A DNA stretch of 64,000 nt from a virus, in the IMG/VR virus record IMGVR_UViG_3300037189_010778, positions 1 to 64,000 of that record. The stretch is one strand, 5' to 3'. Of this stretch, positions 1-64,000 are shown piece by piece (positions within the stretch are counted from its first letter, which is position 1; each line of letters begins with the position of its first letter). The position numbers were made by a program, and so were the translations under genes. Below the pieces are notes generated by a model, which saw only the letters and a program-made list of their open reading frames with translations, searched no databases and was not told where the DNA came from.

Positions 1-3000
1 AAAGCGTATGATGCTGTAAGAGCATAGGATGAGCTTGTGGCGCTATTAGCTCGAGACGCTGTACCAAATAATGAACCTGTAAATCCTTGAGTGGCAATTA
101 CTGAACCTGTCACCTGAACTAATGAGCCAGATGCAAATATTAAATTGCTTCTATTTAAATCATCTGTACCATTTCCTAATATAAATGCACCAGCTCCTGA
201 TGTTGGTAAGTTGTATATGCCTTGAGCATGCTGGTAATTTGATATTGTGATAGTATTTTGGCCTTCAGCGTGTGAGTAATCTCCACTTGCTGTAGTTGAG
301 CGCCCTTCGGTATGTGAATAATCTCCAACTGCTGTAGTTAAGCGCCCTTCGGCATGTGAATGACTTCCTGATGCTGTTGTACTAAATCCTTCAGCATGTG
401 AATAGCTTCCAACTGTTGTAGTTGAACGCCCTTCGGCATGTGAATAACTTCCTGATGCTGCTGTTCCAGCACCCTCAGCGTGTGAATAGATTCCTGATGC
501 TGTTGTATTAGTTCCTTCAGCATGTGAATAGATTCCTAATGCTGTTGTACTAGATCCTTCAGCATGTGAGTAGTTCCCTATTGCTCTTGTAAAGTATCCT
601 TCAGCATGTGAATAGCTTCCTGATGCTGTTGTATTAAGTCCTTCAGCATGTGAATAGCTTCCTGATGCTGTTGTATTAGATCCTTCAGCATGGGATCCAA
701 TTCCTGTTGCTACTGTACTTTGACCTTCAGCGTGAGAATTATTTCCATGTGCCGTTACATTAGATCCTTGGGCATAAGCATTATAACCATTAACTGTAGC
801 TGATGATCCTTGAGCAAAACTATTACCAGACGATCCTATTGTAATGACACTAGTAAGATCTCCTATAATTAAATTATTATCAGTAATCCTAAAACCACTT
901 ATTGCATTATCATATGCAAAATTTGTACTTCCGTTTATTTTACCTGTACCTGTAGTAAGTAAAACATAATCAGGGTAATTATTTGTTATCGCCGGATATA
1001 TATCTGATGCTGTTAATGAAGTTGACGCACTAATTGCATTAGTAGCATAAGACGCAGTTCCATATAATGAACCACTAAATACTCCATTAAATGAACCACT
1101 AAATGATCCTGTATTACTAAGAAATTGATCTACTCTATTTGCGGTTACTATCACTGAAGGAACAGTAGGACCATATGCGGGAGTACTGGCCGCTAATTGA
1201 ATATCTGTAGCATTTGAAGACCACATTATCTGATAGTAATCGTTAGCGGCAGCATTCACAAACCAATTCCAAGCTGCTACTCCTTTACCATTTTGAGATA
1301 ATTCAACTATAGTATTTGTTTCTATAAGATCACCTCCATTTTTTCTTAACCAAATATAAGTAGTACTTGTTCCTCCAAGACTAGTTTTTTCTAATTGAGC
1401 TGAAAATTGGATGTTGTATACACCAGCATTAGTTGTTTTAATATAAGTGTTGTAAGGACTTGTTGATCCTGATATCGATACTCCGTTTGAAATATCTGTT
1501 GTATTAAGAGACATTGAACGGTTAATATTTGCTACAGGATTTGTTTGTGTAGTAGTGTCATAAAAACTACCATATGATCCTGTTGCTGTATTATATCCTC
1601 CGCCTCCACCAGTTGAACTAACAGTAACTTGACCTAATCCGTTTGCCGGAGATAGACTAATATTTGCTCCTGCTATTAATTGTGTTACACCACCGTTTGC
1701 AGAATAAGATGCTGTAGCGGCGTATGAAGCTGTACCCAATAAAGAACCTGTTAAACTTCCAGATACATTTAAACTTCCTGATAGTGTATAACTTCCTGAT
1801 AATGTTTTTGTATTATTCCAAACAGTTGTATCGTACATCAATAAATCACCATATGTTGGTGATGTTATAGAAACGTCACTTAATCCAGCTAATGTATTGG
1901 TTACAGTTGTACCTCCTCCACTTCCACCTACTGCTCTAAATAATCCACCAGGTATAAATTTATATGATGTACTATCAGTAAAATCCGCGTTATTTCTTAC
2001 TACTAAAGAACCTAAATAAATAGCGTTTGCTGCTGTATTTGGAGCTTCAGTAAATGATTCTACTGTTATATTCGCAATAGCATCTACTTGTGTTGTGTAG
2101 GAAGCATTACCATAGTATACTACTATTGGTTTTGGATTTAATGGTGATGTAGGGAAGAAAAAACATCTTTGAATACTCCATTGTCTGTTTGCTCCTGTAC
2201 CTGGTACTGCAGTTAAAACTCCATTATTTGAATATTTTGTTGGATCAATAGCTCCGTATCCTGTTCCATTATTTGTATCGTATGCCCAAACTGAACCAGA
2301 GTCATAATATCTAAATATTCTACTTGTAGTAGCTCCAGTTCCAGTTACATACGCTGGGTTATTTGGATTTGTTTGGTAATTTCCTCCATCTAAGAAGGCA
2401 GTACCATCACCTACTACTAAACTTCCTGTTGATGAACCACTTGGTGATAAAAGATATCCTGATAGCTTTAATGGGCCAAAAGCAGCAATAAATACATTAC
2501 TTCTTTGCTTCCATCCATATGCTACAGAAGGTTGTGTTACAACTCCATTAATTGAAGAATGATTTTGATGTAGTACTACACCGACAGGAATATAATCATC
2601 TACTTGTCCATCTGTTAAAGGATATCCTTGAGCGTATATTTGTCCACTTGAACTAATAGCAATAAATGACTGATCATAAGAGGCACTTAAAGCATTAATT
2701 GTATTTGTTACATTTCCCCAATTTATATATTGTACTGTTGGATATGGATTATCATTAAATGAAGCATTTAAATTTACTATAATACCACTACCGCTTGCTA
2801 CTTGATATGTAGTTGAGTTTACTTGAGTTACTAATCCTCCATCTAATAAACCGGTATATAAATTTCCTTCTAACCAACGTAAACGAGTTGTATTACTATA
2901 TCCGGCCCCATTTTGAGAAAAATACAAGTCATTTGTAGAACCAGACACATAAATATAAGACGCAGATATCGCAGGGTCAATATTTGAGTTTATTGGTAAA

Positions 3001-3995
3001 TATCTTGTATAACCAGTTTGATTTATATCTCCAAATATTTGAATGTTTGGTGTAGTTGTGCCTTGTGCTCCTGATATAATCAAACTACCTGATAATGTTG
3101 TATTACCATATAAAGCATTATTTCCTACTTGTGTAGTTGATCCACTCACATTAAGTGATCCTGTCAATGATGTGTTTCCTATTAACGTATTTGAACCAGT
3201 TGTTGTTAAAGAACCAGTTATTTGAACAGTTTGACGCAACGGATTAACATACGACGCTGTATTAGCTGTTTGAGCTAGCGTAGCGTATGACGCACTTACT
3301 GCTTGTAAAACGTATGATGCCGTTTGAGCGTTTTGTACGTATGAAGCTGTTTGTGCTGTTACAACATATGAGGCTGTACTAGCATTGTTTGCCCAACTTG
3401 ATGTACCTTGAAGTGAACCTGTGAATCCTGCTGTTGAAATTGTTGAACCAGTTATTGTTAAACTTCCAGTTGGAATAATAACACTACCATATAATGATTG
3501 TGTATCATTAGAAGCGTCACCAAATTGGTTTGATCCAGATGAGTATATTACAGAAGCTGTTTCATAAACTACATTTAAATAATTTATAGAAGCTGTGCCA
3601 TTTATAGTAATATTTCCTGTGATTGTACCACCAGTTAAAGGTAGATATAAGGGAGCTACTGAGGCAGTAGCAGCATATGATGAACTTAATACATACGAAG
3701 CAGTTTGAGCTATTTGTACATATGATGCTGTTAAAGCATATGATGAACTTAATGAACTAGAGGCAAATGATGATGATGGAGATGTTTTTAGTACTAAATC
3801 TGTACTTGCCGTTGTTGGACTAAACCAATATTCTACTGGAGCTCCACTACCTGTGATAGTCACAGTCATTCCTACATACCTGAGTAACGTACTTATTGAT
3901 CCTGTAGCTTCCGCTACACTAGCGTATGGTCCTAACCTAGAATCTATGTTCTTGGTCGTATTGACTGTAAAATTATCTATTACTGATATTGCCAT
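1..3995 (-). CDS. Large tail fibre with YadA-like SHAEG repeats (C-terminus outside window)
   Basis: Open from an ATG at 3995 to the window edge without a stop, so at least 1331 residues; the C-terminus is missing. It begins MAISVIDNFTVNTTKN and is rich in S, T, G and A. Long stretches consist of TASYV/SASYA units, common in phage fibre shafts. A central region may be globular. Near the window edge about fifteen 14-residue units of the form SHAEGxxTTASGxY lie in tandem, like the left-handed beta-roll repeats of YadA-type trimeric adhesin heads. By family analogy this is a trimeric receptor-binding or long tail fibre at the tail tip. It follows the 579-residue fibre gene (9 bases apart) and shares its ASYV repeats. 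A C-terminal chaperone (S74-type) would be typical but lies outside the window. Confidence 0.85.
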   Translation of the reverse strand, partial: MAISVIDNFTVNTTKNIDSRLGPYASVAEATGSISTLLRYVGMTVTITGSGAPVEYWFSPTTASTDLVLKTSPSSSFASSSLSSSYALTASYVQIAQTASYVLSSSYAATASVAPLYLPLTGGTITGNITINGTASINYLNVVYETASVIYSSGSNQFGDASNDTQSLYGSVIIPTGSLTITGSTISTAGFTGSLQGTSSWANNASTASYVVTAQTASYVQNAQTASYVLQAVSASYATLAQTANTASYVNPLRQTVQITGSLTTTGSNTLIGNTSLTGSLNVSGSTTQVGNNALYGNTTLSGSLIISGAQGTTTPNIQIFGDINQTGYTRYLPINSNIDPAISASYIYVSGSTNDLYFSQNGAGYSNTTRLRWLEGNLYTGLLDGGLVTQVNSTTYQVASGSGIIVNLNASFNDNPYPTVQYINWGNVTNTINALSASYDQSFIAISSSGQIYAQGYPLTDGQVDDYIPVGVVLHQNHSSINGVVTQPSVAYGWKQRSNVFIAAFGPLKLSGYLLSPSGSSTGSLVVGDGTAFLDGGNYQTNPNNPAYVTGTGATTSRIFRYYDSGSVWAYDTNNGTGYGAIDPTKYSNNGVLTAVPGTGANRQWSIQRCFFFPTSPLNPKPIVVYYGNASYTTQVDAIANITVESFTEAPNTAANAIYLGSLVVRNNADFTDSTSYKFIPGGLFRAVGGSGGGTTVTNTLAGLSDVSITSPTYGDLLMYDTTVWNNTKTLSGSYTLSGSLNVSGSLTGSLLGTASYAATASYSANGGVTQLIAGANISLSPANGLGQVTVSSTGGGGGYNTATGSYGSFYDTTTQTNPVANINRSMSLNTTDISNGVSISGSTSPYNTYIKTTNAGVYNIQFSAQLEKTSLGGTSTTYIWLRKNGGDLIETNTIVELSQNGKGVAAWNWFVNAAANDYYQIMWSSNATDIQLAASTPAYGPTVPSVIVTANRVDQFLSNTGSFSGSFNGVFSGSLYGTASYATNAISASTSLTASDIYPAITNNYPDYVLLTTGTGKINGSTNFAYDNAISGFRITDNNLIIGDLTSVITIGSSGNSFAQGSSATVNGYNAYAQGSNVTAHGNNSHAEGQSTVATGIGSHAEGSNTTASGSYSHAEGLNTTASGSYSHAEGYFTRAIGNYSHAEGSSTTALGIYSHAEGTNTTASGIYSHAEGAGTAASGSYSHAEGRSTTTVGSYSHAEGFSTTASGSHSHAEGRLTTAVGDYSHTEGRSTTASGDYSHAEGQNTITISNYQHAQGIYNLPTSGAGAFILGNGTDDLNRSNLIFASGSLVQVTGSVIATQGFTGSLFGTASRANSATSSSYALTASYA
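215..835 (-). repeat. Tandem 42-bp coding repeat (SHAEG units)
   Basis: About 15 direct copies with a 42-base period encode 14-residue YadA-head-like units (HAEG recurring every 14 residues). Edge copies diverge to HAQG, HTEG, YAQG and FAQG. Because the period is a multiple of three, gain or loss of copies keeps the frame and changes fibre length. Confidence 0.85.
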
Positions 3996-4004
3996 GATTC
4001 GTCG

Positions 4005-5744
4005 TTATGTAAATATATAGTTTTGAGCTGGAGATACATTAGTTAGTGTGTTTGAGCGGTATATCTTATAGGATATTCCCGACCATTTTCCTGGGGCTCC
4101 ATCTTGGTTTCTGGTATATTTTGTAAAAGCTGATAGTACTTCAAAACCATTACCGTCCTTAATAGATGTTAAATCTGCATAACTTGCTGGGTAGCAGAAA
4201 TATACATAAGCGCTGGTACCATTAATAGATAGCGTTTTTGTACCTTGTGACTGTACTAGTTGAGTTAATGATGCTGATATATTTCCTGTTGTAGAGTAGT
4301 CAGTTGCAGACATTCCATAATAATATGGATACACATACGTTATAGTTCTTGTTTGAGTTATAAGAGCACTTGTTTGTGGATTAATAGCGTTTAGGGTAAG
4401 TGTTACTGATCCAGCAACAGTATTATTTATTGTTTGTGTACCACCTAATCCTAAGTTATTTGAACTTCCTAATACATTGTTTCCAAAGAAATATGTAAAG
4501 TTTCCAGTAGATGCATTAGATGCTGTAAAACTAGCACTATAAGCATATCTACCATTAGGACTATCTGCTGTTGCTGTAAATGATGAGGTGTTAAATGTAT
4601 AAGAACTACTTACTTCAGCTGTTGGGCTTGAACTCAATATTAAAGTACCACCATTATATAATGAAAATGCTCCTAATGTTGGTGCTATGTATGTTATTAA
4701 CATAGCTCTTAAAATAGATTCTACACTTGATCCAGATTGATAAGTAGTACCAGATGTTGAACCCCCTACAGTAACATTTGATGTTAATGTTTGTTGTAAT
4801 ATAGTATTTGAGGCTGTTATAGCTAGACTAGCTGTTCCTAATAAACTGCCTGTAAATCCTAATGTAGATGTCACTGATCCAGTTACAACTAAACTACCAG
4901 TTATTATAGCACTACCTGTATACGGGAATGAAGAAGCATTTGCTACATAAGATGCGGTTAAAGCGTAGGATGAACTCACAGCATTTAAAATATAAGATGC
5001 TGTTTGAGCGTTTTGAACATATGAAGATGTTAAAGCGTAAGACGCTGAAGTGGAACTAGATGCGTATGAGGCGCTTATTACGCTGCCTCCATAATATGAT
5101 GCTGTATTAGCTGTTTGAGCTAGAATAGCAAACGATGCGCTTACAGCCTGTAAAACATATGATGCACTTACAGCATTTTGTACGTATGATGCGGTTTGGG
5201 CTGTTGCAACATAAGACGCAGTTTGTGCTGTTTGTACAAATGAGGCTGTAGCGGCATAAGATGCGCTTAAAGCAGGATTAGTACTATTATGAACTGAGCC
5301 AGTAACATAAGATGCTGTAAGAGAATATGATGCACTAGTTGAACTAGACGCGTAAGAAGCACTTACAGCTTGTAAGACATAGGATGCAGTTTGTGCAGTT
5401 TGTACGTAGGATGCTGTCACCGCTTGTGATGCACTTACAGCCCAACTCGATGTACCTTGTAATGATCCTGTAAATCCTAATGTAGATGTTATCGAACCAG
5501 TTACAACTAAACTACCCGTTATTATAGCACTACCTGTATAAGGGAATGTTGATCCTCCTCCACCTGAACCAGTTGCTACAGTTATAGGGAATGTACTACC
5601 ATCTCCCTTAGTAAATGTAATTGTATTTGAAGATACAGAAGCAGTAGTAAGTAGACTCGCTGTACTAACTGCACTTCCTCCTCCACCAGCATTTTGCTCA
5701 TAGAATCCTACTGGAACCTGATCTAAAAATCTTACTCTAGCCAT
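4005..5744 (-). CDS. Tail fibre protein with ASYV repeats
   Basis: 579 residues starting MARVRFLDQVPVGFYEQ, followed by a glycine-rich linker and two copies of a segment running FPYTGSAIITGSLVVTGS to FTGSL. Between and around them lie TASYVQTAQ/SASYVLQA heptad-like units, and a globular beta-rich C-terminal half follows (from about residue 320). Composition and repeats match shafts of trimeric phage fibres; the C-terminal part may bind a receptor or connect to the next fibre. It directly follows the gp15-like gene and precedes the larger fibre gene with the same repeats. An AATATTTATA element lies 12 bases before the start. Specific role (proximal or distal fibre) is not decidable from sequence. 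Confidence 0.75.
   Translation of the reverse strand: MARVRFLDQVPVGFYEQNAGGGGSAVSTASLLTTASVSSNTITFTKGDGSTFPITVATGSGGGGSTFPYTGSAIITGSLVVTGSITSTLGFTGSLQGTSSWAVSASQAVTASYVQTAQTASYVLQAVSASYASSSTSASYSLTASYVTGSVHNSTNPALSASYAATASFVQTAQTASYVATAQTASYVQNAVSASYVLQAVSASFAILAQTANTASYYGGSVISASYASSSTSASYALTSSYVQNAQTASYILNAVSSSYALTASYVANASSFPYTGSAIITGSLVVTGSVTSTLGFTGSLLGTASLAITASNTILQQTLTSNVTVGGSTSGTTYQSGSSVESILRAMLITYIAPTLGAFSLYNGGTLILSSSPTAEVSSSYTFNTSSFTATADSPNGRYAYSASFTASNASTGNFTYFFGNNVLGSSNNLGLGGTQTINNTVAGSVTLTLNAINPQTSALITQTRTITYVYPYYYGMSATDYSTTGNISASLTQLVQSQGTKTLSINGTSAYVYFCYPASYADLTSIKDGNGFEVLSAFTKYTRNQDGAPGKWSGISYKIYRSNTLTNVSPAQNYIFT
4849..4930 (-). repeat. 82-bp direct repeat inside fibre gene, copy 1
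   Basis: Nearly identical to 5467-5548. Encodes the FPYTGSAIITGSLVVTGS...FTGSL segment of the 579-residue fibre. Confidence 0.8.
5467..5548 (-). repeat. 82-bp direct repeat inside fibre gene, copy 2
   Basis: Nearly identical to 4849-4930, about 618 bases away in the same gene and frame. Recombination between copies would delete about 206 residues without a frameshift. Confidence 0.8.
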
Positions 5745-5755
5745 CTAATGTTTTT

Positions 5756-5765
5756 TATAAATATT
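5756..5765 (-). promoter_or_regulatory. AATATTTATA start-proximal element (fibre gene)
   Basis: Reads AATATTTATA on the coding strand, ending 12 bases before the fibre start at 5744. One of about 19 such sites. Confidence 0.5.
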
Positions 5766-6729
5766 AAATTATAGTAGCTCTTGATGTTGATTGGTCTATT
5801 TGTACTTTTCTTTCAGCTTCTTTTCTCTTAAGTTCAGTAGCAGTACCATCAGCATTAACAGAACCTTTAAGGATAGCTTCATTAGTTGTAGCTTCAACTG
5901 AGAATATCACTTTAGATTTATCACGAAATTTGATTACAGAACTTAAATCTTTTTGTATCACATTAGGTATAAGATATCCATTTAATTTAATATCAAAAGT
6001 ACTTTTAACTGCTCTTTCATCATTATCTGATAATTCACTTATTGTACTAAATGAATCAATCCGTGTTTGGAATTTATAACGTTGAGGATCTCCCCAATAT
6101 GAATCAGAAGCGTAATTTATTGCTTCAATTATTTTATTTAGTTGATCTACATAATACGTAAACACAACACAAGTATACGTTACCGTTACATAATCCGGCA
6201 TAATAGCGGCGTAGTACGTTTTTTCAGGTACCCTGTTATTTAAAACGTTAAAGTTAGAATACGCGTCGTATGGGGAATATTTTTTTACAAATACACCAAA
6301 ATTATTAGGATTATTAGCGTCTAATTTATTAGCTATAGTTCTATTTTTTTCTATACTACCACGTTTAAATACTATAAGAGGATACATAGGTGATCCTTTA
6401 CTATCTCTATAATATCCGTCTTTCTGCATTGATTTCCATTTTTCAGGAGCACCATAAAGTACAGGAACTACTAATCGTTCATTATTTTGAATAATAAATG
6501 GTTTTATAATATTTTGAAAATAAAATAATACAGCCTCATCTATATCTTGTATACCAACACTAAATGGTTTTGTAGTATCTCCATCAAATGATGTCTGTAG
6601 TGCTCTATTTTTCTCAGGAGATTCATACGAGTAATTAGGATTACCCATAGTAGCATCCTTAGGAGTTTGAAGTCCTACACTTATCTCACGTTGGGTTTTT
6701 GGTATTGGTTTTCTTCCTTGTGTGGCCAT
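5764..6729 (-). CDS. gp15: gp15-like tail completion / sheath stabiliser
   Basis: 321 residues. After a polar N-terminus, the middle part (residues about 60-290) matches the T4 gp15 pattern as I know it. A segment like RLVVPVLYGAPEKWKSM lies near the front. A central aromatic strand follows (VTVTYTCVVFTYYVDQLNKI), and then FDIKLNGYLIP, recalling gp15's FEVNGWMYP. In T4, gp15 caps the contracted or extended sheath and joins tail to neck. Position supports this: it follows the gp13-like and gp14-like genes in T4 order and precedes the fibres. The C-terminus (from about 285) is charged and probably disordered. The assignment rests on pattern and synteny, not alignment. Confidence 0.6.
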   Translation of the reverse strand: MATQGRKPIPKTQREISVGLQTPKDATMGNPNYSYESPEKNRALQTSFDGDTTKPFSVGIQDIDEAVLFYFQNIIKPFIIQNNERLVVPVLYGAPEKWKSMQKDGYYRDSKGSPMYPLIVFKRGSIEKNRTIANKLDANNPNNFGVFVKKYSPYDAYSNFNVLNNRVPEKTYYAAIMPDYVTVTYTCVVFTYYVDQLNKIIEAINYASDSYWGDPQRYKFQTRIDSFSTISELSDNDERAVKSTFDIKLNGYLIPNVIQKDLSSVIKFRDKSKVIFSVEATTNEAILKGSVNADGTATELKRKEAERKVQIDQSTSRATII

Positions 6730-6739
6730 AGTTTATATT

Positions 6740-7261
6740 TTATAATCGGTATGGTTGAATTCCTAAACGATCTCCTGGTACGTAGTGGGTTGTGCATATA
6801 ACACTAACATTGTATCCAAAGTATCCTAAATTTGGATTTAATGGATTATTTCCGTTAGAATCAGTGTATGGATAAGCAGGATCTTTACCTGTAAAGAATT
6901 GAACTATGTTTTCATTATCTATTTCCCAATAAGCATTTTGCCACATTATCACATCACCTACTGCAGGTTCAACCCCAGCATCTACTAGATCATCTCTTAA
7001 AAATTTAAATGTTATAGCCCATTCAAATCCAACCATATCATCAGGAGTTGGGGCTGTTTGATCTCCAACATCAATTAAACAATTAAATAAAACAGGTTCT
7101 TCAAAATATCTTCCACTTGAAGCTTCACCATATATGTTTGTAATAGTATCAGTAATATTACATTTATAAAATACACACTGTTGGGTAATTATATTACCCA
7201 TCAATTCTCTGTTCACATATCTGAACATACTCATGTCTCTTGCTGATCCAAATAAAGCCAT
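6740..7261 (-). CDS. gp14: gp14-like neck protein
   Basis: 173 residues, beginning MALFGSARDMSMFRYVNREL. Contains VMWQNAYWEID and a Y/N-rich C-terminal segment typical of head-completion neck proteins in environmental T4-like phages. It sits 3 bases after the gp13-like gene and 10 bases before the gp15-like gene, the T4 order 13-14-15. In T4, gp13 and gp14 form the neck collar that lets a DNA-filled head accept the tail. Shorter than T4 gp14 (about 256 residues), so orthology is tentative; a head-tail adaptor of another name would fit equally. Confidence 0.55.
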   Translation of the reverse strand: MALFGSARDMSMFRYVNRELMGNIITQQCVFYKCNITDTITNIYGEASSGRYFEEPVLFNCLIDVGDQTAPTPDDMVGFEWAITFKFLRDDLVDAGVEPAVGDVIMWQNAYWEIDNENIVQFFTGKDPAYPYTDSNGNNPLNPNLGYFGYNVSVICTTHYVPGDRLGIQPYRL

Positions 7262-7264
7262 ATT

Positions 7265-8410
7265 TTAACCTATATATATTGTCATTGGTACATAATTAAT
7301 TTCTTTTACACGTGCTTCTGATTCTGCTGCTCTTCTTTCAAGTAAAGATTGATTAGACGTTTCATTAAAATATGTACGTAATCTTTCAATTAAAGCATTT
7401 TTAGTTTCAGTAGCGGATGAAAGTAAATCTTGTTGATTTAATGTAACATTATCTCCAGGAATCGGAATTGTACCATATTTTCCTCTAACATATCCTAACA
7501 TTTCTTTAGATAATGCCAATGTATATTCAAATATCCATTGTCTGCCTATTGAATTTATTTGTGAATATATTGGATTACTATATGGAGCATTAGACTCATT
7601 AGTGACTTTATTTCCATCTGTTTGTTGGATTGAGTCATTTATCCTATCATCTAATTTTATATATTGAAATGATAAAAATGAATATACATTACCATAATTA
7701 GGTACAGGAAATATTCTTAATTTATTATTAATAATTTCAAAAGTATAATTAGGACCAATTACAGTATTCTGCATTTCAATAGACTGTACAGTCTGTATTG
7801 TTAAACTTGTAGGTACCATTAAATATCCTGTAGTACCATATCCTAAACCATAAGCACCAGCAGCTGGAGCTCCACCTAAATTAGCGTAAGCTATAGGGTT
7901 AAATAATTGGTTTACAGCTGGTGGAGGATTATAAAATATATTTTTAATTTCAATTCCTCCTGTTATATTTTGAGATGACGCCCATACATTTAAATCATAA
8001 TCTTGAACACCTGGAATAAGAGGAATTGAACCACTGTACCAAGTAACATTACCTCCAACACCTGCTTCTTCACCATATTGTTGAGATAGTCTCACTATAT
8101 TAGCAAAATTAGGTGTTATAATAGCATCATTGAGGTTAACATCAGTATTTAAACCTTCTACATTTAATAAGTTATCTCTAACTTTAAAGGCATAAAGTTC
8201 ATTACCATATGTGGTTACAGCATACTCAAACGCTGTATAAAAATTTATATCTTGTAATTCAACTTCTTGAATAGGATAACCTAAACGTTGAGCACAAAAT
8301 TTAGATACTTTGTCAGCATCTACCTGAAATTGAGGGTCATAATCGTAAAACCCAAATGGAGTTTCTCCAGGGGCAAACGATGATGATCCAGGCCATATTG
8401 GTACATTCAT
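7265..8410 (-). CDS. gp13: gp13-like neck protein
   Basis: 381 residues. Features include an N-terminal WPGSSSF/GFYDYDPQFQ segment and a helical region (DADKVSKFCAQRLGYP). A beta-rich centre and a C-terminal segment with YVRGKYGTIPIPGDNVTL follow, then a long helix (TKNALIERLRTYFNE). The last two elements recur in gp13-type neck proteins of marine T4-like phages. It heads the 13-14-15-like run after the decoration-like protein. Role by analogy: collar that binds the portal after packaging. Somewhat longer than T4 gp13 (about 309 residues). Confidence 0.6.
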   Translation of the reverse strand: MNVPIWPGSSSFAPGETPFGFYDYDPQFQVDADKVSKFCAQRLGYPIQEVELQDINFYTAFEYAVTTYGNELYAFKVRDNLLNVEGLNTDVNLNDAIITPNFANIVRLSQQYGEEAGVGGNVTWYSGSIPLIPGVQDYDLNVWASSQNITGGIEIKNIFYNPPPAVNQLFNPIAYANLGGAPAAGAYGLGYGTTGYLMVPTSLTIQTVQSIEMQNTVIGPNYTFEIINNKLRIFPVPNYGNVYSFLSFQYIKLDDRINDSIQQTDGNKVTNESNAPYSNPIYSQINSIGRQWIFEYTLALSKEMLGYVRGKYGTIPIPGDNVTLNQQDLLSSATETKNALIERLRTYFNETSNQSLLERRAAESEARVKEINYVPMTIYIG

Positions 8411-8414
8411 ATAA

Positions 8415-8840
8415 TTAAGTTGTTGCTATATAATATTCTACTACTGCGCTTGAACCAGATGGTTCTATGTAAACGTTTTGGATATCTTTAAATGTAAAAC
8501 TATTATCAACACTACTTGTTATCTTACTAGTTGATAAGAAAAATGAACTTCCTGTTGATACTAAAAATGAAGCACTTATATTAGGTGTACCTGTAATAAT
8601 AAGTTTTACAGGAACTGTTGATGAGTTTGTTATTCTAGCATATTGTATACTACTAGTTACAAACTGACCAGCACCAGGTATATTACTTAAATTAAAAATT
8701 GAAGTTTGAGAACCAGAAGGACAATTTAATATTCTATTATCTACATAATTAATACCATCAATTGTAAGAGTAGTATATGAACCTAAATCATTTCCGTTTA
8801 ATGTTATACTTTCATATATCTTTGAGGTAAAGGTTGCCAT
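8415..8840 (-). CDS. Small beta-rich virion protein, unassigned
   Basis: 141 residues, rich in S, T, N and I with alternating hydrophobic strands and no cysteine-based motif or nucleotide-binding site (one cysteine at NCPSGSQ). Placed between phoH and the neck genes and 4 bases before gp13-like; an AATATTTATA element precedes its start. Composition resembles capsid decoration or tail-associated beta-sandwich proteins. I do not recognise a family; virion role is inferred from neighbours only. Confidence 0.6.
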   Translation of the reverse strand: MATFTSKIYESITLNGNDLGSYTTLTIDGINYVDNRILNCPSGSQTSIFNLSNIPGAGQFVTSSIQYARITNSSTVPVKLIITGTPNISASFLVSTGSSFFLSTSKITSSVDNSFTFKDIQNVYIEPSGSSAVVEYYIATT

Positions 8841-8850
8841 GGTTTTTGAT

Positions 8851-8860
8851 TATAAATATT
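8851..8860 (-). promoter_or_regulatory. AATATTTATA element (141-residue gene)
   Basis: Coding-strand AATATTTATA about 11 bases before the start at 8840, in the short gap after phoH. Confidence 0.5.
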
Positions 8861-8870
8861 GGAAAGATAA

Positions 8871-9539
8871 TTACTTTCCATATTCATAGTCAAGTATTTT
8901 ACCAACTAGGTCTGAGCGGTGATTTTCTTTAAGTTTAATCCACTTAATTTCTTCTATTTTTTTAGATATTTCTATAACGTAAGATAAACCGTTAATTTCG
9001 CCGGTAGGTGTTTTTATATCAGTCTGTTCATTATCTCCGTTTATCACGATTTTTCCGTTTTTACCTAAACGAGTAAGTATAGCTAACATTTCTGCTTTAG
9101 TCATATTTTGTGCTTCTTCTACAATCAAAATATCATCTATAGTTTTACCACGTATAAACTGTACAGGCATTGCCTTGATTTTACCATCATCAACTATTTT
9201 GGTAACTTCGTTTTTATCCGAGCAACATTTTGTAAGATTCTCAAGTAAGGCTTCCATGTATGGATCAAATTTCTCATTTAAAGAACCAGGTAAAAATCCT
9301 AAACTCTTACCTACCTCAATTGCTGCACGTGTATTATATATGCAGTCTATTTGTTTTTTCTTAAGAAAATCTAACGCTGCTTGAGCACACACTAGTGATT
9401 TACCACTACCTGCCCTTCCTGTTACTATAACAATTTGATTTTCAACTATTAAACGTTTTGCTTCTTTTTGCTCATCATTAAGTTGTAGAGCGTTTATAGA
9501 TTTTATTTCGTTTTTTCTAACGCGATTTGGATCTTTCAT
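8871..9539 (-). CDS. phoH: PhoH-like ATPase
   Basis: 222 residues. Walker A GRAGSGKS at 41-48, Walker B ILIVEEAQ at 137-144, and a C-terminal KENHRSDLV segment. This is the compact phage PhoH-like form lacking extra RNA-binding domains. PhoH proteins are common in marine and freshwater phages; an ATPase or RNA-helicase-like role is proposed for the family but the phage function is unknown. Here it is inserted between the capsid gene and the neck genes, an unusual place for a metabolic gene. Confidence 0.9.
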   Translation of the reverse strand: MKDPNRVRKNEIKSINALQLNDEQKEAKRLIVENQIVIVTGRAGSGKSLVCAQAALDFLKKKQIDCIYNTRAAIEVGKSLGFLPGSLNEKFDPYMEALLENLTKCCSDKNEVTKIVDDGKIKAMPVQFIRGKTIDDILIVEEAQNMTKAEMLAILTRLGKNGKIVINGDNEQTDIKTPTGEINGLSYVIEISKKIEEIKWIKLKENHRSDLVGKILDYEYGK

Positions 9540-9542
9540 ATA

Positions 9543-10079
9543 TTATATATCTAATAACTTTAATTTTCCATCTTTATCATACCCCATATTTCCAGAATTG
9601 ATATCTTTATCTGGTACTGTATCTATTTTATCAACTTCTTTTAGAAATTTAATCCATCTTAAAATTAATAATTGTGTTTTTTGAGTATCAATAAAACTAA
9701 GATTTCCTATAAATTCAAGAAGTGCTCTTACTTTATCTTTATCCATATTTTTTAAACGTCTCAAAACATCATATGAAGCAGTATTTAATATACTTGCTAT
9801 TTCTTTTAATTCATCATCTACCTGATCTGTATTTAATCTTTCTTGAATCATCCATCTTCTATCCCAATTTATTTTATCTATACGAGCAAATAAATCAGGA
9901 TATTTTATAGAGGTTTCATATTCTTGTTTAACTAAACTATCAGTAGCATCAGTCCATGTTTTAATAACATACTGTGGTTTATGAATAAAAATAAAGACAT
10001 TTTTCCATATTCCTCGTTTATTTATTTTTTGCTTCCTAACTAAATTTTTTAAGGCTTCATTTAATGTCATTATTAACAT
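9543..10079 (-). CDS. Protein-kinase-like fold protein, phage type
   Basis: 178 residues from ATG at 10079; a second ATG at 10070 (MTLNEALKNL) is equally possible. N-terminal part has FIFIHKPQYVIKTW, resembling an ATP-lobe strand with lysine. The C-terminus has DINSGNMGYDKDGKLKLLDI, resembling the catalytic-loop D..N and the following metal-binding D of small kinase or aminoglycoside-phosphotransferase-like folds. No clear glycine loop. Proteins of this shape recur in T4-like phages without known function. Placed between major capsid protein and phoH, after a terminator, with an AATATTTATA element at its start. Confidence 0.5.
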   Translation of the reverse strand: MLIMTLNEALKNLVRKQKINKRGIWKNVFIFIHKPQYVIKTWTDATDSLVKQEYETSIKYPDLFARIDKINWDRRWMIQERLNTDQVDDELKEIASILNTASYDVLRRLKNMDKDKVRALLEFIGNLSFIDTQKTQLLILRWIKFLKEVDKIDTVPDKDINSGNMGYDKDGKLKLLDI

Positions 10080-10083
10080 TTAT

Positions 10084-10093
10084 TATAAATATG
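10084..10093 (-). promoter_or_regulatory. TATTTATA element (kinase-like gene)
   Basis: Coding strand CATATTTATA, 4 bases before the ATG at 10079. It follows the capsid terminator, consistent with a new transcript starting here. Confidence 0.5.
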
Positions 10094-10105
10094 GTAAAAT
10101 AAGAA

Positions 10106-10125
10106 AGAGCCGCAATTGCGGCTCT
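10106..10125 (-). terminator. Rho-independent terminator after major capsid gene
   Basis: Perfect 8-bp stem AGAGCCGC / GCGGCTCT with an AATT loop, followed on the minus strand by TTTCTTATTTTA. It lies 24 bases after the capsid stop and would insulate capsid mRNA from the genes downstream. Confidence 0.85.
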
Positions 10126-10148
10126 CTCTACTATGTACCTATACTATA

Positions 10149-11930
10149 TTAAAGGGTAGTTAAACCATTTACATAGATCTTAGCATAGAATTCAGGACGT
10201 AACATCTTCTTAGCGTAACGAGTCATAATACCTTTACGTGGAGTGAAAGTATTAGGATCGTACACCAGAGGAGTCATGATCAACGGAACATAAGGAGCAA
10301 ATACAGCACCTGCTTCCAAGAACTGAGTACCACGGAATCCTAAAAGAATTGTGTTTTCAGTCATGTAAGGGTTTTTGTATACTTTGTAACGACCGTTGAA
10401 AGTACCTGCTTTCTGAACACCAAACGCATATTCCATTTGATCAGCTTCGCCGTTATTGCTAGAAGCAAATCCAGGAATTGATTCAATAACAGTTGCAATT
10501 GTAGGACTAATTACCATAAAATTCGCACCTCCACGAAGAGTTAACTGGTGAATTTTGTTGCTTAATTTTTGGATTTTAGTGCCTAACGTTTGGAACCATT
10601 GGCCTTGAGTGTTATAGAAACCAGCATTAGTATTAGTAGTTGGACCAGCAGTAATAGAAGTAATAGAAGTATTATTAAGTACTGACCAATACTCTGTTCC
10701 AGCAGATGCGTCTTCAATTAACATATCTAAGATTTCCAAATCAATTTCCATTGAAATGTATTCACTCAACATGTTAGTCAATTCAGCTTCAGCATCGATG
10801 TTCTGGTAAGCATTCAAGTCTTGTGCAAATTCAGGTGTCCATACAGCTTTCAACTTTTTAGTTTTAGCAGTGATGGCTTGAGATTGCATTTGAATGTTGA
10901 TCTCAGGAAGAACGATGTTGGCTGGTGATACTGTACTACTTAATGAGTTCGGTACAGCATAAGAAGTATTACCATCTTCAAAATCACCAACATTGTAGTT
11001 ACCAGTACCAGCTGCACTACCACCTAAAGCAGTTGCTTTGTTGTAGTAAATAATCATACTATTAGCACCACCACCAGCAGCAGCAAGAGCAGTAAAGTTA
11101 GCGGATGAAGTAACAAAAAACTGAATTGAACCAGCTCCAGCAGATGTGTAAGTGTAAGTAGTGAACTGAGGTAACACACTAGCATTAGTTAAAGAACCTG
11201 AAAGTGGTATGAATCCACGAACAGCATCAGGATCAAATCCAGATAATTGAGAAGCACTAATTGTTAATTTGTAAATAGTACCAGAAGCTACAGAAGCTGA
11301 GTAAGCACTGTCAAAGTTTAATTCACTCCAAGATGCTGATACAAAACTACCTGTACTTGCGGCCACAGCTGCGGTACCAAAAACTGAACTATTAGTAGCA
11401 GAGGCTGTGTAAGGAATAGAAGCACTAAACTGGTTAGTAGAGTATGTAAATCTACCAGCTCCGTAAAGACCTCCTTCAGCTGCATTTGTTTGAAAAGGAT
11501 ACTGAGAACCAGAATTGTTAGTACCACCATAAAGTGAAGCATTCTGAGTAAATGGATTTTTAGAGTTACCATATTGGAAATCTAAGAAAAACACTAGACC
11601 AGAAGGTAAATTCATAGGCTGTACAGAAACAAATTCTTTAGCAGCGATTTGAGCAAACACCTTACGCACTAATGGTAAAGCAATACCAGCCCATTCAGCA
11701 CCGTTACCAGTACTAAACGCACCAAAACCACTACCACCACCTACGTTGGAAGTTTCAGTTACTAATTGTTTGGCTTGGTTTTCAAGCAACATAGCCATGT
11801 TATTTCTATCTGTATCTCCTAATCCTTCTAGGAGACCAGTTTTTCCCCACTTTTTCGCTAAGCGAGCCGCATCACTTTGAAGTGATCTGTATGGGTTTGC
11901 GGATTCGAGTAATGATTGAATCTGACTCAT
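10149..11930 (-). CDS. gp23: Major capsid protein, gp23-like
   Basis: 593 residues. The N-terminal delta region has KWGKTGLLEGL and NMAMLLENQAKQL, as in T4 gp23. The mature part opens with IALPLVRKVF and VQPMNLPSGLVFFLDF, the gp23 hallmark, and ends with a TPRKGIMTRYAKKMLRPEFY segment. The prohead protease site is probably after E59 (VTE then TSNVGGG), matching T4 processing near residue 65. The new N-arm GGGSGFGAFSTGNG is shared with the 122-residue protein upstream. Residues about 130-330 are S/T/A-rich and probably form an insertion domain. Immediately downstream of scaffold; its own terminator follows. Confidence 0.97.
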   Translation of the reverse strand: MSQIQSLLESANPYRSLQSDAARLAKKWGKTGLLEGLGDTDRNNMAMLLENQAKQLVTETSNVGGGSGFGAFSTGNGAEWAGIALPLVRKVFAQIAAKEFVSVQPMNLPSGLVFFLDFQYGNSKNPFTQNASLYGGTNNSGSQYPFQTNAAEGGLYGAGRFTYSTNQFSASIPYTASATNSSVFGTAAVAASTGSFVSASWSELNFDSAYSASVASGTIYKLTISASQLSGFDPDAVRGFIPLSGSLTNASVLPQFTTYTYTSAGAGSIQFFVTSSANFTALAAAGGGANSMIIYYNKATALGGSAAGTGNYNVGDFEDGNTSYAVPNSLSSTVSPANIVLPEINIQMQSQAITAKTKKLKAVWTPEFAQDLNAYQNIDAEAELTNMLSEYISMEIDLEILDMLIEDASAGTEYWSVLNNTSITSITAGPTTNTNAGFYNTQGQWFQTLGTKIQKLSNKIHQLTLRGGANFMVISPTIATVIESIPGFASSNNGEADQMEYAFGVQKAGTFNGRYKVYKNPYMTENTILLGFRGTQFLEAGAVFAPYVPLIMTPLVYDPNTFTPRKGIMTRYAKKMLRPEFYAKIYVNGLTTL

Positions 11931-11965
11931 TGTTTTAAAATTTGGTTTTTAGTTTAAAATATTAT

Positions 11966-13057
11966 TTACTTTTTAATACCGGCTAATTTTTGCATTCTTT
12001 CAAACGCGGAATTAACTTCGATAATTGGTTGTTTGGTGTTTTGAGCACCAGCGATAACTTTAGATGCCATACCTCTTACAGACTCAGTCATAGGACGTTT
12101 TGTAGTAGTTTGTGTATTTAAGTTTTCCATCATGGTTTCATACACAAGTCTGGCTTCTTTTTTACTTGTAGCTTTGTCAAAAGCAGTTAAAACTTTAACT
12201 TTTTGTGACTCGCTTAAGTTTTTAGCTTTAAAGACTTTGTTAGCGTAAAGAAGTTTAGAATTTAATAAATTAACTTCACTGAGTTCAGATTTAACTTTGG
12301 CTAAAACTCTGTAAGCTTCATTTAATTCTTCTTTCATCTCATAATAAGCTTCAAAATCAACATCTTGGAATTTAGGTAAGTCTCTCTTATGTTTGCTAGC
12401 CTTACTAGTTCTGTCATGCTTTTCATAATAAGCATCAGGTTTAAGATCTTTAGCTTCATCTAAATCTTCGTCGTCGTACATTTCAGCTAAGAGTTCATCT
12501 AAGTTAATTTCCTCTTCTTCTTCATCTTCAACTTCTATTTCATCTTCAGCACCCATCTCATCTTCCATACCTTCATGTCCAGCTTCTAATTCGCCAGCTT
12601 CGATCATGTCAGAGATAACATCTTCAATGAAATTTTTTAAGTCTTTTTCGGTCATGTCTTCAATATCAAATTCTTCTTCCTCCTCTTCTTCAGCTTCTTC
12701 AGCTTCCATTAAGTCGGTGTCTGATTCTGAGCTTGGGGTAACATTACCGTGGGCTCCTTGCCCTCTAGGGTCATTAATAACTTCTTCCATGTCGTTAAGT
12801 TCTCTTAGAAGTTCATCTAAGTCTAACTCATCCATGGAATCTTCATTTTCGTACATAGATTCTTCATCCATGTCCATCTCTTCTGTTATGTCTTCCTCAT
12901 CCATATTCTCATCTATTTCAGCCAATTTAGCGGCTAATTTTTCTTTAAGATACGGAGTGAAAGTTTCTTCAAGAGCTACTTTTGCATTGGCGATCGCTGT
13001 CTCTTTTATAGCTTTAGCGTCGGCAATGGCTTCTTTCAGAATGTCTCTGTTTGCCAT
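11966..13057 (-). CDS. gp22: Prohead core scaffold, gp22-like
   Basis: 363 residues from MANRDILKEA at 13057, chosen because GAGG lies about 7 bases upstream; an ATG at 13069 would add four residues. Extremely acidic centre (E/D runs, about 60-210). The helical C-terminal part contains NSKLLYANKVFKAKNLSESQK, the conserved gp22 region. Forms the assembly core around which gp23 polymerises and is normally degraded by gp21; several (I/L/V)-x-E sites are visible. The C-terminus reads FERMQKLAGIKK, the same octapeptide (RMQKLAGI) that leads several putative packaged proteins in this window, suggesting it is a core-binding motif. Confidence 0.93.
   Translation of the reverse strand: MANRDILKEAIADAKAIKETAIANAKVALEETFTPYLKEKLAAKLAEIDENMDEEDITEEMDMDEESMYENEDSMDELDLDELLRELNDMEEVINDPRGQGAHGNVTPSSESDTDLMEAEEAEEEEEEEFDIEDMTEKDLKNFIEDVISDMIEAGELEAGHEGMEDEMGAEDEIEVEDEEEEEINLDELLAEMYDDEDLDEAKDLKPDAYYEKHDRTSKASKHKRDLPKFQDVDFEAYYEMKEELNEAYRVLAKVKSELSEVNLLNSKLLYANKVFKAKNLSESQKVKVLTAFDKATSKKEARLVYETMMENLNTQTTTKRPMTESVRGMASKVIAGAQNTKQPIIEVNSAFERMQKLAGIKK
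11975..12004 (-). other. Scaffold C-terminal FERMQKLAGI motif
   Basis: Encodes FERMQKLAGI two codons before the end of the scaffold. Close copies are coded at the N-termini of the genes starting at 22152, 25678 and 45745 and in mid-protein at 37607-37633. Confidence 0.8.
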
Positions 13058-13193
13058 AATTTTCCTCAAATTTTTTGTTGGAAGTACGCTTATTAAGTGT
13101 TGAAAGCGTAATATAATTTATATAAGCGATGCAATATAGGGAATTGCATATTCTAATATACATATATCGAAGGGACTCAAAATACCAAAAAGA
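13058..13193. other. Intergenic region between protease and scaffold
   Basis: About 135 AT-rich bases with no open frame that I can support. It begins after the protease terminator and should hold the promoter for the scaffold-capsid transcript. I see no AATATTTATA and only a poor host-type match (CCAAA at 13185-13189 with no good -7 box). Confidence 0.5.
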
Positions 13194-13215
13194 AACCCTC
13201 CTTTTAAGGGGGGTT
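13194..13215 (-). terminator. Rho-independent terminator after prohead protease
   Basis: Stem AACCCCCC / GGAGGGTT (one G-T pair) with a TTAAAA loop, followed on the minus strand by TCTTTTT. Lies about 22 bases after the protease stop. Confidence 0.75.
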
Positions 13216-13236
13216 AATTTATTTTATAGTATACAA

Positions 13237-13854
13237 TTATATTATAGGACAAGTACCATTAGCGCAAAGTATTTCAGCTAAAAGAGTATTTACTCTAGAG
13301 TATGGATATGTTTTTCTTCTCATTCCTTCATTTAATCCTTCTTTTACTGAGCGCATATATGAACCTGGATTAGATGGTGTGCTTACAAAATCCCAACATA
13401 ATAATTCAAAGTCATCTTGTACTTCCATTGTTCCTTCTCCTAGTGGTTTTAAACTACCCATTCCACGAGATGAAACACCTACTTGTACATTATTGTCAAT
13501 AAGTGCTTTTAATATATTACCAGAAACTGTGGGTAGTATTTCAATTTTACCTATCACTTTATCTCCATCCCACCATATGTTTCTTATAATATGAGATACA
13601 TTTTTTAATGAGATAATAGAGGAATCAGGATGATCTAATTCACCTGTTGCTCTATTTTCTTTAATACAATCCATGTATTTTTCTATCTCACGTTCCCATA
13701 ACTCCTTAGGATAATATCTACCATTGCCGTTTTTAACTTCAGCTGTAGCTAATATGCCCTCAACAAGTGGATTACCAGATGGAGCTTTAGCACCTTCATG
13801 AAGTTGTTCAGGTGATACTGAAAAGGGCATTGTTTCTATTAATACTTGTTTCAT
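13237..13854 (-). CDS. gp21: Prohead core protease, gp21-like
   Basis: 205 residues, similar in size to T4 gp21 (212). Candidate catalytic His75 in GELDHPDSS and catalytic Ser in GVSSRGMGS (residues 126-134), the serine-protease signature of the T4 prohead protease family; a WDFVSTPSNPG segment follows. In T4 this enzyme sits in the core, cleaves head proteins after (L/I)-x-E and then digests itself. It is the presumed enzyme acting at the many (I/L/V)-x-E sites preceding MRVN in the accessory proteins here. Neighbours: upstream unknown core-like gene (2-base gap), downstream terminator then scaffold. Confidence 0.95.
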   Translation of the reverse strand: MKQVLIETMPFSVSPEQLHEGAKAPSGNPLVEGILATAEVKNGNGRYYPKELWEREIEKYMDCIKENRATGELDHPDSSIISLKNVSHIIRNIWWDGDKVIGKIEILPTVSGNILKALIDNNVQVGVSSRGMGSLKPLGEGTMEVQDDFELLCWDFVSTPSNPGSYMRSVKEGLNEGMRRKTYPYSRVNTLLAEILCANGTCPII

Positions 13855-13856
13855 AC

Positions 13857-14894
13857 TTATTCTATAGTGTTATCTTCTTCACCAATTACTTCTTCTTTAG
13901 ACGTTGATTTTTTATCTAATTTTGCTTTAAGACTTTCAAGTTTTTTTATCTCATTTTTGAGATCTTTCATTGTCTTAGGATTAGTAGCTCCCTTTTCAAT
14001 TTCTTCAAGTGTAGTTAATGCTTTAAGTTTTTTCTTGCGCTTCATTATTTCTTCACCAATTTTTCTAGCTTTAGCTTGATATTCAGCTATTTTGCCTACC
14101 TCATCAATTTCTTTCATGTTAAGTTCTTCTTTGATGAGTTGTTGAATAACTCTACGCAATTTAGTTTCTTGCAATCTAATTGTCTTTGGTTTACCAGGTA
14201 ATGGCATTTTCTTTACTCCTTTTGAGTTTTGTGGTTTTATTGGCATTTCTTTTACTTTTTTAGGCATTGTTGTTTTAGCTTCCTTATCACTAAGGGTATC
14301 TTTAGTATTGGATTTAATTTTTTCTACTCCAGCATCTGTATCACCATATCCACTAGCTTTCCATTTTCCTTTAGGTGCTTTAGGTTCACCTAATCCAGGA
14401 GCATCTTTAGTATATCCTATACCTTTAATACCAAATTGAGCTTCTATGGCGTAATAGTTTCTATCTTTACCTAGATTTTTAGCTACAATTTGTTTAATTT
14501 CGTCTGGTGTTTTATTTTTATTTTTTGGATCTTGCATTTCTGTGTAGAATCCATTTAAAAATGTTTGACCATATAAATTATCAATATTATCTGGGGTTTT
14601 GTAATCGTATGAATGGTCTTGTATGTCAGTTACTTCTTTAGATACTTTATTTTCTTTAGCTCTAACTGATTCATTAAATACAGAAAACCAATCTTTACGA
14701 CCCCCAGTAGATACCATTCCTAATCCAGCTTTACTTTCTGTAAGAATACTTTTATCTTTTAATATATTAACTGTTTCCTTAAATGAATTATAGTGGTTAA
14801 CATATTCAGGAAACAAGTAACGTGCTTGTTTTAGAAAGTGGTTTTTATTACCTTTACCTTCTTGTATTTGTTTGTATTGGTCTTGTAATGTCAT
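13857..14894 (-). CDS. Putative prohead core-associated protein
   Basis: 345 residues, unassigned. N-terminal MTLQDQYKQIQEGKGNKNHFL and ARYLFPEYVNHYNSF form a helical segment that recurs in environmental T4-like phages. The centre is lysine-rich and low in complexity. Residues 245-259 read KLRRVIQQLIKEELN, the same amphipathic motif that starts several small accessory proteins. The last 90 residues predict a charged coiled coil. Location directly before the protease suggests a core or inner-head protein processed by gp21, by analogy with T4 gp67/gp68, but no homology is claimed. Confidence 0.6.
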   Translation of the reverse strand: MTLQDQYKQIQEGKGNKNHFLKQARYLFPEYVNHYNSFKETVNILKDKSILTESKAGLGMVSTGGRKDWFSVFNESVRAKENKVSKEVTDIQDHSYDYKTPDNIDNLYGQTFLNGFYTEMQDPKNKNKTPDEIKQIVAKNLGKDRNYYAIEAQFGIKGIGYTKDAPGLGEPKAPKGKWKASGYGDTDAGVEKIKSNTKDTLSDKEAKTTMPKKVKEMPIKPQNSKGVKKMPLPGKPKTIRLQETKLRRVIQQLIKEELNMKEIDEVGKIAEYQAKARKIGEEIMKRKKKLKALTTLEEIEKGATNPKTMKDLKNEIKKLESLKAKLDKKSTSKEEVIGEEDNTIE

Positions 14895-14908
14895 TTTATT
14901 TTTATTTA

Positions 14909-15196
14909 TTATGTGTATAAAATTACAGGGGCACTACCAACTGCTAAACTACATGATGTTATAAATAACGGTATCATTGTTCCAGCGGGTAATGTAATTG
15001 TAGTTGCTCCAGATTCGATAACTGTGTTAGTAGCTGACAAAGCAACTCCATACTTAAATGTTACTGTTGAGCCAGTTATATTAGTACTTCCATTCGCAGA
15101 ACCAGTTCCTAAACTTTGAATTCCAGCGAAAGAACCAGTTGTGGATTGAGTTCCAGTTAATATTACACCACCAAAATTTACAGGTATATTTGCCAT
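14909..15196 (-). CDS. Small beta-rich head-cluster protein
   Basis: 95 residues, starting MANIPVNFGGVILTGTQSTT; mostly G, S, T, I and V with alternating strands and a single cysteine near the end. No family recognised. Between the 122-residue and 345-residue genes in the head cluster, so a minor capsid or decoration protein is plausible. Confidence 0.5.
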   Translation of the reverse strand: MANIPVNFGGVILTGTQSTTGSFAGIQSLGTGSANGSTNITGSTVTFKYGVALSATNTVIESGATTITLPAGTMIPLFITSCSLAVGSAPVILYT

Positions 15197-15213
15197 TTTA
15201 TATTATATTTTGT

Positions 15214-15582
15214 TTATGATTTTTTATTATTTCCCCATAAATATTTAGTATCTACCCATTTAGCATTTTTAGCTAATTTTTTTGCGTTAACTGGTTTATA
15301 TCCAAATTTTTTAACGTACATGTTGTTAGTAACACCAGTAGAACCAGCTTTAGGACCTTTACCTAAAGATGCTCCAGGATTAGTTTCATCTAGGGGTTGA
15401 TGTGGGGCTAATTTATAAGCATATTTTATAGATTGAGCACCTTTAGCTTTTTTATTTGGATTAAAAGCAAATGGTGTAGCATATTGTGGACCGTTACCAG
15501 TACTAAAACCAGCACCACCACCAGTAGCACTTACTTCTTTAAGTTTTTTAAATATGCTATTTATAATTTTTTTCTTATCCAT
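15214..15582 (-). CDS. Small basic head protein sharing the capsid N-arm motif
   Basis: 122 residues, strongly basic. The first 16 residues (MDKKKIINSIFKKLKE) look like a targeting helix ending in L-K-E. Next come VSATGGGAGFSTGNG and PQYATPFAF. The GGGxGF...STGNG element also follows the predicted cleavage site of the major capsid protein, and a 17-base stretch (CCGTTACCAGTACTAAA on the plus strand) is identical in both genes. The rest is lysine- and glycine-rich. The start overlaps the end of the 285-residue gene by 8 bases. Probably a gp21-processed internal or core protein; exact role unknown. Confidence 0.6.
   Translation of the reverse strand: MDKKKIINSIFKKLKEVSATGGGAGFSTGNGPQYATPFAFNPNKKAKGAQSIKYAYKLAPHQPLDETNPGASLGKGPKAGSTGVTNNMYVKKFGYKPVNAKKLAKNAKWVDTKYLWGNNKKS
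15491..15507 (-). repeat. 17-bp identity with capsid gene (copy in 122-residue gene)
   Basis: CCGTTACCAGTACTAAA on the plus strand, identical to 11701-11717 in the capsid gene, coding STGNG in both. Confidence 0.7.
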
Positions 15583-16432
15583 GTATTGAAGTAAGTTCTT
15601 CTAACAATTCATAATATTGTAATAAATTAACTAAATCGTCATTATCAATTTTATCTGTTTTACCTAATTCTACTAGTAAATTAGATACTTCATTAATTTT
15701 AATGTTAGTAGCTTTATCTGTTACTTTTTTATTTAGATTAGACAATGATAATTTAATTTCACTAATTTTAGTATTATAGAACTGACGTAATGTTGGAGTT
15801 GAATCCATTGAATTTATAAATTCTTTTAATACTAATTTTTGATTATCGTTTAAATCTGCGTATTTACCATTAAATTTCTCTAATAATACTCTGTATGTTA
15901 ATATACGGAGATCTTTATCGTATGATCTGAATTCTTCTAGTAAATTATCTTTAACTTGTTTTTCATCAATCGTTTTATTAGTTAACGCTTCAAGCAATGC
16001 TACTTTATTAGTTATAATTTGATCAGGATTAGATAAACTTTCACTATTATATATTTCAAGCAATGTATATAATGCTGCTTGTGCTTTATAGTTAGGTAAT
16101 TTAGTTTTAAAGAATTCATCCAAATTGTAATGTTTAGATATTTCTTTAATTAAATTATATTTTTGTCTTTTAAGTGTTTTTCTATTTAATTGCTTAGAAG
16201 ATTCAATAATAGTATTGATCACAATATCTGCCTTTGTCTCACTTAAATGTCTTTTACTCAATAAAGTTTCATAAAGTTTATATTCTTTACCTAATTCTGT
16301 TTTAACAAAGAATTTTTTAAGAATATGAGTAGCTTTAGATTCTTTACCTGAAAGACTGTCTGCTGTTATTCGTCTTACAAGTAATTCAAATAGAATACCT
16401 GTATTTTTGTATTTAGAATGTGATATTCGCAT
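15575..16432 (-). CDS. Conserved head-cluster protein between portal and protease
   Basis: 285 residues, almost entirely helical and lysine/leucine-rich, beginning MRISHSKYKNTGILFELLVRRIT. This N-terminal block recurs in proteins next to portal genes in environmental T4-like phages, but I know no function. No catalytic motif or membrane segment. Encoded just after portal, with an AATATTTATA element before it; likely a prohead core or portal-associated assembly factor. Confidence 0.6.
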   Translation of the reverse strand: MRISHSKYKNTGILFELLVRRITADSLSGKESKATHILKKFFVKTELGKEYKLYETLLSKRHLSETKADIVINTIIESSKQLNRKTLKRQKYNLIKEISKHYNLDEFFKTKLPNYKAQAALYTLLEIYNSESLSNPDQIITNKVALLEALTNKTIDEKQVKDNLLEEFRSYDKDLRILTYRVLLEKFNGKYADLNDNQKLVLKEFINSMDSTPTLRQFYNTKISEIKLSLSNLNKKVTDKATNIKINEVSNLLVELGKTDKIDNDDLVNLLQYYELLEELTSIHG

Positions 16433-16446
16433 TCAATAGATTTTAT

Positions 16447-16456
16447 TATAAATATG
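16447..16456 (-). promoter_or_regulatory. TATTTATA element (285-residue gene)
   Basis: Coding strand CATATTTATAATAAAA, 14 bases before the start at 16432. Confidence 0.5.
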
Positions 16457-16465
16457 TAAAAATAA

Positions 16466-18361
16466 TTACTCCTTCAATTGTCTTTCATCCAACAACGTAA
16501 TGTTTTCTGTTTCTTTAGGGAACAGAGGTGTTTTACTTAAACTCTCAATTAACGTTTTATTCTTTTGATATACGGTTTGAGCTGTCTCAAGAGCTAATGG
16601 TGAACCACCTTTATAATTAGTTTTTCCGTATGTTTCTTGATCATCTACTTTCATATCAGTTTTACCTAATCTGTCTCTACCAAAAGCATTATATTGAGTG
16701 TTTATGTTAGATACTTTTTCAGATGGACGACCTAATTTTATATCTTCTCCATACCCATCAGGTACATTTTCAGGATTACTTCCCATTCTTCCAGCGCCAT
16801 ATAATGCAGCCAAGTCATGAGGTGTACCATATGATTTACCTGTTACTTTAGGATCATTTCCTTCTTCAGTAACTTGTTTAATTCTAAACTCACGTTTAGC
16901 ATCTTCAAGAGCTAAATCTCTATATTCTGAGTATTGGTCTTGAGATAAATGGAATATATTATCATAAATCCAATCTGTAGGTAATAGTTTAGATTCTTGG
17001 ATACTTCTAGCTAAATCTACTTTTTCTTTTAATAACGCAATACGTTCCTGATCATATATAATTGATGGTGTAGTAAGAGATAATTCAAAATTAGTTAATT
17101 GATCAGTTGTATATCCTTGTGTATATAAATGTACTAATGCTATTTTATACAGCTCAGATAATGTTATACGTTGAATCCTATCAATAGTACGAGCAAAACG
17201 AATATCTTCAGCAGCTAATGTGGCTTTACCTGTTAAATCTTTTTCATACCCCATAAACGCTTTAGGTACTTTTAACGCTGCGAATAACTTATCTCTTAGG
17301 TAAGTTACGTCTTCTATAGCAGTATATTGTAATCCAGGTAATGTTTCTATCTTAGTTGTTTGATCATTTCCACGTACAGGTATAAAGAAGTCTTCAAGTA
17401 AATTTTGCATGTTGTACTTTAAGTTATATTGACCTGTTTCTTGATCAATAAACGGAGTACGTTTCATCTTTGAAATAGTTTTTTGCATGAAGTTTTCTAC
17501 TTCATTAGGTGGAATAGAACCAACATTTAAGTAGTAAACACGTTTATCTGGAGAACGAGCAATACGATGTATTAACATCGCGTCTTCCATTAATGTGTAT
17601 TGTTTAAATAAACGACGAGCGGGTTCAATATAAGCTCTACCATAAGGTAAATAGTTATTGTCTGTTAAAAGACGAAAATGAGCCATTTCATAGTTATCAA
17701 AAAACACACCTGGAGTAGTGCTAGGATCCGTACCTGCTACACTATAATATCCTGATCCACCTGTATAAAATCCATCAGGTGAGTATTTAAAACGTACTGA
17801 AAATGGATTATCTTTGTCCCATCCCTCTTCTCTTTCAATATGATAAGCAGGAATAGGAATTACATTATATACTCCAAATTTTTCAGATATATCTAATTTA
17901 AGGAAAAAATCACCATATTTACACATTTGACGAATCCATGCCCATAAATTAAATTCAATATTTAAAATATCATAAAATAAGTTATATAATGTCTTTTGAA
18001 TATCTTCATTACTACTTCTTATTTGTAATACTTCACCCATATCATTTTTAAGGGTACATTCTTCAGCTACAATATCTAAAGCAGATGCAACAATAGCATC
18101 TGTATCCATAATATCATAATCAGAATAAATTTGAGGTCTTAAATATCTATAGTTTAAATTAAACTGAGCACCAAATAATGATGTTGCTCCAGGTGAATAT
18201 ATTCTATTATATCTATCCACAAGAGAATTAGTAGCAAATTCTCCTGATTGTTGGATAGTATTGGTATCCATTACTTTAATTTGGTTACCACCATCATTGC
18301 GTATAACTACATCTGTTGAAAATAAACGTTGTAGTCTTCTAAATATACTTGTATCAGCCAT
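16466..18361 (-). CDS. gp20: Portal vertex protein, gp20-like
   Basis: 631 residues. Contains the gp20 hallmark region YLRPQIYSDYDIMDTDAIV near 72-90, then ALDIVAEECTLKND. Further on are RIARSPDKRVYYLNVG and DQTTKIETLPG, and FMGYEKDLTGKATLAAED, all typical of T4-type portals. Forms the dodecameric vertex through which DNA is packaged and to which the neck attaches. T4 gp20 is about 524 residues; the extra length is mostly a polar C-terminal tail (from about 520). Follows the terminase gene. Confidence 0.96.
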   Translation of the reverse strand: MADTSIFRRLQRLFSTDVVIRNDGGNQIKVMDTNTIQQSGEFATNSLVDRYNRIYSPGATSLFGAQFNLNYRYLRPQIYSDYDIMDTDAIVASALDIVAEECTLKNDMGEVLQIRSSNEDIQKTLYNLFYDILNIEFNLWAWIRQMCKYGDFFLKLDISEKFGVYNVIPIPAYHIEREEGWDKDNPFSVRFKYSPDGFYTGGSGYYSVAGTDPSTTPGVFFDNYEMAHFRLLTDNNYLPYGRAYIEPARRLFKQYTLMEDAMLIHRIARSPDKRVYYLNVGSIPPNEVENFMQKTISKMKRTPFIDQETGQYNLKYNMQNLLEDFFIPVRGNDQTTKIETLPGLQYTAIEDVTYLRDKLFAALKVPKAFMGYEKDLTGKATLAAEDIRFARTIDRIQRITLSELYKIALVHLYTQGYTTDQLTNFELSLTTPSIIYDQERIALLKEKVDLARSIQESKLLPTDWIYDNIFHLSQDQYSEYRDLALEDAKREFRIKQVTEEGNDPKVTGKSYGTPHDLAALYGAGRMGSNPENVPDGYGEDIKLGRPSEKVSNINTQYNAFGRDRLGKTDMKVDDQETYGKTNYKGGSPLALETAQTVYQKNKTLIESLSKTPLFPKETENITLLDERQLKE

Positions 18362-18377
18362 ATCTTTATAATATATG

Positions 18378-18387
18378 TATAAATATT
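18378..18387 (-). promoter_or_regulatory. AATATTTATA element (portal)
   Basis: Coding-strand AATATTTATA, 16 bases before the portal start. A TTTG at 18396-18399 spaced 20 bases from TATATTAT (18368-18375) also roughly fits the host-type promoter, the one place where both patterns coincide. Confidence 0.45.
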
Positions 18388-18404
18388 AAAAAAACCAAAT
18401 AGGT

Positions 18405-19979
18405 TTAATCTAAAAGCCAGCTAAAATTTTCTCTACCTCCTCTTCCATCAGACATAAAATAAGGATTATCCTGACCAGTAGCGAAATAAGCACCTTGGGT
18501 TGGACCTGATTTTCCTACGCCACTTAATGTTGCTCGAGTTAAATCTTGGCTTTGTTGTCTAAATTTAAGTGACGTATCTCTTAGATACATTCCTATTCCA
18601 AATGACATTACTAAATCATCATTATATCCAGATTGTGCTTCTGCTCTACCGTTTCTCCATATGAATACTTTCATTTCATCTAATAAACGTTTAGAACGTA
18701 TGGTTACAGATCTATCACCAACATATTCTCTAAATTTATTTACTACTAAAGGTCTTGTTCGTAAAGACATTGTAAATCCAGCTGTAACATTATCACTATT
18801 TTCATATTTGTTAAAATATGAGTCTACAGTTAATGTATCTGATTTAGGAGAAAAATATAAGTTTTTATAACCTCGCTCTAAAATAGCATCTAATGTAGAC
18901 CAACCAATATTAGAGTTTTCAACTACAAGTAAAGCTTGATTATATTCTGTAGCGGCTCCTACTAGAAAATATCCAAATTCTTTAGGAGGTAATTGACCCT
19001 TATATTCAGCTACTTGAGTATTAGTTGCTATATCTATAACATGAAACGCTGAGAAATCTCGGCCATCACCTCTAGCAACATCTGCTAATACCATATAATC
19101 TCTTTGATAATCGGGTTGTTCCCACACCCAATAATTTTGATCTGCGCCTCTACGTTCTGATGGGTCTTGTATAGTAGTATTAGATATAAATTCTAACCAT
19201 TCATTATAAAAAACAATATCACCAGATGTTGCAAAATCACAATCACATTCTTGAGCAGCTAATCTTGGATCACCTAATAATTCATCTTGTCTTTTTCTCC
19301 AACTTTCATCTCGTTCTGGATGTACATACCATGGTAATTTAATTGGTAAAAAGTCATTTTCAGCGTTTTCTGCTTTAGTCCAAGTTTGATGAAACCAATT
19401 ACCTGTACCATATGGGGTAGATAACACAATAGCTCCACCTCCGGTAGCTAAGGTTTGTTGAGCGGATGCCCATGTATCTTCAATATTTTCAATAAACGCA
19501 GCCTCATCTACTATAAGTAATGATACTGCTTCTGAACGTGCAGCGTCACTATTTGATGATTTTGCTTTAATTTGAGAACCATTTGATAATCTTATTGATA
19601 ACTTATTATTTTCTTCTGTAGGTACTTTTAACCAAGATGGTAAATTATCATACATAAATTTCACCTTAGTTACCATATTGCGAGCTGTTTCTTGTGTTTT
19701 GGATAAACACAAAACATTTTTATCTTTATGGAATAACATTAACCATAAAGAATATCCTGCTGCTAATGTAGATATACCTAACTGTCTAGATTTAAGTACT
19801 ATAGAATATGGATTATCTTTCCATAATGTCAATACTTTACCTTGAAACGGATATAAATTAAATATTACACGACCCCTCTGTGGATGCTGTATATGACAAT
19901 ATTTTTGCATAAAGTGGGCAGGATCAGCTGCACATTTTATATATTCCTCTCTTATAATCTGTTTAATATCTGTACTCAT
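18405..19979 (-). CDS. gp17: Large terminase subunit, gp17-like
   Basis: 524 residues. Walker A variant SRQLGIST at 64-71, Walker B LLIVDEAAFI at 154-163, coupling motif STPYGTGN at 187-194. The RNase-H-like nuclease domain has its first acidic residue in LADVARGDGRDF (D300) and later DDLVMSFGIG. Packages concatemeric DNA through the portal and cuts it. T4 gp17 is 610 residues; this lacks part of its N-terminal extension. An AATATTTATA element ends 3 bases before the start codon. No small terminase gene was recognised in the window. Confidence 0.97.
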   Translation of the reverse strand: MSTDIKQIIREEYIKCAADPAHFMQKYCHIQHPQRGRVIFNLYPFQGKVLTLWKDNPYSIVLKSRQLGISTLAAGYSLWLMLFHKDKNVLCLSKTQETARNMVTKVKFMYDNLPSWLKVPTEENNKLSIRLSNGSQIKAKSSNSDAARSEAVSLLIVDEAAFIENIEDTWASAQQTLATGGGAIVLSTPYGTGNWFHQTWTKAENAENDFLPIKLPWYVHPERDESWRKRQDELLGDPRLAAQECDCDFATSGDIVFYNEWLEFISNTTIQDPSERRGADQNYWVWEQPDYQRDYMVLADVARGDGRDFSAFHVIDIATNTQVAEYKGQLPPKEFGYFLVGAATEYNQALLVVENSNIGWSTLDAILERGYKNLYFSPKSDTLTVDSYFNKYENSDNVTAGFTMSLRTRPLVVNKFREYVGDRSVTIRSKRLLDEMKVFIWRNGRAEAQSGYNDDLVMSFGIGMYLRDTSLKFRQQSQDLTRATLSGVGKSGPTQGAYFATGQDNPYFMSDGRGGRENFSWLLD

Positions 19980-19982
19980 GTG

Positions 19983-19992
19983 TATAAATATT
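19983..19992 (-). promoter_or_regulatory. AATATTTATA element (terminase)
   Basis: Coding strand AATATTTATACAC then ATG: only 3 bases separate the element from the start codon. If it is a -10 box, the mRNA would be leaderless or nearly so. Confidence 0.5.
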
Positions 19993-20007
19993 ATATAAGG
20001 ATATAAA

Positions 20008-20028
20008 AACCCGGCATAAAGCCGGGTT
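20008..20028 (-). terminator. Rho-independent terminator after 265-residue gene
   Basis: Perfect stem AACCCGGC / GCCGGGTT with a 5-base loop, followed by TTTATATCC on the minus strand. Separates the accessory region from the packaging block. Confidence 0.85.
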
Positions 20029-20049
20029 TAACTGAAATGGTTAAAGATA

Positions 20050-20847
20050 TTATTTTAATAAACTTATTAATCTATCTTGTGCTTTTTCTAATTCTTTTTT
20101 AGCTTTAGTTTTTTCTTTAAGTGCGTCTTTTAATTTTTCTTTTTCTTCTCCTTCAGCTTGTTTATATTTTCCTACTATTTCTTTCATTTCTTTTTCTATA
20201 GCAGTTAATTCATCTTCTAACTTTTGAAGTCTAACTGAACTTTTATTTGTTTTTGCTGCTGTTTGAGCTCGTTCATCTTTTTCCTTTTCATTACTTTTTT
20301 CTTTAGATGTTGATGTTTTAGGAGTTGATGCTTTAGGTTCTTTAGGTTCTTTAGGTGTTGATGTTTTAGGTTCTTTAGGTAATTTTTCTCTACCAGCTTC
20401 AAGATATGCTGCAAAATCTCCATCTTCTTTTTCAAGAGCAGCTCGAGTAGCTGGGTTATTCCATGTAGCTGTATCTTTATTTGTTTGTTTAGCTAATACT
20501 TTAATATCTACTTCATTTTCTTTTTCTAAAGCGGATAATAATTGATCTAAGGCATTTTTACCATATTTTTCACCTCTATTTTCTTTATACTTATCTAATG
20601 CTTTTTTAAAGCCTTCTTTATCTTTTACTTTATAAAAAGATGCCATTTCATTAAGTGAAATTTCAGCTACACCAATTGATGTTTGTGTTTTTCTAGCTTG
20701 AGATATAGCGTCTTTAACGGTGTCTAAACCAGTTCGTTCAGTTCTAGCTATACTTGGTGCTTCTGATGGGTCTGTTTTAGAGCCAACCATAGTTAATTCT
20801 GAAATTATCATTTCTTTGATAAGTTGTTTAAGTTGAGATTTTTTCAT
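20050..20847 (-). CDS. Tagged accessory protein with KEP/STPK repeats
   Basis: 265 residues beginning MKKSQLKQLIKEMIISELTM, one of the LxxLIxEEI-type N-terminal leaders seen on several genes here. A helical segment (about 50-150) is followed by a low-complexity stretch of KEP/TPK units (about 155-190) and a charged C-terminal coiled coil (about 200-265). No enzyme motif. ISLNE at about 62-66 offers a further L-x-E site. It lies just upstream of terminase, after the tagged multi-module gene. I infer a packaged or core-associated protein; function unknown. Confidence 0.6.
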   Translation of the reverse strand: MKKSQLKQLIKEMIISELTMVGSKTDPSEAPSIARTERTGLDTVKDAISQARKTQTSIGVAEISLNEMASFYKVKDKEGFKKALDKYKENRGEKYGKNALDQLLSALEKENEVDIKVLAKQTNKDTATWNNPATRAALEKEDGDFAAYLEAGREKLPKEPKTSTPKEPKEPKASTPKTSTSKEKSNEKEKDERAQTAAKTNKSSVRLQKLEDELTAIEKEMKEIVGKYKQAEGEEKEKLKDALKEKTKAKKELEKAQDRLISLLK

Positions 20848-20861
20848 GTTTGTATTTTTAT

Positions 20862-20871
20862 AATAAATATT
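20862..20871 (-). promoter_or_regulatory. AATATTTATT element (265-residue gene)
   Basis: Coding strand AATATTTATTATAAAA, 14 bases before the start at 20847; one-base variant of the common element. Confidence 0.45.
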
Positions 20872-20877
20872 GTATTT

Positions 20878-22152
20878 TTAATCTAAATAATCATCTACTA
20901 ATTTTTTCATAACTCTTGCTACATTTGAATTAACATCATATCTATCTCGAAAATAAGATACGTCTTGATCTATATCATTGTTGTGGCTATATTGTTCCCC
21001 ATCTTCAATTGTAAAATTTCTTACAAAATAATTAAATCCCCAATTGTTTTCCAAATCATCATGGATTTTATTCCACTCTTCTTTAGAATATTTTTTAAAA
21101 TCATCATAATATATGTCATTAGGATCTATTTCATCATAAGAATGAAATAAAGCCCATTCCCATATTTCATAATCCGAATTATATAAATCTGGGTAGTCTA
21201 TGAATTTGGCTAGATAGTTTATTAATTTACCTTCATTTTCATAACTTACATCTAATTTTAATAAAGAAGCAATACCAGGATCATTAACTCGCATTTCATT
21301 TACAGATCGATTAGAATAATTAATTATATATTTTTTAATATCATTTAAATTTAATATAATCATAACCCAAACAAATGTTCCTCCACCTTCACTGTCTGTA
21401 TAAAACTCTAATATTGGAATTTCATATTGTTTAAGTTTAGATATAAAAGATCTTAATCCATTTATGTTAAAATCAGGATTCTCAGATTCAATAGCATCCA
21501 TAATATTTTCATCACTATATCCAGCCATTATTTCAGGTTCATTATATATAGGAATAGTGAACATTAATTCTTTATCTTCATCCAATATATTACCATAATA
21601 TTCAACGTTATTTTTCTTATCAATGTATATTATTTCATCTTCATTTTCTTTTTTAAAAATAAGAGAAGAAGGTTCATTAACTCGCATTTCATTAATATCA
21701 GATTTTTGATCTTTGATCTTTTTTAAAAAATCTTCAACAGCATACTGATAAAGTTTTTGATCGTCCTTTACTTCTTTAAGTGCTTTTATATACTTGGGAT
21801 CATTTATATTTATAATATTTTTATTATTAACTGCGTGCTTTAACATGAGTTCATGACCTAAACGATTAGCATACCAGTTAAAATCTCTTTCATCATCAAT
21901 AAGATCACCTAATGTACCTTTATAACCAATTTGTTTAGCGATATCAAATGCTAAAACATTTGCCATTTCACCATCATAAAATTCACTCCAAAAATCCTCA
22001 GGATCGTCGGGTATTATATAATCATCCCAATATTCATCTAAGATATCTTTATAAAGATTATAATTAGTCCAACGATATTTATTTGGTTCATTAACTCGCA
22101 TTTCTGTTATAGGGATACCAGCCAATTTTTGCATGCGATAAAATTCACTCAT
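20878..22152 (-). CDS. Three-module protein with EMRVNEP cleavage-like junctions
   Basis: 424 residues. The leader MSEFYRMQKLAGIPITE precedes MRVNEP at residue 18. Two further junctions, INE-MRVNEP (M156) and VNE-MRVNDP (M287), divide it into modules of 138, 131 and 138 residues. All three junctions fit the gp21-type (I/L/V)-x-E rule. Module 1 contains LAFDIAKQIGYKGTLGDL and matches the body of the 147-residue protein at 24493, which carries a different leader. Modules 2 and 3 are acidic and aromatic-rich without a recognised fold. I infer a polyprotein packaged in the head and cut into three. AATATTTATA precedes the gene. Confidence 0.75.
   Translation of the reverse strand: MSEFYRMQKLAGIPITEMRVNEPNKYRWTNYNLYKDILDEYWDDYIIPDDPEDFWSEFYDGEMANVLAFDIAKQIGYKGTLGDLIDDERDFNWYANRLGHELMLKHAVNNKNIININDPKYIKALKEVKDDQKLYQYAVEDFLKKIKDQKSDINEMRVNEPSSLIFKKENEDEIIYIDKKNNVEYYGNILDEDKELMFTIPIYNEPEIMAGYSDENIMDAIESENPDFNINGLRSFISKLKQYEIPILEFYTDSEGGGTFVWVMIILNLNDIKKYIINYSNRSVNEMRVNDPGIASLLKLDVSYENEGKLINYLAKFIDYPDLYNSDYEIWEWALFHSYDEIDPNDIYYDDFKKYSKEEWNKIHDDLENNWGFNYFVRNFTIEDGEQYSHNNDIDQDVSYFRDRYDVNSNVARVMKKLVDDYLD
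21277..21303 (-). repeat. Junction repeat VNE-MRVNDP
   Basis: Codes for the third junction of the 424-residue protein; one mismatch from the 20-base consensus GGTTCATTAACTCGCATTTC (plus strand). Confidence 0.8.
21670..21696 (-). repeat. Junction repeat INE-MRVNEP
   Basis: Second junction of the 424-residue protein; carries an exact copy of GGTTCATTAACTCGCATTTC at 21671-21690. Confidence 0.85.
22084..22110 (-). repeat. Junction repeat ITE-MRVNEP
   Basis: First junction of the 424-residue protein, just after RMQKLAGIP; exact 20-base copy at 22085-22104. Confidence 0.85.
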
Positions 22153-22166
22153 GAATGTTAATTTAA

Positions 22167-22176
22167 TATAAATATT
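22167..22176 (-). promoter_or_regulatory. AATATTTATA element (three-module gene)
   Basis: Coding strand AATATTTATATTAAATTAAC, 14 bases before the start at 22152, overlapping the end of the kinase gene. Confidence 0.5.
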
Positions 22177-22699
22177 ATGAAAATAATACTTCTTTAATTG
22201 TTTGAATACGTTCTTTAGTAGTACCTTTAATTTCTACTAAACGTTTAGGTGGATATTCTTTCAACATTTCTTTAATAGTAAAATCAATTTTATCACGATA
22301 ATTACTGTCTATAGTACGTATACCATTATCTTCAATATTTACACCTTCAGGTGAAACATAAAATATAACATCATAATCATTACGTAGATGCATCATCAAA
22401 TTAACAAATTTCTCTTTAACATTCCATTCAATTGAATTAGCACTTAACGTAAATGCGCATACATCATATATAGTTCTATCTGTAATAATATTTTCTTTCA
22501 TTAATTCAACAGAACGTTCAGCAGCAAATACTATTTGTCCTTTTAATGTTGAATCTGTATTTAATGTTATGCCTTGATCTCGTAAATATTTACTACGTTC
22601 AGTAGCAAATTCATAATCTTCAAATTCAGGTAATTCCATTAATGCTTTAACTAAAGTAGTTTTACCACACGATACTGTTCCACAAAAACCTATTTTCAT
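22175..22699 (-). CDS. P-loop kinase / NadR-like ATPase
   Basis: 174 residues. P-loop GTVSCGKTT at 7-15. Conserved elements typical of the AAA_28/NadR-kinase-like group follow: ATERSKYLRDQ and ITDRTIYDVCAF, then DVIFYVSPEG and a GIR-TIDSNYRD lid-like segment. The family phosphorylates nucleosides, nucleotides or nicotinamide riboside; substrate here cannot be told. Forms a two-gene unit with the 81-residue protein upstream under a host-type promoter, consistent with early or middle nucleotide metabolism. Confidence 0.75.
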   Translation of the reverse strand: MKIGFCGTVSCGKTTLVKALMELPEFEDYEFATERSKYLRDQGITLNTDSTLKGQIVFAAERSVELMKENIITDRTIYDVCAFTLSANSIEWNVKEKFVNLMMHLRNDYDVIFYVSPEGVNIEDNGIRTIDSNYRDKIDFTIKEMLKEYPPKRLVEIKGTTKERIQTIKEVLFS

Positions 22700-22710
22700 A
22701 TTATTTTATT

Positions 22711-22956
22711 TTATGCTCTTGTTCCTGATTGTTTACCTGCTGCTGTTTTATGAAATGGTACTCCTTCACCATCTTTTTTAATATTTTCCCACTGTTCTTT
22801 AGTTTTTTTAATACCCCAAACATAATACTCTGCTTTACGTTTATCACCTTGTGGTATTAAGGCAGGACCATCATAGTTATGAGTTACAGCCTTACCTTCA
22901 ATGATAGTGTAATATACAATAGTACCGTCTGCTTGTTTTAAATGTTTTGTCTGCAT
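22711..22956 (-). CDS. Small conserved phage protein, unassigned
   Basis: 81 residues. Contains NYDGPALIPQGDKRKAEYYVWGIKKTKEQW, a WGxxxxxEQW-type motif seen in small phage proteins of unknown role. First gene after a well-formed host-type promoter; kinase gene 12 bases downstream. Confidence 0.65.
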   Translation of the reverse strand: MQTKHLKQADGTIVYYTIIEGKAVTHNYDGPALIPQGDKRKAEYYVWGIKKTKEQWENIKKDGEGVPFHKTAAGKQSGTRA

Positions 22957-22974
22957 ATTCTTTTTATTTTTTAT

Positions 22975-23006
22975 TAAATATACTAAAGAATTTTTAAAAA
23001 ACCAAA
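22975..23006 (-). promoter_or_regulatory. Host-type (Bacteroidetes) promoter for 81-residue gene
   Basis: TTTG at 23003-23006 and TATATTTA at 22975-22982, separated by exactly 20 bases; the ATG at 22956 lies 18 bases further. Fits the Bacteroidetes -33 TTTG / -7 TAnnTTTG pattern with a final A. Confidence 0.7.
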
Positions 23007-23015
23007 TTTTTTAAT

Positions 23016-23066
23016 TTAAAAATTTTCTATAAAATCTGGGTATTCTTCGTTAGGATCTTGATACAT
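23016..23066 (-). CDS. Possible 16-residue peptide MYQDPNEEYPDFIENF
   Basis: An ATG two bases beyond the flavoprotein stop opens a 16-codon frame that ends before the next promoter's -33 region. Acidic, with aromatic residues. Could be a translationally coupled micropeptide or chance; no independent support. Confidence 0.2.
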   Translation of the reverse strand: MYQDPNEEYPDFIENF

Positions 23067-23068
23067 AA

Positions 23069-24352
23069 TTAGTTTTGTAATAAATATTCAGCAACATATA
23101 TTCCGTGTGCTCCTGATACAGTAATTCCACGAGCGCTTAATGCGTCTCCAACAAAATGTACATTTTGATATTTAGTAAGACTTAAATCCTCATAATTTAC
23201 AAGAGGTTCGGGACTTAAATATTTGCACTCGGGTATATATACGCCCCAATCATCACCAAATTCGAATACTTTATTCATATCATTGATGAAATTTTCAATA
23301 TAAGTAAAATATTTACCCATTACTTCTCTTACCGATGTTAAATCATATATTTTTGTTGTGTTGATTAATTCATGTTCTGACGTTTTAGATGGATTTCTTT
23401 TTGGACTGTAATATAAACCAGTACCACTAATTTGTAATTTACTTACTACATCTCTACTCCATTTAAACGGATCTTCAATACCTTTAATTTCCATCAATAT
23501 GCCAAAATTAGTCATATCATTTCTAAATTCCTCACCTTTCTTAGCATGACCATTGTATGTAATATCACCATATGTTTCTTCTACAGCAACATAAGCGGCA
23601 TTATTGTTAGTACAGAATGAACGTAAAGACACGTTATCAAATTTCTGATATAATTTGAAATCATATGATACATCAATTAGTTTCTGAAAATATTTTTGTG
23701 GTGCCTCGTAACGTACTCCAATTTGTACTGATTTTGGTTCAGTTGGTAATTTATATCTGTCTGATAATGATTGGGCAAAATCAATACCTGATTTGCCTAC
23801 TGCAAAAATAAGTTTATCATACGTAAAATTTTTATTATCAGTATGAATTGTATTTTGATAAAATAAAATATTTTTAACTTCTGTATTCCATTCAAATTGT
23901 ACACCTTTATCAACTAAATACTGATACCAATTTTTAGCGATCTCGTGCAAGAAATTGGATCCAATGTGCCATACAGGAAATAAACGTAATCCAAAGTATG
24001 GTTTAATAAAGTCTGGTTCAGTTACAGGATCAGAACAAAATATTTCTTCTGGTTTAGGATGGAAGCGTCTAAAGTTATTAATAACTTGATCCATTAATTC
24101 CATTGCTTTATCCTCACCACAATATTTAGATAACTGACCTCCTATTGCTGTATGGTATGTGAGTTTACCATCACTCCATGCGCCCGCACCGGCAAAACCA
24201 CACATTACTTCTTCAGGTTGTCTTTCATATGGGTCCCTTCCCTTATCAATAATAGTAATCAACTCACCTGGGTAGCCGTTATCTACTAATTTAGTCGCCG
24301 CGTTTATACCGGCCACTCCGCTTCCTACAATTACAATTTTTTTCTTTTTCAT
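23069..24352 (-). CDS. FAD-dependent oxidoreductase, COG2509-like
   Basis: 427 residues. N-terminal dinucleotide-binding GSGVAGINAA (GxGxxG at 10-15) with an acidic residue after strand 2 (IIDKG). Then MCGFAGAGAWSDGKLT, the conserved glycine-rich segment of COG2509 flavoproteins. C-terminal NVHFVGDALSARGITVSGAHGIYVAEYL closes the FAD fold. Length fits the family. Substrate is unknown; family members are cellular FAD-dependent dehydrogenases. Rare in phages. It has its own host-type promoter between a terminator and the start, so it is expressed as a separate unit. Codon and base use are not visibly different from neighbours. Confidence 0.85.
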   Translation of the reverse strand: MKKKKIVIVGSGVAGINAATKLVDNGYPGELITIIDKGRDPYERQPEEVMCGFAGAGAWSDGKLTYHTAIGGQLSKYCGEDKAMELMDQVINNFRRFHPKPEEIFCSDPVTEPDFIKPYFGLRLFPVWHIGSNFLHEIAKNWYQYLVDKGVQFEWNTEVKNILFYQNTIHTDNKNFTYDKLIFAVGKSGIDFAQSLSDRYKLPTEPKSVQIGVRYEAPQKYFQKLIDVSYDFKLYQKFDNVSLRSFCTNNNAAYVAVEETYGDITYNGHAKKGEEFRNDMTNFGILMEIKGIEDPFKWSRDVVSKLQISGTGLYYSPKRNPSKTSEHELINTTKIYDLTSVREVMGKYFTYIENFINDMNKVFEFGDDWGVYIPECKYLSPEPLVNYEDLSLTKYQNVHFVGDALSARGITVSGAHGIYVAEYLLQN

Positions 24353-24357
24353 ATTAT

Positions 24358-24389
24358 TAAATATACTAAATTTTATTTAAAAAGCCAAA
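24358..24389 (-). promoter_or_regulatory. Host-type promoter for flavoprotein gene
   Basis: TTTG at 24386-24389, 20-base spacer, TATATTTA at 24358-24365, ATG 5 bases further. It starts right after the terminator at 24396-24425. Confidence 0.7.
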
Positions 24390-24395
24390 TAAAAA

Positions 24396-24425
24396 GTGGC
24401 GTCTCCTTTTTTTAGGTGACGCCAC
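24396..24425 (-). terminator. Rho-independent terminator after 147-residue gene
   Basis: 8-bp stem GTGGCGTC / GACGCCAC with a 14-base A-rich loop, followed on the minus strand by TTTTTATTT. Insulates the flavoprotein promoter from upstream transcription. The remaining 24426-24492 shows no supportable gene. Confidence 0.85.
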
Positions 24426-24492
24426 AACTGTCATATTTTATTTATTAAAGCAACCGGCTATGAATCGGTCTGTATGTTGTATTATTTTTATT

Positions 24493-24936
24493 TTAAAAAC
24501 CTAATTGCTTACCATATTTTTTTAACATGCTATCATAGTATCTAATTTTTTTATTATAAAAATTCGCATCATCTAAAAGACCCATATCTTGACCATACTG
24601 GAGGTAAAATTGAGCTGCTAAAGCATTGCAATACAAATTAAAAGTTTCATTACTCATTACAAGATTATCAAAATTACCTTTAAAACCAGCTCGTTTAGCA
24701 ATATCAAATGCTAGATCATTTACTAAACTAAAATCATCAAGTTCTAACATAAATTCTTCAGGAGAATTAATCCCATATGCTTCAAATAAATCTTCTAACA
24801 CAGATTCATATCCTTCATAATCTTGCCAATCTGGGGAAAGTGAGTCTATAGCGTTGAATTTTTGATTGTTTTTAGACGCGCTGATAGCTTTATTAATCTC
24901 TTCGCGAATTAATTTTCTAAGTTCAAATTTTTTCAT
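24493..24936 (-). CDS. Tagged accessory protein, LRKLIREEI leader
   Basis: 147 residues. Leader MKKFELRKLIREEINKAI, then a body with DLAFDIAKRAGFKGNFDNL, NLYCNALAAQFYLQYG and a C-terminal MLKKYGKQLGF. The body matches module 1 of the 424-residue protein (LAFDIAKQIGYKGTLGDL), which has the RMQKLAGI/MRVNEP leader instead. Its leader and last residues also match the 91-residue neighbour, and the two share 61 identical bases upstream. Likely packaged protein of unknown function. Confidence 0.65.
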   Translation of the reverse strand: MKKFELRKLIREEINKAISASKNNQKFNAIDSLSPDWQDYEGYESVLEDLFEAYGINSPEEFMLELDDFSLVNDLAFDIAKRAGFKGNFDNLVMSNETFNLYCNALAAQFYLQYGQDMGLLDDANFYNKKIRYYDSMLKKYGKQLGF

Positions 24937-24994
24937 TGTTTAATTTTTGATTGTTTAATATAAATATGTAAAAGAAGAGAAAAATACAATTAAT
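24934..24994 (-). repeat. 61-bp duplicated start region, copy 1
   Basis: Identical over 61 bases to 25274-25334, covering the start codon and upstream region including CATATTTATA. Confidence 0.9.
24959..24968 (-). promoter_or_regulatory. TATTTATA element (147-residue gene)
   Basis: Coding strand CATATTTATATTAAACAATC, 22 bases before the start; within the duplicated leader. Confidence 0.45.
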
Positions 24995-25000
24995 TTTTCA

Positions 25001-25276
25001 TTACTTACCAAACTTTTTTTTACCATACTGTAGTAACATTCGGTGAGCTTTTGAGTAACTATCTTTTGAAGCTTTTCCCATAGCACTACCTTCTATTTTT
25101 TCAGCCACAGTATCAACTAAATCTGAGTATGTTATTTCATCTTTAAGTGATTCCATGTCTGTGACTCCATGGGTCTTTAATATTTTTTCAAGGTCTGAAG
25201 ACGATAATTCTTGATTTTCATTAATTACTTTACGAATTTCTTCTTTAATGAGTTGTCTTAATTCAAATCTTTTCAT
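25001..25276 (-). CDS. Tagged accessory protein, LRQLIKEEI leader
   Basis: 91 residues: leader MKRFELRQLIKEEIRKVINE (ends I-N-E, a possible prohead protease site), then a short helical body ending LLQYGKKKFGK. Paralogue of the 147-residue downstream protein by leader, C-terminus and 61 bp of upstream identity; its middle is shorter. Function unknown. Confidence 0.65.
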   Translation of the reverse strand: MKRFELRQLIKEEIRKVINENQELSSSDLEKILKTHGVTDMESLKDEITYSDLVDTVAEKIEGSAMGKASKDSYSKAHRMLLQYGKKKFGK

Positions 25277-25334
25277 TGTTTAATTTTTGATTGTTTAATA
25301 TAAATATGTAAAAGAAGAGAAAAATACAATTAAT
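25274..25334 (-). repeat. 61-bp duplicated start region, copy 2
   Basis: Identical to 24934-24994; shows that leader and upstream element were duplicated together. Confidence 0.9.
25299..25308 (-). promoter_or_regulatory. TATTTATA element (91-residue gene)
   Basis: Same context as 24959-24968, in the second copy of the duplicated leader. Confidence 0.45.
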
Positions 25335-25336
25335 CT

Positions 25337-25678
25337 TTATATTATCTCTACTCCTAAGTTTTCAAGAGCTGTTTCTAAATCACGAACATAAGAATAATTT
25401 AAACGATCAATTTGTTTAGCATATGGTCCTTTTTCATAAAAAAGAAAATCATATGAATTTTCAAGATTTATACCATACGCTTTAAGGGCAAGTTGTAGCA
25501 AAGATAACCATTCATCTGTTCCTGTTTCTACCGTACCATCATCTATTACTTCTGGGTATTCTTTTTGAATTAGTGCTTTTATTTGTGTAGCTTTATCAGG
25601 TGACTTAACTTGCATTTCATTAATGCCAGCTAATTTTTGCATGCGTTTAAATTCCTCGCTTAATATTTGTTTTTTCAT
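25337..25678 (-). CDS. Tagged protein, RMQKLAGI leader with EMQVKSP
   Basis: 113 residues. Leader MKKQILSEEFKRMQKLAGINE then MQVKSPDK, a diverged form of the MRVNEP junction with I-N-E before M22. The body has WLSLLQLALKAYGI and FYEKGPYAKQIDRL, mostly helical. No known family. AATATTTATA-type element upstream. Confidence 0.65.
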   Translation of the reverse strand: MKKQILSEEFKRMQKLAGINEMQVKSPDKATQIKALIQKEYPEVIDDGTVETGTDEWLSLLQLALKAYGINLENSYDFLFYEKGPYAKQIDRLNYSYVRDLETALENLGVEII

Positions 25679-25691
25679 GCTTGTTTTTTGG

Positions 25692-25701
25692 TATAAATAT
25701 G
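25692..25701 (-). promoter_or_regulatory. TATTTATA element (113-residue gene)
   Basis: Coding strand CATATTTATACCAAAAAAC, 13 bases before the start at 25678. Confidence 0.45.
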
Positions 25702-25947
25702 TTAGTTTTCTAATTCTTGCACATACATTAAGAAATCCTCATATATATTTTTAGTGTTTCCATCGGCTTTATTCATAGTTTCATTGAGCATTGAACTGAT
25801 ATCTCGTTTAGATTCAGTTAGTAAATTACCAAACATGGATAATGTTTGTTCAGCGAGTAAATATTCTTTTTGGTTACCACCATAATCATCAAGATCATTG
25901 AGATAAAGCCTAATATACTCGTTTAACTGTTGTTTTGATAGTTTCAT
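25702..25947 (-). CDS. Small helical protein, unassigned
   Basis: 81 residues from MKLSKQQLNEYIRLYL at 25947, preferred over an ATG at 25965 because it gives the shorter overlap with the upstream gene (38 bases). Contains L-N-E at residues 8-10 and a Y-rich helix; resembles the leader types of its neighbours. No known domain. Confidence 0.5.
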   Translation of the reverse strand: MKLSKQQLNEYIRLYLNDLDDYGGNQKEYLLAEQTLSMFGNLLTESKRDISSMLNETMNKADGNTKNIYEDFLMYVQELEN

Positions 25948-26410
25948 ATATAATACTTTTAACACGTTTTAATACTTCTTTAATTTTTTGCACTTGGGAA
26001 TTTAACCATTTAAGACGTTGACCAAAACGTTTACCTTCCATAGGTGCTTCCATATGTTCTTCGGGAATATATTTCATAAGCGGTTTCATATACTCAGAAC
26101 CAGTTAGCATGACGAATGTGTCTTTTTCTGGATTGATTCCTTGTTGTTTCATTTGATTATAAACAGTTTCACCCCATTTTTCTTTTTCTTTTTTAGGCAT
26201 TTCTTTGAGAGTTTTATCGTATGGTTTTAATACTTTAGTAAGAGGTACTAAATAGTGTTTAGCAGATAAGATGTACATCTTATCTGGGTGGAGTGCTTTA
26301 CCGTATTCCAATGTTTTTTTAAACATAGGTGATGCTGAGTATAGATCCTGTGCTTGGGCTGGTTTATCTAATTTAGATTTGGTACAACTCAGTAATACTA
26401 TTTTAGCCAT
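25910..26410 (-). CDS. DUF6884-like protein
   Basis: 166 residues. N-terminal IVLLSCTKSKLDKPAQAQDLY, then SASPMFKKTLEYGKAL and ILSAKHYLVPLTKVLKPYDKTL. This is the SC-x-K-SK ... LYSSPLF ... LSAKHGL-like pattern of the DUF6884 group. Family function is not established. C-terminal 40 residues are basic and helical. AATATTTATA element before the start; the 3' end overlaps the next gene. Confidence 0.7.
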   Translation of the reverse strand: MAKIVLLSCTKSKLDKPAQAQDLYSASPMFKKTLEYGKALHPDKMYILSAKHYLVPLTKVLKPYDKTLKEMPKKEKEKWGETVYNQMKQQGINPEKDTFVMLTGSEYMKPLMKYIPEEHMEAPMEGKRFGQRLKWLNSQVQKIKEVLKRVKSIIYETIKTTVKRVY

Positions 26411-26417
26411 ATTTTAT

Positions 26418-26427
26418 TATAAATATT
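26418..26427 (-). promoter_or_regulatory. AATATTTATA element (DUF6884-like gene)
   Basis: Coding strand AATATTTATAATAAAAT then ATG at 26410; overlaps the end of the nucleotidyltransferase gene. Confidence 0.5.
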
Positions 26428-27097
26428 ATGGAAAAAGTGCTATTGCCTCTGATGATACTGGTAAACCAAGAGAACTATGTGTTATTTTAATATATTCTTT
26501 ATCGTAAACTGTTTTTATACCTTTAGTTATAGTAAAATACTTATCCCAATTTATTTTTTGTAAATCAGCAAAATGTTTATATTGTTTACCTACCCTAACA
26601 TCATATGCATATTTAGACTTATGAGATAATATTACTGAAGGGTGAGTAAGTTTCATTGTATAACCATCGTAATTAACATGAACCACATCTTTTGGTTTTA
26701 AGTATTGACTATTAAACAAATCAATACTGTATTCTAATTTATCATCCTTATGTTTTTCTAACTGTATAAGTTCTTTATTAGTAAAATGTGGTATAGATTT
26801 AACTTTAGCGTATGCTAAATCAGGATTATCCTTTTCTGTTACCATATCATAATCTTCACTATCGGTAATTTTTACATTTAGTTGAAAAAAATCATGTAAT
26901 ATCCTTAAATCTTCTTCAATTAGTGTCTCTTTTAAACCTATGTCTATATCAGGAACACGTTCTGTAAAATTATATTCTATTATATCCATAATGTATAAAG
27001 ATAAACTACCAGCTAATATAAATTTATCGTTAATATTAAGCATAGGTATAATAATATCCTCATATTTTTGCGGAAGTTTGTTTATTTTGTATTCCAT
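26426..27097 (-). CDS. Nucleotidyltransferase-fold protein
   Basis: 223 residues. FILAGSLSLYIMDII (28-42) followed by VPDIDIGL gives the GS...DxD pattern of minimal nucleotidyltransferases (AbiEii/MNT-like). A further acidic residue is likely in YSIDLF. The rest has PSVILSHKSKYAYD and a tryptophan-containing NWDKYF motif. The start overlaps the stop of the VWA gene (TAATG), so translation is coupled. Substrate unknown; family members act on tRNA, proteins or small molecules, often in toxin-antitoxin or defence systems. Confidence 0.65.
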   Translation of the reverse strand: MEYKINKLPQKYEDIIIPMLNINDKFILAGSLSLYIMDIIEYNFTERVPDIDIGLKETLIEEDLRILHDFFQLNVKITDSEDYDMVTEKDNPDLAYAKVKSIPHFTNKELIQLEKHKDDKLEYSIDLFNSQYLKPKDVVHVNYDGYTMKLTHPSVILSHKSKYAYDVRVGKQYKHFADLQKINWDKYFTITKGIKTVYDKEYIKITHSSLGLPVSSEAIALFP

Positions 27098-28290
27098 TAT
27101 CTGTTAATTCTAATTTTAGCGCCTGGTAAATCTTGGTTAATATCATATCCTGAGCAGTGTACCCATAATATAGGTTTAATAGGATTTGTTTTAGGAGCAG
27201 GAGCACATCCATCAGTTAGATAAATTAGGTTAGCATATTTATCTTTATTTTCCATTAAGTATTGCATAACTGGTTCAAAATCAGTACCGCCTCTACCTTT
27301 TACTTCAATATTTTCCCTTTCACCTTTATAGTTGTAGACACGTTGTATAATAGCATCACATTCTACTATATCAACATAAGTACCTGTTTTATATATGTGA
27401 TAAATTTCATTAAAAAATTCAATTAAATCTTTTTGACTAACACTACCAGATGTATCTATAGCTACTAATGTTTTTTTCTTTTGTTTAATTTTTAATGCGG
27501 GGCCGCTTCCAAATCTACGATTTGGTTTACGTCTTGTTTTTTTAGTGTATACTATACTAGACATACTATTAAAACGTCGTAAATAAGATGTCCAATCAAT
27601 AACTGGTTCAATTACTTCAAATAAACTATCAATATAGTCTTGCATTTCTGTTGGTATTAATCCTCTGCCACGATTTTTTAGTTCATTAGCTACTTCTTTT
27701 AATTGATAATCTATTTGTTTAGCTATTAAATTACGTTCAGCTTCACCTAATCCTTCCATTGCCTTCCATAATTCATGTAAATCACCCATACCCTCACCAT
27801 TACCCATCCCTTCCATCATTTTAGCTAAATCTCCATCAGGATTTTCATCCATTTCTTTTTGAAGAGTATCATAATAGTATTTAGTTCCTTGCTTTTCTAA
27901 TAAATTTAATTCTTTAAATGGTGATTGATTAATTTCTAATCCTTCCCATTTATCTCCTTTCATATCTTCATTAATATATTGATTAATTTCTAGATCAGCT
28001 GCTATATTATATAACTGTTTATCTGGGAATCTGTCAAAATTATTTAAATGAAAAAAAGCAATATGTAATAATTCGTGTTTTAATACACCCATTTTTGTTT
28101 TTTCATCTAATAGTGTCCAATATTCAGGATTAACTACTAATTTAACATTAATATTTTCAGGAGTAACACACGCTGTTGATATGCTTGTGTTAAGTTCTTT
28201 ATTAAGAGATATAAGAAATAAGCCATAAAACGGTTCTTTTAACATAAGCGTTTTAGAACATTTAGTAATCTCTTGGTAGATTTTTTCCAT
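27097..28290 (-). CDS. VWA-like metallopeptidase-domain protein (DUF2201 type)
   Basis: 397 residues. N-terminal zincin-like KHELLHIAFFH (HELLH at 72-76) and IAADLEINQYI, followed by a helical glycine/methionine-rich linker. A C-terminal VWA-like domain has the MIDAS DTSGS at 279-283 and GGTD at 334-337. This is the architecture of proteins paired with MoxR-type AAA ATPases, and such an ATPase is encoded two genes upstream. By analogy the pair remodels or matures a target complex. Own host-type promoter. The nucleotidyltransferase is translationally coupled downstream. Confidence 0.8.
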   Translation of the reverse strand: MEKIYQEITKCSKTLMLKEPFYGLFLISLNKELNTSISTACVTPENINVKLVVNPEYWTLLDEKTKMGVLKHELLHIAFFHLNNFDRFPDKQLYNIAADLEINQYINEDMKGDKWEGLEINQSPFKELNLLEKQGTKYYYDTLQKEMDENPDGDLAKMMEGMGNGEGMGDLHELWKAMEGLGEAERNLIAKQIDYQLKEVANELKNRGRGLIPTEMQDYIDSLFEVIEPVIDWTSYLRRFNSMSSIVYTKKTRRKPNRRFGSGPALKIKQKKKTLVAIDTSGSVSQKDLIEFFNEIYHIYKTGTYVDIVECDAIIQRVYNYKGERENIEVKGRGGTDFEPVMQYLMENKDKYANLIYLTDGCAPAPKTNPIKPILWVHCSGYDINQDLPGAKIRINR

Positions 28291-28300
28291 TTTTTTTGTT

Positions 28301-28332
28301 TAAATATACTAAATTAATCTAAGAAAGCCAAA
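28301..28332 (-). promoter_or_regulatory. Host-type promoter for VWA gene
   Basis: TTTG at 28329-28332, 20-base spacer, TATATTTA at 28301-28308, ATG 10 bases further. Part of the -33 lies in the end of the upstream gene. Confidence 0.7.
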
Positions 28333-29399
28333 TCAAAGGATTTAATTTGAAATTTATTACTTTTTAAAAGTTCATTAAGATTTTTTAATATAAATGTTTC
28401 AATAATTTGTTTATTTTCTGAGTGGTCTCTGTAATTTTTGTATAGGCCTTTAGCAAAATGTCTCCATTCACTTTTCCAAATAATGCCTCTACTTTTATAA
28501 TAGCGGTCAATTACTTTAAAACTGTTCATAGAAGATGGAGTAATACCAGAACCATGATCAAAGATATTTTGATACTTATTTAGTAATAAAGCTATAGTTA
28601 GAGCATTTGTTTCATCTAATTTAATATTAGACATCATTTCTATAGCTAATTTAACATTATCATTTTGACCACTACTAAGCATACCTTCTAATGTATTTAG
28701 ATATTCATCGTCTATATCTAGACCATCCTCATTTAATTCTTCTAACAAGAATTCATCAAAAATTATGTTAATATTAGGATTAGACTTAAGAAAATCTAAT
28801 AATAATATAACATTTTCTATATTTTTTTCTCGATATAATGACTCATGATATAAATGTTCTATATCAGCATTTTTTACATATTCTATTATATCTGAGCTAG
28901 ATGATGTGTTTAATATTTCACTTGCTCCATCACGTGTATTTATAATTGAAAATGTTCTTTCAGGATATGAAAGTCCCCAATCAGTTCGAGAATAATATTT
29001 TTCAAATAACCTACGAAGTAAATTAAAATTTTCATGATCATGATTTCTAATAATATCTTTCTTATCCATATTCTTTAAAAATTTAAGAGTATTAGTAAGA
29101 AGAGTTTTATCAATAATAATTGAATCACAATATTCTTGACGAGATGTACGTTTTAATTTATTTTCAGTTATGTATTCTTTAAGTTTAAAACGTGGAATAT
29201 TACTTAAAGTTCCAGTATATATTGTTTTACCAAAATTTAAATTTTTAGGTTGAGTTAATAATTTTTCAATTTGACTAATATAATCAAGTTTTTCTTGTTC
29301 ATTTAAAATTACAGCTATTCCTGTATAATTTACTGTTCCGTAATTAGGGTATACATTAACAGAATTAACGTATACTGACGTAGTATTCTTATATATCAT
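28314..29399 (-). CDS. Unassigned protein between MoxR ATPase and VWA genes
   Basis: 361 residues, mainly helical, charged; no cysteine cluster, P-loop or membrane segment. Starts MIYKNTTSVYVNSVNVYPNYG and has a central leucine-rich helical region (IENVILLLDFLKSNPN). Encoded 15 bases after the ATPase gene and just before the VWA gene, so it may be a partner or substrate adaptor of that pair. No homologue recognised. Confidence 0.6.
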   Translation of the reverse strand: MIYKNTTSVYVNSVNVYPNYGTVNYTGIAVILNEQEKLDYISQIEKLLTQPKNLNFGKTIYTGTLSNIPRFKLKEYITENKLKRTSRQEYCDSIIIDKTLLTNTLKFLKNMDKKDIIRNHDHENFNLLRRLFEKYYSRTDWGLSYPERTFSIINTRDGASEILNTSSSSDIIEYVKNADIEHLYHESLYREKNIENVILLLDFLKSNPNINIIFDEFLLEELNEDGLDIDDEYLNTLEGMLSSGQNDNVKLAIEMMSNIKLDETNALTIALLLNKYQNIFDHGSGITPSSMNSFKVIDRYYKSRGIIWKSEWRHFAKGLYKNYRDHSENKQIIETFILKNLNELLKSNKFQIKSFDLAFLD

Positions 29400-29414
29400 A
29401 AATTTAATTTTTTA

Positions 29415-30596
29415 TTATTTAACAATGTATGTTACTAAATTTTTATCTAACATCATTACTTTAAATTTGTTAGGATTATTATTATAGATTGATTTAACCA
29501 TATTATAACAAATATCAGAAGTGAATATTTGCTCATTTACAATTTTAGAAATTCTATCAATAATATTTTTCTCTACAGAATTAGTTTTTGAATATAAATC
29601 TAAATAATTAACAATACGTGTAGATAGAGTTGAAGCAATGTCTGCTCTATATTTAGTATCTTTACCTACTAAAGATTTTAAAGTATTAGTAACGTATTTT
29701 TCATCTTGTTCAAAAATATTTTGTGGAGAAATCATTTTATCTAGTTTATTATTAATAAACATTGTAAATAAACTACTAAATTCTTGACCTACACTACCTT
29801 CTCCAATCATTTGAATTAATGGTAATTGTTCTTCAAATGTTTTAATAGAAGAAATACTATTAAAAAACATCGATACACTTCTACTATTAACTTCTTTTGT
29901 GACTAATTCAGGATGCATAAGTAAGAAATTAATACATCGACCATCAATATGACTTTCTTCAGCCCATTTAGCCCAACAATCAATATCGAATTTTAATTGT
30001 ACTGAAATAAAACGTGTTTTTTGAGCGTTGTCAATACTATTTACTAAATAATCTCCATTATCAGGATTAGCGGTTAATATGATATGCCAATCTTTAGGTA
30101 ATGTCCAACTAATATATTGTTGACGATCAATTAATTCCATTATAGCTTGAATAAACCTTACATCAGCACGATTCCAGTCATCTAATAATAAAATTCCACC
30201 TTTTTCTTTATTAGCGATCCATTCTGGTGGGCAATAACTCATTCTATTATTACCGGTTGATTTGTAACCTAATTTATGGTACTCATCAAATGCATGTTCA
30301 TCAACCCAAATTTTTTCATCAGCTGTTTCTACTTCAAATTGGCGAATAGGAAAACCAACTAAGTCACCAATTTCTTCAATTTGAGCTAAATTTAATTTAA
30401 CAAAATGTAAATTTTCTTCTTTAGCTAATTGAATAATTTGAGAAGTTTTACCAATACCTGATTCACCAATTACTTCAATACTTACTGGTGGTTTGCTTTG
30501 TTCTTGTAAAAAGCGATTATTCTCAATAATGTGTTTGAGAAATGTTTTTAATTCGTTTGGATTAACATAAACCAAATCTTTTGATTTCTTTGCCAT
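29415..30596 (-). CDS. MoxR-like AAA+ ATPase
   Basis: 393 residues from MAKKSKDLVY at 30596; a longer frame to 30644 would overlap the promoter. Walker A GESGIGKT at 44-51, Walker B GGILLLDDWNRAD near 133-145, sensor-1 ILTANPDNGDY, and an arginine-finger candidate in AQKTRFISV. Typical of MoxR/RavA-group ATPases that work with VWA proteins such as the one at 27097. Driven by a host-type promoter. Likely acts in the cytoplasm as a chaperone-like remodelling factor. Confidence 0.85.
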   Translation of the reverse strand: MAKKSKDLVYVNPNELKTFLKHIIENNRFLQEQSKPPVSIEVIGESGIGKTSQIIQLAKEENLHFVKLNLAQIEEIGDLVGFPIRQFEVETADEKIWVDEHAFDEYHKLGYKSTGNNRMSYCPPEWIANKEKGGILLLDDWNRADVRFIQAIMELIDRQQYISWTLPKDWHIILTANPDNGDYLVNSIDNAQKTRFISVQLKFDIDCWAKWAEESHIDGRCINFLLMHPELVTKEVNSRSVSMFFNSISSIKTFEEQLPLIQMIGEGSVGQEFSSLFTMFINNKLDKMISPQNIFEQDEKYVTNTLKSLVGKDTKYRADIASTLSTRIVNYLDLYSKTNSVEKNIIDRISKIVNEQIFTSDICYNMVKSIYNNNPNKFKVMMLDKNLVTYIVK

Positions 30597-30613
30597 ATTT
30601 TTTTTATTTTTAC

Positions 30614-30645
30614 TAAATATAAGCAAGAAATCTTTAAAAACCAAA
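30614..30645 (-). promoter_or_regulatory. Host-type promoter for AAA ATPase gene
   Basis: TTTG at 30642-30645, 20-base spacer, TATATTTA at 30614-30621, and the ATG at 30596 lies 17 bases further. Its location rules against the upstream ATG at 30644. Confidence 0.75.
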
Positions 30646-30650
30646 TTTTT

Positions 30651-30914
30651 TTAAAGTTTATAAATTTTTAAAAGTAAATTACCTGTTCCTTTGATTACTC
30701 TATGCCACATATGTTTAGGAATAGATATGGGTTTATTCATAGATGTAGGTAATTGATTATCTAATTGTATTTGCCAATCTGTTTTTCCTAATATTTCTAC
30801 TATTCGAAATTCATCATCCCTATGCCACTTCAATTCAATAGGATCTATATTTTCATTAAATTCACGAATTATGTATTTATCTGTAACTTCTATATTTTTA
30901 TATGGTGCCATCAT
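30651..30914 (-). CDS. Small cupin-like protein
   Basis: 87 residues (an ATG one codon in, 30911, is also possible). ELKWHRDDEFRIVEILGKTDWQIQLDN and IPKHMWHRVIKGTGNLLLKI form two beta blocks, each with WHR. This is reminiscent of a minimal cupin with histidine ligands and is seen in environmental T4-like phages. Function unknown. Immediately downstream of a tagged two-module gene. Confidence 0.6.
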   Translation of the reverse strand: MMAPYKNIEVTDKYIIREFNENIDPIELKWHRDDEFRIVEILGKTDWQIQLDNQLPTSMNKPISIPKHMWHRVIKGTGNLLLKIYKL

Positions 30915-30915
30915 G

Positions 30916-31572
30916 TTAGTAGTATTGCCAGTAAATATCGTTAGGACCTAATTTTATTTTATATAAGCGTGGGTTTGTAGGATCACCGTAAAGCAATTCG
31001 GGATCTAATGATATGTATGCTCTATTATCATCACCATCATCTAGCATTATATCATCACCACTGTTCCAAAAACCATATTGTTCTATATCAGCTCTATACC
31101 ATCCGTTTAATACATTACTCCAAGATGGTTCATCATCTCTTTTCCATTCAGGTGTATTCCAAAGTGCGTCTACTAAGATTTTTTTAAATGATGGATTTAA
31201 CACCATATAATTAGCTAGTTGATCATTATTTTTGAATTTAGGTATAGGTTTATTAACCCGCATTTCATTTACAGGTTGTTTATCTAGTATTACTCCATAA
31301 TTCAATAGAAATTCTATAAATGAATCAACATTTCCTTCCCAATAATCTTTTTCTTTGATAAATTTATATGCTTCACGTTTTCTTAATGTTTTATTATCAC
31401 GTGACGCCACTTTAAACAGATAGATAGCATCAGATGTATCTTCATCAAAATCATACCTAATATCATCCCAGTCTTGATCTAACCATTTTTCAAATTCAGG
31501 ATTAAGATAATATATTTTATCATCAGGAAAATTAATCCGCATCTCATTTAATACATTTATTAATTTTATCAT
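30916..31572 (-). CDS. Two-module tagged protein
   Basis: 218 residues. Leader MIKLINVLNE then MRINFPDD; a second junction VNE-MRVNKP near residue 104 starts module 2. Module 1 is acidic and helical (YEF-like: KWLDQDWDDIRYDFDED). Module 2 is W/Y/D-rich (PEWKRDDEPSWSNVLNGWY, ending DIYWQYY). Both junctions fit (I/L/V)-x-E. No known domain; presumed packaged and cut in two. Confidence 0.7.
   Translation of the reverse strand: MIKLINVLNEMRINFPDDKIYYLNPEFEKWLDQDWDDIRYDFDEDTSDAIYLFKVASRDNKTLRKREAYKFIKEKDYWEGNVDSFIEFLLNYGVILDKQPVNEMRVNKPIPKFKNNDQLANYMVLNPSFKKILVDALWNTPEWKRDDEPSWSNVLNGWYRADIEQYGFWNSGDDIMLDDGDDNRAYISLDPELLYGDPTNPRLYKIKLGPNDIYWQYY
31246..31272 (-). repeat. Junction repeat VNE-MRVNKP
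   Basis: Internal junction of the 218-residue protein; two mismatches from the 20-base consensus, coding the same hexapeptide pattern. Confidence 0.8.
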
Positions 31573-31584
31573 GATCGTTGATAT

Positions 31585-32238
31585 TTAATAGTTATGACAG
31601 TATAAAGTGTAATCGCCTTCTCCTATGTAAGATATTTCAATTTTTTTATAGCAAACGTTAGTAGTTATAGTAGTACCGCTTTTATCTCCAAAAATTTCAA
31701 AAAGTATTTCATTTGGTTTAAAACGAGTATAATATGATAATATATATTTTTTAGCTTCTTTTCCGTCTTCACTTAATTGATCTTCATCATTGTAAAAACT
31801 CCATTCATTTATTAAAAAATCATCTAATGAATCATAACCAAAACTTTTATAAAGTTCTTGTAGTGATGAATTACTTGTTATATAAGCTAACAAATATGGT
31901 TTTTTATCTATAAAATAATCCAAAATCTGTTCTTTAGAAAGAGATATAGGTTTATTAACTCGCATTTCACTTAAAGCTTCAACAGGTTCATACCAGTTTG
32001 TACAGTATTCATCAGCGGCATATGGTATCTTGTTAGTGCCAGCCCATTCAGCATAATATGTGTTATTACATACTTGATCTTCTTTATTCCACCATTTACA
32101 ATTAGCACAGCATGAACCTCCTTTAGGTACTTTCATTCCAGCTTTATGACTATCTGGTAGTTCCATAGGGCCAGGACCACCATATTCTTCTTTTAATTGT
32201 TGTTGTATTAGGTAATTAGTTATGTTGAATTGTTTCAT
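31585..32238 (-). CDS. Two-module protein: cysteine-rich (HiPIP-like) module plus tagged module
   Basis: 217 residues. N-terminal helix MKQFNITNYLIQQQLKE ends L-K-E. Then comes a cysteine-rich segment, KGGSCCANCKWW...VCNN...YCTNW (about 40-82). Its Cys spacing and aromatic surroundings resemble small high-potential iron-sulfur proteins. The junction LSE-MRVNKP (near residue 92) begins a helical second module (LSKEQILDYFIDKKPYLLAYI). The cluster assignment is uncertain; a zinc site is equally possible. Confidence 0.65.
   Translation of the reverse strand: MKQFNITNYLIQQQLKEEYGGPGPMELPDSHKAGMKVPKGGSCCANCKWWNKEDQVCNNTYYAEWAGTNKIPYAADEYCTNWYEPVEALSEMRVNKPISLSKEQILDYFIDKKPYLLAYITSNSSLQELYKSFGYDSLDDFLINEWSFYNDEDQLSEDGKEAKKYILSYYTRFKPNEILFEIFGDKSGTTITTNVCYKKIEISYIGEGDYTLYCHNY
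31948..31974 (-). repeat. Junction repeat LSE-MRVNKP
   Basis: Internal junction of the 217-residue protein; one mismatch from the 20-base consensus. Confidence 0.8.
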
Positions 32239-32242
32239 ATTT

Positions 32243-35200
32243 TTATGATTCTGTTAAATCGTTCATGTTATATATTCTGTTATAATCTTCTTGTTTTTCA
32301 GGCATACCTGATGAAAGATATACATTGTTTCCTAACATAGAATCACCAGATATGTTATCTTTTATGACGTTACCTTCTGCATCCATTATAACCCAAGATT
32401 CATAGTACATATTATCCTTATTAGATTTAGGAAGTAAAACATACTTTTTACCTTTATCATTAATAATAAACGGTACAGCGAATAATAAAGTACTATATTT
32501 TGTATTTTGATTGAATTTTTCAACTAAATTAATTATTGTTTTTCGTTCAGAAGTTGATAATTTACGCCATTGTTCTTCATCTATAGGGACTGGGTTTACT
32601 TCTTGTGTAGGCATTGCGTTTCTATTTTCTAAATCTTCACTACTTATATTAGTTCCTTCTTCATAAATCCATGGTTCAAATAATTTAATATATAATTCAT
32701 ATAATTGTTTAAGTTTTGGGTCACTAATATAATCAATAGCTTCTGGTGGGAGGAAATCAAGTTCTTTAGCCATTTTATTAACGTATGTTTTAGCAGCGTC
32801 TTCACCAAAATATTTTTTAATATATTCAAAAGATAAACTATCTTTTTCAAAAATATCTAAATATTGTTGTTTTTCTTCATCACTTAAATATTCAATAAAA
32901 GGTAAAGGTACAATGGTAGTTGATGTTTTACCTTGTTTATAGTCATCTAAAGCTCTAGTAAATCTAAATTTAGCATAACTTCGTGATAAAGCTTTACTAT
33001 CTTTCAAATCGTTATATGTAGGTTTATATCCAGTACCAGTTCGTAAAGCTAAATTTTTTAATTCTGGATCTAGGATTTTAAACATAGCACTATTAAATGC
33101 ATTTGGTTGATCTGCTCTATTAGCGATATATATTCTTTTTTGATTTCTGTTTAAATCTTTAAACATATTGAAATCTAAAATTTTATCTCTTACTAAAGCT
33201 TGATCAGTTTCTTCTTCAGATGGAGGGACATATTTAAATACATCTTTAAGATTTTTTATTTTTTCCCAAGCTTGTTTTCCACTTTCACCTCCATTTTTTA
33301 TCATAAATTGTCCCACTTCATCCCAAGACATTCCTTTATCATTTCCAGTAGCTTCATGATTTGAACCCCATTGATTTACAGTATCTGTCACTCCAAATTT
33401 ACCATTTTGGAAAGCATGTATTACAAAAAAGTGATACCAATTTATAAAATTTTCTCTATTTGATGGATTACCTTTTATATCCGCATTTTGAGTAGAATCT
33501 GCTACAAAATAAAAACTTCTAAATGCTCCACCTCGACCAAAACGATATGTGTAATATTGATTTGATGCTTCTTCTTTTCTACCTATACAAAATCCGTAAG
33601 AATAAATTTTATTATCTTCTCCTTTATATTTAAAAGCATAATTTAATTTAATACAACCACCGTAATCACTTCCTTCATAAATTTTAAGCCCATTATTGTT
33701 ATATACTACTGGTACTCCTTTTATATCAATAAGTTCAGCATCTTGAATTGTACTAAAATCTTTTGATGATTTTTCAGCTTTTCCACCATAAGCGTCTAAA
33801 ACAGTTTCTAAATCTTTCCAAGTATAATTTAAAATATCTTGTGGGTTTAAAATTTTATTAGTTTTAGGATCAGGTTCAGTAAATTTCTTAGGTACTATTA
33901 TTCCTCCAGCTTCTCCTTTAAGTCCTGCTTGTATTTTTTTAGGGAGATTTTGTTTAATTTGATCAAATCTATTTAACTTTTCTTTAATATCATCTTTTGA
34001 CAGAGTATTTTTCATTTCTTTTTGAAATTTTTCTGTCATTTGATTAATAATCTTTTCAGAGTACTCATTTAATTGAGTTCTTTTTGATTCTCTTAAATCT
34101 TTAAATTCTTTTGTTTTATATACTTTATCTATTTGTATTTCTCTATCATCAAATACTATTCTAACATTACCACCATAATGTGTATTTCCATCTATTCCAG
34201 CTCTTAATAAGAATAAAGAGGTATCTTTAGGAGGATTTTTAGATTTTTTTCCATAAAAATTTTCTATAGTATGATAAACTTTACTACCTATCATAGATGT
34301 ATTTATATTAACATCCACATTATCTTTTTGGGCTTGTTTATTAATTTTATCAACTTGATATTGAGGAATAGGACCATCCCAATTTAAATAATCAGGAGTT
34401 TTATTAGGAAATAATGTAACTTTATATATATAATGCATTGATTCCTGTTCTACTTCTAGATCTTTAATAATTTCTATAAATTTACGGTAGTTATCTAATA
34501 CTTCTTCTTTACTTTCAAAATCAGGTTCTTCTTCAAGAATAGAAATCATGTCTTCTGCATATTCTATATATTCTTTAGCTGTTTTTAGTCCTTGCGGTAA
34601 TCCAAAAAATACTTCATTTTCATATTCTAAACCTAATTCTTCAGCAGTTTTACCTTGAAATAATGTTTTAAACCTATGGGGTGTATTTATAGATAAAGCA
34701 TATCCTTTAACCATTTCTGGATTTTTTCCGAAATATAAACCCCATCCAATTACTTGTATTCCTGTTCCCCCACCCATTCCTTCACTGTGAAATTGTCTAA
34801 AATAATTTGGTGAACCATGCCATGCCTCTTCATTTTCATTTAATGGTTTAGTTTTATCTATTTTAGAAAATGTTTTTTTAATTTCTTTATTAAATGATTC
34901 AAGAAATATTTCAGCAAAAGTTTGTTTATGCATATTTTCTTTTTTTATCGGTTTTAGTTTTTTTATTAAATTTTCTCGTGCCCAAAATCTTTGACCAGTT
35001 TTATCATCATCTATTAAATACCAAGGAATACCATCTTTTTCAGTGTAATATCTGTTATAATCTTTAGATAAGGTTAATGTTTCATTACCTAATGATACTT
35101 TTTCTCCTGGGTAGAATTTTTTAGGCTCATTAACTCGCATTTCAACTAATGGAGCGTATTTTCTAATTAATGACATAGCTACCGACCTAGGTTCCCAAGA

Positions 35201-36079
35201 ATCAGGATTGTTTCTATCTATATGAGGAGTATCCATATATGGGGGAGGGTTAGTTATAGCACTTGTCGATACTACTTTTAAGTTATTATCTTCTTGCTCT
35301 GCTTTTTTAGACCAACGTGCTACATTCCATCCAGTAAATGCAGCTATTATTTTTTCTTTAGATAAATCTATTAAATAATTTTCTGGTTCACGATATGTTA
35401 ATTTTGGGATTTGTTTATAGTCATCATATGAGTGAATTTCTCCGTATGCCTTTTCATATTTGAACGGTTCATTAACTCGCATTTCCTTAATAACATCTGT
35501 TTTTTTAAATTCTCCTATCAAATATGATTCAAAATCATTATCATCAATAACATCAGCAAGATAAAATGAGTAGCAATCATTATTATTTATAACTTCATCT
35601 ACAGAATATTTTACACTTTTTGTTGTATATATTTCATCATCATAATCTATAATATCTTTTTTAACTTGGGCAAGAGCACTTCTAAATAAACAATCTATAT
35701 CTACATTTTCTTCATAGAATTTAGTTATTAATTTGTATAGATAGTTTTTTAAGTTAGGATTAATTTCAAGATATTCTTTAATATTTTCTTCATCTATCAG
35801 ATCTTCATTATTATATGATAAAAGTATTTCTTCACCATCTTTAAATATCTCATGATTATTAAAGATCATTTGATCTATTATAAAAGATTTGAGTACATCA
35901 TATTGTTCAATTAAATAATCTAAATCAATACCATCAGATTCAAATGTATCTATTACGCGTAAAACTACATAATCTTTAATTTTAGATATTATTTCAGGAG
36001 AAATACCATAAGTAAGAGATTTGGGTTTATTAACCCTCATCTCATTTAAAAATTTATCAGTCAGTTTAAATTCTATCAT
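32243..36079 (-). CDS. Giant modular tagged protein with ADP-ribosyltransferase-like domain
   Basis: 1278 residues, start overlapping the nucleotidyltransferase gene by 14 bases. Junctions LNE-MRVNKP (M14), IKE-MRVNEP (M200) and LVE-MRVNEP (M314) mark early modules. A fourth leader-like helix (MHKQTFAEIFLESFNKE) ends at PLNE (about 412-415). Next comes AWHGSPNYFRQFHSEGMG...GWGLYFGKN (about 419-453), an ART-type motif as in polyvalent ADP-ribosyltransferase-like phage domains, to about 655. After QLNE at 669-672 the 600-residue C-terminal module has KIYEGSDYGGCIKLNYAF and YYTYRFGRGGAFRSFYFV, a block recurrent in environmental phages. T4 packages Alt, an ADP-ribosyltransferase, in its head; this may be the modular counterpart. 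Confidence 0.8.
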   Translation of the reverse strand: MIEFKLTDKFLNEMRVNKPKSLTYGISPEIISKIKDYVVLRVIDTFESDGIDLDYLIEQYDVLKSFIIDQMIFNNHEIFKDGEEILLSYNNEDLIDEENIKEYLEINPNLKNYLYKLITKFYEENVDIDCLFRSALAQVKKDIIDYDDEIYTTKSVKYSVDEVINNNDCYSFYLADVIDDNDFESYLIGEFKKTDVIKEMRVNEPFKYEKAYGEIHSYDDYKQIPKLTYREPENYLIDLSKEKIIAAFTGWNVARWSKKAEQEDNNLKVVSTSAITNPPPYMDTPHIDRNNPDSWEPRSVAMSLIRKYAPLVEMRVNEPKKFYPGEKVSLGNETLTLSKDYNRYYTEKDGIPWYLIDDDKTGQRFWARENLIKKLKPIKKENMHKQTFAEIFLESFNKEIKKTFSKIDKTKPLNENEEAWHGSPNYFRQFHSEGMGGGTGIQVIGWGLYFGKNPEMVKGYALSINTPHRFKTLFQGKTAEELGLEYENEVFFGLPQGLKTAKEYIEYAEDMISILEEEPDFESKEEVLDNYRKFIEIIKDLEVEQESMHYIYKVTLFPNKTPDYLNWDGPIPQYQVDKINKQAQKDNVDVNINTSMIGSKVYHTIENFYGKKSKNPPKDTSLFLLRAGIDGNTHYGGNVRIVFDDREIQIDKVYKTKEFKDLRESKRTQLNEYSEKIINQMTEKFQKEMKNTLSKDDIKEKLNRFDQIKQNLPKKIQAGLKGEAGGIIVPKKFTEPDPKTNKILNPQDILNYTWKDLETVLDAYGGKAEKSSKDFSTIQDAELIDIKGVPVVYNNNGLKIYEGSDYGGCIKLNYAFKYKGEDNKIYSYGFCIGRKEEASNQYYTYRFGRGGAFRSFYFVADSTQNADIKGNPSNRENFINWYHFFVIHAFQNGKFGVTDTVNQWGSNHEATGNDKGMSWDEVGQFMIKNGGESGKQAWEKIKNLKDVFKYVPPSEEETDQALVRDKILDFNMFKDLNRNQKRIYIANRADQPNAFNSAMFKILDPELKNLALRTGTGYKPTYNDLKDSKALSRSYAKFRFTRALDDYKQGKTSTTIVPLPFIEYLSDEEKQQYLDIFEKDSLSFEYIKKYFGEDAAKTYVNKMAKELDFLPPEAIDYISDPKLKQLYELYIKLFEPWIYEEGTNISSEDLENRNAMPTQEVNPVPIDEEQWRKLSTSERKTIINLVEKFNQNTKYSTLLFAVPFIINDKGKKYVLLPKSNKDNMYYESWVIMDAEGNVIKDNISGDSMLGNNVYLSSGMPEKQEDYNRIYNMNDLTES
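35123..35149 (-). repeat. Junction repeat LVE-MRVNEP
   Basis: Third junction (M314) of the 1278-residue protein; one mismatch from the 20-base consensus. Confidence 0.8.
35465..35491 (-). repeat. Junction repeat IKE-MRVNEP
   Basis: Second junction (M200) of the 1278-residue protein; exact copy of the 20-base consensus at 35466-35485. Confidence 0.85.
36023..36049 (-). repeat. Junction repeat LNE-MRVNKP
   Basis: N-terminal junction (M14) of the 1278-residue protein. Confidence 0.75.
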
Positions 36080-36443
36080 AATACTTTAAATCTTCTATAT
36101 GTTTTTCTTTACTAATATTTTTCTCTCTTAGTTTCCATTGATAGATTTCATCAGCGGGAGATAATTTTAGTACATGTCCGTTATAAATATATTCAATATA
36201 TTTAGCTTGCGGATTTATAAACAAATCAAATAAAAGATTTTCGTATCTATATTTTTTTATTAAACGGTGTTGCAATTTATCAACACCAAATAATTCATAT
36301 ATGTGAATACGTTTTGTTGATATAATGTCTATATCTTTAGGTTCACGATATGGGATAATTCCTTGTAATATTAAAGAAACACTTCCACCAATGTATATAT
36401 CTGGATGTGTTTGTTGGAATTTAGTTAAAACATCTTTAATCAT
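36066..36443 (-). CDS. Small nucleotidyltransferase-fold protein
   Basis: 125 residues. YIGGSVSLILQGIIPYREPKDIDII gives the GG/GS...DxD signature of the nucleotidyltransferase fold; a third acidic residue is likely in ENLLFDLFI, and LKLSPADEIYQWK follows. Second such gene in the window and unrelated in sequence to the one at 26426 outside the motif. No targeting leader. Lies between two tagged genes with no gap on the upstream side. Confidence 0.65.
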   Translation of the reverse strand: MIKDVLTKFQQTHPDIYIGGSVSLILQGIIPYREPKDIDIISTKRIHIYELFGVDKLQHRLIKKYRYENLLFDLFINPQAKYIEYIYNGHVLKLSPADEIYQWKLREKNISKEKHIEDLKYYDRI

Positions 36444-37172
36444 TTAAAATACTTCCGGATTTTCTTTATAGTCTTTATAGCTTACAGTTAAGAACCCTTT
36501 ATTATTAAACTCACTAAGAGTTCTTGAATAATCTTCATCCCATAGTGGTTCCTTATAACTTATACCATCATTGTGTCTTTCTACTAAATATTCTTCTCCA
36601 ACATAATATCCATAAGCTATAGTAAATTTATTTGTACCTAATTGATTATATAAAGTCACAAATGGGAGTAATACATCTTCTATATCATCTTTTATTTCTT
36701 TTAAAGACATCAATTCTTCTTTATCTGGTTCTACTATTATATGATCACCTTCTATGTATGGTAATTCTTCTTGTGATTGCCAATAATCAGTACTATTATT
36801 AGCGTCTAAAATATATTTTAATATGCCTTGATTATCATTGTTATTATAATAGTCAACTAATGTTAATGCATCATTTTTAGTTAAAGTATCTTCAAATATG
36901 TCACTTATTGGTCCTTTCATAAATCTATATAGATCTTTAAAACCATAATACCCACCAGCTAAATAATTAATATCTTTTTTTAATTCATTAACTACATTTT
37001 GTAATGTGTCATTATATTCACTAAATCTTCCACCCATTTCAGAATCAGAATATATAAATTCTACTATTATATCTGCGTCAACATCTGTATAAGATTCACT
37101 AGTAGCTTTTATATACAATACGCCAGGTTCATTAACCCGCATTTCATTTAATATATCTATTAATTTAATCAT
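36444..37172 (-). CDS. Tagged protein, MIKLIDILNE-MRVNEP
   Basis: 242 residues. The archetypal leader MIKLIDILNE precedes MRVNEPG; a single acidic module follows (VDADIIVEFIYSDSEMGG, LTLVDYYNNNDNQG). No known family. The leader resembles, as I recall it, the T4 Alt N-terminus MELITELFDE in length, hydrophobic spacing and terminal acidic residue. Presumed packaged in the head and trimmed after E10. Confidence 0.7.
   Translation of the reverse strand: MIKLIDILNEMRVNEPGVLYIKATSESYTDVDADIIVEFIYSDSEMGGRFSEYNDTLQNVVNELKKDINYLAGGYYGFKDLYRFMKGPISDIFEDTLTKNDALTLVDYYNNNDNQGILKYILDANNSTDYWQSQEELPYIEGDHIIVEPDKEELMSLKEIKDDIEDVLLPFVTLYNQLGTNKFTIAYGYYVGEEYLVERHNDGISYKEPLWDEDYSRTLSEFNNKGFLTVSYKDYKENPEVF
37125..37151 (-). 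repeat. Junction repeat LNE-MRVNEP
   Basis: N-terminal junction of the 242-residue protein; one mismatch from the 20-base consensus. Confidence 0.8.
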
Positions 37173-37174
37173 AA

Positions 37175-38638
37175 TTAAATTCTATTTCCGTCCTCATCAA
37201 AGTTTTTAACATCTGGATAATACTTTCCAGAGCTATCAAACCATCCAACATATCTATCTTCGTCTTGACCAGCATATGGGCTATATACTGTTATTTCTTG
37301 ATTTTTCCTATCAATATTTACGGCAGTATAATAAGCATCGGGTGGTGCACCTAGGGCTGTACTGTAAGCAAATATGTCTTTTGTTACATGCGTTCCAGGT
37401 GATTTTTTAAGTAGATGACGTATTGCTAATAACGCTTTACTATCTTCATCTAAATCTTCATAATCTTTTAATCTGTATGTTTCACGCGCAGGTTCATATA
37501 AATCAAAACCATAATCTGATTCTCCAAAATACTCTACTAATACCCATAATGCTTCTTCATCTTTATTTGTTAATTGTCCTGGAATGTTAATCCGCATTTC
37601 TTTTACAGGAATACCCGCTAGTTTTTGCATGCGTTTCATTTCATCCAAACCTTCTAAACCAGTATCATCTTTTTTAAGATCAGAGTTTATATCACGCATA
37701 GTATAAAACGCCCATCTTTTTTGCTCATTTGTTAATTCATCATTGATAGCATTTTCAACAAATGAATAAAATTCATCATAATCTGCTATTTTATACAATT
37801 CAGCTAAAAATAAATCTCTAACACGAGGATCATCAAATTCAGACTCTACCCATATTTTAGTTATATTATTGTATATATATTGCCCAAATCTTATATCATC
37901 TAATTCATTTTTATATGTATCAACTTGATTAGTGACTTTTTTAGCTTCTTCTCCACCTGATTCTTTACGTTTAGGAAAAGATACATTTACTCTTCCTACT
38001 CCTTCTAATTGATCACCATAACGATCAATAACTTGCAATAATTTAGCTATTTGATTTTCATCATGATATCCACCAAATATATCATCCATAACTTGAGCAT
38101 AATCATCAGTTAATTCAGGATTAATAAGATCTAAATAATCTTTGTAATTATAATGACTGAATGCTCCTCGTACTGCTCCACCTTGTGTTATACTATTTAT
38201 GATACGTCTTTTTTCAGGAGAAACCTTATTATGGTAAGCTTGTTTAGATATAATCTCATATAATCCTTTAGCTATTTCATGCATTAAAATAGGAAATACT
38301 AATCCTCGAGCGTGAATTACAATATCATGTTTTTTTAGTAATTCTGGGTCAGTTTGGTATGGTTTTCCTAATTTGGTATCTTTTCCTAATTTAGCATCTA
38401 TACCTATCCCAGCATAGTCTATTACAGGATATACTTCTTTAGCTATTTGAACAGCTAAAGCTTCTAATTCATCCTTATAATCTGCTTCTGCTGCTTCTAA
38501 TTTATTTACTAAACTAAACGCGTTAGCCTGCATTTGTCCAGGTGATCTTCCTTTTAAAACTTTACTAAGAGTATCTTTAGATTTTCCTTTAAGTGTACCT
38601 AAAGTTTTAGGTGAGAATATATTTTTGTATTCAGCCAT
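37175..38638 (-). CDS. Two-domain protein with internal RMQKLAGI/EMRIN tag
   Basis: 487 residues. The N-terminal domain (1 to about 330) has LVFPILMHEIAKGLYEII (a MHEIxKG motif common in phage proteins) and a Q/G-rich segment ending GGYHDENQ. A complete tag, MKRMQKLAGIPVKE then MRINIP (M348), sits in mid-protein and is followed by a 140-residue acidic domain. A full leader in mid-protein suggests fusion of an untagged gene with a tagged one; cleavage after E347 would free the second domain. MHEIAKG is not a complete HExxH. Confidence 0.7.
   Translation of the reverse strand: MAEYKNIFSPKTLGTLKGKSKDTLSKVLKGRSPGQMQANAFSLVNKLEAAEADYKDELEALAVQIAKEVYPVIDYAGIGIDAKLGKDTKLGKPYQTDPELLKKHDIVIHARGLVFPILMHEIAKGLYEIISKQAYHNKVSPEKRRIINSITQGGAVRGAFSHYNYKDYLDLINPELTDDYAQVMDDIFGGYHDENQIAKLLQVIDRYGDQLEGVGRVNVSFPKRKESGGEEAKKVTNQVDTYKNELDDIRFGQYIYNNITKIWVESEFDDPRVRDLFLAELYKIADYDEFYSFVENAINDELTNEQKRWAFYTMRDINSDLKKDDTGLEGLDEMKRMQKLAGIPVKEMRINIPGQLTNKDEEALWVLVEYFGESDYGFDLYEPARETYRLKDYEDLDEDSKALLAIRHLLKKSPGTHVTKDIFAYSTALGAPPDAYYTAVNIDRKNQEITVYSPYAGQDEDRYVGWFDSSGKYYPDVKNFDEDGNRI
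37580..37633 (-). repeat. Internal complete tag RMQKLAGIPVKE-MRINIP
   Basis: Codes the whole leader-plus-junction inside the 487-residue protein, matching the N-terminus of the gene at 22152 in 14 of 18 residues. Confidence 0.8.
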
Positions 38639-38645
38639 GATTTTT

Positions 38646-38915
38646 TTATTTTTTAGATCTGTATCTTTTTATTATTTTTCTTAAAATAGCATCCTTTTCA
38701 TCTTCATTCACAGCTTTATCTGGTGTTTCATCTGGTGTTTCCTTTGGTGGAGTTAGAGGTCGGCGTGGACCTGGTTTTTCTATTGGGAGGCCAGGATGAA
38801 CTTCTGGTTCCGTACCAGGTTGTGTAGATGGTGAAGGTTTAGGAGCTGGTTGATTTTCTCTTAAAGCTGTTTTTATTTCTTCTCTGATAATTTTTTTTAA
38901 GTCTGATTTTTTCAT
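38646..38915 (-). CDS. Small tagged proline-rich protein
   Basis: 89 residues. Leader MKKSDLKKIIREEIKTALRE followed by a P/T/E-rich middle (APKPSPSTQPG..., repeated PDETPDK) and a basic helix at the end (DAILRKIIKRYRSKK). No globular domain is evident. Likely a disordered packaged or core-binding protein. Confidence 0.55.
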   Translation of the reverse strand: MKKSDLKKIIREEIKTALRENQPAPKPSPSTQPGTEPEVHPGLPIEKPGPRRPLTPPKETPDETPDKAVNEDEKDAILRKIIKRYRSKK

Positions 38916-38935
38916 TGTTTATTGATTTATATTAT

Positions 38936-39637
38936 TTATTTTGTTTTGCCCCATTTTTTGCCTTTACCTTTTGTTTTACATTGGGCTGGTGTAGGGCGAC
39001 ATGATGGATATTTAGAGCGTTTTTCTCCTGCTTTTCTTCCACATGCCTTACATTTAGGTTTACCTCCTTCATTATGACATGTATTACAATCAACCCATCC
39101 ACCTTCTTTACCTGATGGGCCTTGACGTTTAAACCATTTATGAAGTGATTCGTCTTCTTTTAAATCTTTCCAAATTTTACCTTGGCGACATCTAACAATA
39201 GCACCTGATTTGTAAGCCGAGGGTTTATCATATCTTTTATCAGCAATACGTTTACAGCGATCTTCTTTTTCTTGTAATACTTCCTTAATTAATTTTTGTA
39301 TTATACTTTCATTAACTATAATAGGATTAGAAACATATTTAGCACCTCTAACATCAGGTAATTTTTTAATATCTGATAATATTTTATCATATGATTTACT
39401 ATCAAATGGATTAAAAGGTGATGGATCTATTTTAAGACTAAGCTTAACAAAGTGTCTACCTTGTTCTGTATTATAATCTGAAGCTATAGTATCAACTATA
39501 GTCACTCCAGGAACGGCACGTATATCAGATATTACATCCGCTATTGGTCTATTTCCAGCTGTAATAGCTACATTACAATTAATTTGATAGACATTTGGAT
39601 TATATGATTCGTTTATTAAATCAGTAATTTTAATCAT
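38936..39637 (-). CDS. Tagged protein with C-terminal Cys-rich phage domain
   Basis: 233 residues. Leader MIKITDLINE then SYNPN. An alpha/beta domain to about 110 is followed by a second internal leader (SIIQKLIKEVLQE, 111-123). The C-terminal cysteine-rich domain contains LHKWFKRQGPSGKEGGWVDC, CKACGRKAGE and YPSCRPTPAQC. This last domain occurs widely in phage and giant-virus proteins (a DUF5872-like pattern). The cysteines probably bind zinc. AATATTTATA lies 3 bases before the start. Confidence 0.65.
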   Translation of the reverse strand: MIKITDLINESYNPNVYQINCNVAITAGNRPIADVISDIRAVPGVTIVDTIASDYNTEQGRHFVKLSLKIDPSPFNPFDSKSYDKILSDIKKLPDVRGAKYVSNPIIVNESIIQKLIKEVLQEKEDRCKRIADKRYDKPSAYKSGAIVRCRQGKIWKDLKEDESLHKWFKRQGPSGKEGGWVDCNTCHNEGGKPKCKACGRKAGEKRSKYPSCRPTPAQCKTKGKGKKWGKTK

Positions 39638-39640
39638 GGT

Positions 39641-39650
39641 TATAAATATT
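39641..39650 (-). promoter_or_regulatory. AATATTTATA element (233-residue gene)
   Basis: Coding strand AATATTTATAACC then ATG; spacing of 3 bases as at terminase. Confidence 0.5.
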
Positions 39651-40305
39651 ACCAGTATCCACTAAAATTTGAACCTCCACCTAATGATTTCCAGTATCTA
39701 CCTATATTACATGACCAGTATCCAGGTTTTGTACGGTCTTTTTTCTTGTCACACTGCTGTCTAGAGGCAAATGCTTTACGTGCTTTTGGGTCTCGTATTT
39801 TAACGGCTAAATTTTGTCCACCACCGGCGGCACCAAAGGATACCTTTTTTACTTTTTTGGTTTTAGGATCACGAACATAAACATAAAATTTTTTAGACCC
39901 ACCACGTTTAGGTTTATTTAATTGTACTTTTTTACCTTGATATTCTGATTCATTTAATGGTAAATCTAAAGGTACTTTTTGTCCTTCATATATTCCATAT
40001 TCGCCTAAATTAGTTTCAACAATGATTTTTTTATCTTCACCAGATAAATGTATAGCATCGCGTGAGTATAAATAGCGTGCTTCAGCCCATAGATCTAAAA
40101 ATGCGTCTGAACCGTATCTAAATGTGTTTTCTGTTAATGGCTTTTTATTACTGATGTGGTATTGCATATTTTCAGTCATAATTATTTTAGCGCCTAAACT
40201 TTCGTTTAACATAGGAGCTTTAGCACACTTATCATGACACCCACACCCACAATCATAGGCATGTTTAGCTAATACTTCTTTAATTAATTTACGTAGATTA
40301 TTCAT
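39649..40305 (-). CDS. Tagged protein with C-terminal RYWSC domain
   Basis: 218 residues. Leader MNNLRKLIKEVLAKH, a CGCGCHDKC segment (19-27), a middle region, then KKFYVYVRDPKTKKVKKVSFG...RKAFASRQQCDKKK...PGYWSCNIGRYW. The last block is a conserved phage virion-associated domain (FYVYVK...VNFG...R.SFRARHNC...ARYWSC), seen often in environmental phages. Several leader-like L-N-E/L-T-E sites (MLNES, PLTEN, PLNES) may be cut by gp21. AATATTTATT lies 3 bases before the start. Confidence 0.65.
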   Translation of the reverse strand: MNNLRKLIKEVLAKHAYDCGCGCHDKCAKAPMLNESLGAKIIMTENMQYHISNKKPLTENTFRYGSDAFLDLWAEARYLYSRDAIHLSGEDKKIIVETNLGEYGIYEGQKVPLDLPLNESEYQGKKVQLNKPKRGGSKKFYVYVRDPKTKKVKKVSFGAAGGGQNLAVKIRDPKARKAFASRQQCDKKKDRTKPGYWSCNIGRYWKSLGGGSNFSGYW

Positions 40306-40308
40306 GAT

Positions 40309-40318
40309 AATAAATATT
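40309..40318 (-). promoter_or_regulatory. AATATTTATT element (218-residue gene)
   Basis: Coding strand AATATTTATTATC then ATG at 40305. Confidence 0.45.
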
Positions 40319-40652
40319 ATGTTACTTTAAATTCTTTATCACCTATTTTTAGATCAGTAATAGTGTCTACACTTATCATTCTATAACCGTTACCTGTTTT
40401 TTTATGGGCATTTGGGTCCCATACTGGAATTAAATTTTTTGCTTCTGGGTCGTATGGTAATTCACCCCCTCTTAGGTATTGTTTAACTCCTAAACGAGCA
40501 TTCATAACTCGTTTTGTATTGTCTTTTTTAATAAAAGTAACTGTGAAAAATTTACCTTTTGTAGCTTTAATCAGTCTTTTAGCCTCTCTTGAATTTATAG
40601 TTGTTACAGGAGGTTTTACATTTTTATCGTCTTCTAAAAGTATCATTTTCAT
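40317..40652 (-). CDS. Conserved phage protein of SH3/WYL-like character
   Basis: 111 residues (ATG at 40646 also possible). FFTVTFIKKDNTKRVMNARLGVKQYL, LIPVWDPN and YRMISVDTITDLKIGDKEF match a small beta-barrel protein common in large phages, of unknown function. It has its own host-type promoter, unlike the tagged genes on its downstream side. Confidence 0.65.
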   Translation of the reverse strand: MKMILLEDDKNVKPPVTTINSREAKRLIKATKGKFFTVTFIKKDNTKRVMNARLGVKQYLRGGELPYDPEAKNLIPVWDPNAHKKTGNGYRMISVDTITDLKIGDKEFKVT

Positions 40653-40663
40653 AATTTTTTTAC

Positions 40664-40695
40664 TAAATATATTAAAAATATTTTAAAAAACCAAA
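40664..40695 (-). promoter_or_regulatory. Host-type promoter for 111-residue gene
   Basis: TTTG at 40692-40695, 20-base spacer, TATATTTA at 40664-40671, ATG 11 bases further. Confidence 0.7.
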
Positions 40696-40698
40696 TTT

Positions 40699-41460
40699 TT
40701 ATGGAGACACATTAGCGTAATTTTTTTCATAAATTGTACTAGAAATAGTATGATATTTATGACAATCACTACATTGTAATTGAATTCGTGGTGTACCTAA
40801 AGCTGAGTATCGTTTTTTAGAGAACTTCATATTTTCTGATCCGCATTCAGGACATGAATGTTTTTCACCACCATTTAAAACACCATGATGTATTTTAGCT
40901 GGGATATATGTGGACATTTCATTATATACTTTTTCTAATAATTCAACATCATTTTTACAATATTCTATCATATATTCTAAGGATTCTTTATCCTTATCTA
41001 ATACTACTTTTTTCCATAGATCATACCCAGTGTGTGTTTTTTGTCCTATACCTAAAAATTTAGCGATATAATCTAATTTATTACTATTAAATTTAAATTT
41101 AGAACGAGCGCTTTTTAATGTATCTAATGTTGTATAATTAGGAAATACAGGAATACGATGATATAAGCATCTTGTTCTAATCCAAGGCAAATCAAATCTG
41201 TCACCATTATGACCTATCAATTCATCCGCTTCATTAGCAACAAGAATAAAGTTTTCTAATAATTTTTTATCATCTTGATTATTATCCCATTGTAATGAAT
41301 ATATTTTATCTTCACCCGCCCATTTATAACATATACAAATAATAGCGCGTTCTTTAATTATATTATCGTGACTTATATTTAATCTATAACCTGCAGTCCA
41401 AAACAGTCCAATATTTGGACTTGTTTCGATATCAAAGAATAATCTTTTAATTTTTTTCAT
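40699..41460 (-). CDS. 3'-5' exonuclease (RNase H-like) with zinc ribbon
   Basis: 253 residues. FFDIETSPN at 8-16 (exo I, D10 and E12), LIGHNGDRFDLPWI (exo II), and YCKNDVELLEKVY (exo III) define a PolB-type or DEDDy-like exonuclease. The C-terminal 60 residues carry CPECGSEN...CSDC, a zinc ribbon likely to bind nucleic acid. Probably acts in phage DNA replication or repair. Its host-type promoter places it with metabolic genes. Confidence 0.85.
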   Translation of the reverse strand: MKKIKRLFFDIETSPNIGLFWTAGYRLNISHDNIIKERAIICICYKWAGEDKIYSLQWDNNQDDKKLLENFILVANEADELIGHNGDRFDLPWIRTRCLYHRIPVFPNYTTLDTLKSARSKFKFNSNKLDYIAKFLGIGQKTHTGYDLWKKVVLDKDKESLEYMIEYCKNDVELLEKVYNEMSTYIPAKIHHGVLNGGEKHSCPECGSENMKFSKKRYSALGTPRIQLQCSDCHKYHTISSTIYEKNYANVSP

Positions 41461-41480
41461 AATAGAATTTTATTTAAATA

Positions 41481-41512
41481 ACAATATAAGCATAGGTTTA
41501 AAAATAACCAAA
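41481..41512 (-). promoter_or_regulatory. Host-type promoter for exonuclease gene
   Basis: TTTG at 41509-41512, 20-base spacer, weaker -7 box TATATTGT at 41481-41488, ATG 20 bases further. Confidence 0.6.
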
Positions 41513-41513
41513 C

Positions 41514-42806
41514 TTATCTTTTACCTCTAAATTTATTGAAAAAATCAATTATGTCTTGTGGTGTGGTTTTTTCATTAATAACTAATTCCTCTTCTTTAGC
41601 TGTTTCCTTTCCAGGTATACCTGTAGCAAAGGTATTACCATAGAGTTTAATATTAGCTGCTTTATTTACTTCCCAATATTGGCCTCCTTTAAAATTAACA
41701 TAGTTTATCTTACTTACTCTATTTTTTAATTCTTTATTTTTTTGTATAGCGATATCACTTATAAATAATTTTTCTCCATTAGAATTATGAATAGCATATT
41801 CTTTAGGCACAGGGATAATTTTTATTTTATATCCACTACCTGAATGACCTATTTGGCCTACTTTACCTACATAATCAGGATCGTCAGAAGCTAGTTCTTT
41901 AGCGTATTTTTGTAATTCACTTTTATCAGAATCATTCATTAATAATTCTACTTTAAAATCTGGATTGTTGCGTATACTTTTAAGTAATGCTCTATCTGAC
42001 GCTGTTCCTAATACTGATTTAGCTTGAGATATAAGTTGTTGTTTTAATGCTTCCGCAGTTCTTATAGTGTATGGAAGTATTCTGTATGCTGTTCCACCAT
42101 CTGTTGTTATTTTAAATAAGTAAAATTGATTTTTTACATCACTAGGTACTGGTTCTTTTCCACCTCTTGGTGTACCTTTTTTCTTATAAAATGATGGTCT
42201 ATCTTCAGGGCGATCATATATTTTTTTTCTACCCATCTCATCTATAGACTCAACCTCATTCTCAATATCTTCATTTTTATCTATAGTAAAAGAATCTGTA
42301 ACTTTACCATTAGTTAAAATTAAATTTATATCATCACCCTCTTGTCTTTTATTTATTACTTTTACTTTTTCTCCTTTTTTAAACTTACCTAAATTACCCC
42401 CTAATATAAAAGTATCTCCAGTTTTAATAAACATGACTTTATCTTCTTTTACAAGTTTAGCTTGTAATTCATCAGGTAATTTAGTTTGTTTTCCTTTTAA
42501 TTTAGGATTATCATCATACTTACGAGTAAATGTGGTTTCTGATTTTATTTTTGATGGAGATGTAAGAATTTTAATATCATCTATATCTAAACCTTGTTTT
42601 GGATTTTTATCTGTACCAAAAACAACACCTGCAGCATTTAACCATTTATCAGTTATTTTAAGTTCATCACCTACTTTGATATCTTCATATCCTCGAGGTA
42701 ATGACTTACCTTGAAATTCTTGTGGATTTATATTTGTTACTTTAATAGTAGTACCAACTTTTGGTTCTTTTAAATTTTCTATTAATAGTTTAACTAATTG
42801 GATCAT
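41514..42806 (-). CDS. Tagged multi-domain protein with beta-barrel segments
   Basis: 430 residues. Leader MIQLVKLLIENLKEP (L-I-E at 8-10). Residues 15-190 contain repeated short beta modules of KOW/SH3-like flavour (VGDELKITDKWLNAAG, KKGEKVKVINKR). A basic linker follows, then an alpha/beta domain with QFYLFKITTDGGTAYRILP and a C-terminal region. No enzyme motif recognised. The start overlaps the upstream stop (ATGA). The leader suggests packaging. Confidence 0.6.
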   Translation of the reverse strand: MIQLVKLLIENLKEPKVGTTIKVTNINPQEFQGKSLPRGYEDIKVGDELKITDKWLNAAGVVFGTDKNPKQGLDIDDIKILTSPSKIKSETTFTRKYDDNPKLKGKQTKLPDELQAKLVKEDKVMFIKTGDTFILGGNLGKFKKGEKVKVINKRQEGDDINLILTNGKVTDSFTIDKNEDIENEVESIDEMGRKKIYDRPEDRPSFYKKKGTPRGGKEPVPSDVKNQFYLFKITTDGGTAYRILPYTIRTAEALKQQLISQAKSVLGTASDRALLKSIRNNPDFKVELLMNDSDKSELQKYAKELASDDPDYVGKVGQIGHSGSGYKIKIIPVPKEYAIHNSNGEKLFISDIAIQKNKELKNRVSKINYVNFKGGQYWEVNKAANIKLYGNTFATGIPGKETAKEEELVINEKTTPQDIIDFFNKFRGKR

Positions 42807-43423
42807 GGTTTTTTAATTTTAAAATTTTTTACTATATTGTATTTTATAGATGGGTTTACTTTAAGTAATTCTAAAAGTTCAATATAACTACTTAACATTG
42901 GAGGTTCTTCTTCTACAATATCATCATCTGGTATATGATTAATTATATCAGATATGTTCATTATATCTAAATTTATTAATGATGGTGATATATCAACTCC
43001 ATTAGGCAATAATTTTAAATTTATTCTCTCTTCAGATTCGTCTGTAAATAAGTGTCTACCATATCCTGCTTTAATATCGGCATACGGTTCTATTCTATAT
43101 CGTTCTGATAGCATATCTCCATCAATTTTAATTCTAACATTTTGACTTATAGAATTTGATTTCATATACTTGTTTCTAGTAAATGAAAGATATGATGATT
43201 GTTTACTTCCTATCACAGGATTCATAATTAAGCCATCATTTATTATATCAATCATACTTCTATAAGAAGTGAAATGATATAATATCCCTACTTGTTTAGC
43301 TTCACCTAATATTTCTTGAATTATATTATTTAATAAGGTAACATCATGATTATCATTCATGTCAGGATAACCTTTAGGAAATTTATAAGCAAACTTTTTA
43401 AAGAATTTATCAAATATATCCAT
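42803..43423 (-). CDS. Putative ADP-ribosyltransferase-fold protein
   Basis: 206 residues. N-terminal KFAYKFPKGYPDMNDNHDVTLL is a leader-like element also frequent in other T4-like accessory proteins. EILGE at 37-41 gives an L-G-E site. Then GILYHFTSYRSMIDIINDGLI (46-66) and SSYLSFTRNKYM (77-88) resemble the H-x-T and S/T strand motifs of ART-superfamily folds. A catalytic glutamate cannot be assigned. It could be a second packaged ART besides the 1278-residue protein. Confidence 0.5.
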   Translation of the reverse strand: MDIFDKFFKKFAYKFPKGYPDMNDNHDVTLLNNIIQEILGEAKQVGILYHFTSYRSMIDIINDGLIMNPVIGSKQSSYLSFTRNKYMKSNSISQNVRIKIDGDMLSERYRIEPYADIKAGYGRHLFTDESEERINLKLLPNGVDISPSLINLDIMNISDIINHIPDDDIVEEEPPMLSSYIELLELLKVNPSIKYNIVKNFKIKKP

Positions 43424-44118
43424 TATTTAGTTTTTATATTTCTTATACTAGTGAATATATTATTTAATAATACTGTATCATCAGATTTAATTAATCCTAT
43501 CATAATATCTGCTAGTATTTTATTAGCAGCTGGATTTAGGACTTTATTTTGTTTGACTAATGATATTGTAGTGTTAATCTTTGTTGGTTCTATGCTAGGT
43601 ATTTCTAATTTTTTAAGATATGAAACTAGGGCTGATATGTTGCCTTCTATTTCTTCTTCATTAAGGACATTAATGATTTCTTCTTTAACAAGTTTACGTA
43701 ATTGTTGCATTTTATTTTCTTTTATTCCAGTTACTGTCCTATCTTGATAATTATTTTTTAAATAATCTACTAGTTTTTGGTTCATATTAAAATCTTGTTC
43801 TAATGGTTTATTATCAGACTCTCCTTCTATAGTTTTAGATATTACTCGCATAAATCCATTTTCAATAGTATCATCTATAATTTTAGACATATTATCATCT
43901 ATATCTAATTTATCTAACCATGTTTTTGTTTTTTTAGTATCTGGTTTAGATATAGCGGCTTTAATAAAATCATATGTAGTTTTAGCTGTACTCAGACCTG
44001 GTATAAAATCAGATATAGTATCTGCCGCTAATCCAGCTATTTTTTCTCCTTTTTGTTTAAGAGATATAGATTTTATAGCTTTTTTTAAATCACCATATGT
44101 TTTTAACTCATTAGCCAT
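43423..44118 (-). CDS. Conserved phage protein with internal LRKLVKEEI tag
   Basis: 231 residues. The N-terminal 110 residues (MANELKTYGDLKKAIKSISL, GLAADTISDFIPGLSTAKTTYDF) form a widely recurring phage module of unknown function. At 137-154 a leader MQQLRKLVKEEIINVLNE starts a second helical module. As in the 487-residue protein, a leader lies between two domains. One-base overlap with the next gene. Confidence 0.6.
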   Translation of the reverse strand: MANELKTYGDLKKAIKSISLKQKGEKIAGLAADTISDFIPGLSTAKTTYDFIKAAISKPDTKKTKTWLDKLDIDDNMSKIIDDTIENGFMRVISKTIEGESDNKPLEQDFNMNQKLVDYLKNNYQDRTVTGIKENKMQQLRKLVKEEIINVLNEEEIEGNISALVSYLKKLEIPSIEPTKINTTISLVKQNKVLNPAANKILADIMIGLIKSDDTVLLNNIFTSIRNIKTK

Positions 44119-44130
44119 TTACTATTATTT

Positions 44131-44712
44131 TTAAGCCTCAGCAGGTACTTCTTCTGATTTCTCTACTGCGGGAGCTTCTGCTGGTGTTTCTTCTGCTGGT
44201 GTGGAAGATGTAGGAGGTCTTCCAGGAGACGATGCTTCACCTGGTGTTTCAGGGAATTCAAATGATTCTTCTGGTGGTGTTTCTACAGCTGTTTCACCAT
44301 AGTATAACATATGAGCTAATGTTTGACAAGCAAATTCTTCTTCACCTATATTAAGTAAATAGTATTTTTTACCTTCAATTTGAGCTATCCAACTTTTTGG
44401 AGTATATATTAAATAAAATAATTCATCATTAGCTAATATAACCCTAAATGTTAAAGGTTTAGGAGCTACCCACTGTATATCTTTTACAAAAGGCCCGTAA
44501 TTAGGTGTAAGTAATGTCTCTATAACTTCTTTAAGAGGTGGGAACTTAGACACTATTGGAAATTTTTCAGATGGAACAGACATCTCATCTGAGTCATCTG
44601 TATTATCTGTAGAATCTATAAAATTATCAGTATCAATAGAGTCATTAGAAGCAGGTTTATATACCTGCTTAACTAATGCTTTTACTTTTTCTCTAAGTTC
44701 GTCTTTAGTCAT
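44131..44712 (-). CDS. Accessory protein with P/E/A-rich tail
   Basis: 193 residues. Basic helical leader MTKDELREKVKALVKQVY, an acidic linker, a folded middle (FVKDIQWVAPKPLTFRVIL...KYYLLNIGEEEFACQTLAHML) and a low-complexity tail rich in P, E, A and T (from about 145). No family recognised. The start overlaps the upstream stop by one base. Confidence 0.55.
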   Translation of the reverse strand: MTKDELREKVKALVKQVYKPASNDSIDTDNFIDSTDNTDDSDEMSVPSEKFPIVSKFPPLKEVIETLLTPNYGPFVKDIQWVAPKPLTFRVILANDELFYLIYTPKSWIAQIEGKKYYLLNIGEEEFACQTLAHMLYYGETAVETPPEESFEFPETPGEASSPGRPPTSSTPAEETPAEAPAVEKSEEVPAEA

Positions 44713-45242
44713 TATTCACCCTTTAATTTGCGCATGATTGTTTCAGCCATTCTTGCTTTTTGTTTCGCTGTTGGACCTTTACCACCACCTTTTGCTTTAT
44801 ATGACGCTACAGCTCCTGCTATTTTAGTTGCTGCTTTTTTTGATTTACCTTGTTTTTTAAGTTTCCCAACAAGTTGTTTAAACGATTCATCTATTGTATC
44901 TGTTTTTTCAGCCCAGTATCCTTTAGGTAAACCTTCTTCTATATCATCATCATTTGAAATACCTCCAACTATATCATTATAATCAGCCATAGTAAGTATT
45001 CTATCTTCAGCACTTAAAGTTGTAGCCATTTCTGTCACATCATGTAAATCCATGTCTGTTTCAGCGTCTTCTTTAGCATATTCTAACATACGTAAAAATA
45101 AAGGAACATCCATTACTATAACATCTGTTGGATTTGGTTCTTGTCTTTTACGTGAAGAAATAAACGACTCTGAGTCTATTTCATCTTGTTTAGGTACGGC
45201 TAGAGCCATTCTAACCATTTCTTTAATTCTAACTTTGTTCAT
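44712..45242 (-). CDS. DUF5661-like accessory protein
   Basis: 176 residues. Leader-like MNKVRIKEMVRMALAVP. FLRMLEYAKEDAETDMDLHDVTEMA and LTMADYNDIV resemble the DUF5661 pattern. The C-terminal 60 residues are basic and lysine/glycine/alanine-rich (KKAATKIAGAVASYKAKGGGKG) and could bind DNA. Function unknown. Confidence 0.6.
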   Translation of the reverse strand: MNKVRIKEMVRMALAVPKQDEIDSESFISSRKRQEPNPTDVIVMDVPLFLRMLEYAKEDAETDMDLHDVTEMATTLSAEDRILTMADYNDIVGGISNDDDIEEGLPKGYWAEKTDTIDESFKQLVGKLKKQGKSKKAATKIAGAVASYKAKGGGKGPTAKQKARMAETIMRKLKGE

Positions 45243-45244
45243 GA

Positions 45245-45745
45245 TTAGGCGTTTGGATTTATATCAGGTTCAGCTACATGCTGACGAGTGAAGAAAGTAA
45301 TTGTATTGCCAATTTGATGAAGTAATTTATCATCTTTTAATTTTTCAGCAGCGTCTTGTAATTGATCAAGTAAATCTAATATACGTTCTACTTCAGGATC
45401 GTCTCCACCACCAGTTTCCATACTTGGTTCTTCCATATCTGGTTCTTCTATGTCAATATCTTCTATATCAATGTCTTCATCGTCATCTTTAGATTTCTTT
45501 TTAGCTTCATCTACTGGGTCATAGTATGAATCTTCTACAGCAGCACCGTCCATTTCTGCTAATACCATTTCACGTATCTTTTTACGTAATTTAGATTTAG
45601 CCATTTTTTCACCAGCTTTTTTACCTTTTTCATACTCATAAGCTCCTAAACCTTCATTGAGATTTTTACGCTCACCAAATGTATTAATCTTTAGTTCACT
45701 ATCAATGCCAGCTAATTTTAGCATTCTTTGAAATTCATTGTTCAT
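45245..45745 (-). CDS. Tagged acidic protein with RMLKLAGI leader
   Basis: 166 residues. Leader MNNEFQRMLKLAGIDSE, a second leader-like helix SKLRKKIREMVLAEMDG, an acidic D/E/I tract (DEDIDIEDIDIEEPDMEEP) and a C-terminal helix. Acidic tract and RMLKLAGI together recall the scaffold protein at smaller scale, so a prohead core component is a fair guess. TATTTATA element upstream. Confidence 0.6.
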   Translation of the reverse strand: MNNEFQRMLKLAGIDSELKINTFGERKNLNEGLGAYEYEKGKKAGEKMAKSKLRKKIREMVLAEMDGAAVEDSYYDPVDEAKKKSKDDDEDIDIEDIDIEEPDMEEPSMETGGGDDPEVERILDLLDQLQDAAEKLKDDKLLHQIGNTITFFTRQHVAEPDINPNA

Positions 45746-45764
45746 TTTTATTGTATTTATTTAT

Positions 45765-45774
45765 TATAAATATG
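45765..45774 (-). promoter_or_regulatory. TATTTATA element (166-residue gene)
   Basis: Coding strand CATATTTATAATAAATAAAT, 19 bases before the start at 45745. Confidence 0.45.
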
Positions 45775-45791
45775 TTAATATTTTAAAGACT

Positions 45792-46421
45792 TCATCTTTT
45801 TTTATTGTTCAGATAATTTGTAAGTAATGTACCAATAACACCTACTTTTTGACGAATATATATCCAATTTTCTTTAGTCATTTTATATTCTTCATCAGTA
45901 AATGATATACCCATAATTCCTATTAAATGATTATCTAAACTATATAATCCAACAATATAAAGCGATTTAGTATAATATTCTATAGAAAATGTTTCTAAAT
46001 CATATGTTTCATCATCGTTATCAAAACTTAATATAGATAATTCACCATCTTTGTATATTTTACCTAATGCTTTAGGGAATAAAGATACTGGTATATTTTG
46101 AAAAGTATGTTGAGTTGATACTGTATTAGGTGTTACCTTTTCATAAAAAAATGAAAATTTCTGTATAGACTTACCGGTTGGGTAAAAATGACCACCATTA
46201 TGAAATTGAGCTATCCATACTCTATTACAAGATAACTCATCCATTATATTATCTAATTGGATATCTACTAATTCATTTAATTCAACTGCTTCCTGTATTG
46301 GTGTTTTTTCAGGCTTAGATGTTAATTTATTCCGTATCCATTCAACTAACGTTGGACCTAAAACGGCTGTTATAAGAGCTATAATAATAGGAGTTAAATA
46401 TTCCATACTTATGTGTTGCAT
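45792..46421 (-). CDS. Membrane-anchored GAF-like protein
   Basis: 209 residues. One N-terminal membrane segment (about 8-24, YLTPIIIALITAVLGPTLV). A cytoplasmic domain with ELSCNRVWIAQFHNGGHFYPTG and SLYIVGLYSLDNHLIGIMGI follows, the order of a GAF-like sensory fold. Such proteins recur in phages of Bacteroidetes and marine T4-like groups. Ligand unknown. Start overlaps the upstream stop. Confidence 0.6.
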   Translation of the reverse strand: MQHISMEYLTPIIIALITAVLGPTLVEWIRNKLTSKPEKTPIQEAVELNELVDIQLDNIMDELSCNRVWIAQFHNGGHFYPTGKSIQKFSFFYEKVTPNTVSTQHTFQNIPVSLFPKALGKIYKDGELSILSFDNDDETYDLETFSIEYYTKSLYIVGLYSLDNHLIGIMGISFTDEEYKMTKENWIYIRQKVGVIGTLLTNYLNNKKR

Positions 46422-46987
46422 TATTTTTTTAAACTTTGTAAATATTTAATTGCTTCTTCACGATTTTGTAATAACACTTTTTTACCTTTACCAATCCAAC
46501 TCTCTACATCACCTGCTTCTGTAACAAAAGATTCACTTTCATTTATAGTTTCATCACTCCAAATCATAAACTCTTGTATGAGAGAATCTATATCTGAATT
46601 AATAATATTTTTTTCATATTCTTCCCATAACCCTTGTTTTTTAATTTCTGATTCAAAGTCTACTTGACAATTAAAACAACGTTTATACATTATCCAAAAA
46701 CGTTTATCTAAATGAGGCTTCATTAGATTATTACATTCTGAACAGAATAAAGGCATATGGAGTTCTTGTTTGGCTTTATCTAATTTAGTTAGATTTTGTT
46801 TTATGCCATTTTTAATAATCCATTTACGACCATTTTCTTCCCATATATCTCCTTCACTATGGAATTCTTCTTTTTTAGAATAACCTATTCCTATAACTGT
46901 TTTATCATTTTGTTTACCAGTTATTAAATTACGTAAACGTTGAACATCACGCTGTTGGAATTCTTTTTTTAAAACTGTGTCTTTCAT
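46421..46987 (-). CDS. Zinc-ribbon phage protein
   Basis: 188 residues. Central CSECNNLMKPHLDKRFWIMY...CFNCQVDFE forms a four-cysteine zinc ribbon. An acidic helical segment follows (EYEKNIINSDIDSLIQEFM), and then a C-terminal region with FVTEAGDVESWIGKG. The CxxC...CxxC core with MK...DKRFW is common in T4-like environmental phages; function unknown, possibly transcription or assembly. Confidence 0.6.
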   Translation of the reverse strand: MKDTVLKKEFQQRDVQRLRNLITGKQNDKTVIGIGYSKKEEFHSEGDIWEENGRKWIIKNGIKQNLTKLDKAKQELHMPLFCSECNNLMKPHLDKRFWIMYKRCFNCQVDFESEIKKQGLWEEYEKNIINSDIDSLIQEFMIWSDETINESESFVTEAGDVESWIGKGKKVLLQNREEAIKYLQSLKK

Positions 46988-46989
46988 AC

Positions 46990-47403
46990 TTATTTAATGA
47001 ATATCCCTAATATAAGGGCTGTTACTATAACCATACTTGATATACCTGTCATTTTAAGATTACGTTTTAATTGTTTATTTTCTTTATTCACAATCTTAAA
47101 ATTCTGTTCATATATTTTTTCTTTTTCTTTATACATGTTTATCTGCTTATCATATAATTGTATTTTACCTACAAAATTATTAATAAGTGTATCTTTCATG
47201 TATGATGAATGTTCAGTTTCCATAAGGACATTTTGTGTTGCTTCTAATTCTTCTCTACATTCATCCCCATATGTTAAATCTAATACTATTTGTCTAGCTA
47301 CTGGGGTAGGGATACGGACGTAATTAGTATCCGTAACGGTTTGAGAAAAAGCTGTCAAGCTGAGTATTATCATACTTAACAACAATAGGATGTATTTTGG
47401 CAT
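46990..47403 (-). CDS. Signal-peptide/coiled-coil/TM protein, spanin-like partner
   Basis: 137 residues. Signal peptide or N-terminal membrane segment (LLLLLSMIILSLTAFS), a periplasmic part with YVRIPTPVARQIVLDL, a long coiled coil (55-112) and a C-terminal membrane segment (about 117-136). Overlaps the upstream coiled-coil membrane gene by 80 bases in another frame, the arrangement often seen for spanin pairs. No lipobox cysteine is visible, so it is not a classical outer-membrane lipoprotein. Confidence 0.55.
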   Translation of the reverse strand: MPKYILLLLSMIILSLTAFSQTVTDTNYVRIPTPVARQIVLDLTYGDECREELEATQNVLMETEHSSYMKDTLINNFVGKIQLYDKQINMYKEKEKIYEQNFKIVNKENKQLKRNLKMTGISSMVIVTALILGIFIK

Positions 47404-47671
47404 ATTTTTCTTGAATTTTAATTATTTTAATTTTATCTTTTTCTATAATTTTATCTAAATAGACAATACTGTCTTTATACATAACAATATTACTATCTTT
47501 CAATTTATGAAGTGAATCTATTTTTTGTATTTCTTGTTTTAAACTATCTATAGATTTAAAATTTTGTTTTAACTTATCATGTTCTCCTTGAACTATATTA
47601 TAAATAAAATATGTTCCTACTAGAAGACATAACACTATAACTATGTTAGTATAATTAAATTTTTTTCTCAT
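47324..47671 (-). CDS. Membrane/coiled-coil protein, i-spanin-like
   Basis: 115 residues from MRKKFNYTN at 47671 (a longer frame to 47731 would overlap the upstream gene). One N-terminal membrane segment (10-27) then a continuous charged coiled coil to about 100, the topology of inner-membrane spanins. Overlap with the downstream gene supports a lysis pair. No holin or endolysin was recognised nearby, so the function remains inference. Confidence 0.55.
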   Translation of the reverse strand: MRKKFNYTNIVIVLCLLVGTYFIYNIVQGEHDKLKQNFKSIDSLKQEIQKIDSLHKLKDSNIVMYKDSIVYLDKIIEKDKIKIIKIQEKYAKIHPIVVKYDNTQLDSFFSNRYGY

Positions 47672-47672
47672 T

Positions 47673-48194
47673 TTATATAAATTTTTTATGTAGTACTTCT
47701 TTAATGAACTTTTTAATTTTATTTTCGTCAAGTTCTTCTACGTATTCCATATGATATATTATATCAGCGTTAGTCATAACAGTATCTATAATTTTTTCAA
47801 CAACTTTTTTATTTGGATTATTTTTTGAAGGAAATACTAAAGTATCCCCTACTACCTTCCATTTTAGTAAATTTGGTTTAGCATTTAATGTTTTTATAAA
47901 ATCATCCATAGCTGCTCTAGTTTTAGCAGGAAATGGTTCTCCTCTTTCTCTTTCTAGTCTTCTTTTAGTAGCAGGACTGTTAGGACCAAAATGATCAATC
48001 ATTGCTTTTTCTATATCACCTTTAGCGTTTCTAATATTAGTAGCATATAAACCATAATTTTTTATATCTTCTAAAGCAGCAATAGCATCTTCTACAGTAA
48101 CAGTTAATGGTTCTACTGATATGTCCCATTTTATGCTTTCATTACCAAGTGGTTCTTCTTCATTTTCTTTTATTAGCCTATAATATTTACTCAT
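47673..48194 (-). CDS. Unassigned accessory protein with C-terminal IKKFIKEVL motif
   Basis: 173 residues. YYRLIKENEEE at the start gives an L-I-K-E site near residue 9. The body has VEDAIAALEDIKNYG and a basic ERERGEPFPAKTR segment. The last residues (ENKIKKFIKEVLHKKFI) match the leader motif of other genes but at the C-terminus, as RMQKLAGI does in the scaffold. No known domain. Confidence 0.5.
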   Translation of the reverse strand: MSKYYRLIKENEEEPLGNESIKWDISVEPLTVTVEDAIAALEDIKNYGLYATNIRNAKGDIEKAMIDHFGPNSPATKRRLERERGEPFPAKTRAAMDDFIKTLNAKPNLLKWKVVGDTLVFPSKNNPNKKVVEKIIDTVMTNADIIYHMEYVEELDENKIKKFIKEVLHKKFI

Positions 48195-48196
48195 TA

Positions 48197-48622
48197 TTAT
48201 TTATTTTTTATATTATCTTCCCAATTACGTAACATCATATTTCCTTTGTCATATGCTTCTCTTTCTAAATCAGGCAAATCACCATCTTCATTAGTATTGG
48301 TAGTATTTACATTATTTAATCTATTTTCTAAATTTTGCATATGATGTACCATTTCATGTGAGTATGAACGTAAAATATCTTTAGGATGTCTACCTAAAGA
48401 ATACAGTGTTATACTTTTATTACTAGGATCATAATGAGCAGTACGTCCTAATAATTTATTAGCATTTTCTGTATCATTACTTATGACTTTTAATTTAGGT
48501 AATGGTGATATGTTCATACCATTATCTAACATGTATTTAGTTAAAGATACTATACCGTTTTGAAGTTCTCCATCTTTTTTTTGGCAGTCGCATTCTTTTA
48601 ATAGTTTAACTAAAGATATCAT
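48197..48622 (-). CDS. Tagged zinc metallopeptidase
   Basis: 141 residues from MISLVKLLKE at 48622. This start places a TATTTATA element 12 bases upstream and gives a typical leader ending L-K-E; an ATG at 48655 would bury the element in the coding region. HEMVHHMQ (HExxH at 89-93) with a downstream LEREAY glutamate (about 122) fits a minimal gluzincin-type zinc peptidase. The leader suggests the peptidase travels in the capsid. Substrate unknown: head proteins, host proteins or cell wall are all possible. Confidence 0.65.
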   Translation of the reverse strand: MISLVKLLKECDCQKKDGELQNGIVSLTKYMLDNGMNISPLPKLKVISNDTENANKLLGRTAHYDPSNKSITLYSLGRHPKDILRSYSHEMVHHMQNLENRLNNVNTTNTNEDGDLPDLEREAYDKGNMMLRNWEDNIKNK

Positions 48623-48634
48623 TAACGTTTTTGT

Positions 48635-48644
48635 TATAAATATG
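48635..48644 (-). promoter_or_regulatory. TATTTATA element (metallopeptidase gene)
   Basis: Coding strand CATATTTATAACAAAAACG, 12 bases before the start chosen at 48622. Confidence 0.5.
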
Positions 48645-49439
48645 TTAACTATCAAGACTAATCTGGATTTCCGTTGGGAAATATTCAGAATTAGGTTTTA
48701 TATCTTGATGTTCAAGTTTATATAATTCATGTATGTATCCAAATAGTTTTAAATTTTCTTCTATAGATTTTTCAGGTTCATATATTTCCCATCCTTTACC
48801 TTGGATATTTTTACCTTTTTTATCTTCACCACGTTTTGATGATTTTAACCAAAGTATACCTACTCTATCAATTTTTTCTTCATATAATTCATTCCAAGCT
48901 TGAGCGTAAGCGGCTAATTGTAAATTATAACTAGTATGTAATGAGTTAGATGTTTTAATATCAAGTAACCATTTTTCATTATTAATTTCTACAACTAAGT
49001 CACAAGTACCAGCATATATAAATTTATCTGAAAAAAGATGTATTTCACTTTCAATTAATGTTGGTTTATAAGTTGTCCAAAATTCATGAAATTTTAATAT
49101 CATTTTCCATATATCTAATGAGTATTTAGAATACCCACTTTCATCAAGCCATTCTATTTTTTCTCCTAATAAATAACGTTCAATAGCATCATGCACTTGT
49201 GTACCTTCATCTGCTGCTTTTTTTACAATAATATCAGCATTATGTCCTACATCTTTAAGCCATGTCTCAAAGAATTTATTTTTAGGAAAATATTGTAAAA
49301 TACTAGTCACTGATGGGTAGTATTTATCATCTTTAGTATAATATCTTGTATCTAAGATATTTACTCTTTTTAATTCTTGGTTAATATTCATAATGCGTTT
49401 AACGCTTTTTTTATGAACATTTGTGTTTTTATCTATCAT
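48645..49439 (-). CDS. PD-(D/E)XK exonuclease, RecB/Cas4-like
   Basis: 264 residues. GTQVHDAIERYL (His83), YAGTCDLVVE (D147), WLLDIKTS (D160, K162) and YNLQLAAYAQAW (Q-motif) define a RecB-type PD-(D/E)XK nuclease of the phage PDDEXK_1 sort. Presumed role in phage DNA replication, recombination or host DNA breakdown. Start overlaps the primase stop (ATGA), so the two are co-translated; an ATG at 49391 is a possible shorter start. Confidence 0.8.
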   Translation of the reverse strand: MIDKNTNVHKKSVKRIMNINQELKRVNILDTRYYTKDDKYYPSVTSILQYFPKNKFFETWLKDVGHNADIIVKKAADEGTQVHDAIERYLLGEKIEWLDESGYSKYSLDIWKMILKFHEFWTTYKPTLIESEIHLFSDKFIYAGTCDLVVEINNEKWLLDIKTSNSLHTSYNLQLAAYAQAWNELYEEKIDRVGILWLKSSKRGEDKKGKNIQGKGWEIYEPEKSIEENLKLFGYIHELYKLEHQDIKPNSEYFPTEIQISLDS

Positions 49440-50362
49440 AATGTAAGTTTTTTATATAATAAGTCTGAGAATGTTAATGGTTCTGTATCTTGTATTATGT
49501 GGGTGAAATTTTTAAATCCCATGTCTGATGGGTCTTTATCTTGCATGTTTACTAAATATACTTCTTTACCTTCATTCATAAGCTGTTGACAAAATTCTAA
49601 TGCCTTTTTTTGAGCATCTTTATCTAAAGCTATATAAATTTTCTTAACAGAAGACATAACAATACGCTTCATAAGACTAGACTGTATATTTTTACCTAAC
49701 AGCGGTATAACATTACGTTTTATAGCTATAGCGTCAAATGGCCCTTCACATAATATTAATGGTAAATCCCAATTTATAAAAAATTCAAAAGGTATAATAT
49801 TACGAGATGAATTAGGATTTTTATATTTTATTGGATTTTCTTTTTCAAAACTACGAGCAGTAAAATAGTTTAATATACCATTTTCATCATATGAAGGTAC
49901 AATTATACGATTAGCATAAGTTCCAGCTTCACAATATCCTAAATTATATTTAATTATGTCATCTTCTGTTATACCTCGTTTTTTAAGATATGTTAAAGCA
50001 TGTTTAGCTATTACTGAATTAGTAATGTTTGTTAGTGGTATAAATTCTTTAGGCAGATGTACTTTATCTGTTACAGTAGATATACTATCTTGAGTATTTA
50101 CTTTTATGTATGGTTTTAATTCTGCTATTTTTTCTTTAGGTGTATCTATAGCTTTAAGCAATTGAATTAATTTTTTACCACGTTTATCACAAGCCCAACA
50201 GTGCCATTGATTAATACCTTCACTATTTTCTGTGAAATTTATTTCAAGTTTAGGTTTATGATGTTTACAAAAAGGGCAATGATAAGCATAGTTACCTTTA
50301 GATGTAGATTTACCACTACCTAAAATAGAATTGATTATTGCAATTAAAGCTTGATTTACCAT
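49436..50362 (-). CDS. DNA primase (DnaG/gp61-like)
   Basis: 308 residues. N-terminal zinc finger HCPFCKHH...CWACDK (29-58), then the primase core with the TOPRIM glutamate in LILCEGPFDAIAI (E206) and the D-x-D in YIALDKDAQ (D247, D249). Synthesises RNA primers for lagging-strand replication with the phage helicase. No helicase-binding domain is obvious; length is close to T4 gp61. Host-type promoter; nuclease gene coupled downstream. Confidence 0.88.
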   Translation of the reverse strand: MVNQALIAIINSILGSGKSTSKGNYAYHCPFCKHHKPKLEINFTENSEGINQWHCWACDKRGKKLIQLLKAIDTPKEKIAELKPYIKVNTQDSISTVTDKVHLPKEFIPLTNITNSVIAKHALTYLKKRGITEDDIIKYNLGYCEAGTYANRIIVPSYDENGILNYFTARSFEKENPIKYKNPNSSRNIIPFEFFINWDLPLILCEGPFDAIAIKRNVIPLLGKNIQSSLMKRIVMSSVKKIYIALDKDAQKKALEFCQQLMNEGKEVYLVNMQDKDPSDMGFKNFTHIIQDTEPLTFSDLLYKKLTL

Positions 50363-50369
50363 ATAACCT

Positions 50370-50401
50370 ATAATATACCATCTTAAAATTAGATAGCCAA
50401 A
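50370..50401 (-). promoter_or_regulatory. Host-type promoter for primase gene
   Basis: TTTG at 50398-50401, 20-base spacer, -7 box TATATTAT at 50370-50377, ATG 7 bases further. Confidence 0.6.
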
Positions 50402-50838
50402 TCTTTTGGAAAAAATTTTCCTAGTATATTACTATTTACCCATATCTTATCATCAGCTAATACATCGTATTCAAATAGATATTTTGTTTCATAGTAGGTT
50501 AACTCTTTTGAGGACAAGCATAGACGTAACACTACACGTTGTAATTTTTCAGGTGGTATAGATTTAGCCCATTGTTTAACTTCATCAGCTGAGCCGTAAT
50601 ATGTCTTCCAATCTGATTCTTTTATTATTTTTTTCTTAGATGGAATACGGCCACGTTGAGTAGGTAAGGATGCTAATTCTTTCTTACCTAGTTTTTTATT
50701 TGTTGTATGTTTAAATATTTTTTTACCAATATATTGACGACCATTTTCTAGATTAGTTGTCATATAAACGTAACCATAATATTCATCTATATTAAATGTA
50801 GGATCGTTGATTAAATCATCAACTAATAGTGGTTTCAT
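50389..50838 (-). CDS. GIY-YIG nuclease-like protein
   Basis: 150 residues from MKPLLVDDLI at 50838 (an ATG at 50877 would overlap the LRR gene). GYVYMTTNLENGRQYIGKK carries the GIY and YIG equivalents, followed by DWKTYYGSADEV and YYETKYLFEYDVL, with a candidate metal-binding glutamate in YYETKY. This form is common in T4-like phages, either as a free-standing endonuclease or a repair-type enzyme. AATATTTATA lies 28 bases upstream in the end of the LRR gene. Confidence 0.7.
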   Translation of the reverse strand: MKPLLVDDLINDPTFNIDEYYGYVYMTTNLENGRQYIGKKIFKHTTNKKLGKKELASLPTQRGRIPSKKKIIKESDWKTYYGSADEVKQWAKSIPPEKLQRVVLRLCLSSKELTYYETKYLFEYDVLADDKIWVNSNILGKFFPKDLAI

Positions 50839-50851
50839 AACTTGTGATATA

Positions 50852-51361
50852 TTACATATAAATATTACCTTCAACACCCGGTGCCATTTGTCTAATTTCT
50901 TCTTCGGTATGTGATTTGGAAAGTGGAGTATTACTTAAAGAAAGATAATCTTTAACTTCTAAATTAGGAGGTAATGATGCGATTAGAGTATCACTTAAAT
51001 GAAGACTCCATCCAACTTTTAAATCAGGAGGTAATGATGTAATTGGGGCACCAATTAAATAAAGATCACCTCCAACATTTAAACCAGGAGGTAATGATTT
51101 AATTGGGGTACCACGTAAATCAAGATTACCTCCAACTTCTAAATCAGAAGGTAATGACATAATTAGAGTATCACGTAAATCAAGATTACCTCCAACTTTT
51201 AAACCAGGAGGTAATGATTTAATTGGAGTATCCATTAAATTAAGATCACCTGTTCCTCCATTTCTTATGTAATCTCTTGCTTGTTGATTGGCTAGTTGGA
51301 GTGGAGTTAATTTAGGTGGGTTAACTCTCATTTCTTTCAGTATGTCAAGTAATTTTATCAT
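50852..51361 (-). CDS. Tagged leucine-rich repeat protein C
   Basis: 169 residues from MIKLLDILKE at 51361 (an upstream ATG would overlap the preceding gene). Leader then MRVNPPKLTPLQ, a helical linker (ANQQARDYIRNGG), and six 20-residue repeats of the form NLDLRGTPIKSLPPGLKVGG. These are like the short LRRs of bacterial effectors such as IpaH or YopM. A cap follows (LSKSHTEEEIRQM). Third of three tandem paralogues. Ligand unknown; the repeats indicate protein binding. Confidence 0.75.
   Translation of the reverse strand: MIKLLDILKEMRVNPPKLTPLQLANQQARDYIRNGGTGDLNLMDTPIKSLPPGLKVGGNLDLRDTLIMSLPSDLEVGGNLDLRGTPIKSLPPGLNVGGDLYLIGAPITSLPPDLKVGWSLHLSDTLIASLPPNLEVKDYLSLSNTPLSKSHTEEEIRQMAPGVEGNIYM
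50867..50876 (-). promoter_or_regulatory. AATATTTATA element at end of LRR gene C
   Basis: Coding strand AATATTTATA encodes the NIYM end of LRR protein C and lies 28 bases before the GIY-YIG start. Confidence 0.4.
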
Positions 51362-51362
51362 G

Positions 51363-51869
51363 TTATATAAATATTGCACTTTTGATACCTGGTGACATTA
51401 ATCTAATTTGGTCTTCTGTATGTGATTTAGCAAGTGGGGTATTATATAAAAAAAGACTACCCCAAACTTCTAAATCAGGAGGTAATGATGTGATTAGTGT
51501 ATTGTGTAAATTAAGATAACTTCCAACTTTTAAGCCAGATGGTAATGATGTGATTGGAGCATTAATTAAAGAAAGACTACCTTCAATTTCTAAATTAGGA
51601 GGCAATGATGTAATAGGAGTATTATCTAAAGAAAGGCTACCTTCAACTTTTAAATCAGGAGGTAATGATGTGATTAAAGTATCATCTAGACTAAGTTTAC
51701 CTCCAACCTTTAAGCCAGAAGGTAATGATTTAATTGGAGTATATGCTAAACCAAGATCACCTATTCCTCCATTCCTTATGTAATCTCTTATTCTATTCTG
51801 AGCTGATTGGAGTGGAGTTAATTTCATATTAACTCTCATTTCATTCAATATATTTATTAGTTTTATCAT
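51363..51869 (-). CDS. Tagged leucine-rich repeat protein B
   Basis: 168 residues from MIKLINILNE at 51869. Leader, MRVNMKLTPLQ, then six 20-residue repeats (SLDNTPITSLPPNLEIEG type) and the SHTEDQIRLM cap. Paralogue of the flanking LRR genes over its full length. The stop lies 1 base from the next start, and its last codons (AIFI) contain the AATATTTATA element of the following gene. Confidence 0.75.
   Translation of the reverse strand: MIKLINILNEMRVNMKLTPLQSAQNRIRDYIRNGGIGDLGLAYTPIKSLPSGLKVGGKLSLDDTLITSLPPDLKVEGSLSLDNTPITSLPPNLEIEGSLSLINAPITSLPSGLKVGSYLNLHNTLITSLPPDLEVWGSLFLYNTPLAKSHTEDQIRLMSPGIKSAIFI
51366..51375 (-). promoter_or_regulatory. AATATTTATA element (LRR gene C)
   Basis: Coding strand AATATTTATATAAC then ATG at 51361; doubles as codons of the preceding gene. 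Confidence 0.45.
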
Positions 51870-51870
51870 A

Positions 51871-52317
51871 TTATATAAAAATTTCACCTTCAACTCTAGG
51901 TATCATTTGTTTAATTTGTTCTAGGGTGTGTGATTTAGAAAGTGGAGTATTACTTAAACTAAGATAACCTTTAACCTTTAAATCAGAGGGTAATGATGTG
52001 ATTAAAGTATCACTTAAATTAAGATTACCCCCAACTTTTAAACCAGGAGGTAATGATGTAATTGGAGTATAATATAAATAGATATGACCTCCAACTTTTA
52101 GATTAGGAGGTAATGATTTAATTGGTGTATTTTCTAAATCAAGATTACCTCCAACCTTTAAGCCAGAAGGTAATGATCTAATTGGTGTATTTTCTAAATC
52201 AAGATTACCTACTTCCCCATTTTTTATGTAATCTCTTATTCTATTTTGAGCTAATTGAAGTGGAGTTAATTGTGTATTAACTTTCATTTCTTTTAATATG
52301 TCGAGTAGTTTTATCAT
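51871..52317 (-). CDS. Tagged leucine-rich repeat protein A
   Basis: 148 residues. Leader MIKLLDILKE then MKVNTQLTPLQ, five 20-residue repeats (NLDLENTPIKSLPPNLKVGG) and the cap LSKSHTLEQIKQM. First of the trio, 1 base after the last tail gene. The common architecture of leader, LRRs and cap across three tandem copies suggests diversification for different targets. Confidence 0.75.
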   Translation of the reverse strand: MIKLLDILKEMKVNTQLTPLQLAQNRIRDYIKNGEVGNLDLENTPIRSLPSGLKVGGNLDLENTPIKSLPPNLKVGGHIYLYYTPITSLPPGLKVGGNLNLSDTLITSLPSDLKVKGYLSLSNTPLSKSHTLEQIKQMIPRVEGEIFI

Positions 52318-52318
52318 A

Positions 52319-53239
52319 TTACATATCTATATTTACTAGTATTGTAGTATCTGTAGTAGCACTAGTAGGTAATGGTTGGGATAATTTACCTACAGCAAGT
52401 AAATTTTGCATTTCATCATATAAACCTACTGTTGTTACATATGGTGACCACTGTGAACTTGTTGTATAAGAATATAATGATCCGCTTGTATTTGACTGGA
52501 GTGTAGGATTTAATGTATAATTAAATTCATTTTCTCTGAATGTACATTTATATTGAGTTTCATATATAGTGTAAGATGAAGAGAATGAGCATGTAATATC
52601 AGTAGCATAATATATCTGCCAATAATCTGAAGGAGGGTTAGGTATAATAATCATACCATGTGGGTAAAATATATTTCCTATTATAGTACTGCCTGATCTT
52701 ATATTACCTTCACCGTCGTCTGTAAACAAAAGTATTGTACTTCGATCATCATCATAATATCTAAGACAAAATGAATTAGGTTGAATATAATCACCAAATA
52801 AACGTGAGGGAATAGATATTACATTTATGCTAGCATCAGAATACGTTGGAAAACTCTTAGCAAATGTTAATGTGGTTTGTAGATAATTATCATACATACC
52901 TGGTGATGGAGTAGTACCTACTAAAATATTTCCTTCAGTATTAGCACCAGGTATTAAACTAGATGAGTTAGCTGGATCTCCGTAACTAGAACTTAGATAA
53001 TTTGAGTAATATAGTTGCTGTATAGAATCATATACTAATTCTCGATCATAGGTAGTTATATATCCTGTTGTTGGATTAGAACCAGATATCCATGGGTTTG
53101 AATTTATATTCTCTCCCAAGAATCTGTCTATACCAACTGTTGAAGCAGTCAATCCCGAACCACTAAAGGCAAACGCTTTGTTTACCTCGAATGGTGTCAC
53201 TATGACATCAGATGCTAAAAGTTGTTTGTATGCTATCAT
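52319..53239 (-). CDS. Tail structural protein, paralogue pair member 2
   Basis: 306 residues. The C-terminal domain (about 200-306: FRENEFNYTLNPTLQ, PYVTTVGLYDEMQNLLAVGKLSQPLP) matches that of the upstream 347-residue protein. N-terminal half has SGSNPTTGYITTYDREL. The F(R)xxEFNYxxNP ... TTIGLY...LLAVAKLS pattern is common in virion proteins of environmental myoviruses. Likely a baseplate or tail-tube-periphery protein; precise role unknown. Confidence 0.65.
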   Translation of the reverse strand: MIAYKQLLASDVIVTPFEVNKAFAFSGSGLTASTVGIDRFLGENINSNPWISGSNPTTGYITTYDRELVYDSIQQLYYSNYLSSSYGDPANSSSLIPGANTEGNILVGTTPSPGMYDNYLQTTLTFAKSFPTYSDASINVISIPSRLFGDYIQPNSFCLRYYDDDRSTILLFTDDGEGNIRSGSTIIGNIFYPHGMIIIPNPPSDYWQIYYATDITCSFSSSYTIYETQYKCTFRENEFNYTLNPTLQSNTSGSLYSYTTSSQWSPYVTTVGLYDEMQNLLAVGKLSQPLPTSATTDTTILVNIDM

Positions 53240-53242
53240 TCA

Positions 53243-54286
53243 TTAAAAATCAAGCTTAATCCTCACTAATGCTTCTTTCGTGAAGTTCTTAAGTAATGGT
53301 CTAGATAATTTAGCTACTGCTAATAATTCATTTGTATCGTTATATAATCCAATTGTGGTAATATATGTCTGTGGATTATTAATAAAATAAGGATAAATTA
53401 CTTCACCTGTTGAACCAGATATATACGATGGATTTTCAGAATAGTTGTACTCAGCACTTCTTGGTCTAACAAATACATAATCTGACGTAATTGTTTCTTG
53501 ACTATTAAGTGTAAATAAAGCTGATCCACTTATAGCTCTAAATAAACTAGCATTAGGTGATGTAACTATAGATGGTGATAAACCACTAGCTGATCCACTA
53601 TATTGGAATCCTATACCACCACTTGTAGCGAAATCGGCCAATGCTAATGGATTTAATATGATTGTTCCTATATCTGGTAATAACCAACCGTATGAACCTG
53701 AGTTTTTAGAGTAGCCATCTGCTGTATTTGCAGCTCCTATAGTGGCTTTTGTACCTTGTGAACCAGTAATAAGTTGAAATACTCTACCAGCTTCACAGTA
53801 TTGTACAGCAGAAACATAATTACTATTATCAGTTAATGTTATAGATCCTGAACTACCAGATAATTTTAGAGCCAATGAGCCTAAGAATAAAGATTCTTTA
53901 TATCTTGTTCTATCCATAGATAAAGCATAAAATTGAGATGATATAATTGTACCAAATGTAAAATTGGTATTTTCATCACCTATTACTAAATCTTGCCATT
54001 GACCAAAAATAGTACCTGTTGGAGATTTTCCATTTACAGCGGCGTTATAACATAAACTACCACTACCATCAGCATTACCATAGGCAATAGCAAATTGAAT
54101 AGCAGCAGCGGCATCTGTAGATGCTGTTTGATATACATTTAAGTAAAAATTTCCTGACGAACCAGCAGCTTGTGTTGATGATGTAAAGAATGTAGTTAAC
54201 GTTGGACTACCATTTGACCATAAGGTTGATGATATAGCGTCCGAACTTACTACAAAATCTTCAGGGGCTAAGGGACTAAATGCCAT
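53243..54286 (-). CDS. Tail structural protein, paralogue pair member 1
   Basis: 347 residues. C-terminal domain RPRSAEYNYSENPSY...TYITTIGLYNDTNELLAVAKLSRPLLK shared with the next gene; the central part is G/S-rich beta structure with RTRYKESLFLGSLALKL. Both end in a (V/I)xI(D/K)xDM/F-type strand. Presumably arose by duplication. Encoded among tail genes; function unknown. Confidence 0.65.
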   Translation of the reverse strand: MAFSPLAPEDFVVSSDAISSTLWSNGSPTLTTFFTSSTQAAGSSGNFYLNVYQTASTDAAAAIQFAIAYGNADGSGSLCYNAAVNGKSPTGTIFGQWQDLVIGDENTNFTFGTIISSQFYALSMDRTRYKESLFLGSLALKLSGSSGSITLTDNSNYVSAVQYCEAGRVFQLITGSQGTKATIGAANTADGYSKNSGSYGWLLPDIGTIILNPLALADFATSGGIGFQYSGSASGLSPSIVTSPNASLFRAISGSALFTLNSQETITSDYVFVRPRSAEYNYSENPSYISGSTGEVIYPYFINNPQTYITTIGLYNDTNELLAVAKLSRPLLKNFTKEALVRIKLDF

Positions 54287-54307
54287 AATATTTTATATTT
54301 TTTATTT

Positions 54308-54961
54308 TTATGATACTTTTGTTACAGTTACTGGAATAGATAATCTAGCACCACTATCTCTACCTACTACAGTTAATGTAGTATATAACGCTGTATTAGT
54401 GCCAAATAACGTGTTTACTGTAGTAGCACGTAAGTTTATGGTAGTACCAACTACCGTTTTAGATACACTTGTACCTAATGTTGTAGTGGTGTTTAAAGCG
54501 GTTGCTTGTGGTGTATTAATACCTACACCTTCAAATGTTTGCATTGTTCTAACATCACCTATAGTAGCAGTATAACCACTTGTTTCATATGTATTACCTC
54601 CTAAGTAATTTAATGTTTGTGGTGTGATAGCTAATGAAGCTCCTTGTTTAATTACAATAGCTGTATATCCTAAATCAAGGATAGGCATCTTAGCAGTACC
54701 ACGAGGTAGTGTGATGAGTTTATATTTCATCATCTGGTTTTCTTGAGGAAATGCTTCAAGTAAAGGCATGTTGTCAATTGCCTCACCATAATATGCTGAA
54801 CCAGATGGGTGATTAGGATTATATAAAGTATAATCTATTTCATCATCAGCTAATGCAAATTGTGTTATACGAAATGAACCATCATTTTGTGCCATTAATT
54901 GGCGACCTTTAGTTGTTAGGATGGCGTCTACTGTTACTATACTGTTATTTAAATAGCCCAT
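54308..54961 (-). CDS. Conserved tail/virion protein
   Basis: 217 residues. MGYLNNSIVTVDAILTTKGRQLMAQ and FRITQFALADDEIDYTLYNP at the start are a strongly recurring signature of virion proteins in environmental T4-like phages. A V/T-rich C-terminal domain follows (TVNTLFGTNTALYTTLTVVGRDSGARL). Exact structural role is not known to me. An ATATTTATA element precedes the start. Confidence 0.65.
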   Translation of the reverse strand: MGYLNNSIVTVDAILTTKGRQLMAQNDGSFRITQFALADDEIDYTLYNPNHPSGSAYYGEAIDNMPLLEAFPQENQMMKYKLITLPRGTAKMPILDLGYTAIVIKQGASLAITPQTLNYLGGNTYETSGYTATIGDVRTMQTFEGVGINTPQATALNTTTTLGTSVSKTVVGTTINLRATTVNTLFGTNTALYTTLTVVGRDSGARLSIPVTVTKVS

Positions 54962-54978
54962 TTTAAATGTTTGTTTAT

Positions 54979-54988
54979 TATAAATATA
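54979..54988 (-). promoter_or_regulatory. TATATTTATA element (217-residue gene)
   Basis: Coding strand TATATTTATAATAAACAAAC, 17 bases before the start at 54961. Confidence 0.45.
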
Positions 54989-54990
54989 TG

Positions 54991-56964
54991 TTAATTAGGA
55001 TTGTTACCATAAGTTTTAGTGATATAATCTATATTTTCAGTTATTACCTTTTTAGGGTACGGTGATAATATATAACCTGTTCCTATTCCTGCAAAATTTA
55101 GACTTGGAACTCCATATATTGTTAAACCATTAGTTGGTGTGTCTGCTTTAGTTATTAACATACCTGTATTACATATACCTGAATCTGCTCCTACTATTAA
55201 AGGATTAGCACTACCTGTAAACCAATAGTTAACGTCATATACTCCTGATCCTGTTTTTAAGAATATAAAAGCAGTTGAGGATGGTGTAGTAGAAGATGAA
55301 ACATAACTTACTTCAAATGGATAACCATACTGACTTAATTTAGAACCACTAGCTATATATCCTAATCCTGTATTTCCAGGACCAAATAATGATGAATTTC
55401 CACTTCCACTATATAAACTTATAAACCATCTACCACCACTATTAAGACTATTAGACATTTCTGTAATTATATTATTAACTGGTTGTCTTATTCCTATGGT
55501 ATTGTTATATGTTAAATACCCATTATTATCCACAGCAGCTCCGTAAAATCCTACAAGACTTGGGGAATCTATTTTGATATAAGGGACGTTATAAGATGAA
55601 GTTGGATAAAAATATCCCATAGGAGAAGGAGCAGATGATTTATAACCTCTGTCTGTAGAAGTAACATAATATTTAGCGCTTGGTAATCCTAAAGCACCAT
55701 ATGTTATATTTAATTGATTTGGTAAACCACTTACGTTAGAATATTGATATTGATATGCTGTAGAACCAGATGGGAACATTTTAGCTAATAAATCATAATA
55801 TATATCTACTCCGGATTTAATAATAGTAACATCATCTTTAGTTTCACCTACCAAATATATATTACCCATATTTATTCCCCCACCGTTAGCATTTTCAGGA
55901 TAACCTCCTCCTCCCCAATTTACTTCATATATACAACTATCTAAAGATTGTACTATAATATTTCCTGGTACTGGTATACTTGGGGATGTTGCATCTCCAG
56001 GCCAAGAACCAGTAAATCCGTTTATAGATGGTGTTATAAATTGACTAGCACTTGTATAAACATTTATAGCTATAGCATTTTGTTGTTTACCTAAATATCG
56101 TCCACTTATATTAGAAAAATATGAGTAATTCCATGATTGTACTTGAGCTCGTGCTGCTGTACCATTTAGTATGGATACTTGATTTTGGGCTACTATTGGA
56201 CTATTTGTAAAATCTACGTCCATATAGAGTGGACTAATAACATTTACATCAACATTATTTTGTAATACATTACAATCACTGTTGTAAAAATTTTCACCAA
56301 CGTATGGTTCAAGTACTGTTATATCGTATGTTGAGGATTGCGTTGCGAATGATTGAGTGATGAGTATTTTTGAGTTATAGTAATTTGAACTATCATCTAA
56401 TCTAAAACCATAACTATACCCTTCAATAGGAGTAAAAGAACCAGCACGGGTGACATATCCACTTACTGTTGATGGAAAGTATAAATCAAGTACTGAGTTA
56501 CCTATTGTTGCATTTGATGATGTATTATATGGATAAATAGACATTGTCACTACTACATTACTTTGAGACAATGAAAAAGATACATTTAATAGAATATTAG
56601 GTGTATTACCCATATTAAGATAAGTACCATTAAAATATCCTAAAGTATTAGTTCCAGGTTGAATATTATAAACTGCTAATAAACCTCCTCCAGTTGGACC
56701 TCCATCACTTGCTGATACCTTATAATTTAATATTTCTTGATCTGCAGATGATGTAACGTCAGTAGGTACAATAGTATATAGATAATATGTTGGATATTCA
56801 TTTATAGCACCAACATTATATTGTGTAACGTTAGGTACATCTGAGAATTTAATTCTAATATCAGTTAAACTTTGTAACTCAATTGATTGATCTACACTAC
56901 CACTATCTAGTTTAGCAATTTTAATATATTTGACCCCTCTTGTATATGCGTTTGTTTGTGGCAT
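54991..56964 (-). CDS. Large beta-rich tail protein, unassigned
   Basis: 657 residues, rich in N, S, G, Y and T. Starts MPQTNAYTRGVKYIKIAKLDSGSVDQSIELQ and contains several short glycine-rich loops (NWGGGGYPENANGGGINMG). No catalytic motif, coiled coil or membrane segment. It follows the lectin-containing wedge-like protein. Probably a baseplate-periphery or adhesin protein. Confidence 0.6.
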   Translation of the reverse strand: MPQTNAYTRGVKYIKIAKLDSGSVDQSIELQSLTDIRIKFSDVPNVTQYNVGAINEYPTYYLYTIVPTDVTSSADQEILNYKVSASDGGPTGGGLLAVYNIQPGTNTLGYFNGTYLNMGNTPNILLNVSFSLSQSNVVVTMSIYPYNTSSNATIGNSVLDLYFPSTVSGYVTRAGSFTPIEGYSYGFRLDDSSNYYNSKILITQSFATQSSTYDITVLEPYVGENFYNSDCNVLQNNVDVNVISPLYMDVDFTNSPIVAQNQVSILNGTAARAQVQSWNYSYFSNISGRYLGKQQNAIAINVYTSASQFITPSINGFTGSWPGDATSPSIPVPGNIIVQSLDSCIYEVNWGGGGYPENANGGGINMGNIYLVGETKDDVTIIKSGVDIYYDLLAKMFPSGSTAYQYQYSNVSGLPNQLNITYGALGLPSAKYYVTSTDRGYKSSAPSPMGYFYPTSSYNVPYIKIDSPSLVGFYGAAVDNNGYLTYNNTIGIRQPVNNIITEMSNSLNSGGRWFISLYSGSGNSSLFGPGNTGLGYIASGSKLSQYGYPFEVSYVSSSTTPSSTAFIFLKTGSGVYDVNYWFTGSANPLIVGADSGICNTGMLITKADTPTNGLTIYGVPSLNFAGIGTGYILSPYPKKVITENIDYITKTYGNNPN

Positions 56965-56981
56965 TATTAAATTATTTTATT

Positions 56982-59900
56982 TTATACAACTCCCCCACCT
57001 GTACCAGAACTATAAGCTGGTGTTGTAAGTGGTCCTGTACTTCCTGAATCCCAATATAAATATATTTCTCCTGGGTTTGGTGATGTATTAGGATCTAGGA
57101 ATAGATTAAGTGCGTTATTACTTCCAGATAGTTGTGTTGATAAGTAAAATACTGGTTTGTATTTAGTTTCTATAGTATTAGCATATAAGTAAGGACAATA
57201 ACTTAATTTACCAGTTTCTGCTACTATAACCGAACCACTAAATTCACCGTTGAAAAACTCATTTTGGTTAGATTGTGTAAACGCTACATTCCCAAGTAAA
57301 CTTGGAGTTGTACCACCCCAACTTTGAGTAATATTAATGTACAAATTAGTAGACGCAGTCCCATTAAGTTGAGGTACTACTCCACCAGAACTACCTGTTG
57401 TTTGTTCTATTGGGAATGATTGGTATTGGTTAGATGACGTGTATATTCTTTGTCCATTTAACATTCCAGGTATGCCTCTTATTGAAGCTGTAATAGTAAT
57501 ATCCTCAAATGTATTAGGACTATTCCATGTTATACTTGGATTAGAACCACTACCATATACAGATTGAGTAGTAGTTAAATTTAATTGTGGTGTAGGATAA
57601 CGATTACGTTCTAATAAATGTTGTTTAATTACAACACCAGATGCTAAATCAGTATGAGCAGGAACAAAATCCTGTATCATTTTAAATAGCGAGTTATCAA
57701 AGAATTTGATAAGTCTTACATAATTCCAAATATTATAATTTGAACTATATTTTTGGAAATACAAATCACGTAACGCATCTAACGTTGGATAATGAGTATT
57801 TCTAGATGGTATTTCTCTTGGATCTCCAATATATTCACCAATGTTGAAATACCCAAATGTATCGTTTATATCGTCGTTTATTTCGTTTTGTGGTGAAAAT
57901 GCTACTTCAACATAATCAATATTATTAGTATAAGAACTACTTATAGATGGTTGTTGTTGTATTGATATAAATGGTGATAATACATTAGCGTTAGGGATAT
58001 TACTGTCACTGCTACTGTATGGTAATACTATATTTTTGTTTTGTATCTTCTCAGATATAGCGTTTTGTATACCAGCAGGTACTTGGTCGTAAAAGAATGT
58101 CTCATAATTACTAACAAATGAACCTGATGGGCTTATATATGCTCCATTTTTCCCATATGGTAAAGCTGAATTAAAAGATGATGTGGTAGCCCAAGAACCT
58201 GTTACTCTAGGGTGTATTGATGTGCTGCCTGTGTATAATTCACCTCCTAATGGTAAACGAAATGCTAAATAATTATACCCGTTTCCAACTCCATTACCTT
58301 CAATAGAATATGGATTCATTATATAATCTTTAACACTAGATTCATTTAAATTTATATTCCCATAATAACGTATTTCTTGTAATGAACCAGAAAATTGACT
58401 ATATGTTCTTGAATTATATACTATACTATTTTTAAAAAATGAAGATGTTACTCCTGTTGTCCAATCACTAGGAGTTATTCTGCCTGAAGCTGACGCGTAA
58501 TACCCTAATTGATTTCCATCATATCCATCATATTGTATATTTCCACCATATAAATAAGCATCATTCCCATTAACAATTGCTGTTATAGACCACCACTCTT
58601 CATTTAAAAATGGTAAATATATTGTTAATCCTTCAGCAGGAGTAGATGAAGGATAAAATGTTAATTCTGAATATAAATTGTATAGGTTTGGAATTGAGCC
58701 GTTATATGAACCACTAGCTAGTCCTGAACCAGTATAGTTTAGTACAATGCATGTTTTAGTCCCATCACCTAAATTCCATAATACTTGTTGTGGAGTATTA
58801 AAGATATTGGTAGATGACGATACTTTAAATCTAAATTGTAATACTGTAGGTCTATTACTAGTTGAATTCCATGATGAATCTAATTCCCAATTAGTTTGAA
58901 CAGCTCGAGTAGATACTCCTGGAGATATGTAATTATAGGCATAGTTATACTCATCTTGCCAGTAGTCCCAAGTGTTACTATTTTTATCTTTTCCTCCAAA
59001 CTCATTTATTCTTAATATAGTATCAGGAATACCATATGATGTTATTAAAGCACGTAAACCTTCAGGTGTACCTTTCTTTTTTAGAATATAAGGCAAGTTA
59101 TGATAAATGCGTTTATATGTTTCAGCATTGATATCAAATGTAGGATCTAATGATGCTGTAGATGAGGCAGTAACATAATTGTTTATATACTCTAAAAATG
59201 AACCAGTAGGTACAGGTAAAGAAGTAGTTGTGTAAGGTAAATTATATAAACTACCTGATGGTGTAATACCAAGTATAGCCGAGTATAAATCGTCTGTTGA
59301 AAAATTATTTTGATATATTTTTATACCTAGATCTCTTAAAACATCAGCTACTAAATCTTTAGATATACCATAATTTACTCGATTATCAGCATTATATTTG
59401 TTAGTAACATCTTTAATATAAACCCAAACACTATCAAAGTTTTGACCTACCATATCAACAAATAACATATATTGATCATTAGCATTATCTTCTCTAATAT
59501 ATGATGGTATAGAGTTTACTAAACGATCATTATTATTTGAATCATATAATGATGCTGTCGCTGATTGAGCTGTCAAAAATGCTAAACCAGCAACTGAACC
59601 AGTAGAAGCATTAATATAAGGATATGTTGAATTAGTTTTAGGCCAAGCATTACTACCTGATTCATAATATAAGTAATACTCATAGCCATCAAATCCAGTT
59701 ATTATTTCATCTATTTTATTTAACCATATGTTACTACTAGATGATATATATGGATTTGTAGTACTTGTAATTAAATTAGCATTTGATTGATATTGACCAA
59801 TTAATGATAGTTTATAATAAAAATTTTCTAAACGTGTTTGGGCTGATGAGAAAAATACAAATTCAGAATAATCTGAGTAGTCTATATTAATTTCTAGTCC

Positions 59901-60731
59901 TTTTTCTGCTAGTACACTATTAATTTGATATTGTAAACTACCTGTACCTAAAGTAGATGAATTATTAACTAAACTATTATAATTAATCTGTGGAGTAGAG
60001 TTATTAATTTGATCTTTTACAGCTATATTAGTATTAGGACCTTTTAAATAAATATTTTGATCTAAAACATCAAATGTTTGAGTTATATTAATATTGTAAG
60101 CTACCGGGTCAGCTATAGACTCTACCACCCAACATTGAGATTGCATATCTAATGCTTGAGGGAGTGGTTCATATAATTTAATAAGAACTGTAGGATCTGT
60201 CGGATTAGTAGTAATATCTAATAAAATATTATTAGCAATAATAAGATTATTATCACTAAAATCTAGATAAAAATCAATAAATACACTACTACTATTTCTA
60301 TAATTTATAAATTCTTGAGTACTAGTTATTAAATCAACATTAGGGATAGTTGTAGTATTTAATCTAATTTCTGTTCTATCTGAACTAATTTGATCAATGT
60401 AATATCTATTAAGTGGATTTGATGATAATCTATTTTTTAAGAAATTATATACTGTGTTGTAATTTCCTTCTTCATATCCTTGACGTTTTAAATCGGCTTC
60501 AGGATCAATAACAACATTATTATCTATTAATTTAAAGTAAGGATATCCAGTAACATTAGAAAATAAAATACTTTTATTTAAATCATATATAAAATATTCA
60601 ACATGATCTACACTAGAATCAAAATTCTCATATACATCTGTTGTTGGTATAAGATTAATATCTTCTGGAGTATATGTTTGTGCCTCAAATGTTTGAGGAT
60701 TGATAGGTTGTATGTTAACTATTTCAGCCAT
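56982..60731 (-). CDS. Large baseplate protein with tail-protein-I-like and LamG-like segments
   Basis: 1249 residues. Residues 545-580 (LPYILKKKGTPEGLRALITSYGIPD) match the KGTPEGLR element of tail-protein-I/wedge proteins. Residues about 612-806 form a beta-rich segment (VLQFRFKVSS...WWSITAIVNGNDAYLYGG...GSLQEIRYY), typical of LamG/concanavalin-like lectins. Later IQDFVPAHTDLASGVVIKQHLLERNRYP is also recurrent in such phage proteins. Positionally it could replace T4 gp7 after gp6, with an added carbohydrate-binding domain. Confidence 0.6.
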   Translation of the reverse strand: MAEIVNIQPINPQTFEAQTYTPEDINLIPTTDVYENFDSSVDHVEYFIYDLNKSILFSNVTGYPYFKLIDNNVVIDPEADLKRQGYEEGNYNTVYNFLKNRLSSNPLNRYYIDQISSDRTEIRLNTTTIPNVDLITSTQEFINYRNSSSVFIDFYLDFSDNNLIIANNILLDITTNPTDPTVLIKLYEPLPQALDMQSQCWVVESIADPVAYNINITQTFDVLDQNIYLKGPNTNIAVKDQINNSTPQINYNSLVNNSSTLGTGSLQYQINSVLAEKGLEINIDYSDYSEFVFFSSAQTRLENFYYKLSLIGQYQSNANLITSTTNPYISSSSNIWLNKIDEIITGFDGYEYYLYYESGSNAWPKTNSTYPYINASTGSVAGLAFLTAQSATASLYDSNNNDRLVNSIPSYIREDNANDQYMLFVDMVGQNFDSVWVYIKDVTNKYNADNRVNYGISKDLVADVLRDLGIKIYQNNFSTDDLYSAILGITPSGSLYNLPYTTTSLPVPTGSFLEYINNYVTASSTASLDPTFDINAETYKRIYHNLPYILKKKGTPEGLRALITSYGIPDTILRINEFGGKDKNSNTWDYWQDEYNYAYNYISPGVSTRAVQTNWELDSSWNSTSNRPTVLQFRFKVSSSTNIFNTPQQVLWNLGDGTKTCIVLNYTGSGLASGSYNGSIPNLYNLYSELTFYPSSTPAEGLTIYLPFLNEEWWSITAIVNGNDAYLYGGNIQYDGYDGNQLGYYASASGRITPSDWTTGVTSSFFKNSIVYNSRTYSQFSGSLQEIRYYGNINLNESSVKDYIMNPYSIEGNGVGNGYNYLAFRLPLGGELYTGSTSIHPRVTGSWATTSSFNSALPYGKNGAYISPSGSFVSNYETFFYDQVPAGIQNAISEKIQNKNIVLPYSSSDSNIPNANVLSPFISIQQQPSISSSYTNNIDYVEVAFSPQNEINDDINDTFGYFNIGEYIGDPREIPSRNTHYPTLDALRDLYFQKYSSNYNIWNYVRLIKFFDNSLFKMIQDFVPAHTDLASGVVIKQHLLERNRYPTPQLNLTTTQSVYGSGSNPSITWNSPNTFEDITITASIRGIPGMLNGQRIYTSSNQYQSFPIEQTTGSSGGVVPQLNGTASTNLYINITQSWGGTTPSLLGNVAFTQSNQNEFFNGEFSGSVIVAETGKLSYCPYLYANTIETKYKPVFYLSTQLSGSNNALNLFLDPNTSPNPGEIYLYWDSGSTGPLTTPAYSSGTGGGVV

Positions 60732-60732
60732 G

Positions 60733-61083
60733 TTATTGTGTTCTAGTTATATTTACGACATTTTGTTGTAAGTCTAGATTTTCTTGTCTTAATTGATTTA
60801 TTTCTTCAAGTAAAGATTGTATTAGTTCTTCATTAGAATCTAATGTTGTACCAATGTATTCTGTACTTGTTTTTATAAGATACTCATGAGAATTGACTTC
60901 TCCAAATTTAGGTATAGTAAAAAATAATTGTTGATAATAAGTAAAAAACTGTTGAATAGATATAGGAGGATTAGCAGTTGTATCAACAACCGGTTGAGTA
61001 AGTTGATTAAAAGAAGTATTAATTACTTTCTCATACGAATTTTTATTAAATGAAGGTTTTACCAATGTTATTTGATCTGCCAT
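60733..61083 (-). CDS. Small coiled-coil tail protein
   Basis: 116 residues. N-terminal KPSFNKNSYEKVINTSFNQL, a phenylalanine-rich middle, and a C-terminal coiled coil (about 78-112, LIQSLLEEINQLRQENLDLQ). Start overlaps the upstream stop by one base. Possibly a baseplate linker or trimerisation component. Confidence 0.6.
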   Translation of the reverse strand: MADQITLVKPSFNKNSYEKVINTSFNQLTQPVVDTTANPPISIQQFFTYYQQLFFTIPKFGEVNSHEYLIKTSTEYIGTTLDSNEELIQSLLEEINQLRQENLDLQQNVVNITRTQ

Positions 61084-62264
61084 TATCCATTTATAATTTT
61101 AAAGCTATAATTATTATTAAATACTAATGTTGAACCATTAATTGTACTTTTAATTAAGACTGTATAATAACGTTCTGTTTGTAATCCATTCATGTTAATA
61201 TCAAAATAACTACCACTAATATCAGCGTTAAGTTGTGTGAATTGAGTATCAAAATCTATAACAAATTCATTTGTATCTAAATCTTTTATAGCCCAATATG
61301 AAGCTGTAGGTAAGTAATAGTTTTGAGTATAGATTGAAGATGTCTGCCAAACCTGAGGTGGATATTCTGGTCTAGCATTTACTCTAAATCTATTTACACT
61401 TCCTGAATAAAAATATCCTGGGTTTTGAGCTAATGTTACTACTGCAGGTAATGTATCAAGAATAGTTAAACCTGATGAACCAGTATTCCATGTATAATCT
61501 CTCCATTTAAACTCTAATTGAGGTGGGTAAATAGTATGAGTATCAACTGAAAAGAATTTAAGTTCAGGTTGTACGTTAATGTTATTTATAAATTCTGTAG
61601 CATCCGATAATTTAACTATAAAACCATTATCAGCTATTGCTCCAGTATACCATGCTCTAATAATATTAGAAACATTCATATTGATATCTTTATCACTAGA
61701 ATAACTAAATATTTGTGATGCTGTGATAGGATATGTATTTGAGTTAAAATAAGATACATTAGAACCAGTATACCATGTTCCTCCTCCAGCTACAGCATAA
61801 TTTAAATTATATGAACCAGTAACATTTAAAGGATAAGGACCTGTACTCCATCGGGTAGAACCAGAATAATCTAACCATATCCAACTTGTACCATTAGATA
61901 CTTCAGGTTCATCTAAGTACTTACCAGTACCCATTCCCCAATTTCCACATATTGGATAACAATCTATTTGAGTGTTTAACGCTAATCCAGTCTCAGTTGC
62001 TATAAAACATTTTAATGTAGCTGTCCAAGATGAAGTATTCATAAGTTGGGCTGAGCTGCTTATTCCTATTTTATCTTCTAAGATACTATCTATTTCATCT
62101 GATGCAAATTGGACAAGAAATCTACTAACCTGTGGATTACCATTATTTTCTGTTGCTATTTGAGTTTGGGTAGACTCAATAATTTCATCTAATCCTGTGT
62201 TCATACTAGGGAACATAGAATATAATGTCGCGTCTTGGGAGGGAAATATTTTATATACTGCCAT
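61083..62264 (-). CDS. DNRLRE/CBM96-like tail protein
   Basis: 393 residues. Start MAVYKIFPSQDATLYSMFPSMNTGLDEI with later VSRFLVQFASDEI and an aromatic W/Y-rich beta domain (LKCFIATETGLALN, IIRAWYTGAIADNGFIVKL). This order is typical of DNRLRE/CBM96-like carbohydrate-binding beta-sandwiches found in phage baseplates. C-terminal 100 residues look Ig-like. Likely baseplate surface protein. Confidence 0.6.
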   Translation of the reverse strand: MAVYKIFPSQDATLYSMFPSMNTGLDEIIESTQTQIATENNGNPQVSRFLVQFASDEIDSILEDKIGISSSAQLMNTSSWTATLKCFIATETGLALNTQIDCYPICGNWGMGTGKYLDEPEVSNGTSWIWLDYSGSTRWSTGPYPLNVTGSYNLNYAVAGGGTWYTGSNVSYFNSNTYPITASQIFSYSSDKDINMNVSNIIRAWYTGAIADNGFIVKLSDATEFINNINVQPELKFFSVDTHTIYPPQLEFKWRDYTWNTGSSGLTILDTLPAVVTLAQNPGYFYSGSVNRFRVNARPEYPPQVWQTSSIYTQNYYLPTASYWAIKDLDTNEFVIDFDTQFTQLNADISGSYFDINMNGLQTERYYTVLIKSTINGSTLVFNNNYSFKIING

Positions 62265-62273
62265 AGTTTAATA

Positions 62274-64000
62274 TTATAATGGTACTACTTTACCTTGTAT
62301 GTCTTGATTTAAATATTTTATTTCAAAAATAGATGGATCTAATGAAGGATATACAACATTGGCTGATGTTGCTCCTTTAATATCATAAGCGTAAGGGCTA
62401 TATCCTAAATTCTCACCAACTAAATTTACTATTTCAACGTTTTTAACAGTCTGTACGCCTTGTATTTTATTTAATAATATATATAATTCTCTTAATATAA
62501 TTGGTTGATTTATTTGCCAATTATCTATTGCAAAATATGTTTTAAGAGCGTCGATACATTTAATTAAAACTTCATTATTATTGTAATTAGGTAATACTAT
62601 TATTTCAAAATTTACTCCTATATTAACAATAAATCCATCTTTAATATTAACAGCATCTCCTATCATTCGATATTGAGATAAATATGTTGTTAAATTCTGC
62701 TTTAAAGCTGTTGTAGCTGTACGTAATGTGTTATCAATATTATAACTTAATATATATAAATCTAACACTGAATTAGATTCTCCAGCTGATACTAGAGCGT
62801 CTCTTTTAGTTGGTTCTATATATGCTTTAGATATAACTCCATATTTAGCAGGCATTGATAGTGCTCTTACTAAATAGTCATCTTGAGTTACGTTACGTAA
62901 CTGTGAAGCAAAATTAGCCATTGAATTTTGTCTAATTTCTTCAATTGTATCTCCATCTCCACCTCCATCAGCAGCTAAAGGATTAGTTACAGCTAATGAA
63001 TTAAATACAGTAGTTGCTGTAGTAGAATTTAAATTAGTATTTAAAAATGTTGGAGTAGAGTTTAATGTATTTAAAACATTAGCATTAACATTAGCTGTAA
63101 CTCCCCCACCAGTTAAATATCTTACAGTTAACGTAGTGTTAGAAGGAGCAATACCGTATGTTTTGGTAAATAAGAAATTAGATGGAGAATACGCGGTTGT
63201 AAGTTTAGTTTTTTCAAAAGGTAAACCTATACCTACATTATTTGGATTTGGTGTTATTTCTTCATCACTATCGTTTACTGTACCTGCTCCAAATTGAAAT
63301 TGTAATGTAGTTGAATTAATAAATCGTGTTACAAATCGACGCTGTTGTTTTTCTAATTTAAGAAGATAAGGAGCGTTTCCTTGATTTATGTAAAAATTAG
63401 GATCGTTAGGATTAGTATTTTTTACAGAAGTATAAACCATTTCTTGACCTAAATGATCTACTTCATACCATTGATTTCCATTAGAATCAAATACATCTAA
63501 TACACCAATAACTTTATCATCTGTTAAATTTACAGTAGAAAATTTCTGTGGATTGCCAAAACTAAATGATGTAGTGTTTATAGTTGCTGATATAGCTTTT
63601 CTACTTTTTTTAAGTAAAAAATAATTTGGATTACCTCCTGATACAGAATATACAGTTACTTCAGTAGGATCTTGAGATGACGATACTGTAAAATCAACTG
63701 GATCTTCAATTATAAAAGTAGAAGTAATATTGGTTAAAGTAGATGATACTGTAGAATTAGCGGGTACAAATAAAGCATAAGTAAAGTCAGGCACATACAA
63801 ACTTCCAGATAAAACAGAAGGCACTTGTTGATAAAAATCAACTTCAGTTATAGCTACTTGTGTAACATTTGGTTTATATCCAAACATATATGCTAATTCA
63901 AATAAATTATTTGTCTGACGAGCATATTGTAAAAAGTTTTCTTGAAATTGATTATCAAGATAAAAAGATAAAACATCACCAACATACGCAGCCATTTCCA
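62274..64000 (-). CDS. gp6: Baseplate wedge, gp6-like (N-terminus outside window)
   Basis: At least 575 residues; the frame continues beyond the window (a Glu codon precedes the first visible Met), so the N-terminus is missing. MAAYVGDVLSFYLDNQFQENFLQYARQ resembles the early helical part of gp6/baseplate-J proteins. GDGDTIEEIRQNSMANFASQLRNVTQDDYLVRALSMPAKYGVISKAY is the conserved baseplate-J region. The C-terminal alpha/beta domain has INQPIILRELYILLNKIQGVQTV. Forms wedge dimers joining baseplate to sheath. Confidence 0.85.
   Translation of the reverse strand, partial: EMAAYVGDVLSFYLDNQFQENFLQYARQTNNLFELAYMFGYKPNVTQVAITEVDFYQQVPSVLSGSLYVPDFTYALFVPANSTVSSTLTNITSTFIIEDPVDFTVSSSQDPTEVTVYSVSGGNPNYFLLKKSRKAISATINTTSFSFGNPQKFSTVNLTDDKVIGVLDVFDSNGNQWYEVDHLGQEMVYTSVKNTNPNDPNFYINQGNAPYLLKLEKQQRRFVTRFINSTTLQFQFGAGTVNDSDEEITPNPNNVGIGLPFEKTKLTTAYSPSNFLFTKTYGIAPSNTTLTVRYLTGGGVTANVNANVLNTLNSTPTFLNTNLNSTTATTVFNSLAVTNPLAADGGGDGDTIEEIRQNSMANFASQLRNVTQDDYLVRALSMPAKYGVISKAYIEPTKRDALVSAGESNSVLDLYILSYNIDNTLRTATTALKQNLTTYLSQYRMIGDAVNIKDGFIVNIGVNFEIIVLPNYNNNEVLIKCIDALKTYFAIDNWQINQPIILRELYILLNKIQGVQTVKNVEIVNLVGENLGYSPYAYDIKGATSANVVYPSLDPSIFEIKYLNQDIQGKVVPL

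Follow-up and report, generated by a model that had tools for sequence, protein, structure and literature searches.

We analyzed a 64,000-nt window, the whole stretch of DNA taken from one viral record, that is part of the head gene region of a T4-like phage; the genes given below with coordinates lie on its minus strand. The window carries the genes of the major capsid protein (10149–11930; PHROG 138, E 3.9e-69) and of the prohead (head maturation) protease (13237–13854; PHROG 207, E 1.6e-58). A scaffold gene (11966–13057) sits just upstream of the capsid gene; it is gp22-like by position and acidic composition and owes its name to these features and its C-terminus, not to a database match. 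The scaffold ends in the tag AFERMQKLAGIKK (11969–12007), which is the class A leader peptide considered below. A gp21-type prohead protease and a scaffold are present in the same genome, as in T4-type capsid targeting sequence (CTS) systems.

Farther along the window, two genes encode proteins of 424 residues (20878–22152; beginning MSEFYRMQKLAGIPITEMRVNEP) and 147 residues (24493–24936; beginning MKKFELRKLIREEI). The 424-residue protein consists of a class A leader, MSEFYRMQKLAGIPITE (22102–22152), with an I-x-E site at its end, and three modules: module 1 (residues 18–155; 21688–22101), module 2 (21295–21687), which lies between an INE/MRVNEP and a VNE/MRVNDP joint, and module 3 (20878–21294). 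The 147-residue protein consists of a class B leader, MKKFELRKLIREEI (24895–24936), and a body (24493–24894) that is predicted to be all-helical in a low-confidence fold model (pLDDT 65.5). The best match of the model in the PDB, at E 0.73, fell short of the 0.001 threshold, and searches of Pfam and PHROGs returned nothing for the two proteins or for a 166-residue leader-bearing protein of the same window.

The earlier note on this DNA had claimed that module 1 is related to the 147-residue body and that the two homologous bodies bear unlike leaders, and both claims were borne out. After removal of the leaders, the Smith–Waterman score of the pair was 146, compared with a mean of 32.8 (SD 6.0) for shuffled sequences; the score was reached in none of 2,000 shuffles, with a Gumbel p of ∼2e-11. 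In a MAFFT alignment, the bodies are 34% identical and share an invariant LAFDIAK stretch, and BLASTP of the leader-stripped proteins gave E 8e-12 over 80 residues. Only two members of this body family were found, both in the virus studied and its longer twin record, as might be expected if the likeness reflected chance or low-complexity similarity. The shuffles refute that explanation, however, and other bodies show independent leader swaps, leaving it a negligible probability. By sequence comparison, the homology of module 1 and the 147-residue body is confirmed, with class A on the one and class B on the other. Modules 2 and 3 showed no detectable kinship to the 147-residue body or to module 1 in shuffle-tested alignments.

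The RMQKLAGI motif of class A is the end of the scaffold. Across 80 related loci, 3 of them without a scaffold candidate, the motif is found at the C-terminus of all 77 scaffold ORFs adjoining the capsid gene; the scaffold of Rhodothermus phage RM378 also ends in it, and in a 484-kb phage the scaffold end is altered to RMQKLADIS. Among 1,865 genes of 21 genomes, A-type motifs were N-terminal in 14 cases, internal in 1, and C-terminal in 20, with none in shuffled sequences. An [LIV]-x-E site follows within nine residues of the motif in 33 of 34 A leaders from loci that had not been selected by pattern, compared with 9% of control windows; we did not use the wider count of 93/97, which takes in loci fetched by a pattern containing ITE. 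The same type of site, QAKQL(V/L)xE, marks the propeptide boundary of the capsid protein in all 74 capsid ORFs read. Unlike the cargo leaders, the scaffold ends lack an E after the motif in 76 of 77 cases. The A tag closes two nonscaffold proteins as well, and a 370-residue protein begins with class B and ends with the A tag. We found no coevolution of A leaders with the scaffold end of their own genome, the leaders keeping M and the scaffolds having M or W. Because the peptide equals the scaffold C-terminus and has a protease-type site at its end, the sequences strongly imply that class A addresses the prohead. By analogy with P22-type scaffolds, it would do so by binding the capsid protein.

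The exchange of leaders extends far beyond the first pair. Leader-stripped BLASTP found homologous bodies carrying each of the pairs A/B, A/D, A/C, B/C, B/D, and C/D, and the same leader classes sit on many unrelated bodies. For this and the other counts, genes were called with a greedy longest-ORF script instead of a gene finder; for this comparison, L001, L010, L152, L132–L139, L091, and L475 (duplicates of the phage itself and T4) were omitted, with near-copies differing in letters retained. The classes are regex labels; A, B, and D are distinct, and some of the six B–C families contain cases on the B/C border. Two body trees require several leader changes. In one of them, that of a family of ∼190 residues, the leaders are of class A, B, or D, and at least five changes are needed, with two separate appearances of B; for this tree, we assigned four of the leader labels manually (one B and three A) and removed one truncated row. 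In L023, the family member lies directly before the scaffold. On these comparisons, leader exchange is general and involves at least four classes (A, B, C, and D), of which C looks most like the T4 CTS. The suggestion that leaders are interchangeable, made from one pair, holds for six class pairs and two trees.

The leaders could instead be N-terminal caps, i.e., protease decoys, chaperone-binding peptides, or toxicity-masking propeptides that hold the body inactive until cleavage and address nothing. The [LIV]-x-E site in classes A and B would fit this, as would the enzyme-like nature of some leader-bearing bodies, for instance the zeta-toxin-type kinase domain of one C-leader family. Caps would not account for the match between class A and the scaffold C-terminus, however, nor for the A tag that closes two nonscaffold proteins, and the leaders swap freely among unrelated bodies; we consider this explanation very improbable.

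For class B (MKKxELKxLIREEI), the motif was N-terminal in 29 and internal in 12 cases among the same 1,865 genes, compared with 0.3 and 1.8 in shuffled sequences. By its distribution, class B is a real leader that is fixed in position. An I-[RK]-E occurs at a fixed place in B leaders; the B regex itself contains the E of the site, and a relaxed test still found E in 109 of 143 cases. A second [LIVM]-x-E is present in 63/114 B leaders and in 18% of control windows. The genes cluster with those of the other classes: 15 of 23 B genes are located within three genes of an A-, C-, or D-leader gene, compared with 3.6 expected and with none of 2,000 permutations reaching the count. B-leader genes lie near the head genes in the 484-kb phage: in LR756508, searched with a B regex widened after the cluster had been seen, 11 of 20 are no more than 30 kb from the capsid gene, in a segment with 74 of the 709 genes.

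A B-like helix also opens a conserved baseplate-adjacent protein family (six members in six genomes), and class B alone is therefore no proof of head targeting. Only class A, the scaffold mimic, might be a head address, with class B serving more generally as a helix for assembly or docking in late virion proteins, tail parts included, and the A/B exchange reflecting ordinary domain shuffling among virion genes. The helix is found in all six genomes of the baseplate-adjacent family, the immuto member, KNV73_gp114, adjoins a gene annotated as baseplate assembly, and class B has no clear origin in the scaffold. Against this, none of the six family members is near other leader genes, B replaces A and D in the ∼190-residue family, represented directly before the scaffold in L023, and B leaders contain protease-type sites. 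We judge the restriction of head targeting to class A unlikely. The earlier note had taken the LIREEI leader to be a likely second class of capsid tag; "second" gives way to at least four classes, and a capsid-tag role of B is supported only indirectly, by the way it substitutes for A and D on a head-cluster gene, by its neighborhood, and by the built-in I-[RK]-E site.

A scaffold origin of class B was considered and dropped. Against a profile of 24 B leaders, the scaffolds together outscored other long proteins, but the group p-value is inflated because the scaffolds are one family. Single true-scaffold matches had E >1 and fell mostly on the scaffold N-terminus, not on one helix; a better hit tagged as scaffold was the double-tagged 370-residue protein.

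The earlier note had described the class A leader as RMQKLAGI/MRVNEP. RMQKLAGI stands as the targeting motif, whereas MRVNEP belongs to a separate 20-bp repeat, GAAATGCGAGTTAATGAACC, with eight copies in the window at up to three mismatches (0.01 expected). Copies follow both A and C leaders and also stand between modules. A 242-residue protein (36444–37172) begins with the class C leader MIKLIDILNE/MRVNEP, and one internal MRVNKP joint is present in both a 218-residue protein with a class C leader (30916–31572) and a 217-residue protein with the D-like leader MKQFNITNYL (31585–32238). A 1,278-residue multimodule protein (32243–36079) contains three MRVN(K/E)P joints; an ADP-ribosyltransferase suspected in it was unsupported by Pfam and PHROGs and was dropped. 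In a 487-residue protein (37175–38638), an internal A motif, a protease-type site, and an MRIN joint follow one another (RMQKLAGIPVKE/MRINIP).

Taken as a whole scheme, we consider it probable that classes A and B are alternative cleavable prohead-targeting propeptides on T4-like head cargo. Class A would most likely enter the assembling prohead by taking the docking site of the scaffold, either at the inner surface of the shell or in the scaffold core, and class B, an amphipathic helix of ∼14–20 residues, most likely docks elsewhere on the same core or shell. Once the prohead is closed, its protease would cut after [LIV]-x-E at the leader end and, in multimodule proteins, also at the MRVNEP joints; the bodies cut free would then be ejected with the DNA. 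A short common joint between leader and body would let leaders be exchanged by recombination. An extended version has at least four interchangeable, protease-removed head-cargo tags with unlike docking places, A copying the scaffold end, multimodule chains cut in the head, and, in this virus, a near-identical 20-bp joint, coding for the residues at the cut site and its surroundings, that allows tags and modules to recombine; we give it slightly less than an even chance.

The closest known system is that of T4, whose CTS has 10 residues and L/I-X-E cleavage (PMC9026906). As described for IPI, IPII, IPIII, and Alt, cleaved by gp21, a short conserved N-terminal peptide precedes diverse bodies and is removed by the prohead protease at L/I-x-E (PMC9026906, PMC9958956, PMC3012670). 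Classes A and B likewise are short common N-terminal peptides on unrelated bodies and have, as a sequence site, L/I-x-E at the peptide end. Compared by eye, A and B have nothing in common with the T4 CTS beyond the x-E end, and class C MIKLIDILNE shares its layout only. The phages studied here differ from T4 in having several leader classes side by side that substitute for each other on a given body, in the identity of one class with the C-terminus of the scaffold, and in cargo genes of which some are chains of modules with recurring joints of the cut type. The T4 gp22 C-terminus is unlike the CTS; within gp22, only the N-terminus resembles it, through a common IAEA, and this counts as a lead rather than a test.

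In P22 nanocages, cargo similarly enters the shell fused to the scaffold, the C-terminal region of which is described as essential for assembly with coat (PMC9962691); here, the class A peptide ends the scaffold in 77/77 cases. The P22 fusions of that account are laboratory made and carry a folded helix-turn-helix, whereas a natural N-terminal cargo peptide of ∼13 residues precedes a protease-type site here. In the myovirus P1, the internal protein DarB has an N-terminal signal that takes it, and a reporter as well, into the head, although the signal may need a larger folded N-terminus, apparently acts without a separate scaffold, and is described without a swap of leader classes (PMC9024508). 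The prohead protease of SPN3US and phiKZ-type phages also removes N-terminal propeptides from several head proteins, but these are mostly 111–254 residues long and the accounts describe no common exchangeable short classes (PMC10052503, PMC7411985).

If true, the scheme would provide a sequence rule for listing head-packaged and probably ejected proteins in many uncultured phages, a large group with mostly unannotated genes. It would name scaffold mimicry as the likely docking mechanism and predicts that head cargo can be readdressed by swapping a peptide of 10–20 residues. How capsid targeting sequences recognize the prohead is an old question that the scheme would make testable in the isolate Flavobacterium phage immuto_2-6A, which has the A-leader proteins KNV73_gp230 and gp083 and the B-leader proteins KNV73_gp095 and gp080. 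Among annotated phages, the A consensus matched immuto phages only and the B motif LR756508 only; three of four other cargo searches returned nothing or immuto and Mel-JY01 only, and no match to leaders or cargo came with virion evidence. Our search of the literature, including the available account in PMC7077304, found no virion proteome of any family member. A search with a C/D family returned seven records labeled as high potential iron-sulfur protein.

The window contains further leader genes. Class A opens a 113-residue protein (MKKQILSEEFKRMQKLAGINE/MQV; 25337–25678) and the 166-residue protein (45245–45745), which has an internal B-like helix and homologues with A or D leaders. Class B opens proteins of 89 residues (38646–38915) and 91 residues (25001–25276), the body of the latter being borderline in its likeness to the 147-residue body (10 of 2,000 shuffles scored as high). 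It also opens a 265-residue protein (20050–20847) directly upstream of the large terminase gene, whose orthologues in relatives have a B leader too.

Both ORFs lie where the earlier note had placed them, on the minus strand at 20878–22152 (424 residues, a class A leader of the RMQKLAGI type and three modules) and 24493–24936 (147 residues, a class B leader of the MKKxELKxLIREEI type), and its proposal that one domain carries two different leaders is borne out. With the leaders stripped, module 1 of the larger protein aligns to the body of the smaller with a score of 146 against a shuffled mean of 33 (0 of 2,000; E = 8e-12), and the two have in common the invariant stretch LAFDIAK. Shuffle-scored alignment found no relation of modules 2 and 3 to module 1 or to the 147-residue body. 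No members of the body family were found among 35 related records, and a scan of IMG/VR gave none beyond a single, 100% identical locus (L091) inside the 160.9-kb record G036; that record and the window's own, of 75.8 kb, evidently belong to one virus.

Pooling the called genes of all loci, minus named duplicates, gave 6,017 genes and 432 unique leader-bearing proteins: 97 with class A, 114 with class B, 167 with class C (MIKLIDILNE type) and 54 with class D leaders. Leader classes were mixed in 14 of the 42 body families with at least two such proteins. Class A and class B leaders precede homologous bodies at L462:5801–6421 (A) and L373:2222–2827 (B; 49% identity over 172 residues, E = 3e-47), at L097:10187–10792 (A) and L462:4341–5414 (B), and at L494 (A) and L541 (B). 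In a family of about 190 residues, encoded directly before the scaffold in L023, the leader is A, B or D, and the tree requires at least five changes, B having two origins, one next to A members and the other next to D members; a second family, with B or C leaders, shows four changes, at least two of them forced by supported branches. One protein (L097:11059–12171) has a class B leader in front and a class A tag at its C-terminal end. The mixed families, the repeated changes on the trees and this double tagging therefore make the window's pair one case of a general exchange, and the interchange of leaders proposed from that pair is supported. The double-tagged protein (370 residues) also has weak tape-measure-like PHROG matches and may be a pore or pilot protein that is ejected.

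The window's minus strand holds a T4-type head cluster of capsid protein, prohead protease, portal and large terminase (PHROGs), with an acidic scaffold gene directly upstream of the capsid gene. Comparison of capsid proteins places four named phages nearest: Flavobacterium phage immuto at 53%, Microcystis phage Mel-JY01 at 46%, LR756508, an uncultured phage of 484 kb, at 45%, and Rhodothermus phage RM378 at 34%. The window's scaffold ends in AFERMQKLAGIKK, and those of immuto and Mel-JY01 in SRWQKLAGIIK and ERMKKLAGIVK; in RM378 and LR756508, the protein encoded upstream of the capsid gene closes with RIKRLAGL and MKSRMQKLADIS, respectively. We searched 80 related loci for a scaffold beside the capsid gene, and in all 77 with a scaffold ORF the class A motif falls within the last 22 residues. 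Across 21 genomes, the motif was found at scaffold C-termini, at the N-termini of other proteins, once inside a 487-residue protein, C-terminally in two proteins other than scaffolds and otherwise only in a few chance-looking matches. Its strict form occurs 14 times N-terminally, once internally and 20 times C-terminally in 1,865 genes, and never in shuffled sequences.

On cargo, the leader-bearing proteins proposed to be packaged in the head, the class A peptide is followed by a prohead protease-type site ([LIV]-x-E) in 33 of 34 leaders, loci that had been chosen by this site being left aside, compared with 9% of control windows; the sole exception is the window's 166-residue protein. On scaffolds, no E follows the motif in 76 of 77. 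The capsid propeptide boundary in these phages is QAKQL(V/L)xE in 74 of 74 capsid ORFs read, and, in the available text of PMC9026906, T4 gp21 cleaves after L/I-X-E and the T4 capsid targeting sequence (CTS) is a 10-residue propeptide. Scaffold ends, cargo sites, capsid boundary and gp21 specificity together indicate that the class A leader consists, as read from sequence, of a scaffold tail followed by a cut-type site.

Many leaders and modules in this virus are joined by a near-identical 20-bp repeat, GAAATGCGAGTTAATGAACC, that encodes EMRVNEP and has eight copies in the window (21278–37145, up to three mismatches; 0.01 expected). In G036, 16 such joints occur in 11 genes: some follow A or C leaders, and others separate modules of the 424-, 218-, 217- and 1278-residue proteins. 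We interpret the repeat as a putative recombination joint that bears the cut site.

The class B motif keeps a constant distance from the N-terminus, at residue 6 in 68 of 114 unique leaders, and is N-terminal 29 times in 1,865 genes (0.3 expected). It holds I-[RK]-E, with the E still in place in 109 of 143 cases when the search does not demand it, and 63 of 114 have a second [LIVM]-x-E after it (49 at one offset), compared with 18% of control windows. Class B genes lie at most three genes from an A, C or D gene in 15 of 23 cases (3.6 expected; 0 of 2,000). In LR756508, by a regular expression widened once the gene cluster had been seen, 11 of 20 B-leader genes lie no more than 30 kb from the capsid gene, a stretch with 74 of 709 genes (Fisher, 6e-7). 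The A/B exchange shows shared use, not destination; class B is nevertheless likely a capsid tag, as the earlier note inferred. The main counterexample to class B meaning the head is a conserved baseplate-neighbour protein with a B-like helix at its start (L010:4555–4902; G000 64555–64902, just outside the window): six orthologues of this gene open with such a helix, and none of the six is near other leader genes. The LR756508 genes (L154:12404–22783 and L158) include a run of B leaders shortly upstream of the capsid gene and two more about 22 kb downstream.

Judged by these patterns, the leaders act like prohead addresses that can be exchanged and cleaved off. In P22, the coat-binding part of the scaffold is given as its C-terminal helix-turn-helix (PMC9962691, available text); because the class A leader copies the scaffold end, its mechanism would, by this analogy, be nearly legible in the sequence. 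T4 gp22 (L152:39118–39927) starts MLKEQLIAEA and has IAEA in common with the CTS of IPII and IPIII, and the T4 CTS, too, may be an echo of the scaffold, in that case of its N-terminal end. Open-access literature searches on capsid targeting, scaffolds, prohead cores and internal virion proteins, cyanophages included, brought up work on T4, P1 and SPN3US; in its titles, abstract openings and excerpts, neither the reuse of a scaffold's C-terminal end as a cargo leader nor the swapping of leader classes is described. Open-access searches for a virion proteome of immuto or Mel-JY01 found none.

Three adjacent, overlapping genes at 50852–52317 encode class C leaders and leucine-rich-repeat-like bodies (148–176 residues), likely a recent tandem expansion. 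A Cys-rich family with C or D leaders (L189, L207, L222), annotated elsewhere as high potential iron-sulfur protein, occurs in many phages and also within long ORFs behind other sequence, two of which start, by eye, like nucleotidyltransferases. L107:8594–9385, likely enzymatic head cargo, combines a zeta-toxin-type kinase domain (Pfam E = 2.7e-16) with a C-type leader that the regular expression missed, orthologues in other genomes being matched. The near-neighbour genes at 27097–28290 and 29415–30644 resemble, by eye only, a VWA-type protein and a MoxR-type AAA ATPase.

Follow-up and report, generated by a model that had tools for sequence, protein, structure and literature searches.

A predicted head-cargo polyprotein with an ART-PolyVal domain and serial gp21-type junctions in a T4-like phage

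The window analyzed here (64,000 nucleotides of the IMG/VR virus record IMGVR_UViG_3300037189_010778) encodes a 1278-residue protein, named P1, which is best read as a T4-like head-cargo polyprotein. According to this reading, to which we give a probability of roughly 70%, P1 arose by end-to-end gene fusion and would be targeted by an N-terminal tag, cut by a gp21-type prohead protease and ejected, with an ADP-ribosyltransferase (ART) among its parts. The evidence comprises the junction sites in P1, a protease gene in the same genome, the family membership of the ART domain and the coincidence of P1 junctions with gene starts in related phages, from which packaging, cleavage, ejection and enzyme activity are predicted. 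The window is part of a 75.8-kb record, and a near-identical contig of 160.9 kb encodes P1 at 100% identity with the tags at matching coordinates.

Modules of P1 and their split orthologues

P1 lies on the minus strand, and the plus strand across the locus is full of stops. A preliminary description of this DNA had placed three EMRVN junctions in P1 and two further LNE sites at residues 413-415 and 670-672, and all of them were found at those residues (Table 1). Polyvalent proteins combine at least two distinct biochemical domains; the P1 chain joins the ART domain to a distinct 606-residue C-terminal module and three small modules, with a predicted activity assigned to the ART only. The suggestion of a single polyprotein delivering several effectors is supported only in part: one module, the ART, has an identified predicted activity, but the others do not, and the C-terminal module is widespread in large phages. 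Searches of viral contigs with modules A and B matched the source phage alone, though the independent phage L003 has module A. Kinship of module A to the gene directly upstream of the ART gene in L092 was rejected, the two being unrelated on comparison.

Table 1. Coordinates of P1, its parts and other genes discussed. A slash marks the junction after Glu.
Feature	Position	Strand	Support or remarks
P1, predicted head-cargo polyprotein, 1278 aa	32243..36079	-	ORF and 1500-aa fused homologue in independent phage L003
N-terminal capsid-targeting-like propeptide, P1 residues 1-13, MIEFKLTDKFLNE/	36041..36079	-	[LI]xE at 11-13; genome-wide class of such N-termini
Junction 1, LNE/MRVNKP, residues 11-19 (E13/M14)	36023..36049	-	
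Module A, residues 14-199	35483..36040	-	Relative in L003 only, about 31% identity
Junction 2, IKE/MRVNEP, residues 197-205 (E199/M200)	35465..35491	-	
Module B, residues 200-313	35141..35482	-	No relatives found beyond source phage
Junction 3, LVE/MRVNEP, residues 311-319 (E313/M314)	35123..35149	-	
Module C, residues 314-415	34835..35140	-	None found among related contigs compared
Junction 4, LNE/NEE, residues 413-418	34826..34843	-	Equals N-terminal LKE/EEK of separate ART gene in L092
ART-PolyVal domain, residues 416-655	34115..34834	-	Predicted catalytic H421, Y449, D644
Junction 5, LNE/YSE, residues 670-675	34055..34072	-	Equals LQE/YTD (L091) and LLE/YSE (L092) gene starts
C-terminal module, residues 673-1278 (606 residues)	32246..34063	-	Tagged standalone genes in further large phages (up to 595 kb)
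Small nucleotidyltransferase-like protein overlapping P1 start	36066..36443	-	Syntenic with ART and C-module genes in L092, G003
Three-module cargo protein, junctions at residues 17, 155, 286, all E/MRVN	20878..22152	-	
Fused cargo protein, tags at residues 10 and 103	30916..31572	-	Second module encoded by separate tagged genes in L003
Fused cargo protein, junction ALSE/MRVN (residue 91)	31585..32238	-	First half encoded separately in L092, G003
Tagged cargo protein, MIKLIDILNE/MRVNEP	36444..37172	-	
Second fused cargo protein, junction ...RMQKLAGIPVKE/MRIN (residue 347)	37175..38638	-	Two separate genes in relatives
Fused cargo protein, junction LIKEVLQE/KEDR	38936..39637	-	Halves are separate genes in L003, L092
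Fused cargo protein, middle module between LVKE/D and SIDE/M	41514..42806	-	Middle module encoded separately in L003, L092, G003
Three tandem paralogues, each tagged MIKLxxILxE/M[RK]VN	50852..52317	-	
T4 gp21-type prohead protease (Peptidase_S77)	13237..13854	-	Pfam E 9.6e-29; PHROG head maturation protease 1.6e-58
gp23-type major capsid protein, N-terminal LLE/G site	10149..11930	-	Pfam E 4.3e-75; 52.6% to Flavobacterium phage immuto

Split orthologues provide the strongest new evidence for the fused-cargo reading. In two related phages, L091 (contig G003) and L092, the ART is a gene of 275 residues and the next gene is the C-terminal module (C-module), of 660 and 652 residues, respectively. 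The ART and C-module genes there have their own N-terminal peptides containing [LI]xE, and homology to P1 starts at the P1 junction positions. For the start of the ART gene this coincidence is clear in L092; the N-terminus is longer in L091 and the site less exact. Another large phage has a separate ART gene of 252 residues, starting MKALIKQLLRE/ELTAYH, near a separate C-module gene. The same fusion/split pattern is found for five other cargo proteins of the window, those at 30916, 31585, 37175, 38936 and 41514. P1 and these five proteins have eight fusion boundaries, each at a distance of 0-7 residues from an [LIV]xE. The distances sum to 20, against about 243 for random positions in the same proteins (average 30 each), and none of 20000 random draws was as close; this statistic calls for reserve, as the tags were already known when the boundaries were taken from the alignments. 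Since the split genes of relatives carry an N-terminal [LI]xE at the junction positions, P1 looks like a set of fused capsid-cargo genes with their processing sites kept.

The best-surviving alternative, though an improbable one, is that P1 is packaged via its N-terminal tag and injected intact, the internal MRVN sites being linkers or fusion relics that stay buried and uncut. Most polyvalent ART proteins are indeed single chains of great length, DarB of phage P1 (about 250 kDa) is packaged via an N-terminal signal (PMC9024508), and processing sites can survive as relics. However, every junction of protein P1 and its homologous counterparts in L003 have kept [LIV]xE, whereas most internal junctions have lost the remaining tag helix, suggesting selection for a cut site and not for a linker.

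Protease, tags and junction motif across the genome

In addition to the gp21-type protease and the gp23-type capsid protein, a gp20 portal and a large terminase are encoded in this T4-like genome. The source phage probably infects Flavobacterium-type bacteria. Judged by capsid, the annotated phage nearest to it is Flavobacterium phage vB_FspM_immuto_2-6A (52.6% identity, 160 kb), whose host is Flavobacterium sp. LMO8. This phage resembles the source phage in its 160-kb genome and many tag-like N-termini but has no homologue of P1, the ART or the C-module by tblastn. As expected for T4-type capsid-targeted internal proteins, the gp21-type protease is encoded in the same genome as the tagged proteins.

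T4 gp21 cuts after [LI]xE, and the processing residues of the T4 IPIII capsid-targeting sequence are 8 and 10 (PMC9026906). In the source genome, 13 ORFs have an [LI]xE that ends exactly at residue 10; shuffling gave 1.8, and none of 2000 shuffles reached the observed count. Most of the 13 lie in the 31-52 kb block and have the form MIxLxxLLxE. The ten-residue tags MIKLxxILxE have their Glu at position 10, like the T4 capsid-targeting sequence, and the match in length and terminus is therefore specific. Both these 13 ORFs and P1, through its residues 1-13, carry an N-terminal peptide of about ten residues ending in [LI]xE.

The junction motif itself is also far from random. In the minus-strand ORFs of the 160.9-kb contig, EM[RK][VI]N occurs 14 times (mean 0.06 and maximum 1 in residue shuffles), in nine proteins between 20.9 and 52.3 kb, and is directly preceded by [LIV]xE at 14/14 sites, with V and not L/I at P3 of several junctions outside P1. 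Plain [LI]xE is a short and common motif (656 sites), and the two plain LNE sites of P1 are nonsignificant by themselves; their support comes from the relatives, in which genes start at the corresponding places. The residues after Glu differ in related phages of the same arrangement, being IEVGIP in L003 and IKINxP in L092. Internal translation starts at the M of EMRVN were ruled out, as the related phages have I there (IEVG, IKIN). Taken with the fusion/split orthologues, the T4-type protease and the T4-length tag, these comparisons strongly support the junction and packaging-tag reading of the preliminary description.

Cleavage by another protease, during assembly or after injection, is a quite unlikely explanation. 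A DUF2201 metallopeptidase-vWA protein and a MoxR-like ATPase are encoded just downstream of P1 (27097-30644); for jumbo phages, processing of structural proteins by such a pair has been suggested (PMC7824862), and zincin processing has been proposed for polyvalent proteins (PMC5512222). However, the junction is exactly the Glu-terminated [LIV]xE expected of a gp21-type protease, and the ten-residue tags fit the geometry of the T4 capsid-targeting sequence. There is similarly little chance that the tagged ORFs are non-packaged early proteins whose N-terminal peptides have another role, as the cargo-gene block is on the head-gene strand and adjoins the terminase and portal genes, and the tag fits T4 targeting in length and terminus.

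At the MRVN sites, Arg is encoded by CGA/CGG in 10/13 listed sites, against a usage of about 10% in the genome, and the sites therefore look like copies of one another, related by DNA descent. This favors a reading in which EMRVN is a repeat or recombination site acting at the level of DNA, carrying modules from gene to gene, with only incidental coding content. Of all the readings it is the least likely: related phages have the [LI]xE at the same place but other residues after it (IEVG, IKIN), neither the reading frame nor the preceding [LIV]xE is lost in any case, and no EMRVN DNA repeat was seen in non-coding or out-of-frame positions. A search for the DNA tag in other viral contigs gave one further match, L130, apparently by chance.

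The ART domain and the C-terminal module

The ART-like module that had been proposed at about residues 419-655 is supported at family level: sequence comparison points to residues 416-655 as a member of the ART-PolyVal family (PF18760). The window copy matches PF18760 at E 0.019 and the L003 copy at 3e-4, both below the curated cut-off. A search with an alignment of these two copies returned 79 loci, nearly all in ORFs of about 1000-6000 residues, that is, giant polyvalent phage proteins. Among the 55 aligned relatives, 52 match ART-PolyVal PF18760 (E <= 0.01; best E 8.2e-11), 37 DUF3990 and 12 PARP, and the assignment of the window copy rests on these relatives because its own match is sub-threshold.

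H-Y-D ARTs are defined by H in strand 1, Y in strand 2 and D in strand 5 (PMC5512222). The motifs AWHGSPNYF (residues 419-427) and GWGLYFGKN (445-453) are present in P1 as previously claimed, and in alignment A3 of the ART domain H421 and Y449 are invariant and D644 is at least 90% conserved. In an AlphaFold2 model (pLDDT 87.6), H and Y lie in predicted strands 417-423 and 447-451 and D644 just after strand 639-642, so the P1 domain has the H-Y-D strand arrangement of ART-PolyVal. Comparison of the model with known folds gave a divided outcome: 29 matches at E <= 1e-3 were obtained in BFVD, several of them named ART-PolyVal proteins, but Foldseek against the PDB gave 0 at E <= 1e-3. Sequence searches of the PDB with P1 and alignment A3 returned nothing significant either, and the fold claim therefore rests on the sequence family and on predicted viral structures.

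A parallel with T4 Alt had also been drawn. Homology to Alt was ruled out, as 0/55 relatives match the Alt/VIP2 ART family in Pfam; T4 Alt belongs to this other family and the P1 domain to the H-Y-D polyvalent clade, and the parallel is therefore one of role, not of descent.

The C-terminal module is conserved in L003 (63-65%), L091 (52%) and L092 (46-48%), and its first 300-400 residues in many large phages, the largest of 595 kb. Standalone C-module genes start almost without exception with MK...[LI]xE/DFK (for example, MKLSHIFKDLLNE/DFK), the site matching LNE/YSE of P1; the exception among the genes listed is L095, with FLE. A model of the module (pLDDT 77.8, pTM 0.58) gave no significant PDB match, the module has no convincing Pfam or PHROG match, and a search of bacterial genomes found no copy of it.

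Proposed route and relation to known systems

In the cargo-polyprotein route proposed here, ancestral cargo genes would each have had their own targeting and cleavage peptide, and end-to-end fusion would have kept the cut sites, turning former N-terminal sites into internal junctions. Residues 1-13 of P1 would take the whole chain into the prohead core, and the gp21-type protease would cut after Glu at the [LIV]xE sites ending at residues 13, 199, 313, 415 and 672, removing the tag and freeing about five mature proteins inside the head. Since one chain would be cut in the head, each part would be present in equal numbers per head. The freed parts would then be ejected with the DNA, and one of them, the predicted H-Y-D-type ADP-ribosyltransferase, would probably modify host proteins early in infection.

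Earlier work already describes polyvalent ART proteins, ARTs that are packaged (PMC9503650), T4 targeting sequences and prohead cleavage in several steps (PMC10052503). Iyer et al. also likened polyvalent proteins to polyproteins, release being assigned to embedded peptidases (PMC5512222). The ART-PolyVal proteins (PF18760; Tox-ART-HYD2 clade, Iyer et al. 2017, PMC5512222) share with P1 the sequence family, the H-Y-D residues, the multidomain context and predicted injection with DNA. However, the P1 ART is part of a T4-like cargo protein that has several gp21-type junctions, whereas the known ART-PolyVal domains are found in giant proteins that are unprocessed or contain a metallopeptidase. 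T4 Alt and IPI-III (PMC9026906) resemble the P1 system in the T4-type protease and capsid, the ten-residue tag ending in [LI]xE and an ART as probable head cargo; P1 differs in its ART family, in having several cargo units in one chain and in the genome-specific MRVNxP kept after the cut. DarB of phage P1 (PMC9024508) is likewise a large polyvalent protein with a short N-terminal signal for packaging, but its domains are unrelated, and serial internal junctions are not reported in the part of the account considered. Similarly, the SPN3US/phiKZ ejection proteins (PMC10052503) are head cargo matured by a gp21-like protease cutting after Glu, but the identified cuts remove propeptides, and the part of the account considered has no case of one chain yielding several mature domains. 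A limited literature search found no cargo polyprotein cut at serial gp21-type junctions and no genome-specific post-cut motif.

Protein P1 ties polyvalent ART proteins to the T4 capsid-targeting and gp21 system, two ideas mostly treated separately, and suggests that prohead proteases can work like the polyprotein proteases of RNA viruses. Moreover, the sequence rule of [LIV]xE followed by a genome-specific motif picks out probable injected proteins in uncultured T4-like phages, in which such genes are nearly all unannotated. More tentatively, and with chances that we place a little short of even, T4-like phages of this group may possess a modular cargo-polyprotein system in which effectors are fused, [LIV]xE is kept, often with a genome-specific post-cut motif (MRVNxP, IEVGIP, IKINxP), and the prohead protease frees the effectors at a fixed ratio within a single head; the leftover motif may serve recognition or ejection and would mark head cargo genome-wide. 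In L003, four further IEVG junctions are present behind the C-module, two of them preceding a duplicated module, suggesting that fusion continued in another lineage.

Repeats and tags among predicted head-cargo proteins

The motif repeated in the three tandem paralogues is leucine-rich-repeat-like. In L003, an independent phage with a fused P1 homologue, LxE|IEVG precedes each copy of the duplicated module. EFxRMQKLAGI..E forms a second tag class, sitting at or ahead of cleavage-like sites, and is likewise carried by Flavobacterium phage immuto and by L092, a related phage with separate ART and C-module genes. The immuto protein gp079, too, resembles a fusion of cargo modules and has internal tag-like helices.

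Neighbouring genes

The start of P1, the predicted cargo polyprotein, is overlapped by a small nucleotidyltransferase-like gene, which related phages retain close to their ART and C-module genes; its product may be a second effector. The window's DUF2201 and MoxR-like proteins resemble a chaperone pair proposed in jumbo phage virion assembly.

Features of the window, the near-identical longer contig G001 and related phages
Feature	Position	Strand	Remark
Three tagged paralogues, tandem	50852-52317	minus	repeats LPxxLKVGGxLxL
Tandem duplication	L003:8400-9694		module ~80 residues
EFxRMQKLAGI..E carriers	20878-22152, 25337-25678, 37175-38638	minus	
EFxRMQKLAGI..E carrier	G001 141741-142190		
DUF2201 metallopeptidase-vWA protein	27097-28290	minus	
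MoxR-like AAA ATPase	29415-30644	minus	
Small nucleotidyltransferase-like protein	36066-36443	minus	GGSVSLILQG...DIDI
immuto gp079	L128 (immuto) 14007-16532		841 aa; cultured phage
Sugar epimerase, glycosyltransferase, aminotransferase-like gene block	G001 99111-115436	minus	tentative identities, called by eye on N-terminal sequence
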